Source: Tubulanus polymorphus (Eukaryota; Nemertea; Palaeonemertea; Tubulaniformes; Tubulanidae). Taken from it: DNA of 64,000 nt. The stretch covers positions 21,998,485 to 22,062,484 of the forward strand of contig NC_134027.1 in NCBI RefSeq assembly GCF_964204645.1. Direction: 5' to 3'. Shown here piece after piece: positions 1 through 64,000 of the stretch. How positions within the stretch are numbered: position 1 is the stretch's first letter; the number at the start of each line of letters is the position of its first letter. Both the position numbers and the translations under genes were made by a program. Under the pieces are notes generated by a model. It was not told the DNA's origin. It ran no database searches and saw only the letters and a list, made by a program, of their open reading frames with translations.

Positions 1-310
1 AACTATTCTCAAGGTAAGGAAACATTGCGGACTTTATATTTTTTCATGTGGGTGGGTTCATTTTTAATCAGTCGAGACTAAGGTACGTCAATGTTTTCCA
101 GGCCTCTGAGTGTTTTCCATTGATCTAATAAATGTTTTATTAAGTAAATGAATTCTAATGCACACGTATGATGTTGTAATAGTTGCGCGTGTAACATTTC
201 CGCTTATTATTTTCTGTTGAATTAAAACCAAACGGAACTAAATGTTTCGCGAAACCCCCACACGCTACTGCCCTGTTTAAGTCGTGTTAACGTGTTCGAT
301 CTATTCGCAG

Positions 311-472
311 AGGAGCCGGGCCCGGTTGCAATACGACGGAAATAGCGAACAGATTGGTCGAGTTACAAGAGGAAATCAGTCAACTTGAAGCGAAAGAGAA
401 ACTGCTCGATCTTCACAAAGATTGGGTTCAACAGAGCATCAAGAACGTTCAAGACGAAGTCGGCAACAGCGA
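311..472 (+). CDS. E2F4/5: E2F4/5 exon: dimerisation coiled coil
   Basis: The acceptor ttcgcag ends at 310 and the donor is gtatcc at 473. The exon starts with the last base of a codon and ends with two bases of the next. It encodes [15 protein letters not shown] followed by a charged heptad-like helix ([15 protein letters not shown]) and WVQQSIKNV, the conserved region between the DNA-binding domain and the marked box. The upstream 310 bases are intron with no recognised feature. Confidence 0.9.
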
Positions 473-3400
473 GTATCCTTTTAACGTTAAAAACAAGCTG
501 ATTAGACTTCTTGACTTGTGATTATTCCCGAAAACAGAAACTGCTTTTAAACAAAGGCGCTTCAGGGTCCCTACAACTCCTTGATTCCTTGAAAACTCTT
601 TCTAAACCAAAAATATTTTTCAAGGTATAAATATCCTTGAATTTGAGCAAAATGCCCTCGGAAGTCCTTGGAAACTCCTTGAATTTTGAGAAATTGGCAA
701 TTTTTTGGCTCGAGGCCTAGTTATTATATACAAAAATGGTTTACTGAGTAAAACAGTACTGATTTAGGAGGTGTCAACAGTAGTTGTGATATGAAAGTGA
801 TACAAACACTCCTCGAAATTTGAAATTTTCTCCTTGAAAAGTCTTTGAATTCTGGAATGACTGGTTTGTAGGATCTTGCTGCGCTTGGAACTCCTTCGAT
901 TTGAGCAAAATGTCCAAAACTCTTTCGACAATTTTAAGGACTAGGCAACTAGAAATGTTTGTATTTGTGATCAGGATATTTTCTTCACCTAATTTAGGCA
1001 GAGTGTAAAGATTCTGGCGGTGCTCTGGGTCCCTGTGATTCCTTGATCCGATGAAAATTCCTTCAAAATGATAAATGCTTTTAAAGGTGCCTGAAGCGCC
1101 TTTTATTTGAACAAAATGCCCGAGACTCCTCAATTTTGAGAATGGGGCAATTAGAAATCTTTGTCTGGTTTGAAGTTGTACTGTGGATACCCCTTAATCG
1201 GTACGTTCAGTTGGGCCCAGGGCCCCAGTTTCACAAAAAAGTGTAACCGAAGTTTTTGGCCCAGGATTTGTTTTTAACCAATTAGTCAGTTACCGAATCA
1301 GAAACCGAGTTTAGGTATTATAAAGAATAATCTTAAAGAATAACTGATATGATTGTACCAAGATGAGCAGTACAAATTTTTTCAGGAATCTACAGTAGTT
1401 TTGATATGAAAGTGATGCAGATGCCTACTTAACGATGAAAACCGACAATTACTTCTATAAAATCAGTTTATTGCCTTACAGTTTCCCTCATCATCAGAGG
1501 AACAAAAATACTATAATGATTTATTGTATTTTTTGTTTCTCTGATGATGAGGTTTATTTTGAACCTTGAAACTGTAAGGCAATAAACTGTTTTTACAGAA
1601 GTAACTGTCGGTTATATTTGTTAACTCTACACTGAGACTTACATCAGTTCACTGCAGTCAGACGACGCTTGCTTGATTGAAATATGAAATTTGCCTTTTA
1701 ACTCGATGTATTCAGATTAGCGTACGTGACTCATGAAGATATTTGTGAATGTTTCGACGGGGATACGTTACTGGCTATACAAGCGCCGTCCGGTACGCAG
1801 CTGGAAGTACCGATACCGGAAACAGTGGTACGTTCTCATTGCTGCGGTTACATTTCGAAATGCATGAAATAAAAGTGCAGACTATTGTATCGACGAGAAT
1901 GGAGGTGGTGGTCGAAAAACTGATTTAATTTATGTAGTAAAGAATGTATTAAGCACCACATCCTCGCTTGCCAGGGACACTCCCAGAACTTCCACCAGCC
2001 CCCGGACCTCACAATGGGCGATTTCAATACTTGCCCTTTTGCGCATGACTACTTCCTTGTTCGGTAAAATGTTCGCTGATTGGTCCATTTAACAAGAAAA
2101 CCAAGCGTAATGTTATTTGTGACAAGCGCTGTGATTGGCCCGACCTGATTCTGGTCGGCTAGTAACGACTCCAACAACTTGTGAGAGGTCAAGCTGTTCG
2201 GGGAACAGCTTTAGCGTAGCGGGTTGGAATCCCCCTTCATGGTGAAGATGTAAACACCATGGAAAGAAGCCTCCCCATCGAACCCTTCACATTTTAGGCG
2301 TTTTGCCTTATCGACCTAGTGAAATCGCACGACAAATAATTTGTGGCTGTGAAGAGCAGTGAATTCTTAAGTAATTATGCTAACCTTCAAGGCTATACAC
2401 AATTTATCACCTTCATATCATCTAAACTCGTCACACTTCACTTTCCACATCATTTGATCAGCTATTAGTCAGGTTTCATTAGCTGTTCCTTCTTCTCATA
2501 GTCAGTCTATGGGGTCTGGCTTATAAGTATATTATAAACAACTGTGCTATCTTTTGTCTAAAGTTATTAACCCTTTCAGTGCTGAATAATCAATACCCCT
2601 ATTATAGTGCTGTTAGATAATTTGAAAATTTTGAAAAATTCCACCCTAGTGTGTTGAATAACAGGAATACCACTATAGTGCGTCTACACTACGCTGCGGT
2701 GTATCGTTAGTGACTAGTATTTCACTATGTTTGACAGGTGCTACCATCTTTTGATGGAGATGAAAATAATCACTAATTACATCAAATACACCGCAGTGCA
2801 GTGTACTAGCAAATCTATCACCGATTCATACACCGCACTGAAAGGGTTAAGTGCTAACCGTGTTTGGTGACCTACGTTCATTTTGTTCTAGCATTGTAAC
2901 AAAAAAGTTCGACTTAAAAATTGTATTCTACGTTTTGATTTTCAGGGAATGGGTCAGAAGAAAAAATATCAGATACACTTAAAAAGTCACTCGGGTCAAA
3001 TCTATGTGTTATTAGTCAACAAGGACAACGACAGTAGCAATCCGATGGTCGTGCAGGTGCCGCCACCTGATGGTTTAAACGTGCAACAAAACGTCAAATC
3101 CGAACAGAATTCCTCATTCAACGTGTCCTCTCCGAAGGTTTGTCAACATCTGTTTGAATTATCTATTCAGTGGTCAGATTGATGTAAAAAAAAGTGGAAA
3201 AATTGATCTCTACTGTAACAAGAAAACTAACGTTGAAGATTTCTTGACGTCTTGTAACAGGTGTATTCCGTAATGTCAACAATGAGTAAAATGATATCAT
3301 ATTTTGGCGAGGATCGATGAATTCGGTTTGAATATATCGATCATTGAATTGAATTGACTGGCAACCAGTCCAGCCCGGATATATCGATGACGTAGTGCAC

Positions 3401-6400
3401 ATCCTCTCAAATAATATTATTAAAATTTATCAAAATTAGAATGGAGAGTTATGAAATTTATTCAATTGCAAAATAAACCCGAAAATTCTTATTTTGAAAC
3501 GCCAATATTGATGACATCGACTGTATAACGCATACGAGGTATCAATCAATGTGTATAGACATTATTGTAACGGTTTTAACTACGTCAAAAAAAATGTGAA
3601 CATTTTGGTAAATCTGTGCAAAAATCACGAAAATATGTGAAAACAATGTCTGTGTATCAGAATATTTTGATTCATTTAAAAGCCACAGGCCTATACCACC
3701 CCAAAATTAATGAACAAGCTGTGTTAAAGTTAAATTACTTCTAATCTATCCACATTGTGATAAGTAACCGTAATCTTGGTTTGAAAAATCATGTGAATGT
3801 TCAAAATCCTGGTATTTTGTTGTGACAAAAGCCATGAATTGTAAGGATGTGAAACTTCCTGAGAGTTCATCAATCTGACTCCTGTTTATTTGTTTTATGA
3901 ACGTTAACGAAATGTCGTGTTGAAACTTGTTTTTCGTTTGAAATTTCAGACTCGTAGCAGCGCGAAATCGTCGTCTGTCGTAGATGCGGCGCCACCTGCC
4001 ACGCGAATGACGACTCGGTCATCACCTCGGCGACAAGATCCGGCCGCTAGTTACCAAGGTGATTTTCCCTTTTTTGTAAATGTGTCTGCGAAAATAACTG
4101 GTAGGCCACTTACCTAGAAATGAGGGTAAAGCCGGGAATTTTGTAAAATAGCTCGGTATCAGGGGGAAAGTCGGGTAAATTTGATGAGATTTTTAGTTTG
4201 CGCATAAAATCGAATAGTTTCTGTCTATGTCTTGCATGTTCGACTGTTAGTTGGTTGAACTCTTAGCAAATCTGTCGGGGAAAACAACGCGCTTGTCAGA
4301 AAATAGTCAGAGGAAAAGGGAAAATGACTACCCTGGATAATATGTAATGACTAATTATGTAAATGACCAATGGGGTACCGTTTCCACTGTGGCAAGTGAG
4401 CATCCGCCAGGTTTGCCATACTGAAGAAAAACAAACAGTATATAAAGCCAAAAAAATTATACCCTGTTTCTAGTCGTCGGTTAAGCCAAGCTCAGGTCGA
4501 CTTACGACCGGACTAGATTGTCGTTTGAGAACGGCGGTAGTACACACGTGACTGCTCATTGCCGATTCATTTGTCTCACACGATCATCACCGAGTCTAAA
4601 AGTCATGTGACGCAAAACAGGTCGCTAATTGGCTACGACGATCTGATCGGGTCGCAGAAGATAGAACGATTTGTTCTATCCTTGAGAATTCGACTTACGA
4701 TCCGTCTGCAATCTCAATCAGTCGCAGTCGTAAGTACATTCACGTCGAAAATTTTCCCGATTGAAAAATAGCAGACTCGCCTCCTTCAGATCCGACGATC
4801 TGATCGGGTCGTTAGTTGAATTGAGCTTTACTTTAAACCGATCCGGATTAAGGGCGTTTCCCTGGAAATCACGGAATTTCGTCTTAAAAAGAACTTATAA
4901 GAAAAAGGGTCGAGGTGGTTAAATTGCGCGTATAATTCAATAGTTCCCGCCTATGTTTCAAGTATTAGACTGACTATTGTAAATTGTTATGATTCTTGGC
5001 ATATGGTGTCAGGGAAAACGACGAACATGTCAGGGAATAGTCGGCAAAAACCGAATCAAATGAAAGTGGCCACTGGGTTTTTGATAGCGGGTTTGACTGA
5101 GTCTAGTATCGGTTGATAAATTGATCAGTGAATGAAATTCATCGACTTTGATTGGCAATATTTCCAACGGGTCTAAAATGCGCGCGTTCGTTATTATTGC
5201 AGTTGAGAATAAAGCACCGGTTGCTGTAGATCCGTTGAAAGATATATCGCCGATGGACACCGATTTCGATCCGACTAAAGATCCGCTGTCCGGCGAATTG
5301 ATCGATGAATTGATGTCGTCAGAAAGTAAGTTCAACCTTTCACCCTGTATTCAAGCAGAGGTCAGCGTGGGTGAACTTGGAATAGGTCGACTGTAGGTTC
5401 ACGCATTGACACACGGCTTTTTGAAGAGAAATTGAGAAGTTGTCTCAACTTCCCGATTTCTCAACTTCTGACCCAGTTAGAAAGATAAACAAAGTTATGT
5501 CCAGATGTTTGTTCACACACACACACGCACAATTCACGCAACTCCAGCTGAGCATAGATACAGCATTGCATTTATCCAGCTGGATTTAACGAGAAATGAG
5601 TAGTATGCGGCGCAGTATATCGTTAGTTACTAATATTTCACTATGTTTGACAAGTGCTGCCATCTTTCAATAGAGATAAAGGCTAATTACTAATTACATC
5701 AATACACCGCAGTGCGGTGTACTAGCAAAATCCATCACCGATTCATACACTGCACTGCGGAGTAGACGCACTGAAAGGGTTAATTTGATGAGATTTTATC
5801 AAAGGTTGATGGTAGAAATGTATTGCCTTCTCTTGCCACAAATGAAGACTATGAAAATGCGCGCGAATGTGCTGCATGTTGATAGACTAGATTTCTCTCA
5901 ACTAGTCGATCCTAGATTGTATCGAGGAAAATCGAGTAACTTTTTCGTTCACACACATGACTCACTTCAAAACAGAAGTGTGTTGCTCGATTCCTCGATG
6001 AAAAATCGTGTGTGTGAACCTAGCATTACTGAAACCGAATGCCAGCTAGTCTGAACTATAGTCCGGAAATGGTCGACCACGCAGGATTGGAGAACGGTCG
6101 CTGTAGTTCGGACCTGTTTCCATAATGGCCGACACTGAAATTCATTACAACGGAAATAAGTGTGTTCTGTTATTAGCTCCGGCCACTGTTTGACTAACCA
6201 TGAAAACCGATGTTTGCCCCGTCCTATAAAACATCCGACTTGATCAACTTTTACTTTTCCAAATTTATTCCTCAAAACATTTGTCAATTAGAAAAATGAA
6301 ATTAATTTTTTTGCCCTGAAAGATAACATTTAAAATTTGTTTTTTTTTTCCGATTTCAGTGTTTTCGCCGTTGTTACGACTGAGCCCGCCACCTAGTGAT

Positions 6401-6475
6401 AAAGATTATTACTTCAATTTGGACGATACAGAAGGCGTTTGCGATTTATTCGACGGGGTACCTCTGATTATGTAG
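311..6475 (+). CDS. E2F4/5: E2F4/5-type transcription factor, C-terminal six exons (partial gene)
   Basis: E2F family transcription factor that pairs with a DP protein on cell-cycle promoters and is repressed by pocket proteins (p130/p107/RB) in the nucleus. Six exons (311-472, 1716-1827, 2946-3137, 3950-4058, 5203-5325, 6360-6475) join in frame to about 270 residues ending at TAG. In order they give the GPGCNT segment and a leucine-rich coiled coil for DP dimerisation, the marked box (LAYVTHEDI..., then a [12 protein letters not shown] stretch), a Ser/Pro/Thr-rich linker, and a C-terminal transactivation segment with [17 protein letters not shown], the pocket-binding motif. The pattern fits E2F4/E2F5 better than E2F1-3. 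All borders are GT/AG. The winged-helix DNA-binding domain must be encoded upstream of the window, so the gene is cut by the left edge. E2F4 and E2F5 cannot be separated, as expected if one invertebrate gene represents both. Confidence 0.93.
473..1715. repeat. E2F intron with 'ccttgaat' repeats and a foldback
   Basis: Stretches near 555-725, 830-980 and 1015-1150 are diverged copies of one another: each reads roughly gggtccct, then ctccttgattccttgaaaa, then gagcaaaatgcc and ttgagaaa. Related copies occur near 20130-20260 and, inverted, near 12570-12660 and 12985-13085. A separate foldback at about 1436-1620 is listed on its own. Confidence 0.5.
1436..1620. mobile_element. Foldback element with hammerhead-like core
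   Basis: Long inverted arms (ccgacaattacttct near 1441 and agaagtaactgtcgg near 1599; cagtttattgccttacag and ctgtaaggcaataaactg) surround an asymmetric centre. The + strand contains CTGATGA (1541-1547), a stem (AGGTT with AACCT) and GAAA (1568-1571), as in hammerhead ribozymes of Penelope-like elements and retrozymes. No coding capacity. Confidence 0.5.
1716..1827 (+). CDS. E2F4/5: E2F4/5 exon: first half of marked box
   Basis: The acceptor ttcag ends at 1715; donor is gtacgt at 1828. Encodes [20 protein letters not shown] then [17 protein letters not shown], nearly identical to the vertebrate E2F4/5 marked box. The incoming split codon reads Glu. Confidence 0.92.
2567..2850 (+). mobile_element. 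piggyBac-like MITE (CCCTTTCAGTGC family), complete
   Basis: Runs from TTAA CCCTTTCAGTGC at 2567 to its inverted counterpart GCACTGAAAGGG TTAA ending at 2850. TTAA target sites and CCC-starting ends are typical of piggyBac-type transposons; there is no transposase. The interior carries subterminal inverted segments (acaccgcagtgcggtgta type). Lies in the E2F intron 1828-2945. Confidence 0.8.
2946..3137 (+). CDS. E2F4/5: E2F4/5 exon: second half of marked box and linker
   Basis: Exactly 64 codons between acceptor ttttcag (ends 2945) and donor gtttgt. Encodes [19 protein letters not shown] and YVLLVNKD, the end of the marked box, then a proline/asparagine/serine-rich linker. An internal ATG at 2949 is not a start; the reading frame enters from the upstream exon. 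Confidence 0.92.
3329..3600 (+). repeat. Interspersed repeat, copy 1 of a pair
   Basis: Similar to 28884-29190: both contain gaattgaattgactggcaac, then cagtccagccc/tctagccct, gtagtgcacatcctct, later a gccaatattgatg-type block and gcgtcaaaaaaaa-type tract. Non-coding and diverged. The rest of the intron 3138-3949 shows nothing else recognisable. Confidence 0.5.
3950..4058 (+). CDS. E2F4/5: E2F4/5 exon: Ser/Arg/Pro-rich linker
   Basis: Acceptor aatttcag ends at 3949 and donor is gtgatt at 4059. Encodes a low-complexity segment ([19 protein letters not shown]...). The sequence itself is not diagnostic, but phase and position connect the flanking exons: it ends with one base of a Val codon completed at 5203. 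Confidence 0.8.
4059..5202. repeat. E2F intron filled with MITE-like repeats
   Basis: About 4105-4334 and 4860-5085 are two copies of the repeat family with GTGGCCACCCTG-like ends (ggccactt... gaaaatgactaccctgg; ...aaagtggccactggg). Between them, 4483-4830 matches 51874-52182 in the LPCAT gene: gccaagctcaggtcg, ttgccgattcatttgtctca, agtctaaaagtcatgtga and ggctacgacgatctgatcgg are shared. Confidence 0.5.
5203..5325 (+). CDS. E2F4/5: E2F4/5 exon: acidic segment with ELMSSE
   Basis: Acceptor attgcag ends at 5202; donor gtaagt follows 5325. Encodes [18 protein letters not shown]..., then [15 protein letters not shown]. The ELMSSE block is characteristic of the E2F4/5 transactivation region just before the pocket-binding segment. 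Confidence 0.9.
5597..5783 (+). mobile_element. piggyBac-like MITE, 5'-truncated
   Basis: Retains the second half of the family consensus (cgttagttac, caatacaccgcagtgcggtg, GCACTGAAAGGG TTAA ending at 5783) but lacks the first roughly 100 bases and the left end. Lies in the E2F intron 5326-6359; a short CA microsatellite is at about 5515-5530. Confidence 0.7.
6360..6475 (+). CDS. E2F4/5: E2F4/5 last exon: pocket-protein-binding domain and stop
   Basis: Acceptor gatttcag ends at 6359. Encodes [20 protein letters not shown] then [18 protein letters not shown] and TAG at 6473-6475. The LSPPP and GVCDLFD motifs mark the E2F4/5 C-terminus; the LFD motif is the part that binds RB-family pockets. 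Confidence 0.93.
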
Positions 6476-9400
6476 TGTCGAGACTTAACTGTCCAGCAAT
6501 GTGCCGCCATCTGCTGGTCTTGAGATGAACTGAAATGGCGATTTTGTGAGAAGATCTGAGGCGTATTTGATTCCTACACCCTTCACTTAGCCTTCAGTAG
6601 TCAATTCACTTTCAAACCGTTGCTTGTATGGTTTTATTCTGTTTACCAGACAAAACAAATCTGGTTTGAGCAGATTAGTCTAATTTGCACCTTCGACTTA
6701 TGGTTAATAAACAAGTTGCCGGAACAAATTTACACTATAATTTTGATTGCGTCCCGCAATTTTCATCATGGCAGCAGCTGCCTGCATATTAGGCGTTTTA
6801 AACCAATCGGTACGAACGATCCCAGCACTAACTGCCTGAAATTGACCGACACAACGTTATACCTGCAGATTTTAGTAAATCTTTTGCGTGGCTAACAACG
6901 TGCAATTTCAGAAAGTTAGTTTTTCAACAGTAGCTCTGCTAATAATGATGTTGTCTCACAGAATTGTCTTCTAGCCAACAACATCTCCGATATTGCCAGG
7001 GTTCAGTTACCAACTACCAGAACCAATGGACTGCAATCAGTTTAAATCTGTCTTTCCTTTGTTCGCCCAACATTTTGTTAGCGCTAGCTGGTTTGTGGCA
7101 TTGCTCATTGCAGATAAGTCCATCTATTTAGTCTATTGGAAGCACCAGGTAATATTAGAATAATCAGCAAAATAAATGCACGGTTGGCAAAGTTAAGAGC
7201 ATTAAGCAAACAAAGGTCTAAACAGAAGCCGCTATTTTGGGGGTTAAGCTCGAATCAGGGGCAACTGATAATGTATTAACATTTTTAAGCGAATGCGGAA
7301 ATAATTGAATGTAGAATTTTGGAATGCATTTATTTGCTGGTAGAATCACACGCATTGCGGTGGTATATTTGTGTATCATAAATTGTATATATTTGTATTT
7401 AAAAACACTCGTGTAGTTTATTATAATCCAGTCATTGTAAATATAATGTATTTCATATCAAATTATTTTTGTTTTTTTTAATGTTTCATAACTTAAACTT
7501 ACAGAAGAAGAGCTCGATTTTGGCAGTTGCTGAGGAAACCAGAATTTTGATACCAGAATACTGAAACTTGAAATGACAGGATACAAATACTTTTAACATT
7601 TTCAGATATCTATTAATTCAATTCTTTTCTCTGCGATCTGTCGATTAGAAACTTAAAAAGCAAACTGAGATGCCAAACTTCAAGTTGCGATACTCTCGAT
7701 CATTGTTCAAATTGAATACCTTGGTCAACTTCAGTCGAGGACCAGAAATCATACTAAACATGCAGCGCCTTACGCTGCAGAGAATTCGGCAAAAAGTGGA
7801 TTTTCGAACCAATTCCGATGGTTGCCCTTACTTGGTGAATGGTTGACGGTGACCTGTGCGTATTTTGATGCGCAAAAATAGCTATGTACCCTATCTACTG
7901 AAGAATCCATGGTATATTCTGCAGCCAGGCTTACTTCAGGTCAACTGTGACCAGATCGATGTAATCATTATGGATTCATTACAGTGTACTTCAAGTGTAC
8001 CAGCGAATCGCATTACATATTTATATGTGCATTTATTTCTGAGAAAGGTATTGGCGGACAAATTAATCCTAATGCAGGCTGTTAAGGGGTTTCTCTACCC
8101 CCTTGCATCATTCAGATGCTAGGTATGGCCCTGATGTGCATACAGAAACTAAAACAGAAGTGTTATCCTGGCAGGTTTTGGTTAATCGACAAAAATACAC
8201 GTACATGTAGTCACAAAGCGAGCCAAAAAGCATTTTTCTGTTCCACGTTTGTCCTGATGTGCGTGCTTTGTTGATCATTGTTTCAATTGATGTTGAATTT
8301 AATTTTTATAATTAGGAAATCAAAATGGTGGCAGATAATCAAGATTTTACTGCGTATTTGAAATCAATCAATTGTGGTGCATTAAGAAATTTACAACATG
8401 ACTAGTTATTTCATTGTCGACTAATTCAGTTTCTTGTTATTTTTTCTACCAGTTCAAGGATTAATTCCAGGGTCAAATTAAAGGCGTTATAAAAATAGGC
8501 CCTATTGAGTATCAATTCAAACTGCTGAATGTAAATGCCGTACAAACAAGAGTAGAAAACACTACAAAACGTATTCCTGAAAAATATTTTATTCAAATTA
8601 TGCGCTATTTACAAGATAGGAACTCCATAACATTTTTTTCTTAAGAAGGGACTTTTTGTTTAGGGGAATACATTCATAGTAATAATTATATTTTCAACAT
8701 AAAGTTTGTATTTGTATAGTAGAGTACACAACACGAGAAGGGTGCAAAAACAAACAACGAAAGGTTACTATTTGCTTAACAGAAAAATCATCAGCCATTC
8801 TAGAGTAGTCTTTATCAATATATGTACACTTCACTCGAAAACTATTTCATAAATATTTAAATAATGAATATAATTATATTATCTATATAAACAATAATGT
8901 TATGTCGCTTTGAAAAGAACGTTTCGCGGAAAACCCGGTTTTATAAATCACCCGATAACGATTGCAATGTTGAGAAAATAATGGAAGAATAATATATCTC
9001 GAACCCTGATTATTCAACGACGCACGTGTAATTCAATCGATTGATATAAACTGATCAAAACGAAACAAATTTCGGCCGACTGAATCGTTTAAGCGGCAGA
9101 GACGAGGTAGAAAAACACCACAGACGACAGCTGTCTGAATCGATACGTGAATAAAGTGTATAATTACCACTACTGCACTCGCATATGTTTCGAAACTGAA
9201 ATTTCTGTTCGATTCTGATTTTGAAATTCTTCTACATTTCGAAGTCCAACTCGTATAACATGCTGGCAATCACTCGTCGGTTTAAGCTAGAATGTTCGCG
9301 CAATATAATATACCGTACTGTCGTAACGTGAATGACGACTAAAACAGTTAGGAATAATTGCTTCATGCGTAAAATTCATTACAATTTTTTTTTAGATTTT

Positions 9401-9550
9401 AAAGCTTTTTTTAAACGTTAAGACTGAAAGATATGATCTCATTCTTCCTTCGATCAGCAGAATTTTGTGCGCGTTCTCGATAAATGGGATTCTTCGGAGC
9501 CCCCCCACGCACGCTTCCATAATTTAACGAGAAGAGGTTTCATCGTCTCC
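6476..9550. other. 3' flank of E2F gene; no gene recognised
   Basis: Begins with the presumed E2F 3'UTR. The first AATAAA-like sites are near 7170, but the polyadenylation site cannot be fixed. On the - strand an AATAAA lies near 8590, which could end a minus-strand transcript such as a long CK1 3'UTR. Short frames in this stretch lack splice context and family resemblance. Confidence 0.4.
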
Positions 9551-9564
9551 AAGCACAGAAGGTA

Positions 9565-9677
9565 ATTGACCAAACATTGGTTAAAGATAACCGGTGGATA
9601 AATACCACAGTTTTAAATTGTCACTATGTCAACTATCCACTTGTTAACTCTAAACAACTTTTCAGCAACTGGCCCCT
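9565..9677. repeat. Foldback element, GGGGCCAGTTGC family
   Basis: Ends with cagcaactggcccc and carries inner inverted segments around gataaccggtggataa and ctatccacttgttaact. Same family as 39737-39867 and the outer element at 43506-43854. No coding capacity. Confidence 0.5.
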
Positions 9678-9679
9678 GA

Positions 9680-12600
9680 CTACCTAATATATCTAATTGT
9701 AGGCCTAGTAGTTTGACACCAAAAATAGTAGTTCAATTGAAAATGAACTAGGAATTATTCTGATTTTCAGAGCATTTCGATCATAGATTTAATGAGTAGT
9801 TCAGCTCTTAAAGAGTAGAAATTACTCGGAAAACAACATATTTTTACAGCATTAGGTATATTTTCAATTGAAAATGAACTACCGGAGTAGGAATTATTCT
9901 GATTTTAAGAGTATTTCAATAATCTTATGATTATCTGAGCTCTTCAACAGTATAAATTACTCAAAACACAACAAACTTATGCAGCGTTTAATAATTCCAC
10001 TGGTGAAGTTAAAATTAGCTCTTACGAATTGTAACGCACTATAGTCCTATAAATTGGTATAAAAGAGGTTATGGCAGTGTATTGTCAGAAGTCTACTAGT
10101 CTTTGTAACTGAACGTTGTCTAGGGTAACCACTTCTACGCTAGAGCTTATGTATTGTATATGTCTGGAGACGTGTTCTCGTAAACCGTGACATTGCATTT
10201 CATAACATGTTTTCACAATTCTAAAATGTGGATCTTCTTTATATGACCTGGCACAATTTTCAAACCCATGGCTATGCTTTTATAGAGTCTATGCCGTTGC
10301 TTTCAAGAGTTTATCTTGATCAATAGCTTGATACAGTTAACCTCATTTAACTCGTACATAACTAACTTTGACTTCGGACTAGCTCAATCTTACTAACACA
10401 AAATCATTTTTTACTTCCTCACATATTTTACAATCCAAATTTGACTTAAATCGCTTAAGACAAATTTTGCCGATGCCAGGCGAGGTTTACTGTAGTCAAG
10501 CCTATGACCAATACCTAATAAATAAACCTTTAACTGCAGACACGGGGCCAGTATATTGGTATTTGATTAGACTCTTGAAAAACGATATGTTTCACATTCA
10601 AATTCGTACAAAAAACCAAGCAGCAAAAAAAAAAACTTGACAGATAATTTCTTTTTTTTCAAATATAAATATATGCGATATATATTCAGATACCATTTAC
10701 AACATTTTACAATATATCATCTATCGTTATCATAAGATTTTTAAAAACAAATTTCATAAAAATTCAATCCGCACAAAAATATGTTGTACCGTCCAACATA
10801 TACAACGCCATCTATATATTCACGCGTAGAGGTAGGATTTTACTTCGCTAGGACTGATCGCCTAAATATGGAAAAGATGACAGCTTTGAAAAATCGAAGT
10901 AAAAAAAACATGGTTAAAAGTCGATGAAATTTGATTACAAATCAAGTACGAATGAATCAGCCAGATCAGGAAGATATATAATATTCTTAAAAAGATTCTC
11001 AAAGCCAGAATGGTTCAATATAGAAGATAAAATAAATATCCTTAACATGATCACTTTTTATGTTTCGAAAGGGAGATATGGACATTTTGCCTCGGATCCG
11101 ACAAACCCGATACATTTTCTCTATTTCGGTACAATCGGAGCTATGACATCGTTTGAATTTCAGTAAACTCCACTAGCCTCTCGGATCTCTCGGGACCGAT
11201 CATTATCGCGTGAAATTCATCGCCTGGTACACGCGATTATCCGAGGCAATCGCGGAGTCTGTACTAGATTTTTAAAAAAGTTTCGTCCCGAGCAATCGCG
11301 GAGTCTACAGCACACGTATATACACATACACAACGAAAAATACATCACATACTTCCGAGAATAACTTAAAAATTCACAAGTGCATTTATATCGTCTACAA
11401 TTAAAAAACAAAACACGAACTAAAACTAAGTTAAAACACACTGAAATTACGCTTCCGCGTTGTTTAAAGTTTACATTCATTATTAATTGATTAAACAATG
11501 ATCAATCGTATTGCAGTTTAATAGTATTCTGGATCCAGTTCCACAGTTCCCGAGTTAAATTTGACTCGATAAGAGTTAAAACATTGAAAACAAACTAATT
11601 TTAACTCAGAGTTAACTCAAACTCAAAACCGTGGAACCGGGCCCTGACGAGTTCGCTATGAAAAGTCCAGTTTCGTTCGAAGGTCCGGGTTTCACGAGCG
11701 CGAAAAAGTTAAAACTCAAATTTCTGGCTCGGTCAATGTTGTGGGTTTAGTTTTCACGAAACCGCACACAGGTGACCAGAAAACGCATTTCTCACAACCG
11801 ATAGTTTGTCGGTGATATGAAATGATTAGAATTCTATGTTTCCGATAAAAACTTAGCTACGACGAACTTCACAGCAGAGTGTTCTCCACTAAAGAAAAGG
11901 TTTTAGAGGGGTGGCCGCCCCTTTCGTTTTTACATCCACGCCTCTGATAATCAGCCATATATATTATATAATATCTACCGCCCCTACCAGAAATAGAAGC
12001 TCACACCAAAATTTTAAGTTCCTGTGCTTTAATTTTGCGGCATCTAAAGCCCTGCAACTTCAGCAGCCACAATGTCATACACAATTAACTATGAATGCAG
12101 CCGGACTTTAAAAATAATTCCAGCATTATGGAGAACACTGAGCAGCAGAATCGAAAAATGTGTTCGTTTTCAACCGATAGTTCGTTAAATTACAACAAGG
12201 TTATACCGTATATTCAGCTGTTAAAATCTGTTTCTTACGCGATCGGTGTTGGCTTTACGAACGAGCGACAACTTTCTCGGGATCACAGTGTTTTTTCTAA
12301 AACGTAAAACAAAAACAAAAAATAATACATTTAACGCAGTCACACTCACGTTGTGGTAAACGAATAAACAAAAGGAATGTACGTGTTGAACTTTTGGCCG
12401 ACCGCGATTCCGACATTTCGAAATCGACTTCGCGCGAGATAAATCCGCGGATCAGCGCAATTCCAGTCAGCTTCGAAATAAATAGTGCTGTTTTCATTAA
12501 ATAAAATTTACTTTTTTCACACGCGCGAATAAGTTCCTCGTAAACGGGTGACAATTATCCAGATCTTCTCCGTCTCGCCCAGGGTCCCTACGGATCTGGA

Positions 12601-13135
12601 TATACTGGTAAGGAGGTTTCAAAGAGTTTTTTAAAGGGGAAAATTTTAAATCTTGAGCACCATGTATCCCAATTACAGTAGACTCCTCCTAAATCGGTAC
12701 TGGGCCCAGTTTTCACGAAAAAGCGCAAGCCTAAAATGGTTAAGTTTGGATTCTTTTCCTTATCGAAAACATGAAGTAACCAATAGCAATTACACAGAAA
12801 ATTTGATTGAAAATTTTTTCGTGAAACTAGACCCAGTTTATTTCGGCAAACCGTTAGTTCAGTGGTTTTGGAAGCAATCTATCCTTAAACCTGGTTTCTT
12901 ATTTGATAAACGTCTAATCGGGTGAAAAAAGATCCCGCTCCCAACTATTACCGATCCAGGTGTAGTCTATTGTAAATTTCGATTTGCCTATTTCTCAAAA
13001 TTGAATATTTCGGCATTTTGCTCAAACGAAAGGAGTTTCGAGCACGTTTAAAAGCATTTTCAATTTAAGAAGTAATTTGAAATCAGTCGTAGGAACCCTG
13101 TCTCTCTAACTCCGCCCACCGAAGTCGACGCCGTT
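9680..13135. other. Intergenic / possible 3' region of CK1; repeats only
   Basis: Apart from the pogo-like MITE at 10334-10496, this stretch has a foldback at about 11528-11645 (gttccacagtt and accgtggaac near its ends, same family as 54145-54254) and two inverted copies of the 'ccttgaat' repeat near 12570-12660 and 12985-13085. A terminal CK1 exon could lie here on the - strand, but none was recognised. Confidence 0.4.
10334..10496. mobile_element. pogo-like MITE
   Basis: Left end acagttaacctcatttaactcg and right end ggcgaggtttactgta are an imperfect terminal inverted pair of the type CAGTAAACCTCGCC, resembling Tc1/mariner pogo/Tigger ends with TA target sites. About 160 bp, no transposase. 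Similar copies at 60914-61086 and 63661-63811. Confidence 0.5.
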
Positions 13136-14092
13136 TTATTTGCTTACTTGAGTCCAGTCGAATACGTAGTCGAACTGATAGTTCAACGTGCGAAACAAAA
13201 TTCGGAACAACTGCCGCAGGTACATGTAGTCGGGCGCCTCCTCGAAACGAAGACCCTTGCAGTAATTCAAATACATCGAGAACTCGGCCGGGAAACCCTT
13301 GCACAAAACCTCCACCGGCGTCGACATCTTCTTTTCGCTGATGCGCTCGTATTTTTGCTTTTTCGTTGCTGCCTTCAAGCCCTGCCACGGCAGATTGCTG
13401 CGGTTGAAGTACATCAACACGTAGCCGAGCGACTCCATGTCGTCGCGGCGGCTCTGCTCGATGCCGAGGTGCGCGTTGATGCTCGCGTAGCGCGCCGTGC
13501 CTGTCAGATTTTTATCCTCGCGATACGGTATGTGCTGCTTCGACCGGCTGTCGCGGTACTTTTTCGCGAGGCCGAAATCGATGAGGTAAAGTTTGTTGCA
13601 GTGCCGCCCGATGCCCATCAGAAAGTTATCGGGCTTGATGTCGCGGTGGATAAAGTTTTTCGTGTGCACGTACTCGATGCGTCCGATCATCTGATCGGCG
13701 AGCATTAGAACGGTTTTCATGTTGAATTTACGATGGCAGAAATTGAACAGATCTTCCAAACTCGGCCCGAGAAGGTCCATCACTAGCACGTTGTAGTCGC
13801 CTTGCTCGGCGCCAAAGAACTTCATATGCGGTATACCGACGCCCCCTTGCAGGATTTTGTAGAGTTTACTCTCGTACAGTAATTGAGGGTGTCGCGCTTT
13901 CGTCGATTCCAATTTCACGGCGACCTCTTCGCCGTTGACCGTATTCACGCCCAGGTAAATATCGCCGAACGAACCGCTGCCGATTTTTCGAGTCAGACGA
14001 TATTTCGATTTTTCGCCGACGATAAATTCGTTACGGCCGGACTTGCGGTCGGCGCCGCCGGCCATCGCCGACTTCTTTGTATATTCACTCAT
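13136..14092 (-). CDS. CSNK1A1: Casein kinase 1 alpha (serine/threonine kinase), intronless frame
   Basis: Serine/threonine kinase of the CK1 alpha type, which phosphorylates beta-catenin and circadian and Hedgehog components in the cytoplasm and nucleus. The 318-residue frame shows the Gly loop [12 protein letters not shown] (37-48), VAVKLES with the ATP-binding Lys60, [10 protein letters not shown] with catalytic Asp151, [10 protein letters not shown] (172-181), and the CK1 blocks [20 protein letters not shown] and [10 protein letters not shown]. It matches CK1 alpha more closely than delta/epsilon ([30 protein letters not shown]). The first ATG has A at -3. A second ATG at 14065-14063 (MAGGADRK...EFIV) has a stronger Kozak context and fits the usual N-terminus better, so the true start may be there. 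No intron interrupts the kinase domain, so a retrocopy origin is possible. The frame ends VSK* just after DWTQ, and a good splice donor overlaps this end, so a tail exon may follow. Confidence 0.93.
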
Positions 14093-14470
14093 GATTTTCG
14101 AAAAATCTTTACAGTTTTATCGGAAGACAGATTCTTTTACTTAAAGTTTCGTGGTTGCCATACTCGTTGTTAGGCAGTATATTGTGTTGAAAATTCCTCC
14201 CTAATTCCTGGACAGTTCTCTTCAAAACGATCGCTTTTCACTCGATTCCGAGGACGATCGACGTCAGAAAATCAAGGCGCAGTTTCCAGCGATTGTCGAA
14301 ATACGTAAATCGAACTTCAATCGTAAGAATACCTGAACGAAAAACGGAAAAACGGATCGGTTTTCTGTACAAAAAATTCGAGGAACAGCTGACTGGATTT
14401 ACTCAGAACTAGGTGGCGACAGCGATGCTAGATGCGTCGGCGCATGCGTGAAATTCTTTGGAGACCTTGA
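14093..14470 (-). promoter_or_regulatory. Putative CK1 alpha 5'UTR and promoter region
   Basis: CpG-containing sequence directly upstream of the kinase start. A cggcgcatgcgtg motif at about 14438-14450 resembles an NRF1 site (TGCGCATGCGC), common in housekeeping promoters. No TATA box was seen at a convincing position, and the transcription start is not determined. Confidence 0.35.
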
Positions 14471-17400
14471 TTAAAATCCGCCACCTACCGATGACGTCAG
14501 TTATGACTCACGGGTTCGAATCCCGATTAAAACTAACGTTTTCGCGCATTTAGAACTACAATCCTGGCCAAATTTCGCCGAATCTTAATGCCCAAGTCAA
14601 TAAAACGGTGTGAAAATGCGGCTAAATCTTACGATTGAAAATTGGTATATGTACGATACGATAATGTGCTCCAAACCGGGCCAGTTCGGGAAGCCTCCGT
14701 TGGTTGCAAGCGCTCTGCGGGAAAATCCGCCCAAAGGCCCCAGCTGCGTCAACCTTTAGATTGTGCCCTGATGTCATGAATTCAATTAAGTAATTGCGAA
14801 TATAGAATTCCAGCGTATCGGGTGCTGTTTGTATACAATGAGTGATGAAATGGGCCGGCCGGAAAAGCTATTGAATTCAACTAATCAAAATTAAACATTA
14901 ATGTTCACTAACAATCTACCAATTAGTCTCCAAAACTAATTTTAATCAGGAAAGAGTTGTTGTAACTCCCTGTCGCCAAAGCGCTATTATTCGCCAAATG
15001 ACCCGGACACTTATCAGGTCACCGTCCGCCACAGTGACGGGCGATGATGAACGACCGGTTGGTAGTGGAATACTAATGTTTTCGAAAAATAGATGTTGCA
15101 AATGCGACTATGTTTTTTGACACGTGTTCTCCCTCGAAAATTGACGCAGTTCCACTTCGCAAACTTCAGCAATGTTTCAAAGCAATTCTACAAGTATATT
15201 TGCAAAAAAAGGTTTTTGGCGGAATGTTGAGGGTGTCCCCATATTGTCAGATATATTTTTTGTCAGACATTGTCCCCCAGACATATTTTTTGTTGGGAAT
15301 TTGATGAATGTGTGTTTGACCGTTATTCCTCACTAGTACACCCCTCGTCAACCTCTTGTCTGATTTATTGTCTATTTAAATAATCATGATTATGGTTGAA
15401 AATAGCTTGTTTTGGGTTGATTTTTGACTGAAAATAGGACCCTCCTGGATACAGCCCCTGTTTTCCCATCATCGACGAATCGTTGAGCAACTTAGACATT
15501 AAAGGGCAAGATTCTTCGAAGGGTTGGACCGGAGAATTGGGAATCCGAAAAAGTTAATACTTTATTTCAACAATTTTTCAGTCTAAGATTCCTATTTCAA
15601 CTTTAGACCACACATTAGATGATCTGAAAATAGTCACCAGGGAAGGATTTTATAGACTGGTATTATCTTTAACCCGGGGATTAACTCAATTCGGGTTAAA
15701 GTAAACCGGTCTATAAAACTGGCCCCATGTATTAACTTTAACCCAAGGGCTAACTCAATTGAAACTAGCTAGCCCCTGGGTTTAAGTTAATATCAGTCTA
15801 TGAAACTGGGCCTCAGGACGCGGTTCCACAGTAGTGAGTTTAAGTTGTCATTTTCAATATTTTTAACTCGTTGGTCAGATTTTAACCGAAATATGTTAAA
15901 AGTGGGTCCATAGATATTGAAATCTTTCAAATGTTCACCCTTTACTGTTTTTGTAAATTCCGTTTCGCAGCCGGAATTGATAGAATCGAATGTACATTGT
16001 CGTTTCGTGTTTAAATCTATACGTGCCGGTGGCTTTCAGCCATATGCGTATATTTGCAAACGAACGGGCTTTCCAGATGTTACATTATACACATTAACTT
16101 TATTGATGCTAAAACGTTCACAATAAAATTTTCGAGCTGAACTTAATGATGTATTTATACAGATATTGATAAGACCAACACAACATTGAATGTATCAATA
16201 TATTTTACCATGGTGGTTGAATTATGTCGCTTGGATGGAAAACCTTGCTTACCAGTTCATAAATCACTTATTCGGCGTCGTAAGGGAAAGATATTATGTG
16301 AGGCATAAAAATCAGGGGCAGATCTAGCGTAGGTTTCTGTGTACAGATCAATTGTGGAAGGACATACATCTTAGCCTAATACAGGTCTGAAATGCCATCT
16401 GAACACATTTTGGGCATCCAATCTACCCTTCTGACCAAAACACGAAATATGGTATTTTTATATCATTCATAAAAGAAATTAGAAGTTTACCAATTCGGAT
16501 TATTCAAATTGACCATAATTCAATCACTACGACGAACTTGAAAATTAGAAGGGCACCTCTACGAACCCGAGTACCGCTCAGTGCGGCGGCTAGACTGGAT
16601 CCGCCTGTGAAAATAAGCATTGGATCAACAGTAAACAAATGAACCCCGATCCTTATCGCTATAATCAATGAATCTTCAAATTTATAATCCGTCGGAGAAG
16701 ACTCAGAGTCCATGTAAAACTTGATGCAAACACTCTTTGGGTTGAAATGAAACGATGGTAAAAACAAATCCCGCAATACAAACAAGAAAAAACAATCCGA
16801 AATAGTTTATTTCAACAATTTTTCCTTATCCTCTTTATCACTTCTTGATTCAGAGGCGGATCCAGGGGCTTATTCTGAAGAACTTGTCACATCCCAAAAG
16901 GGCACTTTGATATCCAAAAAGGTAAGCCTGACATCCGCCCCACCGCAAAATGAAAAAGTCGGGCACTCAAGAAATTCGATGGACTCGTGCAAGTCTCACA
17001 AGTCCCCCTGGACCTCCGGCCCTGTGATAAGCCTATGGATTGTTGAATATTCCATGATTTCATCTGTAAGTCCTGAAGGCGACTTGGGTTTCACCAAAAA
17101 CCTTAGAGTCGGACTGATGTACTGACACACGTGTATCGTAGAGCACGGAGAACTTACCGGGGCGTGGATACGCCGAGACCACACTTAAGAGCTGTGCCTG
17201 GTTAATTCATGCCGTAGTCAGAACGTTGAAATAAACTATGGCTCAAGGAAAGTTTTCGGACTGTATATCTTTTTCTTATGTATTGTGGATTTCTCCGTAT
17301 TCTCGATATTTCAATTCAGTGTCTGGCAATCGGACCCGGATACTGGCCGGCGCCTCCAACAGTAATACCAGTCGTTGTTACGGGTTCCCTACTTAGTGTT

Positions 17401-18390
17401 TGGAACAACGGCTAGTACTAGACTACTCCAACAGCCGTTGCAAGCTGCAAGGAAATTTAACTTCTTCGCCACATACGAGCTTGGAGTAATCATTTGACAA
17501 ATCATTTTAGTCAAATGATTACTCCAAGATACGAGGAAGTCAATTTGTTTAGTTACAACGGAATTTCGGGTTAATGATTCCAGGACTTTTCATCCCTAGA
17601 TATATCAACAACCGAAAGGGCGTTACCGGCCCTTGAGGGCCGCAACTATACCAAAATACGCTGAAGCTTATCAGCTGGTGGCGCCCCGTAGTGGAGGTTG
17701 TATATACCGCCATTAAGCGACTGGAGATCGAGACTCCAGTAGTGAAACAGTGTGACTGTGTATATGCATGGATAATTACACGATATAATGCGACAAATTC
17801 GATAACACTTCCTCCGTATAGGCCAATTTACTTGTAAATATCCGTAGAGAATTATGCTATAGAACCCCCGCACGACCCGCGTTGCAGTTACCGGATAAAA
17901 AAACGAAACGATGGATTGGATACCTCGAGTTCCGCGAAAAAATTCGCTGATTTTACCTGAAATAAAAAATCCATTCACGCACAGATTAAAACTGAGTTGG
18001 TGCGATTGGATTAAGGTAAGAAGATAGACTTCCAAAGACACTTAATTGAGTCTGTGGTGTCGGTAGCATCCTAGCCATTTTGCTCACTGTAAGTGTATAG
18101 GTATATAGCCTATATGCTGCGCTGGTGAGCAAGTGCAATCTTGATTTTTTATTCCAATTTTATGCCAAAAAAGAAGTAAATTTTGTCAATTTAACTTGAA
18201 AAAGTTTTTCACCAAACCTCATCATGAAAGCCTGTTTATATGGAACTAAATTCATGCACTATTTTAAACTTATGATCTGACTTCGGGCCAAGACACAATT
18301 ATTTCACCGCTAACAACAGAATGAGTAGTAGTTACAATTTGATGCCCTGGAAGGAAGGGTTCGGCTATGAAAAGGGGTCTCTATGAGTCG
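14471..18390. other. Intergenic; foldback repeats, no supported gene
   Basis: About 15646-15812 contains foldback units with tatagactggtatta and cagtctatgaaactgggcc-type ends (family of 62306-62417 and 56520-57135). A 49-base hairpin at 17480-17528 is listed separately. A possible orphan exon at 15971-16126 is discussed in the findings. Otherwise nothing recognisable. Confidence 0.4.
17473..17535. repeat. 49-nt perfect hairpin between 7-bp direct repeats
   Basis: Arms cttggagtaatcatttga (17480-17497) and tcaaatgattactccaag (17511-17528) are perfectly complementary over 18 bp with a 13-nt loop. The block is flanked by direct repeats atacgag at 17473-17479 and 17529-17535, which look like a target-site duplication. 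Confidence 0.6.
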
Positions 18391-18394
18391 GCGT

Positions 18395-18735
18395 TGGTTT
18401 CTGCTTACAGATAGGGCAGGGATTCAAACCTAATGGTGTCGAGACTCGCCACGGTACGAAACCCTGCTACACTAGACCGAGTGCCCAGCTACACGCATAG
18501 CTTAGATTATGTCATTATTAGTCAATCAGATATCCCGTTTTATTTTAGCCCAGGTTTTCCCGTTTATAGTTCTTCGGTGAAATTTACCTCAGCGATTATA
18601 CAAGTAATCTGATTGGTGCCGCAAGTTTTCGCGCAGCTGCGCATGTACCTGGGCACCTGGTCTAGTGTGGCAGGGGTTCATGCCGTGGCTGGGTGTAACG
18701 ATGGCATCTGATTCGAATCCCTGCCATGGAAGGAT
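18395..18735. mobile_element. Composite repeat with two tRNA-like heads, head to head
   Basis: On the + strand, 18652-18735 has an A-box-like tggtctagtgtgg and a B-box-like gattcgaatccc. On the - strand, 18486-18395 has ggtctagtgtagca and ggtttgaatccc. The central 150 bp (gatcagcgattata and caatctgat type words) recurs at about 25770-25930 and, inverted, at 26030-26160. Read as tRNA-derived SINE material rather than functional tRNA: no full cloverleaf was found. Confidence 0.45.
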
Positions 18736-21335
18736 GGCTCTCTACGCTTGGTGAGGTTTAGTTGAGCCCACCTTACCGTTAAGTAGGCGCCTATGGTGGT
18801 TAGTTTAACTAGGGTTAAGATTTAAGCGACATTTTTAAACCCAATTGGAAATTTCACTATTTAGGCCAGTTGTAATGTAGGTGACACGCAATAGCAATAT
18901 TGGACATGTTAGGTATTTCAAAGGATTAGTTAAAAGTTACAGGTTAGGTCATGTTCGGTGACTATATTCGGCTTAAAGTTAATTGACTAGCCTGTTGTTT
19001 TATTCAGTGGTATTTTTGTGTTGTCGGTGTTGTCAAGTCCTGTGACGAAATTTATGTCTGGTCATAAGGCACTGTAAACTCGGAGATGATTAGGTGTGTC
19101 AAATTGGCCCGAATCAAACTCGAATCAAATTTGGCCGGTGCTTAATCGAGAGAGCGCGTTCACGTGTAAACCACTCACTCGATACTAAACAATGCCGTGA
19201 CTCACTTCTAACACCAGGATGTGTAGTCACAAGCAATAATTAAACCTCTACGCCCGGCTTGTGACATTTTTGGTCCTGTCAAATAGGCACGACAGGTTCG
19301 CTCACTTGGCAACTTAGTGAGCGGTTGGTCGCATCTAAAAACGCTTGCTTCTTTAGATCTAACCTGGCATTACTTACCCTTGCACAGGCTAGGCCTATGC
19401 GTTTCCAATCATAGTCTGTCTTCTATCAAATATCTACGACATACCCCCTGATTCTATTAAAAAAGCTATAGGTACTATTGGATTTTATTCAATTTAATGT
19501 AGCCAAGCTTAAATACTTCTGGTCAGAGTTTATGAAGCCAAAGCAAAGAGATACATTGAAGTATAATCATAATGATTTATTTTCATTTCACTAAATTACG
19601 AAACAGGGTTATTTTCACGATTCGGAATAACTAGAAGACTTGTTAGATGAAGGGATCCAGTGCAAGCCTTTCAGGGCTGTACTCGCAAACACTCGCAAGG
19701 CACCTGACATATAAACGGTGTACATCTGACGCGGAAGTTGGTAGGCCAATGCCCAATGCGCAGTGGGGTCCATTGGGGAAGACAGTTTTGCTGCCCGATA
19801 TCAAATGAGTAATCTATGAATGAGAGACTGGCATCTGGCTTCTAATGTGTGCTATTAGAGCTGGAATGAGTCATCATATGTTCGAAATTTTGTGTCTATT
19901 CAACTAAATTCACACTGGTAAAAGGTCGAAATTGATGACTTAAAGACCCGCGGGATCGGCCGACTCCGAACGCCGTTCCCCCCGGGTCTGAAAGGCAGTT
20001 AGCCATTAGAGCCTTGCTCGCTCTAAAATCTCTAGACAAACTTATTTCGTATTGATGGGTTTCGATGTTTAGTTCGCGTGCCAACAGAAACAAGAAACGT
20101 AACTGGTCTTATTGAATCAAACCAACACAGGCCAGGGTCCCGGACAACTCCTTGATTCTGGTAGAATGGCACAACGCTTTTAAAAGTGCTTGAAACTCCT
20201 TTACTTCAGAACTCTTTCAAATGTGAGAAAGGCAATTAGAATAGACATTTATGTCTGGTTTTGAGACCTAGTTGTCCATGCCTAAAATCCGGGTACAGTT
20301 GGGACCTGGATTCATGTTTACCCCAATAAGGCGGTTACTGAAACCGTATTTAATTAGTAAAGATCATAATACAAATTTGCTTATGAAACCCCCGAACTCC
20401 CGTCTACTAACAACGAGTCTGCAGTAATTAGGATACATGAAAGTGATGCAGATGACTTCCTGGCAATAAGAAATTCTCCGCAATGATATACTGTAGTAGG
20501 TACCCCGCTACATCACCACTAGCGATGGGAAAAGTAGTTTCATCGTAATCATATGCCGTCATTATTTACCGTCAAAGAAGGCCATAGGCCTATGATGTAC
20601 AGACAGCCACTTTTGTGCCTGATATGATATCGAAAATGGCTGTGATTTTGATAGTCGCGTCGAATTGCCGTGCACGATAGCCGATGATCTAAACATCGAA
20701 ACGCGTCGTTTTAAAAACAAAATTACCCTCCTCGTTGCAAGGTTTTCCTGCTAGGTGACTGGTCGCTATGTTTGTTCAGAAATTTTGACTCAATAATACT
20801 AACTATAGCAATGTGGATTGACGCCCAATGGTAGATGAAATTCAGTATATTTGGCTTTTTTGTGCAAAGGCACTTTCGACCCAACTCCAGATTTTGCTTG
20901 GAAAAACGTATTAGAAATTAAGAATTTATGGACATTCGAATTTTGTTTGGCGTAGGTCTATAGGCAATTTCATTGGCTAACTCAGTTCATCGTTTTGTTG
21001 CTCAACCCGTTACGATAACATATCATTTAAATACAAAATAGATCGACTCTAATTGGACTCTAATCCGGGATACTTAAAATAAAGTATGTGATGTGGTCGT
21101 TTGCCCTCATTTTGAAATCAGTGCCTGAACTATTTTGTAATTCAGATTATAAGCGTTTGTAGGTCTACGCGTGGTGAGGTGATATTGTGTGGTATAATAT
21201 TAAATCCCCCTCGCGTGATAAATGTTAGGTTGAATTCAAATCGATAATATCCCGTGATATAATTCCAAATATTTCAGTGTCACTGACAACAATCTCCGCA
21301 CTGCCAAATTGTGAAAAAATGCTTCTACGGGTGAA
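18736..21335. other. Intergenic; nothing coding recognised
   Basis: Contains one copy of the 'ccttgaat' repeat near 20130-20290. The remaining sequence is unique-looking AT-rich DNA with scattered short frames that lack coding character. Confidence 0.4.
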
Positions 21336-21604
21336 AAAGGCGAAATGATAAATACCCTAAAGTGCTGGAGATAATTTGAAAATTTTGAAAAATTCCACCC
21401 TAGTGTGTTGAATATGGGAATATAGTGTGGCGGTGTATCGTAAGTTACTATTATTTCACTATGTTTGACAGGTACTACCATCTTTCAATGGAGATAACTA
21501 ATTACTAATTACACCAATACACTGCAGTGCGCTAGCGGTGTACTAGCAAAATCCATCACCGATTTATACACCGCACTGCGGTGTAGATGCACTGAAAGGG
21601 TTAA
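21336..21604 (+). mobile_element. piggyBac-like MITE, left end degraded
   Basis: The body matches the family (ataccctaaagtgctggag, ccaccctagtgtgttgaata, tcactatgtttgacaggt) and the right end GCACTGAAAGGG TTAA is intact at 21604. The left CCCTTTCAGTGC end is not recognisable. Confidence 0.65.
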
Positions 21605-21759
21605 TGTTTGGTTTATCGGCTATTGCCAGCGTAGTAAAAGATAAGATTATTTCATTCTCAACTAACCAAAACTTTTGGTACATAGAGGATTTAAGCCTAC
21701 AAAGATAAAATCGTCATATAAAAGAAAAATTGAGACAAACTCAATGCTGCTTATCCAAT

Positions 21760-22060
21760 ACTTGTTAAAAAACCAGGCTTTGAGCTCATATTTAATGATA
21801 ATAATAATATTTATTTCTTATATACCGCGCTCCGTATACATTTCAGCGCGGTTTACAAATATAAATTAAATAAGATAAAATAAGATATATAATATTTAAA
21901 ACTTGATCAAGTCCAATTATCTAATCTATCTATCAATGGTCAACTGGGAAGGTTTTCCAATGTTTAGGCGCAGATACAAAGAAGGCACTATCGCCAAAAT
22001 TAGATTTTGAGATGAGGGACGAGAGATCGTTAAGCGAACTTTTATTTAGAATCGCAGTCC
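21760..22060 (-). pseudogene. LINE-type retrotransposon 3' end remnant
   Basis: On the - strand the translation runs ...SNFGDSAFFVSAPKHWKTFP then VDH and a stop (about 22010 down to 21935). This F-x-x-APK-x-W-x-x-x-P pattern is the usual C-terminal end of reverse transcriptases of CR1/Jockey-type LINEs. The tail to about 21760 is shared with the second copy at 23695-23885. Only the last few dozen codons survive. Confidence 0.55.
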
Positions 22061-22786
22061 TATTATTCCATGGATCAGCGAGCTTCAGATCTGTTCCAAT
22101 GTACTTTCTCGTCGTACCGATGCTATTCGGTTCGAATCCCCGTCGAGGGAGAATGCGTGAAACAGAAACAAGCGTCAGTTTCAAGCGGTGTTTCTTGTTT
22201 TTGCCGCAATGCGGGCTGCTTCTCAATAAACGTACAATTCTCTCCGAAAGTTACTAGATGTCACGATTTGGTGACATTTACTCGTGTATATATCGGATGA
22301 AGAAAAGATAATATTTGCACTAACGGCAGCAGGTTTTAATTGATTTTACACTGTTTGATACAAACTGCCACACATGTGTCTATATATGTTCACACAGAGT
22401 CAGAGGAGTGTATTGTGTATTGTACAATATATAATATGCCCAGGCTTGATTTCCGCAGGAGACGTTGATTCATTCAACTAAGGCCTAGCATTTGCGGTAT
22501 GGAATTTAGGCAGAAACCCGATGAGAAACCGAAAACAACTTTTACTTGTTTTGCTATGAAACGGGAAACGTTATTTATCCACACGGACAGTTTGAGAATA
22601 CTTCGAAAGGAAGTCGTAATGAGTCAGTCATGCGTGTTCTACTTTCCGCGACGCGACCAGCTGCCAGTCGCGACTGATGTAGCCTACGCGTTGTGCGACT
22701 TGTCTCTGTCAATAGCGAAAGCGGCGAATGATCTCGGTGCCGGTTAACGACCGATTGCAACCGATCCGATCGCTCCGCAGGTCGAC

Positions 22787-23048
22787 CTATGGGCGCCTTA
22801 AATGGCCGCTTACCTGGAATTCAGGGAAAATTTCGGGTATTATTTCGTAAAAAGAATAGAAAGTTAAAATTAGGGAAAAGTCAGGGGAATTTGTTTGTGA
22901 TTGCTAGATCGGAGTAAAATCAAACAGTTTCTCTGTTTATGTCTTACGTATTTGACTGTGTTAAACGATTGGATTCTTAGCGTATCAGGTCAAGGCAAAC
23001 AACATGTGGTCAAGGAAGAAGCAAGTCGAATATAAGTGGCCACCCTGA
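22787..23048. mobile_element. MITE-like repeat with GTGGCCACCCTG end
   Basis: Starts near ggcgccttaaatggccgctt and ends aagtggccaccctg at about 23046. The inside carries acctggaattcagggaa and atttcgggtatta-type words seen in the copies at 4105-4334, 50776-51054 and 52755-53190. No coding capacity; superfamily not determined. Confidence 0.5.
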
Positions 23049-23338
23049 TGAATTCGATTTCTGTACATTATTCTGTATATTATTGCAAAAATACGTAGTT
23101 GGAAGATTAGAGGGTTGTCTAGTACTCGTGTAGCTAGAAGTGATTGAATAATGCAGATCTGTAGAGGGCGATGTAAACAAGTGCGAGCGGTTAAGTGTCG
23201 AGTCGTAATTATTGTCGCACGAGAAAATTGTCCCGTAATTATAGGCCCTCATGAACTACATATCAGCCGCAGGCTTCAGATCTGTTCTCTGCTGGTAGCT
23301 AGGTATATATTAGCCCATAAGTAGTGGCCGTAGTATTT

Positions 23339-23620
23339 TTAACCCTTTCAGTGCTGACTAAATAATACCCTATAGTGCTGGAGATAATTTAAAAGAATTC
23401 CACCCTAGTGTGTTGAATAAGGGGAATACCACTATAGTGTGTCTACACCGCCGCGCAGTGTATCGTTAGTTACTAGTATTTCACTATGTTTGACAGGTGA
23501 GACTGCCATTTTTCAAGAGAGATAATCACTAATTACATCAATACGCCGCAGAGCAATGTATTAGCAAAAATCTATCACTGATTTGTACACCGCACTGTGT
23601 AGACGCACTGAAAGGGTTAA
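23339..23620 (+). mobile_element. piggyBac-like MITE, complete
   Basis: TTAA CCCTTTCAGTGC at 23339 to GCACTGAAAGGG TTAA at 23620, with the standard interior including subterminal inverted segments. Confidence 0.8.
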
Positions 23621-23689
23621 GTAATTATAGTAATGATAATCGTTATAGAATATTCATATAGGGCCTTTCCATGTGGTTATGTCCAAAGT

Positions 23690-23885
23690 GCTACTGCTTA
23701 TCCAAAATGCTTGTTGAATAACCAGGTTTTGAGCTGCTGTTGATCCGAGTCCAATGATCTATCTATCTATCAATGGTCAACTGGGAAGGAATTTGTATTC
23801 CAACATGTAAGTCAGGATGCTTAGAAGGCACTGTCGCCGAAATTAGATTTTAAAATTAGGGATGAGAGAAGATTGTTTAGGCGAA
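23690..23885 (-). pseudogene. Second LINE 3'-end remnant, degenerate
   Basis: Shares gatagatagatcattgg, tcccagttgaccattgatag and the aaatctaatttcggcgacag segment (- strand) with 21760-22060, but stops interrupt the frame after KSNFGDSAF. A diverged, dead copy of the same element. Confidence 0.5.
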
Positions 23886-25394
23886 TGGTAGCGTGTTAAA
23901 GCGCTGACTCCTTGAAGCAATTGTGGCAATCGAGGATTCCACCGGTGGAAAGGGAGGATCCAACAGGCCCGGTTGCGACAGTCGGTCGGGTACGCGTTAG
24001 GACGATGTCGATGCCGGTTTTCTCAGATTGAGTTAGAATCATGAATGATCCTCGAATTCAGTTCGATGAATGACTTGATCGGAATCGTGCCACATTGTGA
24101 ACTGCGATTTGCTTCGAGTTTCCGCTTGTGGAAGGTTCGAGGAAGTCATGATGAAAGTAAATAGAAAATGATCTAGATTTTGATTTCTAGAGTTGTCCTA
24201 TAATTGTGTCATGGATGACAATCGGATGCGATGGCTAGAGTACATGATAGATATAGAGTCCATAGTCATGGATTCACGGTCCGACTCAATTTGCGAAATT
24301 GACCATTTCGTCGCTTAATGATATATTGTGACTAACTTTCACTTTCAAACTGGTTCCTAACAACAAGCTAACTTGACGTACTCTCAACAAAATCTCGAGC
24401 CAAGTTATCAATTTACGATGTTGCAAATGTAAGATATGTGTCTATAAAGTACCCCTTGTCACCGGTGCAATGGGTACATGATATAGTTGAGAAATTCTCG
24501 TGAAATTGATGTGAATTTCTCTTCATATTCCTTACTTGATTGAATCGTAGTGGATAAAATCGTTATGACCAGGTGTGAAGGATTTGCTCATATTAGTCAT
24601 AGTCGTTGAATCGGGCTCAGCTAGGTTACCGCTGATCTGGTCAACTCGGGGAATCGGAAAGCGATGGAAAAATTTGCGGGAAACTCAGGGCGTACTTACC
24701 TAAAAAAAAACAACTTGGAAAACTCCACTTTTCGATTTGGATATGCTATGAATGGCCTGCGGGTGGGTTTCATAGATGTGGAAGAAAAATATTCCCTGGG
24801 AACAATTTGGAAATTTACCCCTAGGGATAACTTTGACACATGGTCTATGAAACTGGGCCCTGCTGATTCAATTCGAGGGGGGATTTTGTGTTATAATGTG
24901 CACAACTGCGGGGATTTGTGAATGGGGAGGATTTTTTTTTTTAACGCGATGAATTACGCAATGCTTACTTATCGGCGGAGTGGCCGATTGAATTGTCCTA
25001 CTACTAGATATCGGGCCCCTGTCGTCGGCGCCGTAAGACGCGCAGTAAGCCGTGGCTCGCTTCGTCGAGTGACATCGATTTCCTGTCGAGGAAATTACCG
25101 TCTATCGGCGAAACTGTGTTAACTATCGCTATTAACGATACTACAGTTTGTGGATTTAACTCGTTGTGCATCCAAATAATATAAAACCTGTTCAGCATCG
25201 GAGCCGCGCGCTCTCTCTCTCTGTCTCGCTGAGATCGTATACCGATTTTGTAATGCACTTACCCGATATTTTCGAGCGACGCTTCGAATCGAGCCCGTTC
25301 GCGGTTTTTGATCGCATCAACTCGAGTCGATATTCTTCGCTACGTTGTGTAGGAAACATATAGTTTTTAATGCCTTCGTTGAAACTCTTGTGAA
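23886..25394. other. Intergenic; no gene recognised
   Basis: A CpG-bearing patch at about 24980-25340 stands out in composition and could be regulatory or an unrecognised exon, but no frame in it matches a known family. A CT microsatellite lies near 25210-25225. Confidence 0.35.
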
Positions 25395-25700
25395 TTAACC
25401 CTTTCAGCGCTGACCAATTTTAATACCTCACAAGTGCTGGAGATGATTTGAAAATTTTGAAAAATCCCGCCTGTGGATTGTATAAGTTAATAACAGGCGT
25501 ACTGCTATAGTGTGCCTACACCTCAGTGCAGTGTATTGTTAGCTACTTATATTTCACAATGTTTGACAGTTTCTGTCATCTTTTAATTGATAGAAATCAA
25601 TAGGTAAATCACACGTATCACAATGTGAGGTGGTGTTTTAGCATTTGTCCATCACTGATTTATGCTCCACCATGCGATGTAGATGCACTGAAAGGGTTAA
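25395..25700 (+). mobile_element. piggyBac-like MITE, diverged but complete
   Basis: TTAA CCCTTTCAGCGC at 25395 and GCACTGAAAGGG TTAA at 25700 bracket a diverged family interior (several substitutions in the central acaccgc segments). Confidence 0.75.
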
Positions 25701-25769
25701 GCAGGATGCAACTGTTACAACTATTTTTTTCTGACGAGCAGTTCTGTCACGAGCCCAATCTGATGAACA

Positions 25770-26250
25770 ACAAATGACTTAAATTCCAGCGACACGCACA
25801 TCCTAGATGATGTCATTATCAGCCAATCAGAAATCGTGGTTGATTTTAGCTCAGGTTATTCCACGCAATGATTTGTGAAATTTGCTTCAGCGATTATACA
25901 ACGGGCAATCTGATCGGCGCCACGCGTTTTCGTGGGACAAACCTCCGTACCCGCCGGTTCTAGTGTCGCAAAGTTTCGTGCCATGAGCGATGCCATGCCA
26001 TCGGGTTCAAACCGTGCCTACGGCCGATCAGATTGCCTGTGGTATTATCGCTGAGGTAACAACATACAGCGATAACTATGAGTGCAATGATCCGGGCTAA
26101 AATAAAATCCCGGTGATTGTTGGCTAATAGTGAAAGTAGACTGTGACGTTTTGTAAGTTGCATGCGTACCCGCACACTCGAGGCTAATCAGGCACGGTTT
26201 GCTGACCGTGGCTGTCTAGGTTCAAATCCCCGCCGAGGGAGGAAATTAAA
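25770..26250. mobile_element. Composite repeat with tRNA-like B boxes
   Basis: 25770-25930 matches the centre of 18395-18735, and 26030-26160 is an inverted copy. 25935-26025 and 26175-26240 contain A/B-box-like words (ttctagtgtcgc, gggttcaaaccg; aggttcaaatcccc). Interpreted as rearranged tRNA-derived SINE material. Confidence 0.4.
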
Positions 26251-28428
26251 CCCAAGGTTATGCATTCGACGACAGTCTGTAACCGGCTGGTTGTTGTATC
26301 GGCAGGCTGGCTGGGGAACTAGCATTTACACCAGCGGTACAGGATTCCATCCATCAGGAACAACAAGGCATTTAAACCTTATATGTACAAACTAACACCT
26401 GGTGACATGTTTGAGACACACAAATTAATCAATGATGAGCACTGACTTATAGCTAATTACTTTGAATACATATTGAGTAGTCTGACGTGTTGATTATGAT
26501 AAAGCACATATTGATACTATATTCATAAGTTATATTACATTATTAATACTATAATTATTATTATTAAGCATTTCATGTAGTAAAAGATATGAAATATTAT
26601 GAACCATTCGATATGAAATTGTAGATATGTATGATTATAGAATATGCAACTTATATCAGGGTGACATTTCTTCTCAGAATGCTACTGCTGCTAGGGACTC
26701 AAACCCACTGAGTGTTGATGATACACCGCAGGTGGTTGTAGTGGTGCTTATCTACCTGAGCTATCGGGCGACCAGCTTCTCCCTCCGGCTCGACTTCTTT
26801 TCACTCCTTTATAGTAGATGTCGGTCATTGCATCGTGACGGTGCAATTCCTGTTTACTATGTTTAAATCTAGTTTACTTTGATTATCTCATAATACATAT
26901 AAAGGGTCCTGGGGACGGAATGGAACGCATTGAAATGAAATCTGCCACCAGTTGGTGCAGCATCTACATTTATTGACACCGGTACACTATAAAACAAGCA
27001 CTTGCTAAAGTCGGGGTATTTTGTAAAAATGCTTTAAAAAAAATCGGGGGAAAGTTAAAGTGAGGGAAATTGATTGAGATTGCTACGTAAGGTGGCCACT
27101 TTTCTCTGACTTACTTTTTCCCTAAACTATTCCCCGTACGTAATGTAAAACGGTTTCCGTCTATGTTTCACGAATCTGACTTTGTCAATTGATTGGATCC
27201 TTAGAATTGATAATGTCAGAAAAAAAACATGCACGGGGAATAGTTTAGGGAAAAAGTAAGTCAGAGAAAAGTGGCCACCTTGTAAAACTTATTTTATTGA
27301 ATATGAAGTATTTGAGGTAGTCGCTTAAAGGTCAATCTTTAGGGGCGTATGTCGATGCATGGTCTGAACCATCCAAAATCCGCTTAACGTCCGAATAGTT
27401 TTCTGAGCGATATTTATCGCGGAATTTACACAACGCGGCTCCTTTTCACTTTGCTTGTCGCGAGATGATCAATTAACGTGTAATAGTTTATCGATCGAAA
27501 GACTTGTGTTTTTAACCGAGCCCAAGAATTTCGTCTGGCGACGCCCTTTATCTAGAATACGATTGAGTCGTTAAACTAAAGAAGTCAATTTCAGATTCGA
27601 AGGCCTATACACATTTTATTCCAAATTTTTGAACATTGTTCATTCCACCGCTGAGATGTTTTTTATGATGGTACGTCAAAAATATGTATTTAACGGAGTT
27701 TTCCCCTCCCCCGGAAATGTGGCTGTGAAAATCCGGCGACAAAGTTATTTCAAAAAAAGCCTAAAGATTCTTTGATTACCAATAAATATTGAATTTAGCG
27801 CGTCCTACAAGAGATGTGAGAAAGACTTCCAAACAGGAGCCGAAAATGTACTGCATGGTAAAGCTGGAAAAAAAAGAAAACATCAAATTTTTTTCGCAAA
27901 CAAAACCTGCTAAAATTGTGCGGATTATTGAACGTTTTCATTATTTTTCGTGTCATGCTAAAATTAGAAAAATTTTCTGTGAAAAAGTAAGAAGTGAGGA
28001 ATTACATTAATCGACAATTCAAGTCTGATGCTGTCTGTACTCCACGTTTGCCTCGAGGCCGGGGGTATACGACTCGAGAGCGACCGTTCGTTCAGTAGAA
28101 TAGCTCTTACGCTTATCGCGGGTTGATAAATTTATTATCGTCAAATTCAATTTGATATTCGATTCATGAGTTCTGCAGAGTTGAAGCGTCCTGACGCTGT
28201 TTATGAATAAAGCTGATGGTTATATGCAAAGTGATACATTTTTAATAACCCACATATCATTCAATTAATCAATTCAGTATATAGGGCCCTAACAGTATCG
28301 TATAGTGTATGATCTAGTTGTGTATGTATTTGCAATGTATCAACCTACCAACATCGTAATACGTATGCAGTCCTCTCTCAAATATTTACATTTTGCGATA
28401 ATGGTCATGGCCCCAAATTATAGGTGAT
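26251..28428. other. Intergenic; one long hairpin, no gene
   Basis: Apart from the inverted repeat at 27090-27280 (listed separately), no coding sequence is recognised. The first coding exon of the LPCAT gene is expected somewhere upstream of 30141 but could not be found here. Confidence 0.4.
27090..27280. repeat. Long hairpin: 48-bp perfect inverted repeat
   Basis: Arms 27090-27137 (starting aggtggccacttttctctga) and 27233-27280 are exact reverse complements over 48 bp, with a 95-base spacer. Their outer words (ggtggccact) match the ends of the GTGGCCACC repeat family, so this is a foldback member of that family. Confidence 0.75.
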
Positions 28429-28680
28429 TTAACGCTTTCAGTGCGTCTACTCCGCAGTGCGGTGTATAAATCAGAGATAGATTTTGCTAGTACACTGCAT
28501 TGCGGTGTATTGATGTAATTGGTAATTAGTAATTATCTCCTTGAAAAATGGCAGCATGTGTCAAACATAGTGAAATACTAGTAACTAACGATACACCGCA
28601 CCACAGTGTAGACGCACTATGGTGGTATTCCCGTTGTTCAACACACTAGGGTGGAATTTTTTAGAATTTTCAAAACACAT
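28429..28680 (-). mobile_element. piggyBac-like MITE, reverse orientation, truncated
   Basis: Begins ttaacgctttcagtgcgtct at 28429, i.e. the reversed right end, and runs through the inverted interior to cacactagggtggaattttt and ttttcaaaac. The other terminal repeat is missing. Confidence 0.65.
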
Positions 28681-28883
28681 TCTTTGTCTGTTTATATCTA
28701 GCAGAAGATCCATCTTCCATCATGGGATTGGAAAGGGAGTCTTCAGTCATGGAGCCTAATGAGAGAAAACTCTACTCCAAAGTTTATCGACAACTTGGAA
28801 AATAACAAATATTGCTAAATATTGTCTACAAACAATATAAATACTTACATATGGTATAATATTATGAGTAAATGAAAGTTATG

Positions 28884-29190
28884 TTGAATCATTGATTGAA
28901 TTGAATTGACTGGCAACCAGTCTAGCCCTGATATATTTATGGGGTAGTGCACATCCTCTAAAATAATTTTTCAAATTTATCAAATTAATATAAGCGTTAT
29001 GAAATATAGGCCCTATATCATTAAAGAATAGATGCCAAAGTTCACAATTTTGATCGTTATTTTGAATTACCAATATTGATGGCGTAGTGCACATAAACTC
29101 ACACAGAACGCCTTAAATAATAGGGGCCTAGTAGTTATCAACTTGTGTATAACATGATTTCATGATTTTATAGCGTCAAAAAAAAAGTTA
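28884..29190 (+). repeat. Interspersed repeat, copy 2 of a pair
   Basis: Homologous to 3329-3600: shares gaattgaattgactggcaac, the gtagtgcacatcctct word, the ccaatattgatggcgtagtg block and gcgtcaaaaaaaaagt. Diverged and non-coding. Confidence 0.5.
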
Positions 29191-29690
29191 AGGCAATTCC
29201 AAGGTGCGAATACCCCCTACGTTCTGACGGGTTCGTGTACCGATAATATCTTGTATATATAATGGCTCAATCAACCCTTGCCTTCTTCAAATTCGTTAAT
29301 CTGGTCTCCGATCCATCCAGCTTTATTCAGCCTCGCCGCACGTTTGTTGGAAATGTACGGCTTACAACGAGCTGTCGGCATTATCTGACAAAACGTATGG
29401 ACAGTATGGAAGTTAAGGATCCAATTACCAGTAATTCAGTGCTGGCTTGGTGTATAAAGGACACGTGACGCATCTTATTCTGGCTGCCTAAAGATGGTTA
29501 ACGGACAATCTCGATACCTTTTACCTTAATGATATCAGTGTTCTCCATTTGCTGGGATTTTGGAGGGCTGCATTCATTTTCAGTGTAACATGGCCACCAA
29601 ACACCAATGGCGTGAAGCGTTTCGTAGGGTGCCGAGGTGTCCTTGCCTAAACTTGTTCAGCATCGATAGAACAAGACTGACGTGTAACGT

Positions 29691-29984
29691 TTAACCCTTT
29701 CTGCGCTGACTAATTACGCAAATTGCTGGAGATAATTTGAAAATTGAGGAAAAAAAATTCCACCCCAGAGTGTTTAACAACGAGCATACTGCTGTAGGGC
29801 ATTTACACCGTGGCGCGGTGTATCGTTAGTTGCTATTATTATTATTTCACTTCGTTCATCTTTCAATAGAGATTAAAAAACTTTACTAATTATTAAGTAC
29901 TAATTACATCAATACACAGCGATGCAGTGTATAAGTAGTCCATGCTTGATTAATACACCGCACTGCGGTGTAGATGCACTGAAA
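29691..29984 (+). mobile_element. piggyBac-like MITE, right end damaged
   Basis: TTAA CCCTTTCTGCGC at 29691; diverged interior; right end reads gatgcactgaaaata, having lost the AAAGGGTTAA end. Confidence 0.6.
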
Positions 29985-30140
29985 ATAATTCATGCCGGGT
30001 GGCAGCAAAAAACTTTTACGAGTGTGTGGCCGATTTTCTGAGGGACGAATGTAAACCGGGGTGGCCATCCCTTTTTAAACAACCCTAGTTGAGTACAAAA
30101 GAATGTATTATATATTCGTACGTCGTTTTTGTATTTTCAG

Positions 30141-30283
30141 ATAGCGATAATGACAGTGACTATATTCCCGTTGAGGTGTATGTTGATAATATTAATCGTG
30201 ATAGCCGCGTGGCCGATCGGGTTCGTGTGTTTATACGGCGTAACCGAGGACGAGAACAGTAAACCGTTCGTCGGATGGAGACG
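30141..30283 (+). CDS. LPCAT2: LPCAT exon: membrane segment
   Basis: Acceptor tattttcag ends 30140; donor gtaaga. Encodes IAIMTVTIFPLRCMLIILIV then IAAWPIGFVCLYGV and PFVGWRR, corresponding to the N-terminal hydrophobic hairpin and GWRR of vertebrate LPCAT2. Starts in phase 0 and ends with two bases of an Arg codon. The ATG inside is not the gene start, since the homologous region lies about 55-60 residues into the protein. Confidence 0.88.
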
Positions 30284-33200
30284 GTAAGATTTCCAATCTT
30301 CGAACTTTCGTCATTGCGGGGGATACGGGGGCCAGTCGCTCAGGATGAATATATGTTGACGGTGCGGTTTTAATTTTTCGACTAGCAACTGGTTAACTGT
30401 AACTAACTTTCGAGCGACTGGTTCCTGGTCTATTTATTATGCCCCCAGTTTGCCACTTTTTCCTGTTTTGCCCCTTTCGAGTATATTAAGAGTAAAAAAC
30501 GGTTTGATTGTAGTTTGCCCCGCCGCGTTTCAACTAAAACACCTGCTGGGGCCGGTTGCATAGTCATGGCTTAGTCTTAAGACCAGTCTATAGCCAATCT
30601 AACAACTTAAGACCAGTCTTAAGATTTAAAGCCTAGCGCACATCGACACAGCGATTGGAGACAACTAGTTGCTACCGAACGATTACCCCGCGCACATCGA
30701 AATCTAGTTACGGCCGGTCAGTTGCAGCAACTGCATGGCACGTGTCGATCGTCGAGATCCAGAGCGCGCACATCGACGGATATGACTGCGATTGAGTACA
30801 ACCAGTTGCTCAAAATTAGAACATGGGCAACTGGCTGGAACTGGAGATAGATCGACGCTTACCAATCGTAAGCTCGCTCACATCGACACATTCAAGCAAC
30901 TGATCGTATCCAGCCAGTTGCTCTCGTGCGCCGAAAACTGCCTTGCAACTAGTTGTCTCCAATCGCAGTGTCGATGTGCGCTAGGCTTAAGACCACTTTT
31001 GGACTTAAGTCACGACTGTGCAACTGGCCCCTGGTGCTAGTTCCATAGTCATGGCTTAGACATAAGACAAATTTAAGGCCATATTAGTTCTATTAGCTAT
31101 TTTAACAACTTAAGAGTTAAGACCATTTTTGGACGAAAGTCTCGACTATGGTACCAGCCCCTGTGTTTTTTTGCCTATTTTGGATTTCGAGTGAAATGTA
31201 AGAAATTAAGTAGATTTATGGAGAAGGCCAACTGCGAGCGAACCTGCGTCGAATCTTCCAGAATCAGATGAGGATGCGTCCATTTTGAGGTCACCAACAA
31301 GGGGCCAAGAGTCGTAAGACCATCTTGGTTTTTCAGGGAAGGGAATCAAACAACTTAAAACGGTCTTATGTTTGAAATTCATCTATGGATTTAACTCGTC
31401 AGTCCGGACTTGACTGCAACTTCTACTTGGGAGAAGCTGCTAAGAGCTCAATTGCTAATATGAAATATCAAGATACACTTCCTAAAATCAGAATAATTTC
31501 CTGTTGATTTTCAACCGCTTCGTTTGATGTCAAATTACTCTCATTTTTTTAGGGGTAACTACTACAAATAGCGATATCAGGTAGTCAGTCCGGACCTGGC
31601 CCTGGAATGATAAGTGGCTATAGTAAAGCGGGTTTATGCCTTCTGAGTTGTTTTCTGGTTCACCGACTGAATGAGTCTCATGTTCTTAAATTAGCTCAAT
31701 TCATAATCTTAAACTCTTTGCACAACGAATGTGTTATTAGCGCAGGGCTAATGCATTCGTTTAATACTCGTTTAATACACAGCTCGCCTGTGGTGATAGT
31801 TATAGACAGGGTTTTAGTACATGAGCGATTAGCGATCAGGGTCAGGGACAATAATCATTAATGAATCGTGGCGGCGAATCAGAGTCATCGGTGAATCAGA
31901 GAATGATATTCATTCCTGCTATACTCAATATTGACACTACCGGTATGTGTGTATATATAATGAGGCTACTCGCTGAATGTGTTTACATCATCTGGGAGTT
32001 GATTCATTCTCGGTGTTCGTGTACTACTATCATCGGAGTGGACGAGTTTGTTACATCTACTCCTCAAAAACCTGTCGAGCCCAATGCGCATTACGCAGGG
32101 AAGCACACAAACATGGAATCCAATATGTTTCATCTCCTCGGAAACGTTTTTTTCTGGTTTCTCGTGAATGCGCACAACGCCGGAAAATGCTCGTAAACAT
32201 CGGATTCTGTTTCCTGTTTTTTGTGTTTGTCTGCAACATGTGCTTTTTTGGGCGAGTAATAATCTCGTGGTTTTGTAAAGCGTTCACTCCATTAGCAATA
32301 GATAGTAGATTCTGGGTAACATTTTCTCCGCGTGCATGAGGAAAGCGTATTTCATCGGTCTTCGTTGCCATCTTCATTGCGTGCAAAGAAAATATTACCG
32401 AAAATCTAACGGTTCCTAACAAATAGTTTTGAGAAGTCGGCGTTCCTGTTCTCTTTGTAGTTCTACAGTCATCATACGGTTGTGGGGGTACGGGATATTC
32501 GGGGTTCTGCATCATATACCAGGATTGTAAAGGGGGCTTGTACAGAGTCGCGTATCCCTATAAAACTTCTTGTGAAGGGCAGTGCCCTAATACCGTGTTA
32601 GGACTGGCCAAATTTATTTGTGCTGTCTTCTGAACGGACAGTAGAGCCTAGCTTTTTGGAAAGGGAATGGCGCTTTCTTAATGGAAAACTGCGTAACCTT
32701 TTTTTTGTAAGGATGGTACGAAAAGAGCTGCACGATGTCTACAGCCCTCAGGAAATTATGAGAATAACAGTAATGATGATAGTAAATCGAGCAATTCATA
32801 AAGCGCCTTCTACATCATATTACACGCCCGAAGCGCTTCTTCCTCAGGGAACGACTTGCGAAACAGCCGTCTTTTTAAATTGATCAATGCTGTTAGAAGA
32901 TCTTATGTCGTTTGGTAAATTGGTTCACGATCCAAAATATGGACGTATCAAGGGGCATTCTGAGTGTATCTATATGAAGTATCGTTTGGTTGGCAAAATT
33001 AGGGGGTGGCTATCTGCTGCCCCTACAAGAGTGGATATCAATATTCTATCAATGCTGATGATTGCTTTGAAATAGTCCTATATTGAAATGCATTGTATAG
33101 CTTATGCGACAAGTAGCCTGAGATACTCCATCCGAGTGTGTTGAACAACGGGAATACCACTATAGTGCGTCTACACTGCGGTGCGGTGTATCGTTAGTTA

Positions 33201-36200
33201 CTAGTATTTCACTATGTTTGACCCGTGCTGCCATTTTTCAAGAGAGATAATTACTAATTACATCAATACACCCCAGTGCGGTGTACTAGCAAAATCTATC
33301 ACTGACTTATACACCGCACTGCGGTGTAGACGCACTTAAAGGGTTAATCCTTAACGCGCCTCAGTTTTTTTTTCTATGTTCGTCGTACGAGTACGAATTC
33401 TTCTCTTTCTCGATCGGAACCGCCGTTTTCCGATTTTTGTTTTTTTTTCTCATCATGTTTTCTCTTCGCAGCGTTCTACGCCGATGCATCGAGATACTGT
33501 GGCGCAGCATGTTCTTCGTCGGCGGCTTCCACTGGATCACCGTCAAAGGGCAGCGGGCGAGCGCGCGACAGGCGCCGATCCTGGCCCTGGCGCCGCACTC
33601 TTCATTCCTCGACACGATGTTACCGGGCACCGTTCTGCAAGCTACGTCGCCCGTAGCGAAAGCCGCAGCCGCCGATATATTTTTATTTGGACGTACGAAC
33701 TAATTATCAGTCTTCGTTCGATTCGTTTTTAGCCCACTTGGGACTTTTGCGTTCACTTTTCGTCCGTCGTCCGTCCGTAGACGGAATCCAGTTATTTTGG
33801 GAAGTTTTGAAGACGCTTCAAGGTAATGTCTTGATATTTGGTTTATACATGTATCTACCCTAGACACATCTGCAGCCCAAAAACTGGCCCTGTCAGAATC
33901 AAGATGGTCGACTGGCAGCCATTGTTGTTCGCCACTTTTTACACATTTTCGAAGTTTACGAGGGAAATTTTGAAGATGCATTGATCAATTACCTTGGTCT
34001 TGCGATTATATTTGAACCTACCAAGGGCCCATCAGCAAAAGAAAAATTGGTTCCATATGACTCAAGATGGCCGTCCTATGACCTTTTTAGTGCCCAAAAA
34101 TGTCAATTTTGGCCAAAATTCTAGGTCCTGCAGCTTCCTACTGGTTTGCCATTTCTCATTGCAATTTGTGATGGGTATTCTTTGTAAAGGGATGTTTTTA
34201 TCTGAGACCGGTATTTTTGATCCGCCAAATATGACGCAATTGGCGGCCATCTTGGTGTCATTAGTACTCATTCGTAGGTGGGAAAAAGTTTTCCGACATT
34301 ATATTGATACCTAAGCATATTTTGTTACAGCAATGAATTAGAAAGTTATAGCATATAACGTGTTCTATGATTGGGGTGAGTTTCAAGTTCATTGTTTTTT
34401 GTATATGGCCACCAGGGGGTGTTGAATAATACAATATCTTAGTATTTCTATATTATATTCGTACCAATACATATTTTGTTACCGCAATCAATTGCAAAGT
34501 TGTGGCTCATGACATCATCTATGATTGTGGTGAGTTTTAAGGAAATTAGTTATTCTATATGGTCACCAGGGGGCGTTGAATAGTAGAATAACCTGGTATT
34601 TCCTTATTATATTGGTACCTAGGCATATTATGTTACCATGATCAATTGCAAAGTTGTAGTTCGTGACATGTTCTATGAATATGGTGAGTAACAAGGTTAT
34701 TGGGTTTTGAATATCGTCACCAGGGGGCATTGAATAGTAGAATAACTTAGTATTTCCATATTAAATTGGTAACGAGGCATTTTTTGTTATCACAATCAAT
34801 TACAAAATCGTAGCTGCTGACATGTTTTATGATTGTATTGAGTTTCAAAGTCATTGGTATTTGTATATGGTCACCAGAGGGCGTCGAATATTGAAATTGT
34901 TAGATTGTTGAGCATTTGAAACCACTTCCCAAGTGGGCATGTGTCCCTGGACCCCTAGTTTGTTTTTGTTTTATTAGAGTACATATGTATGTATGCGCAT
35001 GTGTGTTGGAGTGTGAATGAAATCAGTTCCAGAATATAGAACGATAACCGCACTCAAACGTGGTGAACGGATAATAAGATAAAAACCCACTATCTACAGA
35101 TTAAAAGAATTTAAAATCAAGAATTTATTTATTCGATCTAAAATATATAGAATACACGACGTTTCGATCTCACCCTAGACATCGTCGTCAGGTGCGTCAC
35201 GCCTGACGATGATCTCTAGGGTGAGACCAAAACGTTTCGGCTGTTCACTAACAGTCATCATCAGGTGGAATGACCAAAAAAAACAATCTGGTCACGTTTT
35301 TCTGGTCATTCCACCTGATGATGGCTGTTAGTCAACAGCCGAAACGTGGTTTCATAATAATAAATTTGATCGTATAATTTTTTAAATTCTAATTGTGGGA
35401 TTTCTTCATTTAACCAGTGGATAGTTGACATAGTGATAATTAAAAGTTCATTGTTACTACGGTTGTATCTATACACTGGTTATCTGTAACTGACTTTTGA
35501 GCTACTGGCCCCAGCAGGCGTATACTCGTAACATCCATATTTCGTTATAAAATCTGTTCTCAGTTTCGAACCATTTCGTTTCTTCCGTCAGCGAGAATCG
35601 CGTGCTGCGAGGGTTTAAAATCGAATTGAAGATCACTTTCAATTTTCACGCGATTTTTGCGTAGATTATTCATATTATTATATCACGGGATTGTGGTTAA
35701 GAAAAAAATATGTTTGCATTGTTCATTTATGTTTTTAGTACCGGGTATTGATCACGTTTAAAGAATAACAATATCAGAAGCTATAGTTTATTATTAGTGA
35801 TAGGGTGTGGTTGGCTTCTACTGGAGATGTATATGTACATATGTACGTGCGCCATGTTAAAAGGCTATGACCACTCTAGAGATTCCGGGCCTAGGAAATT
35901 ACCGTGCACTTATAAATCTTATGTGCCACAATGGGGAACCGGCAACACCGGCTATCCCGCCAGATGGCGTAACGAGCGCCTGGTCTTATGTAGTGAAATA
36001 GATACATTTTCGATGAACTTTGACCTGAATTTTTTTACTCCAGAATCAATATCGCTATATCACAGGACCTTCCAAGTACAAATTCAGATATCTGAATAGT
36101 TTCCATAATATTAGATCTATTTAAGGGAGTTTAAGTTCATTCAGTTTTCATGGAAATGTAGAAGAAATCGAACGCAGAAGACAGAGTTACTAAAACTAGT

Positions 36201-39200
36201 GGACCTGCTGGATCCTCGCTTGCCACAGGAGGTCGCAGGTTAACCATTGCTCGAATGTACATAGCCATGTTCGCGTAATTCTGCGCTTAGTAAACCCGCT
36301 TTAGTTCTTCATTCAGTGAACATGAACATGCAAATTCTTGTCAAATCACGTGTCGTTTAAATTAAAAGTACTTTTGCGATTCTAATTGCGGGTCAATCAA
36401 CAGCTGTGGTGAATGAACGACGTAAAATTGGGACGTAACACAACGGCGAATTTCGATTGAATAGATTAGAATTAAGTTCTATCGGGTGACCTCATTAAAG
36501 TTCTGTTGACCTTAAACAGCTATCGGGAAAAACTTGATAATAATATATCTAGATTATCTTTTACAGATTGTCCTAGGCCTATATATTAGCTGCGTTCACA
36601 CTAGGTGAACTAGTAGTTCCGTACTGATATACACGGCTTATAAGCGCGGAATGCGATTCCACGCCCAAAAGCCGATCTCAGTACGGCACTGAGCTGGCCA
36701 CGTATTTTCTGTAGTGTGAACGCAGATTCGGCGCTTAGCTAGCCACGTATTCACATCCTCGTAGTACAAAACACTGAACACTAATTACACTCCCCTCTAT
36801 TGGCACACTGGGTGACTACTATACTGGGCTTACTAAGTGCCGAATTGCTGACTCGTAGTGTGAATGTAACTGGCTGTATAAGTGCCGTATTTTGGTGAAT
36901 TCGGCACCAGCGAAGTACAGGACTTCGTAAGCGCCGAATCTAGTGCGAACGCGGCTATTGAAATCGATAACGCGCATATCTTTATTTACATTCATTTCAG
37001 AAAGACGTGCACTTCAATATTCGTTCTGACCCTTATCTATGTTCATCGAACTGATCATGCATTTGTTGAAAATTATTTCTTTAGACCTAGCTGCCAACTG
37101 TTCTCGTTACTATTTCGTGATAAGAAGTACCGATTTTATTTGTTTGATGCTTTATTTGTTTGATGCACCGTATACAGAAATATGAATGATGTCACCGAGG
37201 GTCTTACTGTTGATTACTGATCTAATGAGAACATTTTCTTTCATATTTCGATGAAATGTTACTGATAAGAATTCAATTCGTTACTGATAGCATTTTTCAG
37301 AGGTCAGAAGCCCGGTTTCGTTAATCAGTTCCCAAGGCAATAATAGCTGAGTGGGAGTAGCATTGAAAGGGTTAATTCCGTTTCGAACGCTAAAAACTGG
37401 CGTAGATACGAATGAATTTTATTGTAACTAATCGTACGACGTTTTTAATGATTTTTATAGGACTCTGATACGATTCTCGTTTAAACACGTCGGCCGAGCG
37501 GTGCTGTTTTTGTGCGGTTTTTATCGGATAAAGACGCGCGGTCGTCTGGCGACCAGCGCCGAAGCGCCGATCCTCTGCGTCGCGCCGCATTCGTCGTTCG
37601 TCAACGCGTTCGCGTATCTCGCCTGCGGATTGCCGACGGGTATATCGCGCGTCGAAAATCGCGACCTACCGATACTAGGAAGTATGATTTAATACTACTG
37701 ATCTTTGCTTGTAGCCGTCTTACGCATTTTGGTGACGGTTCTAACTTCGGTGACGTTGTCCCGGCCCAGTTTCATGGACATGGCCAGTTCTTCGATGTTT
37801 TTTTTTTTCACGAAACAGTATTTGAAATTTTGGAATCAATTCGTTATTTTCTGAAGCGGTAATAAAATCTGTCCTATTAAACTGGGGCCCTAGGTATGTT
37901 CTTTAGGTCCAGGTTCGAGATTAGGAAATGGGTCATACAATCGTAAAGTTGTTGTGAAAGTTGCCAGTGCAGTAGATTCCCGAAGCAGGGCATGCAGCAA
38001 GGAATGAACACGAAACCTGTAAGTGTTTATGGGTTTCGCTACTTCACTTTGCCCGCTATGGCACACTGATTAAAACAAGAAACACTGAAGCAAACCTAGC
38101 CATGTATGGATTGTATCACGTGGTATCAAAATGGGAATGATTTTGATCAGTCTCGTGATTTGCTTGTTTTTACTGACTAGTTATTGTGTATCTGTGTTTA
38201 ACTACTCCGATCGTCGCAAACGCATCAATCGAAACAAGTGTTCCAAGAAACGTACGGGCTGGTTACGCAGTGCGAAACAATATTGTGCTAAACAATGTTT
38301 TAGAGCTGTAAGCGCTGTCGTGAAACAGTGTTTCAGTAAACTATGTTTACGAGCAATGAGCACAGCCATGAAACTAGCCAGAAAAACATCTCCGTTTCCT
38401 GTTATGCGTTTATGCCCACGCTAGGCCTAACCCGTTTGCAGCCAGTCGCGATAGAACCTCGATTGCGCTGGTGTCCGAAAGTCATAATTCGACTAAGAAT
38501 TTGAATTTTATAAAAAAGAGCCTTTACCAGGGATGAAAATCTTGCGACCATAGACGGTCATTTCTGACTTTTTCTAACATTTTCTTTATTCCTGAGAACA
38601 GTGTTAATCACCTAAATCGCGGGCGTCACATCAGAGCGCTCTGTAGTTAGGAGTGCTCCTTAAGACAGTTTTCGGCAGTTGTTAGCACAACTGTGGAGTC
38701 GGAGAAACCAATATGGCGTCTCATTCAAAAAGCGGCTCTAATTCAGGCCCAAACTATTAACATTTTGACCAAAAGGAAGTAAGTTTTTTGGCTAAAAGTT
38801 ACTGATTTTTGTTCCCTCCCCCCCCCAATTTTTTTTTTTTGGAAAATATTTTCCAACTTGTTCAATATGGGCCGTTTTCATCCCTGCTATACCGTAGTTT
38901 TTCGATTGGTGCGTTTTAATTGATCAGAGTTATACAGAGTTGCCTATGCGCTGTTTTAGAATGAATCGTTCGAACTGACACAGCATGTCGAAGGCTATAT
39001 ATATGTGCATTTAATGAATTTTAAAACGGCTACAGGCAATTATCACATGTTCGCTTCGTAAATCAATTGTAGGGATCGGATTCCGCGGCTGTGACTCTTG
39101 TGTCGAGAGTTCAATGGAAGCGATCGAACTGATTCAGTTTCAGAAGTTCATGTTGCTCTACCTATTACGCGTAAGGTTTTATGGGTGTGGATAAACCTCG

Positions 39201-42200
39201 CATTTCCAAGCGGCCATAGTTACAGTAAGAAACCGCGATTGAAATGTATACTCGGTCGATAAAATCGGGGTGCTCCGGCTGGTGAAAATGGCTTCTCTTG
39301 TGTCGTACGTGTTCGGTCCGAAGTTCGCATCCGTTTTCTACACCTGGAAAAGGCGTAGTTAGATGAGGAGAAAAGATGTTTAATGACGGTTTATGGATTT
39401 TTAGTGCATGTTTTGGAATCGGTTGGTGTACGGCGACATCGATATTTTGTCCTTGTGATCGATTGACTAACTTGAATGTATGAAAATACTAAATTTCAGT
39501 GTGCTGCGCAAAATAATAGAATACAACTTAGAAATCTCTCTGCTGTGTTTCGTCGCTTGACAACGATATCGGAATGTTATATGCCAAAATTGGTTTTGTC
39601 TAAATCGGGCTCTTTTTGTAAAGCCGAAGAACTCCCATGGTTAGAAATGAACGTGAAACAGTAACGCCGCTACTTTAGTGACTGTACGCAGTGCGCTATG
39701 AACCCTAGTGCCGGCTGATTGGAAGTTCATACCCCTGGGGCCAGTTACTCAAACGTTGGTCGAAGATAACCGGTAGATAATACCGTAGTAACAATGAAAT
39801 TCTAATTGTCACTAAATGTCAACTATCCACCGGTTAGCTTAAACCAACTATTGAGCAACTGGCCCCAGAGTGTCGCAGATTTTCCAGTAACATAGCGGAA
39901 TACATAGTGAAAACTTGAATAACGACGTATGCTTTTGGGTGTGAAGTTAAACGTACATCGATTATTAAGCTCAGTCGACAACAATGACAAGATATCATTT
40001 GCACTAGTTAGAGGGCTTGTGATGCCTCAAGTGCGCAATGCAATATTGTGGCAATAATGTGACTGGCTACATGGGCAACGTGACCATGGCACTATTGGCA
40101 AGTTCCAATAATGCATCTTTGGCGCTGTATGGGCAAGTAGCAATGCGACTATGGTACTGTATGGGCAAGTCACAATGCAACTATGGCACTATATAGGCAA
40201 GTTGCAACAATGCAACTATGGGCACTATGGCCAAGTTGCGGTAATACATTTCTGGCACTGTATGGGCAACTTGCAATGTGACTGACACTGTAGGCAAGTT
40301 CCAATAATGTAACTATGGCACTCTATGGGCAAGTCGCCAGTTGCAATATGACTTGTGGCACTGTATGGCCAACTCCTAATGATGTTGTTACTGTGGCACT
40401 TATAGGGTTCAAAACTAACTTGTTTGGTCGCTGTGTGCAATGGTCAGCGTAGCTAAACAATACATGCGAATATGCAGTAACCGACCAATCAGCGGAAATG
40501 ATCATGGGCCATTTTGTTATCGCGCGATATAATACTAGTTTCCTACTTGAAAGTGGTGCTGTGGCCTTCTAGAGTTTGTAAGTCAAAATTTGACTGTGTG
40601 TTGATCTTGAATAAAACTGTTAGGCCTAACTAACAAGTGCCGAACTTGTTACGTTGAATAAAGATTAGTTACAATTGATGACCTTTCCATTCTCGGTGGC
40701 TTCAAATCTTCAGGAGAATTTTGTTATAAGTTACTTATGACGACCTCATTCGTCTCAGCAAGATTATGATTTAGTTGCTAATGATGACTTCATTCTTTGT
40801 GACTTCACAATATCAGTAGAATTATGATCGGTGATACAAAAATTCATTAAAATTACGATGAGTTAGTATTGATGGCTTTCTCATTCTAAAATTCTAAAAT
40901 GACTTCAAAACATCAGTAAAATTATAATTAGTTGGTAATGATGAATTACTTATTCTCAGTGACTCCAAAACATCAGTAAAATTCTAGTTGGTAATGATGA
41001 CTTCTTATCCTCATTGACTTCAAAACATCAGTAAATTGCTATTATAATTGATTGGTAAATGATAACTCTTATTCTCAGTGACTTCAAAACATCAGTGAAT
41101 TGCTTATTATAATTGATTGGTAAATGATAACTCTTATTCTCAGTGACTTCAAAACATCAGTGAATTGCTTATTATAATTGATTGGTAAATGATAACTCTA
41201 TTCTCAGTGACTCCAAAACATCAGTAAATTGCTTAAATCATAATTGATTGGTAATGATAACTATAATTCTCGGTGACTTCGAAACAATATCGTTAAAACA
41301 TCAGTAAAATTATGATTATGAATCGTTAGTATTGATGACTTTTTCATTCGCAGCTACTTAAAAACTTCGGTAAATCGCTTAATTTAGTTACGAATGCTCG
41401 TCGTGTAATTCTATTCGCGGAACCGATTCCTAGAAAGAAATAAAACTCTGAATTGATAATACGGTATGTAGACAGGCTATGTACAGCGAACGTCGATAAC
41501 GAGTTCGTACCCGGAACTAAAAACCAGTTTATCACGCCGGCTTCTAGTAAAAATGTAGATATTCCTAGGCACACTGGCTAATACGCGATTTCTATGTCGC
41601 CCGTAACATTATTAGTGTGCGTAGTGTATATTTCTATATAATGACAAAAGCGCCTGATATCGCGCTAGGCGCTTGAACCTGTATACTGTCGCAACTTGTC
41701 GAAAATGAATTTCTTTTTATACCGGTTACGCCCGAAAACATATGGAGTTTCATCGAGATTGAATGAAATTGATACTCATAATTGAAAGATTTTTTTGTTG
41801 TTGAATTATCGAGTAACCGCGATATATTTTTGTTTTGACATGCGAAATATAATTAGTGTTTGTTCGATTGTATTTAATGAATTAGATTGATACCTGGGTT
41901 ACAACTTAACTAGTAATGTTTATAGGTTACTGTCGAATCATTAAGTAACTGAGTTGAATAGATTTTTTTCAAAGACGCGAAATAGAAACTTTTGAAAGAA
42001 TTTGTACCCTGGTTGGCCTACATTTCTTCTACCTGTTAAGGCTATCCAATAAAGAAGTTTCCAGTTTCTAGGCGCCAATTTGTGGCGGTCCCTCGAGGTC
42101 CCAATTGTTGCGATAATTTGCGCTCATTTTTAAAACATAAGTTTAGATTGAATATCATAAAGTTCTGCAATCCCTTGCTCGACGAACTTAACTTATACAG

Positions 42201-45200
42201 CAATCTAAAGGAAATTAAATGCAGATATTTGCTGGCGATTCTTGGAATTTTTGAACGCAACAATTTAGAACAGTGACAATGTGAAACCAAGGACCGCATA
42301 TCTAAACCTCGCGTAAAAGAAATCGCAAATGCCAGCCCTAGGACTGTCAACATTTTGGCGGTATAACGAATGTGGCTGTTTAACGAAATGGCGATAGTGA
42401 GACATAGTATACAAGACATGACTATTGATCAAATACAGAATCGAGGTGGATTAATCTTGATTTAGGAAGCATAAAGGTCTTAGCGCATTTCATTTAGATA
42501 ATAGAAATGAATTGACAGTGATGCGTGATACTGCCGACCATATGTATCGATTCTTAACATAACAGATGGGTGAAATCTCGTCGACGAAAGATCGTTGGCA
42601 GTGCAACTACTATTTTCTCTATGAGTTCGAATAGGGCCGTTCTGGGATTTCGTTGGGGTTCTGGTGGAGGGTGAGAGGTGGTTTAACGAGAGCTATTTAC
42701 GTATTTGAAATGAACTGTGCACAAGGAAATTCTTGGCAATAGGTGAATTTGGCGGTATGACAAGCGTTGACTGTAGTTGCAATATTGTGGGTACGCAAAT
42801 TATGGATTGGGATTAGGATTTTGTTTACATTCCAACCATTTCTAAGGTACACGGAGGGAGACTATAAGATATACAATATGGTTACCCATCTGATGCTGCC
42901 CTCTAGTGGTAATTGAATCTTCATCATAATCTTAAGATGCCGGCGTTGTCCCCATAACTGTATGTGAAGGTGTGTGCATGTGTTGGTGTGTGTATGTTGG
43001 ATATCAGTTTCATGAAGATTTCTTCTTAAAAGAAATAAACCTCTTACGAAATTAAGAGCATTTAGCGCTCGTTTTATAGACTTGAGTTTTAGTAATAAAC
43101 TTTCGGCGTTTGTTTAGAAATTCAGGCGAACTGCTTTTGTAAGAAACAAATGCGAGAACTGATATGATGTGGTCGGAACTACGAAATTGAGACCGGGTCC
43201 TGAGGCCCATTAAAGTCCAAGTGGTCTTGAGTCCTCAGACTGATATCCATGCATATCTATTGAACTGACCCGAGCAAAATTTGGCCCGCGCTGAGCGAAG
43301 TGAGTCATTTCCAGAACCAGTTTCAACAATTTGACCTGTGCTGAAATTTTGCCCAGGTCTGGTCCAACATTTTTGGATGGGTTCACCGGGCACAAGCTCA
43401 TTTGGCACCCGTGTGAACAGTTGTTCCGGGCCTTGTATGCTCGTGTGATCGAAGGTTGCTGTCCAAATTAAGTGGTTTCACTAATACCAAGTCTATAAAA
43501 CAGCAGGGGCCAGTTGCTCAAAAGTTTGATAGAGTTAACCGGTGAATAGTTGACGTAGTGTCAATTTCATCATTACGATGGTAACTATCCACTGGTTAAA
43601 TAAATGAAGAAATCCCACACTTCGAATTTAAAATTATACGATCAAATTTATCATTATGAAACCGCAACGTTTCATGGCTGTTAGTAAACAGCCGAAACGT
43701 TGTGGTTTCATAATAATAAATTTGATCGTATAGGCCTAATTTTAAATTCGAAGTGTGGGATTTCTTCATTTATCTACAGTATACACAGATTATAGTGTTT
43801 ACTCGACAACTATCCACAGGTTATCTTAACCCAACTTTTGAGCAACCGGCGCCATCGGAAAACCGTATAGTCGCGGCTTAAATTCAAGCCCGGTTCAGCC
43901 GTCGATGAATGTTCGCTTAAATTTACTTACAGATTTGATTCGTACGACGCAGCCGGTCTACGTTTCGAGAGACAATCAAGGCTCGCGCATCGATACGATC
44001 GAAGAGATCAAACGCAGAGCCGTGTCCGGCGGGGCCTGGTCTCAGGTCATGATATTCCCGGAGGGAACTTGCACGAACCGATCGTGTTTGATCACGTTTA
44101 AACCAGGTTCGTACTCGGGGTCGGGTTCGATTGGATATGTCGGCGGCAGGGGCCGCATCGATGTGAAAAATGGCGATGAATTTCGAAAATCATTTTGAAA
44201 AATCTTTATGAAAATGTGAAAATTCAACTGATATAAGTGACTTGCTAACCTTTCCAGCGCTGACTAATTGATACTTAAGTGCTGGAGATGATTTGAAAGT
44301 ATTAAAAAATTCTACCCCAGTGTGACATATTATGGGCATACGGTGCATCTACACTTCGGTGCAGTGTATCGTTAGTTACTATATCACTGTTTGACCAGTG
44401 CTGTTTTTTTTAACACCCTCAACCCGCTAAGCGCCACACAGGGCATTATAAGCGCGTTCGATGTTTCTTTTTCCCAATGGGGGAGAGACCAGAGAAGAAC
44501 CTTCGACCAAGAAACTCTGTCGCCACCAGGGTTTGAACCCATAGACCCTGGATTGACGAGACCAGCGACCGGTGGCTTCACCCACTCAGCCACAGCGCCA
44601 CTCTGTGCTGTCATCTTTCAATGGAGATAAAAACGAATTACTAATAACATTGATACGCCGCAGTGTGGTGTACTAGCTAAGTCGATCACTGCGGTGTAGA
44701 TGCACTCAAAGGGGGTTAGAATATTTTGATCCCCTTAAACCATGTACCATGTACCATGGACCTCAGAATGAGTGTGCATGTATTCACAAGCTGCGTTAAA
44801 GATTAAGAAATTTCATTTCAATCAGTCCAGATTGCGATCGACAATCGCTAATGTTATTGCACCTCGACATGAAAAAAATGTGAAAAATCTGGAAAACTTA
44901 TGTTAGAGGAACGTGAAAAATTCTAGTAAATTTTGTTATGGGAAAGAAGTGAAAAAAGTCATTTGCAAAAAAATGGCTAAAGAGATTATACCTCGTTTCT
45001 TCTAATTGGTCGGTCCATTTTGTAAACAGCAATATAATGCTATGTAACTGCTAGGTGTGGTAAGCTTGATCATGATTTTTAAAAAAGTTATCTTTATGGT
45101 GGATGTACGGTCGGCCGGGTCAACTTTAAAGCTCAGAAATGAGAAACGAGTTGTCGATTTTTTTAGCCCGAGGATTACGAAAAAAAAAATTCGAAAATTC

Positions 45201-48200
45201 CAGAGTTCATCAATTGAACTCGTGTGTCAGTTCATATCCCGCGTGAAAAATGGTTATTGGACGCGGAGAGTGTATTCTATCGTTTTTCGCAGTCATCGCC
45301 CGCAGCATATCCACCCAGTATCGGCGGGTATAAATCCGCGAAGAATTCCGGCGTGCTTTTCGCTTTCGTGCGTCGACGCAAACGCAACGAGAGAAACTTT
45401 TTATGAGAAAGAAAGAAGTTGTCATCATCAAAACCAATTTGTTAACATACCCATCACCGCACGCACGTCCGAGTACCTCGGTTTCTATGGTTACCGTCGC
45501 GTAATCGGAAGGTGATGGTTGTTCTTTTTCGGCGGATGGTTTAACGTTCTAGGTCACGAGTAGTTGAAAACCCACTCACGAACTTTATAGTGATTGAAGT
45601 ACATCTCCATATTTGTATTCCGTCGATACGGTATCTATCTATCAGAGCGAGCATTGTGTGGGTTAGAGTTGTTAGAGCGTTCGACCGTGGGAAGCCAGGT
45701 CGTGGGTTCGAACCCCCCCCCCCCCCGTACATTACGATAATGTCCTCGGGCAAGACACTTCTCCTCATCGCCTCTTTCCCCCCTGGGAGTAAATGGGTAC
45801 CTGACCTGATAGATGACTCCTGAGCGCTTAGTAGTTGCTCGAATGTTACTTCAGGGAGAGATGACTGATGCATGATGAGTTATAAGCTGGGGGTAATAAT
45901 ACCAAATTTGGAGCCCATTTGAACAGACTCTTGTTTGGATACCTGCGCTATATCAATGACAATTATCATTATTATCTGTCCTCAGTACCACGAAATCGGG
46001 ACAAACTTGGGAATTTTGAAATGATATTCCCAGCACCTCTCTCTTTAAAATAGTAGCGCGATAGGTTGTTTAACCCTTTCAGTGCTGACTAATTAATACC
46101 CTATAGTGCTGGAGATAATTTGAAAATTCTAAAAAATTCCACCCTAGTGTGTTGAACAACGGAATACCACTATAGTGGGTCTACACCGCGGTGCAGTGTA
46201 TCGTAACTAGCTGATATTTCTCTATGTTTGACATGTGCTGCCATCTTTCAATAGAGATAAATACTAATTACATCAATATACCGCAGTGCGGTGTACTAGC
46301 AAAATGTATCACCGATTCATACGCCGCAATGCGGTGTAGACGCGCTGAAAAGGTTAAGTTTTTCTTGTTTCGCTCTATGGGTCGGTGAACTGAACATCGA
46401 AACGCGTAATCGCGAAATCTAATTCGCGTTTCGAGTTTTTTTTTTTTTTTTTTTCATATATCGAGCCTGAGACGCACGGCTTTATAAAACGAACGGATCG
46501 AAAACCGGTTTTGAATACCGAAACAGTAATAATCGATGTCTATTTTTAAACTATTATTTTAGGAGCTTTCATCCCAGGTGTGCCGGTTCAACCAGTCTGC
46601 ATTAGATATCCGAATAAAGTGGTAAGTTAGTATCAGCACACGCACGCGTGTGTAACTATCCCGATCAATCGATTCGAATTTCATGTTGTCGTACACGGTG
46701 CGAATATGATAAACAGATCCGATGAAATGAGATAACTATTGACCAGATCGTGTGTTGAAGTCGGGTTCACGAGGTCGATACATTAATCATTCTGAGATGA
46801 TTTCAATAATGATTGGTATTTACAGAATCCCCCAATGAACTAATATTAACGCCACGGCGAAGTAAGTTTCCCCCCCCCCACCCAAACTTGTGTTTATAAG
46901 ATTTTGACCTTAGAGTAGGGATTGACCCTGTTATTTATTTGATTGGTAGATTTCCTTCGATTTGGAGTCCCTTACAAACCCACCAGACCTGCAGGGACTG
47001 AAGCGAGGGGGAGGTGTGTTCGGTTTTAAAATCAGATATCGAATTACAGATGTATAGATATAGAGTTGTGTGCTGCCCATCACCTAGTCCGTTTGCTATG
47101 ACTTCTTCATGATTTCATCCGATTTGAGTCGAAAGACATTTTTGCGACCTTTCTCCCCGACCTAGTTGAACCAAAAAACCAACCTTATCAGTATAGAATT
47201 AGTTTATCATTCCGACCCTGATGATATCAGTTTTAAACTATTGTCTTAGTATGTTATCAATGTATTTTTGGCCTTTGATAGAGACTTTTAAATACTTTTT
47301 AAGTTGTGCAAAATGTATCGCCTGGTTTCTCAGACTATCAATCGTTCGGATATATTTTACCGTCAAATATTTGTATGACCTGACTTTCGAAATCAAACTC
47401 CTGATAAGTTATTTAAAACAAAGACAAATAAGAATTTATCAAAAAATCTGAATTTTCAGTTTTAAACTGAAAACTATTTTCAAGGAATGACAATTAATAT
47501 TGTTTTGTCTCAAACCGATCGATTTGGATTTTTAATGAATAAAATGGTCAACGTTTTGAATGATTTTTTGGCCATTTGATTGCGGGTTTGAGAATAATTA
47601 TGATCGCTTTCAAAATGATCGGAAAATTATCACGTGACTAAGCGAAATCGCAGCCATTTTGATGTTTTGTAATTGTCAGCGACATTGTTGTGAACCAAAC
47701 TTCAAAACGCGGAAACATAAGAAATTTTTTTGTATCAATTGCGCCGTGCTTTGCTTCAGAAAATCAATTGAAATATAGAACACGAAATTTTTATGGCCTT
47801 AAGGCTTGATATATAATACCGTATTGTTATTTGATATTACATTAATTCTGCCCTTAGTCGGTCGGAATTACCGGCTTTCAAATGTATTAACGATAAAACA
47901 CGTAGATTCTTTCTGACTAATGTTCTGTAATTTTTTTTTACATATATGAGTTAGAAAATCAGGAAATAAGTGTTTATTAGGAATGTTGAAAATATGTCGA
48001 GTATTCATTCATTGAATATCTCCCTGTTGTAGCAGAATAAAGCAAGAATTCACGCAACCTCCGGCATTATTCATACTCATTTCGCAACAGTTTCTACTTC
48101 TAGGTATCTGTGCAAAAAGATGGAATAATTTTTAATAAGGGGGAATTTTTTAGGGAAAATGGTTTTGCCTTCCAGGGGCGGATATAGGACATTAGTGGGA

Positions 48201-51200
48201 CTGGGGTCCATCCAGTAGAAACTACAAGCAGGGTCCCACCCTTGGTATTAGATATTTTAGAAGAAAAACGTCTGAAAATATGCTATTTCTGAAAGGATGT
48301 GTGTCAAATTTGCAGGTTTTAATGACCTTTGATTTGACAAAAAGGGCAACCTCAGTGGGAAGGCAGGGGTCCGGACCCCCGAAATCCACCCCTGAAAACA
48401 TAAAAAAACTCAAGCCGCAACCCGTGATCAAAACGCGTGAACCCTAGATTGTCTAGTGAGACCAGTACGCGGCTCCCACTGAAAATTCTAAAATGCCCTC
48501 ATTTGACGTGTTGCGTATGATTCGAATTGTTTTTCGAATTTAATATTTCATTCGCTTCGTTTCATTCCAGGACACGGTTACATGGACGTGGGATGGCCCA
48601 GCCGCGTAAGTATCAAACTGTATATAGATCTTGTCGGTGTAATAAAAGTTTTTCCGATTCCGAGTGCTTGCCTTGTCGACGATACAAGTGAGCCCTCCGG
48701 TCAGGATCGCCCGGTCATTAGGAAAAATTATACCATCGAGTCGTCCTGAATATGATTGAACTATTTGAGTAATAGCTTCTACTCTTTTTTAAGAACCTGA
48801 CCACTCCCAAAAATGTCAAATATCAAAATATTTTCAAAATCAGAATAATTTCTATTTCATTTTTATATCAGCTACAATTTTTGATATTAGTTTAGCGTCA
48901 CTTTTTGGGAGAACTACTACAAATAGAGATTGGGTATTCTGGTCTGCAACAACAGTAAAATGTAATTTTCTCGTTTTTTTTCAGCGCGATGATTTTCTGG
49001 ATAACTTTGTGTCAGTTGCACAACAAAATGGAGGTCGAGGTACGTCAGACGTGGTAACGGGAGGTGCGGGCGGCGGTTCTGCGTACGAGACGACGTCGAT
49101 AATTTCAATGATGGGGAGTTACCACGTTACGGGCGCACATGTGCTACGCAAAGATTTACAGTGATTATTTGTATGAGTTCATACATCAGCTGTTGCGCAG
49201 CTATTGACCTATTGTTCGCGGAAAACGTCTGTTGTTACCAAGAAATTCCGGCTATATGTCATATATATGATATGTACATGCGTATCGATCGGAACTCTCA
49301 TTAAATTCATTCATGAATGAGTTGAAATTTCGTGAATCGTTTTCGGGTCGCAGTCGCTTCGGCTGTTCTAGTTCCACAGTCGTGAATACATGTCCTTAAA
49401 ATAGTGATTGTCCCCGTTATTTATTTAATCGGTAGATTTCGATTGATTTTTTGATCGAATGTCTCTTACAAACCCGCCGCACCCGCCGGGAGCGAAACCA
49501 GGTACAGGTATAGTTGTGTGATCGGCGGTCAAATTTACAGAATTTTTTTGCTTAAATCGAAGTACATAATTGGGAAATTCGGTTCCGGTTCATTCAAAAA
49601 ATCTTCCATTCAGCCTGAACCGGCAAACGACTGATTGGGTTTGGCTGCCTATAATACATCGAAATTTTGGAAATATTGATTGGGAAATTCAATTCCGGTT
49701 CATGTTCCATAAAGCATAACTGTTGAACTGGATCCAGAAAATGAACACAACTGTGGAACTGGGTTCAGAGTCGGATTACATCAACATCTGTAGATTCTGA
49801 GTCTAATTAAACCCACATATCTTTTTAATTGAAACAGAAAATTTAAAAAAACTGTAGAACTGGGTTCACAGTCGGATGTAACCAACAACTATGCATCCGG
49901 ACTGTGAGTCAAAGTAGTAAATACTTTTAACAATCGTTGAACTGGATCCAAAGTGAAATCAAACCACACAGCTGTGGATCTGGACCCCGAGTTGAGTTAT
50001 AACAACACGACAGTGGAAAAATGAAGAAATCCCACACTTCGATTTTAAAATTATACGATCAAATGTATTATTATGAAACCACAACGTTTCGGCTGTTGTT
50101 GACTAACAGCCATCATCAGGTGGAATGACCAGAAAAACAAGTAACAAAGCATATAAACTCACAGGATCTAAAATAGAAGCAGTGTGTCAAAACTAAAGAT
50201 AAACAGACCAAGCAGTTTTTTAGTGTGGGATTTCTTCATTTATCTACAGTATACACGGATTATAGTGTTTATCCGACAACTAACGACAGTGGAACAAGGT
50301 CCTAAGTTGAATTGAACCCACCCAACGACGGAATTGCATTCAGAGTCAAATTCAAAATCGTGGTTTATGGCTCACGAGGCTGTAGTACTAACCGTCGTTC
50401 TTCGCTTAGAATAAAGTTATCTTATATTTCCATTCGACAGTTTCTACCGGTGCACGTGCCGACTGATGAAGAAATCGCCAATCCGAAACTATTCGCGAGT
50501 GCAGTCCGTACCAAAATGGCTCAGTAAGTATAATGACTTTGTCCGGTGAAACAAAAATAGAGAACTGCGGATTTAAGCCTGAAGCACACAGAACGATTTT
50601 AATGGATGGAGACTTATATTAAGATATTTTGATCAGCCTCAATAGCACAGTGGGATAAGGCTTGATGCTGTTGCATTCACTAGCAGTACTGAGTGACAAG
50701 TGGGTTCGAGTTCTGCTGGCTGCTTTCGGTGTGCTAGCAACAATTCAACGGCCCTCTCATGGTTAGGTGGAATGGCAGGGTGGCCATTGGCCTGGGAAAA
50801 CCTGGAAAACTCGGGAATCAAAATAATCTAGACAAAAATCAGGTTATTTGACAAATTATACCAAAAACCGGTAAAACTCAGGGAATTCGGTTTATGTTAT
50901 CAACCGCCAGTACGTGATTCAATGAAAAATTAATGAATCGTAACATTTTAAACCTAGAAATTTCTTGTGATTCATTCAGAGAATTATGTGTTATCGCCGG
51001 GAAAACTCCGGGGATTCGTAGATGGGTGGAAAGTGGCCATCCTGATTTGGGTTAGTCATGGGGAAACCGAGATCGACATCAAGTAAAAAGTATCGCGAGA
51101 AATGTGTGAATTATGAATGTTGCGTACAGTAAAACCTCCCTTAGTGAACACCTCTATTTAGTAAACACCTCCCTTAGTGAACACTTTTTGCCCGGAACCA

Positions 51201-54200
51201 AATTTTCCCTATTCATTTTCAATTAAACAGAACCTCCATTTAGTGAACACCTCTCTATAGTGAACAGTGAACACTTTCTCTGGTACCAAATGAGCATTTT
51301 ACCTCTCTATAGTGAACAGTAGCCCCATCCCAGACGTGTATTTCGTGTATGCGCATTTTAATACGTGTATTTCGATACGTGTATTTCAGGTGTTTAAAGA
51401 TACCGGTCACCGATCATACTTTCGACGATTGTAAACTGATGGTATACGCGGCGAAACGTAAACTGCCGATGGCGACGGGGCTGATCGAATTTCAGAAACT
51501 CAGTCGTCGATTGGGGTGAGTCGAATTGACGTTTCGCGATCGATGTGAGATTCGAAACTTTCGCGGAAGTCGAATCGATTTTCGAGAGTCATCGAGATGC
51601 GATACGATGTATAACATTATTTTCGTTTAACAATCTAACGACTTTGACGAAAAACCAGTGAACATTCGTAGTATATAAATTTGGTATGAAGCTCTGTTCG
51701 GATGCAAAAATTAGCTTATACAATTATATACAGCCCTGAGTGAAAAAAGCAAAGAAAAAAGTGTAGTTATTGTGCATGTGCGAAAAAAGACTGATTTTAG
51801 TGTTTGACTTAGTAATGACAGTTTGACTGTAATAGCAAATGAGATTACATGTACTTTCAAGAAATACACATAAAGCCAAGCTCAGGTTGTCTGACGACCT
51901 GATCAGCAATAGTATACACTCGACTGCTTACTGCCGATTCATTTGTCTCACAATCTTAAGAGCACTCGGGTCGACTATGACTCGATCATCGCTTAGTCTA
52001 AAAGTCATGTGATGCAAAACTTTTCGCTGATTGGCTACGACGATCTGATCGGCTTACGACCGGTCCGCGATCGATTCGTTGCGGTCGTAAGTACACTCAC
52101 GTCGAAAAGGTTCCCGATGAAAAAATTGCAGACTCGACTGCTTACGATCCGATCGGATCTTAGTCGACCTGTGCTCGGCATTAGAGTATACATGTACTTT
52201 TGTAGTATCGACGTATAGCTACCATTAGAAATAAAACCTCGACCACCAGTGAGGCTACTGAAATTGTAAATCCCACTCTTGAGACTAAATTAGCTACCTA
52301 AAACTGGTGAAAATGATCTGAGTGATACCAAGCTCCAGTTTAATCTTAGTTATTCGGTGAAATTTTAATAGATTCACGCAATCTTATCTATAAATATAAA
52401 TGTATGTTTTTCAGATTGAAATACGACAAAATTAAAGAATTACTGGAAAAATTTTCGAATATATCGAATAAACACGGTCAGATAACGATCGACGAGTTCT
52501 CCGAACACCTCGGGTTACCCGTGTCGCAACCACTTCAACATCTCTTCTCATTATACGATAGAGTAAGTGTCGATATCATCGGCATCCATGGAAACTGCCT
52601 CGTCGACCTGGTTTCGTGGCGTTCCCCGCAGGTGGCGCCGGGTTCGCGAAGCGCCCACCGAATGTTTGAAATAAATCGATCAGTCGACGATTATCCCTAT
52701 TTCAACGCGCATCCCAAAGTGTCGTCGTGCATACGACGAGAAATAAATCTGGAAATCTATAAAAATCCGTGAAAACCAAAAACTTGAAAGAATTCAGGGA
52801 ATTCGGATAATGTTATTGACTCCTGAGCACCTAGCAGCTGCTCGGATGTTACCTCTCCCCAGGGAGAGATGACTGATACATGGAATAGAGTTATAGGCTG
52901 GGGGTAATAATACCAAGTTTGAAACGCATTTGACCAAGACTCTAGTTTGGATACCTGCGCTATATAAATGTCAATTATTATTATTAGTATTATTGTTATT
53001 ATTATTATTATAATTATTATTATTGACTGCGTGTTTCTTGATCAGTACGGGATTGGATGAAAAATGAATGAATTGTCACGTTTTTAATCCTAGAAATTTA
53101 TCCGATTCACTGAGGAATTATGTGTAATCACATGGAAAAATCGGGGAAAACTCGGGGAATTTGTAAATGGTTGTAAAGTGGCTGCGACGCTGTAAGTAAT
53201 GTATCGTGTTGTTTGTTGTAGGATGGGTCTGGTTCGATTGATTTTCGAGAGTACGTGATCGGTTTATCGCTGATATCGATGCCGGCCAATACAGAAGAAA
53301 CCATTCAACTAGCATTCAAGGTTAGTTCGTTCGAACGACCGCTCGCAGTTCTCGATTGAAATTGGAAATTATTATATGCTATCACTGGTCAGTCCGTTCT
53401 AATTTGGCCTGTGCCGGGAAGAGAGAAATTCTTAACAGACCGAGTGAATGCTGAGCATTAACATATATAAAAATCAGCTGGTATAACTGGTCCAGCTGGA
53501 TGCGACACTTGTGATTAACAGGCAATTAAACCTAGAGAAATGGTCCATTTTAAAATGGACTGGTCATTTTGCTTTGTCTTTTGGTCAATTTTTGGAATGG
53601 GCTTTGAATTCAGAATGTTATAAATAAGTTAGCTTAGACAGGGCTATTGAATCGAATTTGTCCTCAGTTGCCAGATAATAAGTTTCCGAGACTAAGTCTT
53701 CTTGGTTGCGGCTTTCTGGTCTCTCAATTGGTGACGTGCCCCAGTGGATAAATCTCTCCTTAACTTTGGAAGGCAGAAAAATCGATAAAAAGGATGAAAA
53801 ATTTGACTATGATCACTCGCGATGAATATGTATATATATATATCATTTTATGTGTTTACAGTTGTTTGATGTAGATGGAGATGGTTTTATATCGCGCGAA
53901 GATTTAACAACGATTTTACATCAAGCGTTTAGTATGAATGAGTTTGATGTCGAGAAATTATTCGCCGACGTTCACACTGCTAGAAACGGCAAAATTTCTT
54001 TTGGTAAGTATTCGAAATGCGCGGCGTCGAATCGGATTTATGATTTCTATTAAAAAAATAAATCATTACGATCATTATGATGACGATGATGCTTAAGCCC
54101 CTATTTCAACCGGGCGCTTTACTGATAGTTCCATTAGTTCCCCAGGACCCAGTTCTACAGTTGTGAGTTAGAGTTAACTCTGAGTTAAATTAGTTCATTT

Positions 54201-54985
54201 TCAATAAGTCAACTCTGAGTTAAATCTTAACTCACAACTGTGGAACTGGATCCAGATATGTATCTGACTGTGTATCAGTGTCATATCTGCCTGGGCAGAA
54301 GTACGTAACCTCTGAGTTTCTGACGCTCTGTGCTCGGCAGTCATCTATCAGACCCGTACATACTCTCTGAACAGCCCCTTACGATTTTACACACTGATTG
54401 GCTACAATTTGTGACACTTTATTTGAAATACATATGTAATTAGTCGACAAAAACCCACAATAAAAAAGAAAAACTATCTGATTGTTTGACGTTTCGACTC
54501 AAATTTGTGTGGAAACGTCAAACTATCAGATAGTTTTTCTTTTTTGAGTCGAAACGTCAAACTATCAGATAGTTTTTCTTTTTTATTGTGGGTTTTTGTC
54601 GACTAATTGATATTTGACAGACACTTGTCTATGGAAACCAACATATGTAATATCCAACTCGAATATCGCTCAAATCAGACACATTTATTTTAAAAGTTCC
54701 GACTTGAGCGAAGTCTATTGTACAACAAAACCACTCGTTAGTATGTACATTGCCTGAGTAATAATAACAGTTTGTTTTCTCGGGCTCGTTTGGACTCGTA
54801 GGTCGGGTCATTTTAGAATGTCGCGTCGCTACGATATCGTGTTATTCTTTTCAGATGAGTTTAAAGCGTACGCTTCGCAAAAACCAGAATATGCCTCTTT
54901 ATTCGTTACATACCAAGGAATGAAAAAGAAAAGTGTCGCCAACGGCCCGAACGGCGGCAACCACATCAAGTCGAAGTCCGAATGA
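30141..54985 (+). CDS. LPCAT2: Lysophosphatidylcholine acyltransferase (LPCAT1/2-like) with two alternative catalytic exons; 5' end not found
   Basis: Enzyme of the PlsC/AGPAT fold that transfers an acyl group from acyl-CoA to a lysophospholipid (Lands cycle; vertebrate LPCAT2 also makes PAF) on ER or lipid-droplet membranes. Exons: 30141-30283, then either 33472-33692 or 37461-37681, then 43933-44106, 46563-46621, 48571-48605, 48985-49039, 50441-50523, 51390-51515, 52415-52562, 53222-53320, 53862-54003 and 54855-54985. With one alternative exon they total 1416 nt, 471 residues plus stop, all in frame. In order: hydrophobic membrane segment, HX4D region, FPEGTCTNR motif, VPVQPV block, TWTW block, EF-hands DRDGSGSIDFRE and DVDGDGFISRED, and a C-terminal KSKSE matching the KxKxx COPI retrieval signal. 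Vertebrate LPCAT1/2 are about 534-544 residues, so roughly 60-70 N-terminal residues (with the start codon) are missing. LPCAT2 fits slightly better than LPCAT1; one ancestral-type gene is equally possible. Confidence 0.93.
30284..33471. repeat. LPCAT intron with nested foldback at 30548-31030
   Basis: An outer foldback with ggggccggttgcatagtcatg and actgtgcaactggcccc ends (30548-31030) is interrupted by an inner foldback whose arms, 30638-30682 and 30946-30990, are near-perfect inverted copies of a 44-base segment (gcctagcgcacatcgacac...). A similar outer element stands at 58007-58144. Frames at 31861-32515 on both strands overlap each other and show no family resemblance. Confidence 0.55.
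33125..33347 (+). mobile_element. piggyBac-like MITE, 5'-truncated
   Basis: Starts inside the family at ctccatccgagtgtgttgaa and ends CGCACTTAAAGGG TTAA at 33347; about 75 bases of the left end are missing. It lies 125 bases upstream of the LPCAT alternative exon at 33472. Confidence 0.65.
33472..33692 (+). CDS. LPCAT2: LPCAT alternative exon B1 (intact HX4D)
   Basis: Acceptor cttcgcag ends 33471; donor gtacga at 33693. 221 nt, no stop. Encodes VLRRCIEILWRSMFFVGGFH, then WITVKGQRASARQAPILALA and PHSSFLDTM, with His and Asp of HX4D (HSSFLD) present. The second half (SPVAKAAAADIFLFG) aligns to the LPCAT1 segment ending in a D-I-P-x-x-G-type word, but is more diverged than usual. Takes two bases of codon from exon 30141-30283 and passes one base to 43933. 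Mutually exclusive with 37461-37681 on frame grounds. Confidence 0.85.
34300..34915 (+). repeat. Tandem repeat, 154-bp unit, about four copies
   Basis: The word atattttgttac recurs at 34317, 34471 and 34625 (slightly changed) and 34779, an exact 154-base step. Other shared words are caattgcaaagttgtag, ctatgattgtggtgag and caccagggggcgttgaata. It lies in the intron between the two alternative LPCAT exons. Confidence 0.75.
35150..35415. mobile_element. Retroelement foldback with four hammerhead-like cores
   Basis: Four CTGANGA...GAAA arrangements alternate in strand: minus 35191-35158 (CTGACGA, stem, GAAAC GTC, GTGT pairing with GCAC); plus 35203-35233 (CTGACGA, second box mutated to AAAA); minus 35264-35235 (CTGATGA, stem, GAAA); plus 35315-35344 (CTGATGA, perfect 7-bp stem GGCTGTT/AACAGCC, GAAA). 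This is the known architecture of hammerhead ribozymes in Penelope-like elements and retrozymes. No reverse transcriptase frame is present. The right side ends at gtgggatttcttcattt, shared with 43602-43772 and 50021-50250. Confidence 0.6.
35416..37460. repeat. LPCAT intron between alternative exons: repeats
   Basis: 35416-35515 continues a GGGGCCAGT-type foldback (gtggatagttgacatagtg ... gagctactggcccc). 36595-36960 contains repeated gctgcgttcacactagg / agtgtgaacgcag words in inverted order. 37089-37313 matches 58443-58656 (agctgccaact, acattttctttcatattt, atgaaatgttactgat, agaggt). An isolated gcattgaaagggttaa at 37361-37376 is a lone MITE end. Confidence 0.45.
37461..37681 (+). CDS. LPCAT2: LPCAT alternative exon B2 (HX4N, catalytic Asp replaced)
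   Basis: Acceptor tttttatag ends 37460; donor gtatga at 37682. 221 nt, no stop. Encodes TLIRFSFKHVGRAVLFLCGF, YRIKTRGRLATSAEAPILCV, APHSSFVNAF and GLPTGISRVENRDLPILG. The end is strongly LPCAT2-like, but the HX4D Asp is Asn (AAC at the sixth position of HSSFVN). Phases are identical to the exon at 33472-33692, so either exon can join 30283 to 43933 in frame. Confidence 0.85.
39737..39867. repeat. Foldback element, GGGGCCAGTTGC family
   Basis: Ends ggggccagttactcaaacg and gagcaactggcccc are inverted, with further inverted words agataaccggtagataa and ctatccaccggttag inside. About 131 bp, non-coding. Confidence 0.65.
40030..40430 (+). repeat. Degenerate tandem repeat (caa-tgcaactatggcactat)
   Basis: Repeats of a roughly 45-60-base unit built from actatggcactatatggg, caagttgcaataatgcaac and variants; spacing is irregular, so the exact period is uncertain. 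Confidence 0.6.
40690..41350 (+). repeat. Tandem repeat (cagtgacttcaaaacatcag unit)
   Basis: The word gtgacttcaaaacatcagt and attgattggtaaatgataac recur about ten times. The middle copies (41030-41220) are nearly identical with a step of about 68 bases; outer copies are diverged. Confidence 0.7.
43506..43854. repeat. Foldback with a second foldback inserted in it
   Basis: Outer element: ggggccagttgctcaaaag at 43506 and gagcaaccggcgcc near 43854, with ctatccactgg and ctatccacaggttatc inside. Inner element 43602-43772: inverted arms starting aaatgaagaaatcccacac and ending gtgtgggatttcttcattt, centred on tttcatggctgttag / aacagccgaaacg. The inner element has lost the CTGATGA box but keeps GAAACGTT. 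Confidence 0.6.
43933..44106 (+). CDS. LPCAT2: LPCAT exon: acyltransferase motif III (EGTC)
   Basis: Acceptor ttacttacag ends 43932; donor gttcgt. Encodes LIRTTQPVYVSRDNQGSR, IEEIKRRAVSGG and then FPEGTCTNRSCLITFKP, nearly identical to vertebrate LPCAT2 around the phosphate-binding EGTC motif. The first codon is completed by one base from whichever alternative exon is used: His after 33692, Asn after 37681. Confidence 0.93.
44246..44720 (+). mobile_element. piggyBac-like MITE interrupted by a SINE
   Basis: Left part 44246-44404 (acctttccagcgctgactaa, gtgctggagatgatttgaaa) and right part 44605-44720 (gtgctgtcatctttcaatgg, tagatgcactcaaaggg) belong to one MITE. Between them sits a tRNA-derived SINE flanked by a duplicated gtgctgt. 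Confidence 0.65.
44405..44604 (-). mobile_element. tRNA-derived SINE with target-site duplication
   Basis: On the - strand it begins ggcgctgtggctgagtgggt (A-box region tggctgagtggg), then gggttcaaaccc (B box), and ends with an A-rich tail at about 44405-44412. Direct repeats gtgctgt at 44398-44404 and 44605-44611 mark insertion into the MITE. The head resembles a leucine/serine-type tRNA, but the body is not a tRNA gene. Confidence 0.7.
45650..45985 (+). mobile_element. tRNA-derived SINE, full length
   Basis: A-box-like gttagagttgttagagcg, B box gtgggttcgaacc followed by a C-run (about 45714-45727), then the body cctcgggcaagacacttctc and gggagtaaatgggtacctga, and a tail tgcgctatatcaatgacaat with att repeats. 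A 5'-truncated copy stands at 52808-53034. Confidence 0.7.
46070..46357 (+). mobile_element. piggyBac-like MITE, complete
   Basis: TTAA CCCTTTCAGTGC at 46070 to CGCTGAAAAGG TTAA at 46357, with the family interior well preserved. Confidence 0.8.
46563..46621 (+). CDS. LPCAT2: LPCAT exon: VPVQPV block
   Basis: Acceptor ttattttag ends 46562; donor gtaagt. Encodes (G)AFIPGVPVQPVCIRYPNKV, the conserved acyltransferase block IV of LPCATs. The Gly codon is split with the preceding exon. Confidence 0.93.
48174..48395. mobile_element. MITE with CAGGGGCGGAT / ATCCACCCCTG ends
   Basis: Left end caggggcggatatagg and right end gaaatccacccctg are an imperfect terminal inverted pair; ggtccggaccccc lies just inside the right end. 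About 220 bp without coding capacity. A related start (aggcggatccaggggctt) is at 16853-16872. Confidence 0.55.
48571..48605 (+). CDS. LPCAT2: LPCAT micro-exon: TVTWTW
   Basis: A 35-nt exon between acceptor cattccag and donor gtaagt. Encodes DTVTWTWDGPA, matching the invariant L-D-T-x-T-W-T-W segment of LPCAT1/2. Confidence 0.9.
48985..49039 (+). CDS. LPCAT2: LPCAT exon: TLCQLHNKMEVE
   Basis: A 55-nt exon between acceptor ttttcag and donor gtacgt. Encodes AMIFWITLCQLHNKMEVE, aligned to the WLTLCQFHNQVEIE segment of LPCAT1. Confidence 0.9.
50021..50250. mobile_element. Foldback retroelement remnant with hammerhead-like motif
   Basis: Outer arms aatgaagaaatcccacac (50022) and gtgtgggatttcttcattt (50225-50243). 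The - strand has CCAC, CTGATGA (50119-50113), stem GGCTGTT/AACAGCC, GAAAC (50090-50086), GTT and GTGG. The GTGG can pair with CCAC as stem I, and ACGT gives the two-base-pair stem III typical of Penelope-type hammerheads that work as dimers. No reverse transcriptase frame. Confidence 0.6.
50441..50523 (+). CDS. LPCAT2: LPCAT exon: FLPVHVPTDEE
   Basis: Acceptor cattcgacag ends 50440; donor gtaagt. Encodes FLPVHVPTDEEIANPKLFAS AVRTKMA(Q), aligned to the F-L/M-P-V-x-x-P-x-x-E-E segment of LPCAT1/2. Confidence 0.92.
50638..50760 (+). mobile_element. tRNA-like SINE head
   Basis: A-box-like tagcacagtgggataagg and B-box-like gtgggttcgagttctgc in correct order. No cloverleaf can be closed, so it is read as a SINE head rather than a tRNA gene. 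Confidence 0.45.
50776..51054. mobile_element. MITE-like repeat, CAGGGTGGCCA ends
   Basis: Left end cagggtggccattgg and right end gaaagtggccatcctg are inverted. Inside are cctgggaaaacctggaaaac and gaattatgtgttatcgccgg. Same family as 22787-23048 and 52755-53190. Followed at 51130-51320 by a short array of ccctt/tagtgaacacct units. Confidence 0.6.
51390..51515 (+). CDS. LPCAT2: LPCAT exon: PVTDHTFDDCKL
   Basis: Acceptor gtatttcag ends 51389; donor gtgagt. Encodes CLKIPVTDHTFDDCKLMVYA then PMATGLIEFQKLSRRLG, closely matching LPCAT2 between the acyltransferase domain and the EF-hands. Confidence 0.93.
51874..52182. mobile_element. MITE-like repeat, GCCAAGCTCAGGTCG family
   Basis: Left end gccaagctcaggttgt and right end cgacctgtgctcggc form an imperfect inverted pair. 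The interior matches 4483-4830 in the E2F gene (gccgattcatttgtctcaca, tctaaaagtcatgtgatgca, ggctacgacgatctgatcgg). Confidence 0.5.
52415..52562 (+). CDS. LPCAT2: LPCAT exon: pre-EF region and start of EF-hand 1
   Basis: Acceptor gtttttcag ends 52414; donor gtaagt. Encodes LKYDKIKELLEKFSNI, HGQITIDEFSEHLGLPVSQP and LQHLFSLYDR. The last DR begins the first canonical EF-hand loop, completed in the next exon. Confidence 0.92.
52808..53034 (+). mobile_element. SINE, 5'-truncated, inside a CAGGGTGGCCA-family repeat
   Basis: Matches the second half of 45650-45985 (gactcctgagc, gggagagatgactgat, gctgggggtaataatacca, ggatacctgcgctatat) with an att-repeat tail. Flanking 52755-52807 and 53035-53190 (aaaatcggggaaaactcggg, aaagtggctgcgacgctg) are the two halves of a repeat like 50776-51054. 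Confidence 0.6.
53222..53320 (+). CDS. LPCAT2: LPCAT exon: EF-hand 1
   Basis: 33 codons between acceptor ttgttgtag and donor gttagt. Encodes DGSGSIDFREYVIGLSLISM then TEETIQLAFK. With the preceding DR it gives a full 12-residue EF loop with D, D, S, S, D and E at the ligand positions. Confidence 0.93.
53862..54003 (+). CDS. LPCAT2: LPCAT exon: EF-hand 2
   Basis: Acceptor tgtttacag ends 53861; donor gtaagt. Encodes LFDVDGDGFISREDLTTILH then EFDVEKLFADVHTARNGKIS F(G). The EF loop DVDGDGFISRED is canonical apart from Asp instead of Glu at position 12; a third, degenerate EF-like segment (ARNGKISF) follows. Confidence 0.92.
54145..54254. repeat. Foldback element, GGACCCAGTTC family
   Basis: Ends ggacccagttctacagttgt and acaactgtggaactggatcc are inverted, with gttaactctgagttaaa words inside. 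About 110 bp, in the last LPCAT intron. Related to 11528-11645. Confidence 0.6.
54427..54612. mobile_element. Foldback with cgaaacgtc motifs
   Basis: Outer arms gtcgacaaaaacccacaata and its complement ending at about 54604; inner words aaactatctgat, gacgtttc and gaaacgtcaaactatcagat. The layout resembles the hammerhead-bearing foldbacks, but no CTGANGA box is present. Confidence 0.5.
54855..54985 (+). CDS. LPCAT2: LPCAT last exon with KxKxx C-terminus
   Basis: Acceptor cttttcag ends 54854; stop TGA 54983-54985. Encodes (D)EFKAYASQKPEYASLFVTYQ, GMKKKSV... and ends IKSKSE. The final five residues KSKSE fit the KxKxx cytosolic ER-retrieval signal, parallel to the KKxx-type ends of vertebrate LPCAT1 and LPCAT2. 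Confidence 0.9.
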
Positions 54986-56010
54986 CTAGCGCGCCACCGT
55001 GTGGTGCCGAAAGACACTATTCCAGATCGGAGAATTTGCAGAGAAGTCGAGGCGAACGCTTAGAATAACGAATAAGAGTTTATATATATATTTCAACTGA
55101 TTAGAAAAGAAGAAAAAGAATCGAATTTTAATCGCTGTAAACTTTGTACGAACGACGCGCGCGTTATATTTCTCGCGAGGGTCTCTCGTACGAAGAAGAA
55201 ATAATTGACGCGCGATCGAATCGAAACGATGGATGAAACGATTCGCGAAAGTCCTCCCTCGGCGCGTATCGAAATCTGATGGTGTCGCGCCGTACTTAGG
55301 AACCACCGTCGTATTAAACCAAACGCGCCGGTGCCGTGCAAAAATCTAATGGCTCAATCATGTTTCTTGTTTTATTTTACTCTACAACCGTAAACATATG
55401 GCTAAACATGATGTCATAAACCCGACGCACATGACACCGGGGAACACGTAAACATAGAAACACGGAATCTAATTTTTGGTCTTGGAAACATTGTTTCCCG
55501 AAACCATGTTTCTCGCGACACAGATATGGGGAAACGTGTTTATGTTTACTGTTTCAGTGTTTCCCAGCGTTGCGTGTGCGCGTGCTGTACTAGGTGGGTA
55601 ATGCGGGCGCGATCGGGTTCGAATTCCTGCGAGGGAGGACGCCCGGTCGTTATTTAAATCGGATCGTTTTTTAGAAGTGATCATTTTTGTCCTGTTTTAT
55701 TAATCGTTAAACCAGAAAGGACGCCGAACGGCCATTTTCCGGTCATCGTTCATGTTCGTGCGTCGATCAATTGTGTATTCATCCGAGTGCTCATTTACGT
55801 AATTCTTGAGAAATTTTGTGATATATATATATATATGTATAACGTCATCGCTAGGCCGCGTACGCGGAGGCCGCCGTAGTGATGGATGTTTTACCATCAA
55901 ACGATGATGACAATGCAGTAGACTCTGCCCTTTTCGGCATAAGGCGTTGGTTTCCTATATTCGGACGATTCAGAGAAATTTACTACGTACTTCATATTCA
56001 AAGTAATGAC
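54986..56010. other. LPCAT 3' flank; tRNA-like SINE head near 55570-55640
   Basis: A candidate polyadenylation hexamer attaaa lies near 55313 but is weak. 55575-55640 has A-box-like gtactaggtgggtaatgcg and B-box-like cgggttcgaattcc. 55395-55560 contains repeated gaaacac/gtttcc words in inverted order. A TA microsatellite is at about 55822-55835. Confidence 0.35.
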
Positions 56011-56306
56011 TTAACCCTTTCAGTGCTGACTAATTAATACCCTATAGTGCTGGAGATAATTTGAAAATTTTAAAAAATTCCACCCTAGTGTGTTGAAAAA
56101 CGGGAATACCACTATAGTGCGTCTACACTGCGGTGCAGTGTATCGTTAGTTACTAGTATTTCACTATATTTGACAGGTGCTGTCATTTTTCAAGAGAGAT
56201 AATTACTAATTACTTATGACATCAATACACTGCAGTGCGGTGTACTAGCAAAATCTATCACTGATTTATACACCGCACTACGGTGTAGACGCACTGAAAG
56301 GGTTAA
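56011..56306 (+). mobile_element. piggyBac-like MITE, best-preserved copy
   Basis: TTAA CCCTTTCAGTGC at 56011 to GCACTGAAAGGG TTAA at 56306. The interior gives the clearest family sequence, with subterminal inverted segments gcgtctacactgcggtgcag and ctacggtgtagacgc. Confidence 0.82.
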
Positions 56307-56712
56307 CGGAGTTGAAATTGATATCCCGGTAGAAAACTGGTACGACGATCGCGATACGACCGTTAATTCCGCTCTTTCGAAAAAAATGCGCAGAATATGT
56401 GATTTGGACATCGATGAAATTTTTGTTTACTGAATTTTCTGAATAGAGCGGCGTTGACTGAAGCGACGAAAGGCGATATATAGCTACACGCATTGAAATT
56501 TTTCAGACCCGAACGTACAAGTGTACTAAAATACTGGGCCCAGTTTTATCGACTGGTATTAACTTTCACCTGTGGGTTTGTTAGTTTGTTTATTTTGGCT
56601 TTACGTCGCTTGGATCTTGGTTTCCCGAGACTAACCCTATTAGATTATTCATTTAACCTCACGACGGGACGGATCTCACTGAGCTACTGGGGCCGCTTTA
56701 CTCAATTCATTT

Positions 56713-57135
56713 TCTATGGAGTTAACCCCCGGGTTAAAGATAATACCGCTGTATAAAACTGGGTAGTTTTGAAAAAGTACTGGGGGCCTATAGACCGGTA
56801 TCGACTTTTATCCGGGGGGCTAACTCCATTCATTTTCAATCGAGTTAACCCCCAGGTTAAAGATAATACCGCTGTATAAAACTGGGTAGTTTTGAAAAAG
56901 TACTGGGGGCCTATAGACCGGTATCGACTTTTATCCGGGGGGCTAACTCCATTCATTTTCAATCGAGTTAACCCCCAGGTTAAAGATAATACCGCTGTAT
57001 AAAACTGGGTAGTTTTGAAAAAGTACTGGGGGCCTATAGACCGGTATCGACTTTTATCCGGGGGGCTAACTCCATTCATTTTCAATAGGGTTAACCCCTG
57101 GCTTAAAGTTGATACCAGTCTATAAAACTGAGCCC
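56713..57135. repeat. 123-bp tandem repeat within a foldback family
   Basis: The word gggtagttttgaaaaagtac starts at 56761, 56884 and 57007, an exact 123-base step, nearly identical across copies. Each unit contains ctatagaccggtatcgac and gttaacccccaggttaaag, tying it to the foldbacks at 15646-15812 and 62306-62417. Because 123 is a multiple of three, a 123-codon minus-strand frame runs through it; this is an artefact of the period. Confidence 0.8.
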
Positions 57136-60100
57136 TGTAGTTTACTTACTGCTGATGAAGCCGGGTCTACTGTATTTCCTACATTCTTGCTCAGTATTTT
57201 TTACCGATTCTAACTCGACCAATGTTGTAAGAACGTCGACTATAACTATGAATGGTGTGTCGCTATTACTAGTCGCTTCTTATGCTGTGGTCATTGAAAA
57301 TTCTTTATCCTCCACAACACACCCCCCCCCTTTAGTCAGGTACTCGACACTAGATCGACACCGATAAAATTTTCTTACTGTCGGGATTTGACATCATCAT
57401 AAGCTTCGATCGACAGGTTTTCGCTAGATCATCTAGGTCATCGAAGGTTTAGGAATTGACGTGATACGAGATGAACCAGACCAAAGTAGAGTTCATTCAA
57501 GTCGGTTATTAATGGCAATTTTTTTAATAGTAATTATCGCTATAATTACTGTAATCAATCGAGAATTAATAATAGACGTAATGAAAGATTATCATTTGAC
57601 AAAGTCGACATTGATAAAAAGTATGGATAACAGGAATTTGTTGTTTGAAATGTGTTTTTTCGAAGCAATTTCGACATGTCTCTCTATGTGGGAGGAGGGC
57701 ACAGGATTGTCATTGACTGCTGCGTAATTTATTGTAAAATGCCTCTCGTTTCGTTGCGACGATGGTTTTATCCTCCTTATTTTATGATGTCGATACATTA
57801 AAACACTAGTATCGGCTCTTACGGACTTATCAGCGGTATTGTATTCAAAGATTCTAGGACAATTCCCGTGTCAGGGGGGAATTGTTCTGATAGGGTATTC
57901 GAATTATTAACCAAGGATCAACTTTCAATATACAACGTTTGATTAAAGAGAATTTAGGCAGGTTTCGATTTTACGTATTGAGGTTTAAGTATAGCGAATC
58001 CAGGGCCTGGTTGCACAGTCGTTACTTAAGTCCAAAAGTGGTCTTAAATCATAAGACTGGTCTTAGGTTGTTAGATTGGATATAGAACTAAGTTGGTCTT
58101 AGACAGGTCTTAAAGTCGAAGCTGTAACTACGCAACCGGTCCCTGATTACTAACTCCTTACCAGCCTTCTATCGGTTTACAGATTTTACCATCTAGGTCG
58201 GTAGAGCGTGTTTAGGTGGAAACGAACGCGCCCGAGAAATATTCCAGAATCAGCTCACATGTTCCCATGAGGCTACGGATATACTTGTACTTGCAGTTCA
58301 GTCATCAGAAACACTACGAATATATTCGTAACTGTTTCTTTGTATGTACTGTTAGATATAAGCGCTCAGGCACACGGGAATGATACAGTTCCTGATTGGC
58401 TGGCGATGTGAACACACTTGACTTCATTCTCGATGCTCATTCAGAGCTGCCAACTGGTCCTGATTTTCAGTATTTGTTACTCTTTTATAAAGAGAAATAC
58501 TGTTTTGATTTGATTGATGCGTAGACAAATGTGAAGGATGTTACTGAGGGTCTTTCTATTGAGTACTGATTGATTTCAACATTTTCTTTCACATTTCAAT
58601 GAAATGTTACTGAAAAAAACTCAATTTGTTACTGATAGCACTTTTCAGAGGTTGGCAGTATATTCGTGCGGGGGCACCACCGTATTATCAAGCCGGCAGC
58701 GGACGCGTTCAGGAAGACCAATCGAAACCTGCCTTAGATTTTAAAAACGATTGGTTTCTCGGTGCTACCTTCCGTAGTAACGTTGAGAAACCGTGGAAAT
58801 AATTTTTCGAAAAATGATTTTCAAAAACGACCGATCGCTAAACAGTCCTTTAAACCTCCTTCGAAACCCGGGTATTGATTTGTATAGTTTCTGATTTAAC
58901 CCATTAGCACCTACGCCACCCGGGTCAGCCCAGGACTCGGTTTCACAAAAAAGTTTAACTCGAATTTTTGGTGTAATCGCTATTGGTTAATTCATATCTT
59001 CAATTGAGGACTACAATTCAAACTCAACCGTTTTAGACTTACACTTTTTGTGGAACTGGGCCCTAGTGTTGTTTCTTACTAAACGCCCAGCATAATTATG
59101 ACACCAACCGATGAATTTACGAATGGAACCTGAACATGTGCATGATTTAACCAGGGCGCTTCAATGAAAAAAGGAATGCCGGAACTATGGATGAGGCACC
59201 GTTTCTTGGTGATCATAGTTTCTGACTTAAGGATCCTTACTAAAGATTGTAGCATACAACTTAGTGACGTCGTTTCTATTGTTGATGTAACCGAGCGAAT
59301 CTAAAACGGTGGCTATTTCCTAGACGGTGCCATTGGGTTAACGTAAGTTCGAAAAAAAAGAGTTCACCTGATTTCCAAGTATTTCATGACATTTTCGTAA
59401 CATTTTTGCCCGAGTAGTTGTTAAACTAGTGCTCTGTAAGTTTCTTGTTTGGTTTTTTGTGTGTGCGTTTTTTGAATAATGTTTGTTTGATTTTTTTCGA
59501 TTATTGATTGCTACTTATTATTATCACTATTAGTATTATCATTATTGCTATTATTTTAACCGTGTAGATTTATGTACTATTTCGTAGTGATAGAAAATGT
59601 TTTCACTGTAAATTTTTGTTCGCAGTTTGTGCACGTTAATTTGTACCGATTGAAAAGTTTGTCGGCCCTCGAGTCGGAATCTACGGTACGACCTGCTTAT
59701 AATTCGAATCATTCGGGACCAAAGGAATAATACATCCGGTGAATTAAGAATCGTCAAGTACGTAGCAAAGTTGGAATTTCATTGAAATCGATTCGGATTA
59801 TATTCAGGTTACCCGTAGAATTCATTGGTATCGTTATATTATTGACTATGAAAATTCGAAATGTTTTTCCTCAGAATTTTTACCTCGACGAAACGCTGTA
59901 TGATGCTTACTGTTGGCCGGTTTTTGGGTTCGAGGCGAAAAATATCGAAAAAAGAAAATACCTTCACGAGAATATTGCGTAAATAAATGATAAGTTTTGA
60001 AACAAAGACGCGATTTTATTTTGAGACGTGCTCTTTGCGTGAGACGGCCAGGGTTTTGAAACATTTTTAATTGAAAAGCCATTATTGAATTTTCGAAATC

Positions 60101-60913
60101 GATTCAGTGTCCAGTCCAGCGAACTTTCCTCCATGAAACGCGCAGACTGCTCGCAGATACTGGTCCATACTCATCAGAGTCAGAGTAATTTAGAGCAACT
60201 TTACGACGCGTGATTTGTAGCGAGTTTACTAAGCGTTACCTTTTGGAAATGATTTGTAAAGGCCCTCACCTTTCGACGAAAATGTAAGAAAGTGATGAAA
60301 AGTGCAATTTTTCTTTTACCTGATTTGAAAAACATTTACCATTTGAAAACAGCCATCTTGTCACACTCAGCATTCGTAATTGTATACCATGTGTGAATCA
60401 AATAATCAAAGGCTGAACGCAAATCTCTTTTCTGGGTAATTAATGTGACAAAGTACATGGACGACATAGATCATTCGTCCGTAAGTTATTCTTACTGTTT
60501 TCTAACATCATCGCGATTCACTAAAAAAGTGCTACTTTCTTCCCACAAAAAGTCCTTACTTTCGCCTAAATCTTACTGCTACAAACCACCATGTGACATG
60601 ATTATGGAGCTCGATGATGAAGTAACTGAAAAATCACCCTGTTATCTGCCCTTTGCCAGTCGCTGGTATTTGGAAATATTTTAGAAACTTGCAGAAAGAT
60701 AGCTGCTTCCGTAATGGTTCCAAATATGGCAACACTAGAATCGGCAACACGCAAATCCAGTTATCCCATCCGCTTGACATAACTGTGGTAACAGTCAGTT
60801 TTATGTTACGTAGTCAAAAAAGTTGATTTTCATCAACTCCAAAATCGAGATATTAAGCCTCTCGAAGATACAGTACAAGGTTGATAGCGATTCATTTTGA
60901 GAACGTTGGCCAT
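57136..60913. other. Intergenic; repeats only
   Basis: 58007-58144 is a foldback with gcctggttgcacagtcg and acgcaaccggtccctg ends. 58443-58656 matches 37089-37313. About 58932-59065 is a foldback with cggtttcacaaaaaagttta and gtggaactgggccc ends. A short frame ending near 59980 followed by AATAAA is not supported by family resemblance. Confidence 0.4.
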
Positions 60914-61086
60914 TACAGTAAACCTCGCCTTACTCAGACCGGGCCGACTCAGGACATAAACTAACTCGGACTAAAATGAAAGAACATAAACTAACTCGGA
61001 CTAAAATGAAATTATTTTTCTGACTTCCATTTACCTTAACTTTGGAAAACCGATTCTGCTAGTCCGCGTTCAGCGAGGTTTACTGT
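60914..61086. mobile_element. pogo-like MITE
   Basis: Ends cagtaaacctcgccttactc and agcgaggtttactg are inverted and flanked by TA on the right. The interior includes a tandem ataaactaactcggactaaa pair. About 170 bp, no transposase. Confidence 0.6.
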
Positions 61087-62305
61087 ATTGCGTCAAGAGT
61101 TGTATCGATACCATTTGATAAGTCGATGTATTTTTTTCAAAGAATACTCGGGAACGACTTTCGCGTTACGAAGCGGATCTTAAATAAGCTTGATTAGTAT
61201 AAATATGAACTTCTATTTTAACTCGTCGTTAATGAAAATGAAATAGAAATAAACCAAAAAAAAAAAAACGAGAAAAAAAAATCATTTTGAGAATCGATGA
61301 AACGTCGCTGAATGAGCGGAGATGAGTGCGACGCTTAGTCGGAAAATCTGGTGCATGAATTCAAATCGAATCTGTTGCAGATGTTTGAATGAAGCCAGAT
61401 TGTCTCGACATCATACCCCTTCCCCTCTCTCTATATCTCTGTTACTGTCATTAAAATGCTTTATAAATATTTTGTAACACTGCTATGATTGTATATTCTT
61501 CTCGAGTAACTTGTGTGTTTGCGTGCGTGCGAAAATTCTTGACAATCTGATTAGTTTGTTTTTTTTTGTGCAAAACAGATTTGATTTTTGGGCATTTGAT
61601 GAGTCATTTCTTATCATTTGCAGTTACTACGGCGGAACCTCGTATGAACCTAAATGTATTGGTTGATACGACAGATTTCTTGCCCCTAAATCGTGTCGAT
61701 GTTTTGGTCCAGTATTAATTTAAGCCCATTGTTTACCGTACTCAATCAGTTGAACGTTAATACTGGGCTTGAAAAACCCCTTGCCAGATCAAACAAATGG
61801 ATTTCATTTCATGATTTATGGGGTCAATATTTAATACTGGTTATGAACATATATCAACCATTACATTATTCTGAATGTCCATTTTGTTTTCTTCATGGTC
61901 AACTAACCGAGTGGATTAGTGTGCTAGGTTATTGACCGAATATGGTTATTACTACAGCCAAACCAACCCGTTAAATTTGGAACCGCTTAATCTGGATTTT
62001 GATCTACCGGTAATCGGGTTATTGTTTTCAGTCCAGGTATACTTGTACCTATATAGAATATGATGTCTAATGCGGGTTTCCCATAAATTTCATGGTCCCA
62101 ACCATTCCAAATTAAGTGGGTTCTACTGTAGTATAAACCTAAGCAATATGAAACAATTTTTGATATGATTTCCCGCAAGATTGAGTAATACCCCAAAGAC
62201 AGCCCAACACGTGATGACCTTGACGAGGTTTCGCTGTTGATATCTGCGTTGACGGGAAATTGAAAATTAATTGGGTCCAAGACGAATCAGTGAAAAATGT
62301 TACCC

Positions 62306-62417
62306 CGGGCCCGGTTTTATAGACTGGTATAACCTTTAACCGGCGGGCTAACTCAATTGATAATGAATTGAGTTAGCCCCCGGTTTAAAGGTAATACCAG
62401 TCTATAAAACCGGGCCC
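62306..62417. repeat. Near-perfect palindromic foldback, GGGCCCGGTTTTATAG family
   Basis: gggcccggttttatagactg at 62306 is mirrored by cagtctataaaaccgggccc ending at 62417; the complementarity continues inward through ctaactcaatt/aattgagttag. About 112 bp with almost no loop. Confidence 0.75.
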
Positions 62418-63660
62418 TGTATTATTGATATGATTTTAGTCGGAATCACTGAATCGTATATCAACCCTAAAACTTTCTATCTCTCTAGTGGTAGCTATCG
62501 ACGCTTTTATACCGTTCTTAGTCAGGGGTCTCACTCAACAGTCAATGAGGTGATCTCTTCAGGGTCGTTTAATACAGTTGAACCTTATTTACAACGTACT
62601 TCATGGGACCAGAGAATCTATTCGGAATAACGGATCGTTGGTTTGTTATATCCAGTATGAAATAAGTTAAGATTTCCTTATTTGCGACAAGATTCTGTGT
62701 AATATCATGGCTGTGTATATCGGAGTCTTGTTTTGTCGAGGTTCCTCTATGTGTGGTCTTTGGTACTGAAGTCATTTGTAAAGGTTAGAATTTTTTTCTT
62801 GAACAAAACCTTAAGCGAGACCTGCCGAGATCTTCGATATCTTTAGTTCGATAACCTCATCGATGTACTAGTGGCCTCCACGGTTAAACCCTAAAAGTAG
62901 TCCCTATATCAATATTATCTAGAAAGCACTGCTTTGAATAACCCCTTCCTATAAAGCGTATCCTTGTTGTAACATAAACGCTCATGCTGTCCGTGTTCAA
63001 TTTCAGAGTTGAATTTTTTCCCCGATATAGCTGTCGAAATAAACAGCAATTGACGTTTTATACTGCAACGAAACTGCACTCCCATATTTGTTTTTGGATT
63101 TTAATTCATTTTTGATTGAGTCAAAATAATCGGGTATTTGAATCCATCAAGGCGTTATGGTTTCGAAGGCAGCTTTCATTTATTTCAACTGCTTGATGTT
63201 GAATTCGGTGTATATTTCACCTGGTCAGAATTTTACGTTGTCAAAGATTACAGCCTATTTACGGATTCAAGTATAGAATCTAGGAACGGTCAACTCGAAA
63301 ATAGGACAAAACGCATGTTACATCAAGAAAAAGACACCTATTTATCATTGAATTTAATTTTAAGTTGGGATTTTTTATACCGGAGGCCGTTTTCGTTGAA
63401 TAGAAAAAACAGATTTTAACTCTTGAATTCGATTTTATTTCGTTCATCGATTCAGCTTTATGTTTAAATCGGATTTGAAGAGTGAATCGTTTTTGTGAAA
63501 CGGGGCCCAGTTTGAGTTTATTGTACATAAATTAAACCGATGAAATAAACTAACCATTATATATATAATATATACGCGTATGATGTATATATTATATATA
63601 CGATATTTATCCCACTTATAAATGATGCTTTATTTTAATCATTGATTTTATCGTCGACGC

Positions 63661-63811
63661 AGTATACCTCGCCTAACTGCGCACAAACTGGTACTGGCAA
63701 AATTGGTTTTGAGTTATCGATAGAAAAATATGATTAGAAATCGGGAAAATTATTTCGTTTTGTCTGAGCTATTTTTGGCCATATTGTCCGCGTTAGGCAA
63801 AGTTTACTGCA
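63661..63811. mobile_element. pogo-like MITE
   Basis: Ends cagtatacctcgcctaactg and gcgttaggcaaagtttactg are imperfect inverted repeats of the type also seen at 10334-10496 and 60914-61086. Confidence 0.5.
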
Positions 63812-64000
63812 CGGTTATTCTGCTGGATTATCAATGTGATTTAACAGTCAACTGCGCTTAACTCCAATCTTTGGGGACCGGTGATTAATTTTATACGGAT
63901 TGAGTGAAATACGAGTGAGGTGACTATCAATTTCCCACTTCCCCTAAGTGATCATACAACCTGTGTTCTGGTGTTTCAATTAACATATCGGCTCTGAATA

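Follow-up and report, generated by a model that had tools for sequence, protein, structure and literature searches.

Enzymes of the LPCAT group remodel phosphatidylcholine and sit on lipid droplets, and mammalian LPCAT2 produces platelet-activating factor (PMC4280512). A Cys following PEGT in motif III is reported as a trait of LPCAT1/2, and mammalian LPCAT1 and LPCAT2 have this motif together with EF hands (PMC4280512). A complete loss of activity has been reported both for human AGPAT1 bearing D109N and for mouse LPCAT1 in which the catalytic Asp was replaced by Ala (PMC4280512). In PatA, the catalytic His relies on a different acidic residue (PMC4792965). Mutually exclusive exons (MXEs) are an already known kind of exon arrangement, and in human ACSL1 and ACSL6 an MXE pair exchanges a functional segment of a lipid enzyme (PMC1543647). 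The mammalian LPCAT1 and LPCAT2 proteins are encoded by separate genes, whereas the locus described here is one gene with two motif-I exons, one of which (exon B) carries HX4N. The author of the original prediction knew of no description of an MXE pair for LPCATs, and we met no such report in the literature searched, in which subscription papers and supplements were thinly covered.

The window (the whole 64-kb stretch of DNA analyzed) contains a single LPCAT1/2-type gene, at 17911 to 54985 on the plus strand, as are all of its exons. Each transcript has 13 coding exons, and the product of 506 amino acids consists of an acyltransferase domain and EF hands. The N-terminal coding exon (exon N, 17911 to 18015) is an open reading frame of 35 codons from a putative ATG start to a GTAAGA donor; it includes an NPF motif and ends in phase 0. 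Exon U (30141 to 30283), with AG/GT borders, encodes a hydrophobic segment that is probably transmembrane and hands on two bases. Downstream of the alternative exons, exon D (43933 to 44106) encodes VSR, which we take to be motif II, and PEGTC, and exon 4 (46563 to 46621) encodes VPVQPV, presumably motif IV. The PEGTC sequence, that is, a motif III with Cys, together with the EF hands assigns the product to the LPCAT1/2 type. Exons 5 (48571 to 48605), 6 (48985 to 49039), 7 (50441 to 50523), 8 (51390 to 51515), and 9 (52415 to 52562) follow; exons 10 (53222 to 53320) and 11 (53862 to 54003) cover the EF-hand region, and the last coding exon (54855 to 54985) ends with a TGA stop. The products containing exon A or exon B (forms A and B) matched PF01553 with 67.4 and 52.2 bits, respectively, above the cutoff of 23 bits, and the EF-hand pair, present in both, scored 68.4 bits. 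When single exons were searched, exon A gave 14.9 bits, below the threshold, and exon B gave no Pfam match at an E value of ≤1. The acyltransferase part had five chains listed from the PDB; none of these carries the name LPCAT, and the only credible relative among them was the bacterial PlsC 5kym (E value of 0.0027). A scan of positions 29000 to 56000 against Rfam at the gathering threshold gave no match.

Exon A (33472 to 33692) and exon B (37461 to 37681) encode the same segment of the protein and sit between the single-copy exons U and D. Both are 221 nt long, take over two bases, hand on one, and have AG/GT borders, just as originally predicted. Exon A has an intact HX4D motif (HSSFLD), and exon B has HX4N (HSSFVN). 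When the coding sequence was rebuilt with either exon A or exon B only, it ran for 506 codons to the stop at 54983. With both exons, translation ended after 158 amino acids at a stop that lies six bases inside exon B (37466); with neither, a stop was found at 44099, inside exon D, after 138 amino acids. The predicted breaking of the frame upon inclusion or skipping of both exons, including a skip-both stop within 43933 to 44106, was thus reproduced.

The similarity between exons A and B is beyond chance. A global alignment gave 23 identities out of 73 residues, in line with the earlier count of about 20, and the local alignment, in which 18 of 47 residues are identical, had a score of 95 that was reached by 0 of 5,000 shuffles. 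The homology sits in the part through the HX4D/N motif (0/5,000 shuffles), and the segment after this motif was not significant on its own (499/5,000 shuffles). When the translations of exons N, U, A, B, and D were compared with the window by tblastn (E value of ≤10), each mapped to its own place, and A and B matched each other (E value of about 1e-8). The remaining matches were short, the best one having an E value of 0.018 over 15 residues (N peptide, 29409 to 29453), and were taken as chance. No convincing second copy of exon N, U, or D was found in the window, which agrees with the claim that the flanking exons are single copy, nor was there a convincing third copy of the A/B exon. In genome-wide protein searches, neither exon was found elsewhere among the listed matches: all four listed for the form A query (E value of ≤0.1) and both listed for the exon B query (E value of ≤1) were inside the LPCAT gene. 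A scan of the genome contigs with the A/B alignment yielded 39 stretches fitting the pattern, none of them a relative. At another place in the genome, a larger tandem duplication includes two similar LCLAT1-like exons, which are therefore probably not an exon pair.

Similar length, matching splice sites and reading frame, homology, and nonproductive joint use or skipping, all of which characterize MXEs, were found for exons A and B. The two exons are best interpreted as being spliced in a mutually exclusive manner, and the proposal that each transcript uses either A or B is well supported by the anatomy of the gene (phases, frame, homology, and coding signal). It is very likely that both exons are used. 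Both look coding: their codon log-likelihoods were 12.6 (A) and 11.4 (B), and the maximum was 4.0 among the 449 open windows of 16,517 windows from five introns of the LPCAT gene, with codon and background tables trained on the same gene to which they were applied. The donors scored 5.43 (A) and 2.92 (B), compared with 5.78 to 9.8 for ten other donors of the gene (the donor of exon N was unscored). Weak donors are a common feature of alternative exons, and these scores count for the MXE reading. The A and B sites do not stand out by splice-site score alone. Between exons U and D, 41 of 904 GTs scored as high as the donor of A and 116 as high as that of B; among 696 AGs, 51 scored as high as the acceptor of A and 7 as high as that of B, at 7.52 (own sites included throughout). 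The low donor score of exon B, together with its missing catalytic Asp, would also fit a locus in which one exon only is used, with the other being an unexpressed relic or noise. This is quite improbable, however, since the exons have no stop or frameshift, intact splice dinucleotides, the exact length, and coding-like codons despite a duplication old enough to leave only 23 of 73 residues identical. The intron between A and B (3,768 nt) has room for a promoter, and exon B could belong to another type of transcript, for example, one whose alternative first exon lies in this intron, instead of taking part in a strict swap; the incoming phase that it shares with A and the score of its acceptor make this highly improbable.

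We also considered what could enforce an exclusive choice. Steric exclusion was ruled out because the intron between A and B is too long. A mismatch between the minor and major spliceosomes was rejected too, as neither donor looked U12-like by eye. Pairing between docking and selector RNA elements was not convincing, with k-mer counts mostly within those of shuffles. For this analysis, k-mers common to the flanks of both exons (500 nt on each side) and having a complement in the three introns were compared with 20 shuffles. There were 13 at a k of 8 (null mean of 8.6, maximum of 18), 3 at a k of 9 (mean of 1.05, maximum of 4), one T-rich 10-mer versus none in the shuffles, and none at a k of 11. 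Six exact complements of at least 14 nt, the longest of 22 nt, were found between the A-B and B-D introns, and one of 14 nt joins the U-A intron to the B-D intron; on visual inspection, these resemble dispersed repeats. Splice-factor motifs were uninformative: a TCTCTT sequence is present upstream of exon A only, and TGCATG was absent within 300 nt of either exon.

The Asn of exon B (codon AAC, 37603 to 37605) in place of the catalytic Asp went unmentioned in the original prediction; it is a single-base call in one assembly. The corresponding residue was Asp in all 70 bacterial relatives examined (Asn in 0 of 70), and in 27 more divergent ones it was Asp in 26, Glu in 1, and Asn in none, the two sets partly overlapping and the family sample being all bacterial. 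In 8 of the 27, the acidic residue follows the His at a distance of 6, 7, or 12 places, which shows that its location is not rigid. Exon A deviates elsewhere: it has Phe (33680 to 33682) at a position that was Pro in 70 of 70 relatives and in 21 of the 27 divergent ones (Phe in 3) and that is Pro in exon B, and it contains an alanine run. Form A may therefore itself be altered. Restoration of the Asp by A-to-I editing (AAC to GAC at 37603) is unlikely because no long duplex covered the site in folds of ±100, 200, or 300 nt; the base was paired in the ±100 fold and unpaired in the other two. The bases beside it also differ from what we take to be the preference of A-to-I editing.

These results bear on the idea that one gene makes two enzymes, as originally proposed, with A and B both used, both active, and differing in acyl-CoA or acceptor preference. 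Such products would share the exons for motifs II to IV and differ after motif I, where A and B have no significant similarity, and for ACSL1/6, the authors proposed that the swap of gate-domain exons changes gating and selectivity (PMC1543647). Another relay could make form B active if, as in PatA (PMC4792965), a different acidic residue took part. However, the presence of HX4N in B, the lack of any Asn among the sampled bacterial relatives, and the activity loss reported for a D-to-N change at the same residue in AGPAT1 (PMC4280512) weaken the proposal, and we consider it doubtful, with two active enzymes being unlikely. Form A is probably the LPCAT, with form B being impaired or repurposed; if exon B is used, a catalytic impairment of its product is likely.

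We thus favor, with moderate confidence, an old A/B duplication with an exclusive choice between a working and an impaired form. The motif-I exon of a single LPCAT1/2-type gene would have been duplicated in tandem long ago, and each transcript would pick exon A or exon B. Transcripts with both or neither would be frameshifted, stop many exons before the end, and be expected to undergo nonsense-mediated decay. Form A would be a working lysophosphatidylcholine acyltransferase, and form B, predicted to keep the membrane anchor, motifs II to IV, and the EF hands without the charge-relay Asp, would be a splice-controlled pseudoenzyme acting as a calcium-responsive partner at membranes or lipid droplets, as a competitor, or as a means of reducing LPCAT output. 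This reading draws on the equal lengths, phases, borders, and frame, the homology and coding signal, the low donor scores, the PF01553 and EF-hand matches of both forms, the lack of copies elsewhere among the genome matches listed, the near invariance of the Asp in the bacterial relatives, and the reported loss of activity in mutants. If splicing does swap the motif and one version is inactive, exon choice could shut off lipid remodeling or provide a noncatalytic role.

The relationship of the two exons to the vertebrate paralogues was also considered. Exon A grouped with LPCAT1 and exon B with LPCAT2/4, a model-dependent result obtained with provisional human sequences. The earlier description of one exon as LPCAT1-like and the other as LPCAT2-like received moderate support from these provisional sequences, but exon B, when tested by itself with four sequences, could not be assigned to either side, and the correspondence is a lead only. 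In vertebrates, LPCAT1/2 presumably have SLC6 transporters as neighbors; here, 149 SLC6 matches were listed (82 of 316 candidates scored), and none was near the LPCAT locus. Tentatively, and with rather low probability, the exon pair may be ancestral: a prevertebrate gene would have had the choice of two motif-I exons, one LPCAT1-like and the other LPCAT2/4-like, the copies arising from the vertebrate genome duplications would each have fixed one, and B would later have lost its Asp here, giving an enzyme/pseudoenzyme switch. If the correspondence with vertebrate LPCAT1 and LPCAT2/4 holds, the pair would be a clear example of duplicated genes replacing splice forms, testable at exon resolution.

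Comparable arrangements are found in other systems. Drosophila is reported to have one predicted ortholog of LPCAT1/2, CG32699, which shows LPCAT activity (PMC4293825); the main text of that paper on CG32699 has no occurrence of "splice" or "exon," and a similar pair may exist in the fly. For muscle myosin heavy chain, arthropods have a single gene with exon clusters and vertebrates have many genes; this is a motor protein, however, and its clusters tune muscle properties (PMC3912159). In fly CG42249 and some other MXE events, catalytic residues are changed by an exon swap, as proposed for the pair described here, but CG42249 belongs to another enzyme family and is likely a nucleotidase according to the authors (PMC7954323). 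In ACSL1/ACSL6, a gate residue changes between Phe and Tyr, and forms without both exons exist (PMC1543647). In the LPCAT pair, in contrast, it is the catalytic motif that differs between the exons, with the Asp missing from one copy, and skipping of both exons breaks the frame.

One LPCAT1/2-type acyltransferase gene lies on the + strand of the window, and we rebuilt it from an ATG at 17911, the putative start codon, to a TGA at 54983-54985. The model runs from an N-terminal coding exon (exon N, 17911-18015) through an upstream flanking exon (exon U, 30141-30283) to two alternative exons, exon A (33472-33692) and exon B (37461-37681). These are followed by exon D (43933-44106) and nine further coding exons 3' of it. 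The protein is 506 amino acids long with either exon A (form A) or exon B (form B). As the original prediction had it, both exons are 221 nt long with AG/GT borders, and each takes over two bases from the exon before it and passes one to the exon after it. The frame is kept with exon A alone or exon B alone. When A and B are joined, a stop appears at 37466, six bases into exon B, and when both are skipped, a stop appears at 44099, within exon D. A stop codon far upstream of the last exon junction leads to NMD; since both stops lie many exons 5' of that junction, NMD is expected for either transcript. Among human clusters of mutually exclusive exons (MXEs) in a published survey, 377 (60%) contain exons of a length not divisible by three (PMC5740500), so the frame logic of A and B follows a known pattern. 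Published criteria for MXEs (PMC3923563) ask that the exons be homologous and of similar length, with splice sites and frame that match, and the pair agrees with all four. The structure is real, and a mutually exclusive exon pair accounts for it well.

Aligned locally, A and B scored 95 over 47 residues with 18 identities, a value that none of 5,000 shuffles equaled. The similarity sits in the part through the catalytic motif (0 of 5,000 shuffles); the part after the motif was equaled by 499 of 5,000 shuffles and is not significant alone. A common origin, as in the predicted duplication, is thereby shown over the first two thirds of the exon, and for the last part length and phase suggest it. 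With codon tables trained on the remaining exons and introns of the same gene, the codon log-likelihood was 12.6 for exon A and 11.4 for exon B, and 4.0 for the best intron window (449 open windows among 16,517, five introns). With matrices built from this gene only, exons A and B had lower-scoring donors (5.43 and 2.92) than the ten others that were given a score (5.78 to 9.8; exon N left out); the acceptors (3.73 and 7.52) were unremarkable. Between exons U and D, with own sites counted, GTs scoring at least as high as the own donor numbered 41 of 904 for A and 116 of 904 for B, and AGs matching or exceeding the own acceptor 51 of 696 and 7 of 696. With so many equal-scoring sites, the scores alone leave the splice sites of A and B unproven. 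Genome protein searches, which weak matches can escape and in which masked stretches read as N, found no further copy: the four matches listed for the A-form query (E<=0.1) and the two listed for exon B (E<=1) all fell in the LPCAT gene. The flanking exons appeared single copy, as predicted: in the window, the peptides encoded by N, U and D matched nothing but their own exons and a few short stretches (best E 0.018, 15 residues).

Several other elements were noted. At about 10-1400 and 8004-9583 of G000:C1:23094500-23104400 lie two copies of an acyltransferase exon with the motif NHRTRLDW, which we take to be LCLAT1-like; one exon was translated. These copies sit in three collinear blocks, 82-90% identical, and more likely reflect duplication of a gene in tandem, at least in part, than an exon pair. 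On the - strand of the window, 13136-14116 holds an unbroken 326-codon protein kinase frame (Pfam Pkinase, 91.4 bits), presumably resembling casein kinase 1; the matched domain is intronless, and the frame is possibly a retrocopy. An element with arms around CACCGCAGTGCGGTGTA and an adjoining "CAGTGCTGACTAAT..." sequence recurs, by eye, at approximately 21340-21600, 23350-23620, 28430-28660, 33160-33350, 44320-44710 and 46080-46350, and looks like a MITE-type family dispersed in introns. Tandem arrays occupy the A-B intron (period 154, 34290-34890), the B-D intron (period 32/133, 40086-40334; period 65, 40900-41286) and 56700-57130 (period 123 bases).

The two exons differ at the catalytic motif, a point passed over in the original prediction. 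Exon A reads APHSSFLD, the HX4D of the family, whereas exon B reads APHSSFVN (HX4N), its Asn codon being AAC at 37603-37605; this Asn depends on a single base in one assembly (268 Mb, 77 contigs). In a first family sample, comprising the best 80 of at least 544 relatives found by querying with a different acyltransferase from the same genome (all bacterial, 58 of 80 titled Pseudomonas), 70 had a usable open reading frame and 10 were dropped; His, and Asp exactly five places after it, were present in 70 of 70. A second sample took 27 of the 29 PF01553 matches of four bacterial genomes, the two weakest omitted, and overlaps the first, as its genomes were reached via loci of that sample. Its aligned Asp position held D in 26, E in 1 and N in 0, with the acidic residue five places after His in 19 of 27 and 6, 7 or 12 places after it in 8. 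A family Pro (70/70 in the first sample; 21/27 in the second, with Phe in 3/27) is Phe in exon A (33680-33682) and Pro in exon B, and at the Lys seven places before it (70/70; 11/27) A keeps Lys and B has Arg. Each exon thus departs from the family pattern at a different site, A with Phe for Pro and B with Asn for Asp. As 471-aa sequences without exon N, forms A and B scored 67.4 and 52.2 bits for Pfam Acyltransferase, both above the 23-bit cut-off, and 68.4 bits each for an EF-hand pair.

According to a review, all GPAT/AGPAT enzymes carry HXXXXD, and activity was abolished by D109N or D109E in human AGPAT1 and by changing H135 or the Asp to Ala in mouse LPCAT1 (PMC4280512). The Asp is thought to form a charge relay with the His (PMC4280512; PMC4792965). 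Form B is predicted to be inactive or strongly impaired, and the earlier proposal of one gene making two enzymes is doubtful, given HX4N in exon B and the effect of D109N. PatA relies on a different acidic residue (PMC4792965), so a substitute relay could operate in form B. We propose that both exons are used, one per transcript, with NMD clearing transcripts that hold both or neither; exon A would give the enzyme, and exon B an EF-hand protein that is anchored in the membrane and has an impaired active site. Steric exclusion by a short intron was ruled out as the way in which joining of A to B is avoided, the A-B intron being 3,768 nt, and a search of the exon flanks and introns found no convincing competing RNA structure.

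In the original prediction, one exon was called LPCAT1-like and the other LPCAT2-like in its second half. In exon trees with provisional, non-database human LPCAT1, 2 and 4 sequences, A joined LPCAT1 on one side and B joined LPCAT2/4 on the other, at an ultrafast bootstrap of 94; once bacterial PlsC was included, B and LPCAT2/4 grouped at 88 and LPCAT1 paired with PlsC at 56, not with A. With these provisional sequences, A and B as sisters gave an AU p of 0.043 under LG+G4, with no rejection by KH and SH (0.0625), and AU values of 0.0625 (WAG+G4), 0.194 (JTT+G4), 0.017 (LG) and 0.052 (LG+F+G4); the signal against sisters came from the second part of the exon (AU 0.044), the first being uninformative (0.31). 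Placed singly among the provisional sequences, exon A joined LPCAT1 (AU 0.98; others 0.02), whereas for exon B the test did not separate three placements, the best lying outside LPCAT2+LPCAT4 on the LPCAT1 side (0.72; LPCAT4 0.34; LPCAT2 0.09), which would fit B as a candidate sister to LPCAT2/4. For the shared exons, the same provisional sequences did not separate a place beside LPCAT2 (AU 0.72) from one beside LPCAT1 (0.35), LPCAT4 being marginal (0.049). We take the relation to vertebrate LPCATs as a lead and not as a test. If true, the exon pair would be as old as the LPCAT1/LPCAT2 split. Vertebrate LPCAT1 and LPCAT2 presumably adjoin SLC6 genes, which suggests genome-duplication pairs; of the 149 SLC6 matches listed, none lay near the Tubulanus gene (82 of 316 candidates scored).

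Fly CG32699 is the one predicted LPCAT1/2 ortholog and has LPCAT activity; "splice" and "exon" are absent from the main text of that paper (PMC4293825). Among the papers listed in literature searches, which did not reach fly annotation or supplements, none was seen to describe such an exon pair for an LPCAT. Exons of the mutually exclusive kind are already known, with precedents in a lipid enzyme (the gate domains of ACSL1/6; PMC1543647), in a swap at catalytic residues (fly CG42249, among nine MXE events; PMC7954323) and in myosin heavy chain, where clusters of exons in one gene stand against several genes in vertebrates (PMC3912159). What is novel is the enzyme concerned, the placing of the pair across the catalytic motif, and that one copy has lost its catalytic Asp.
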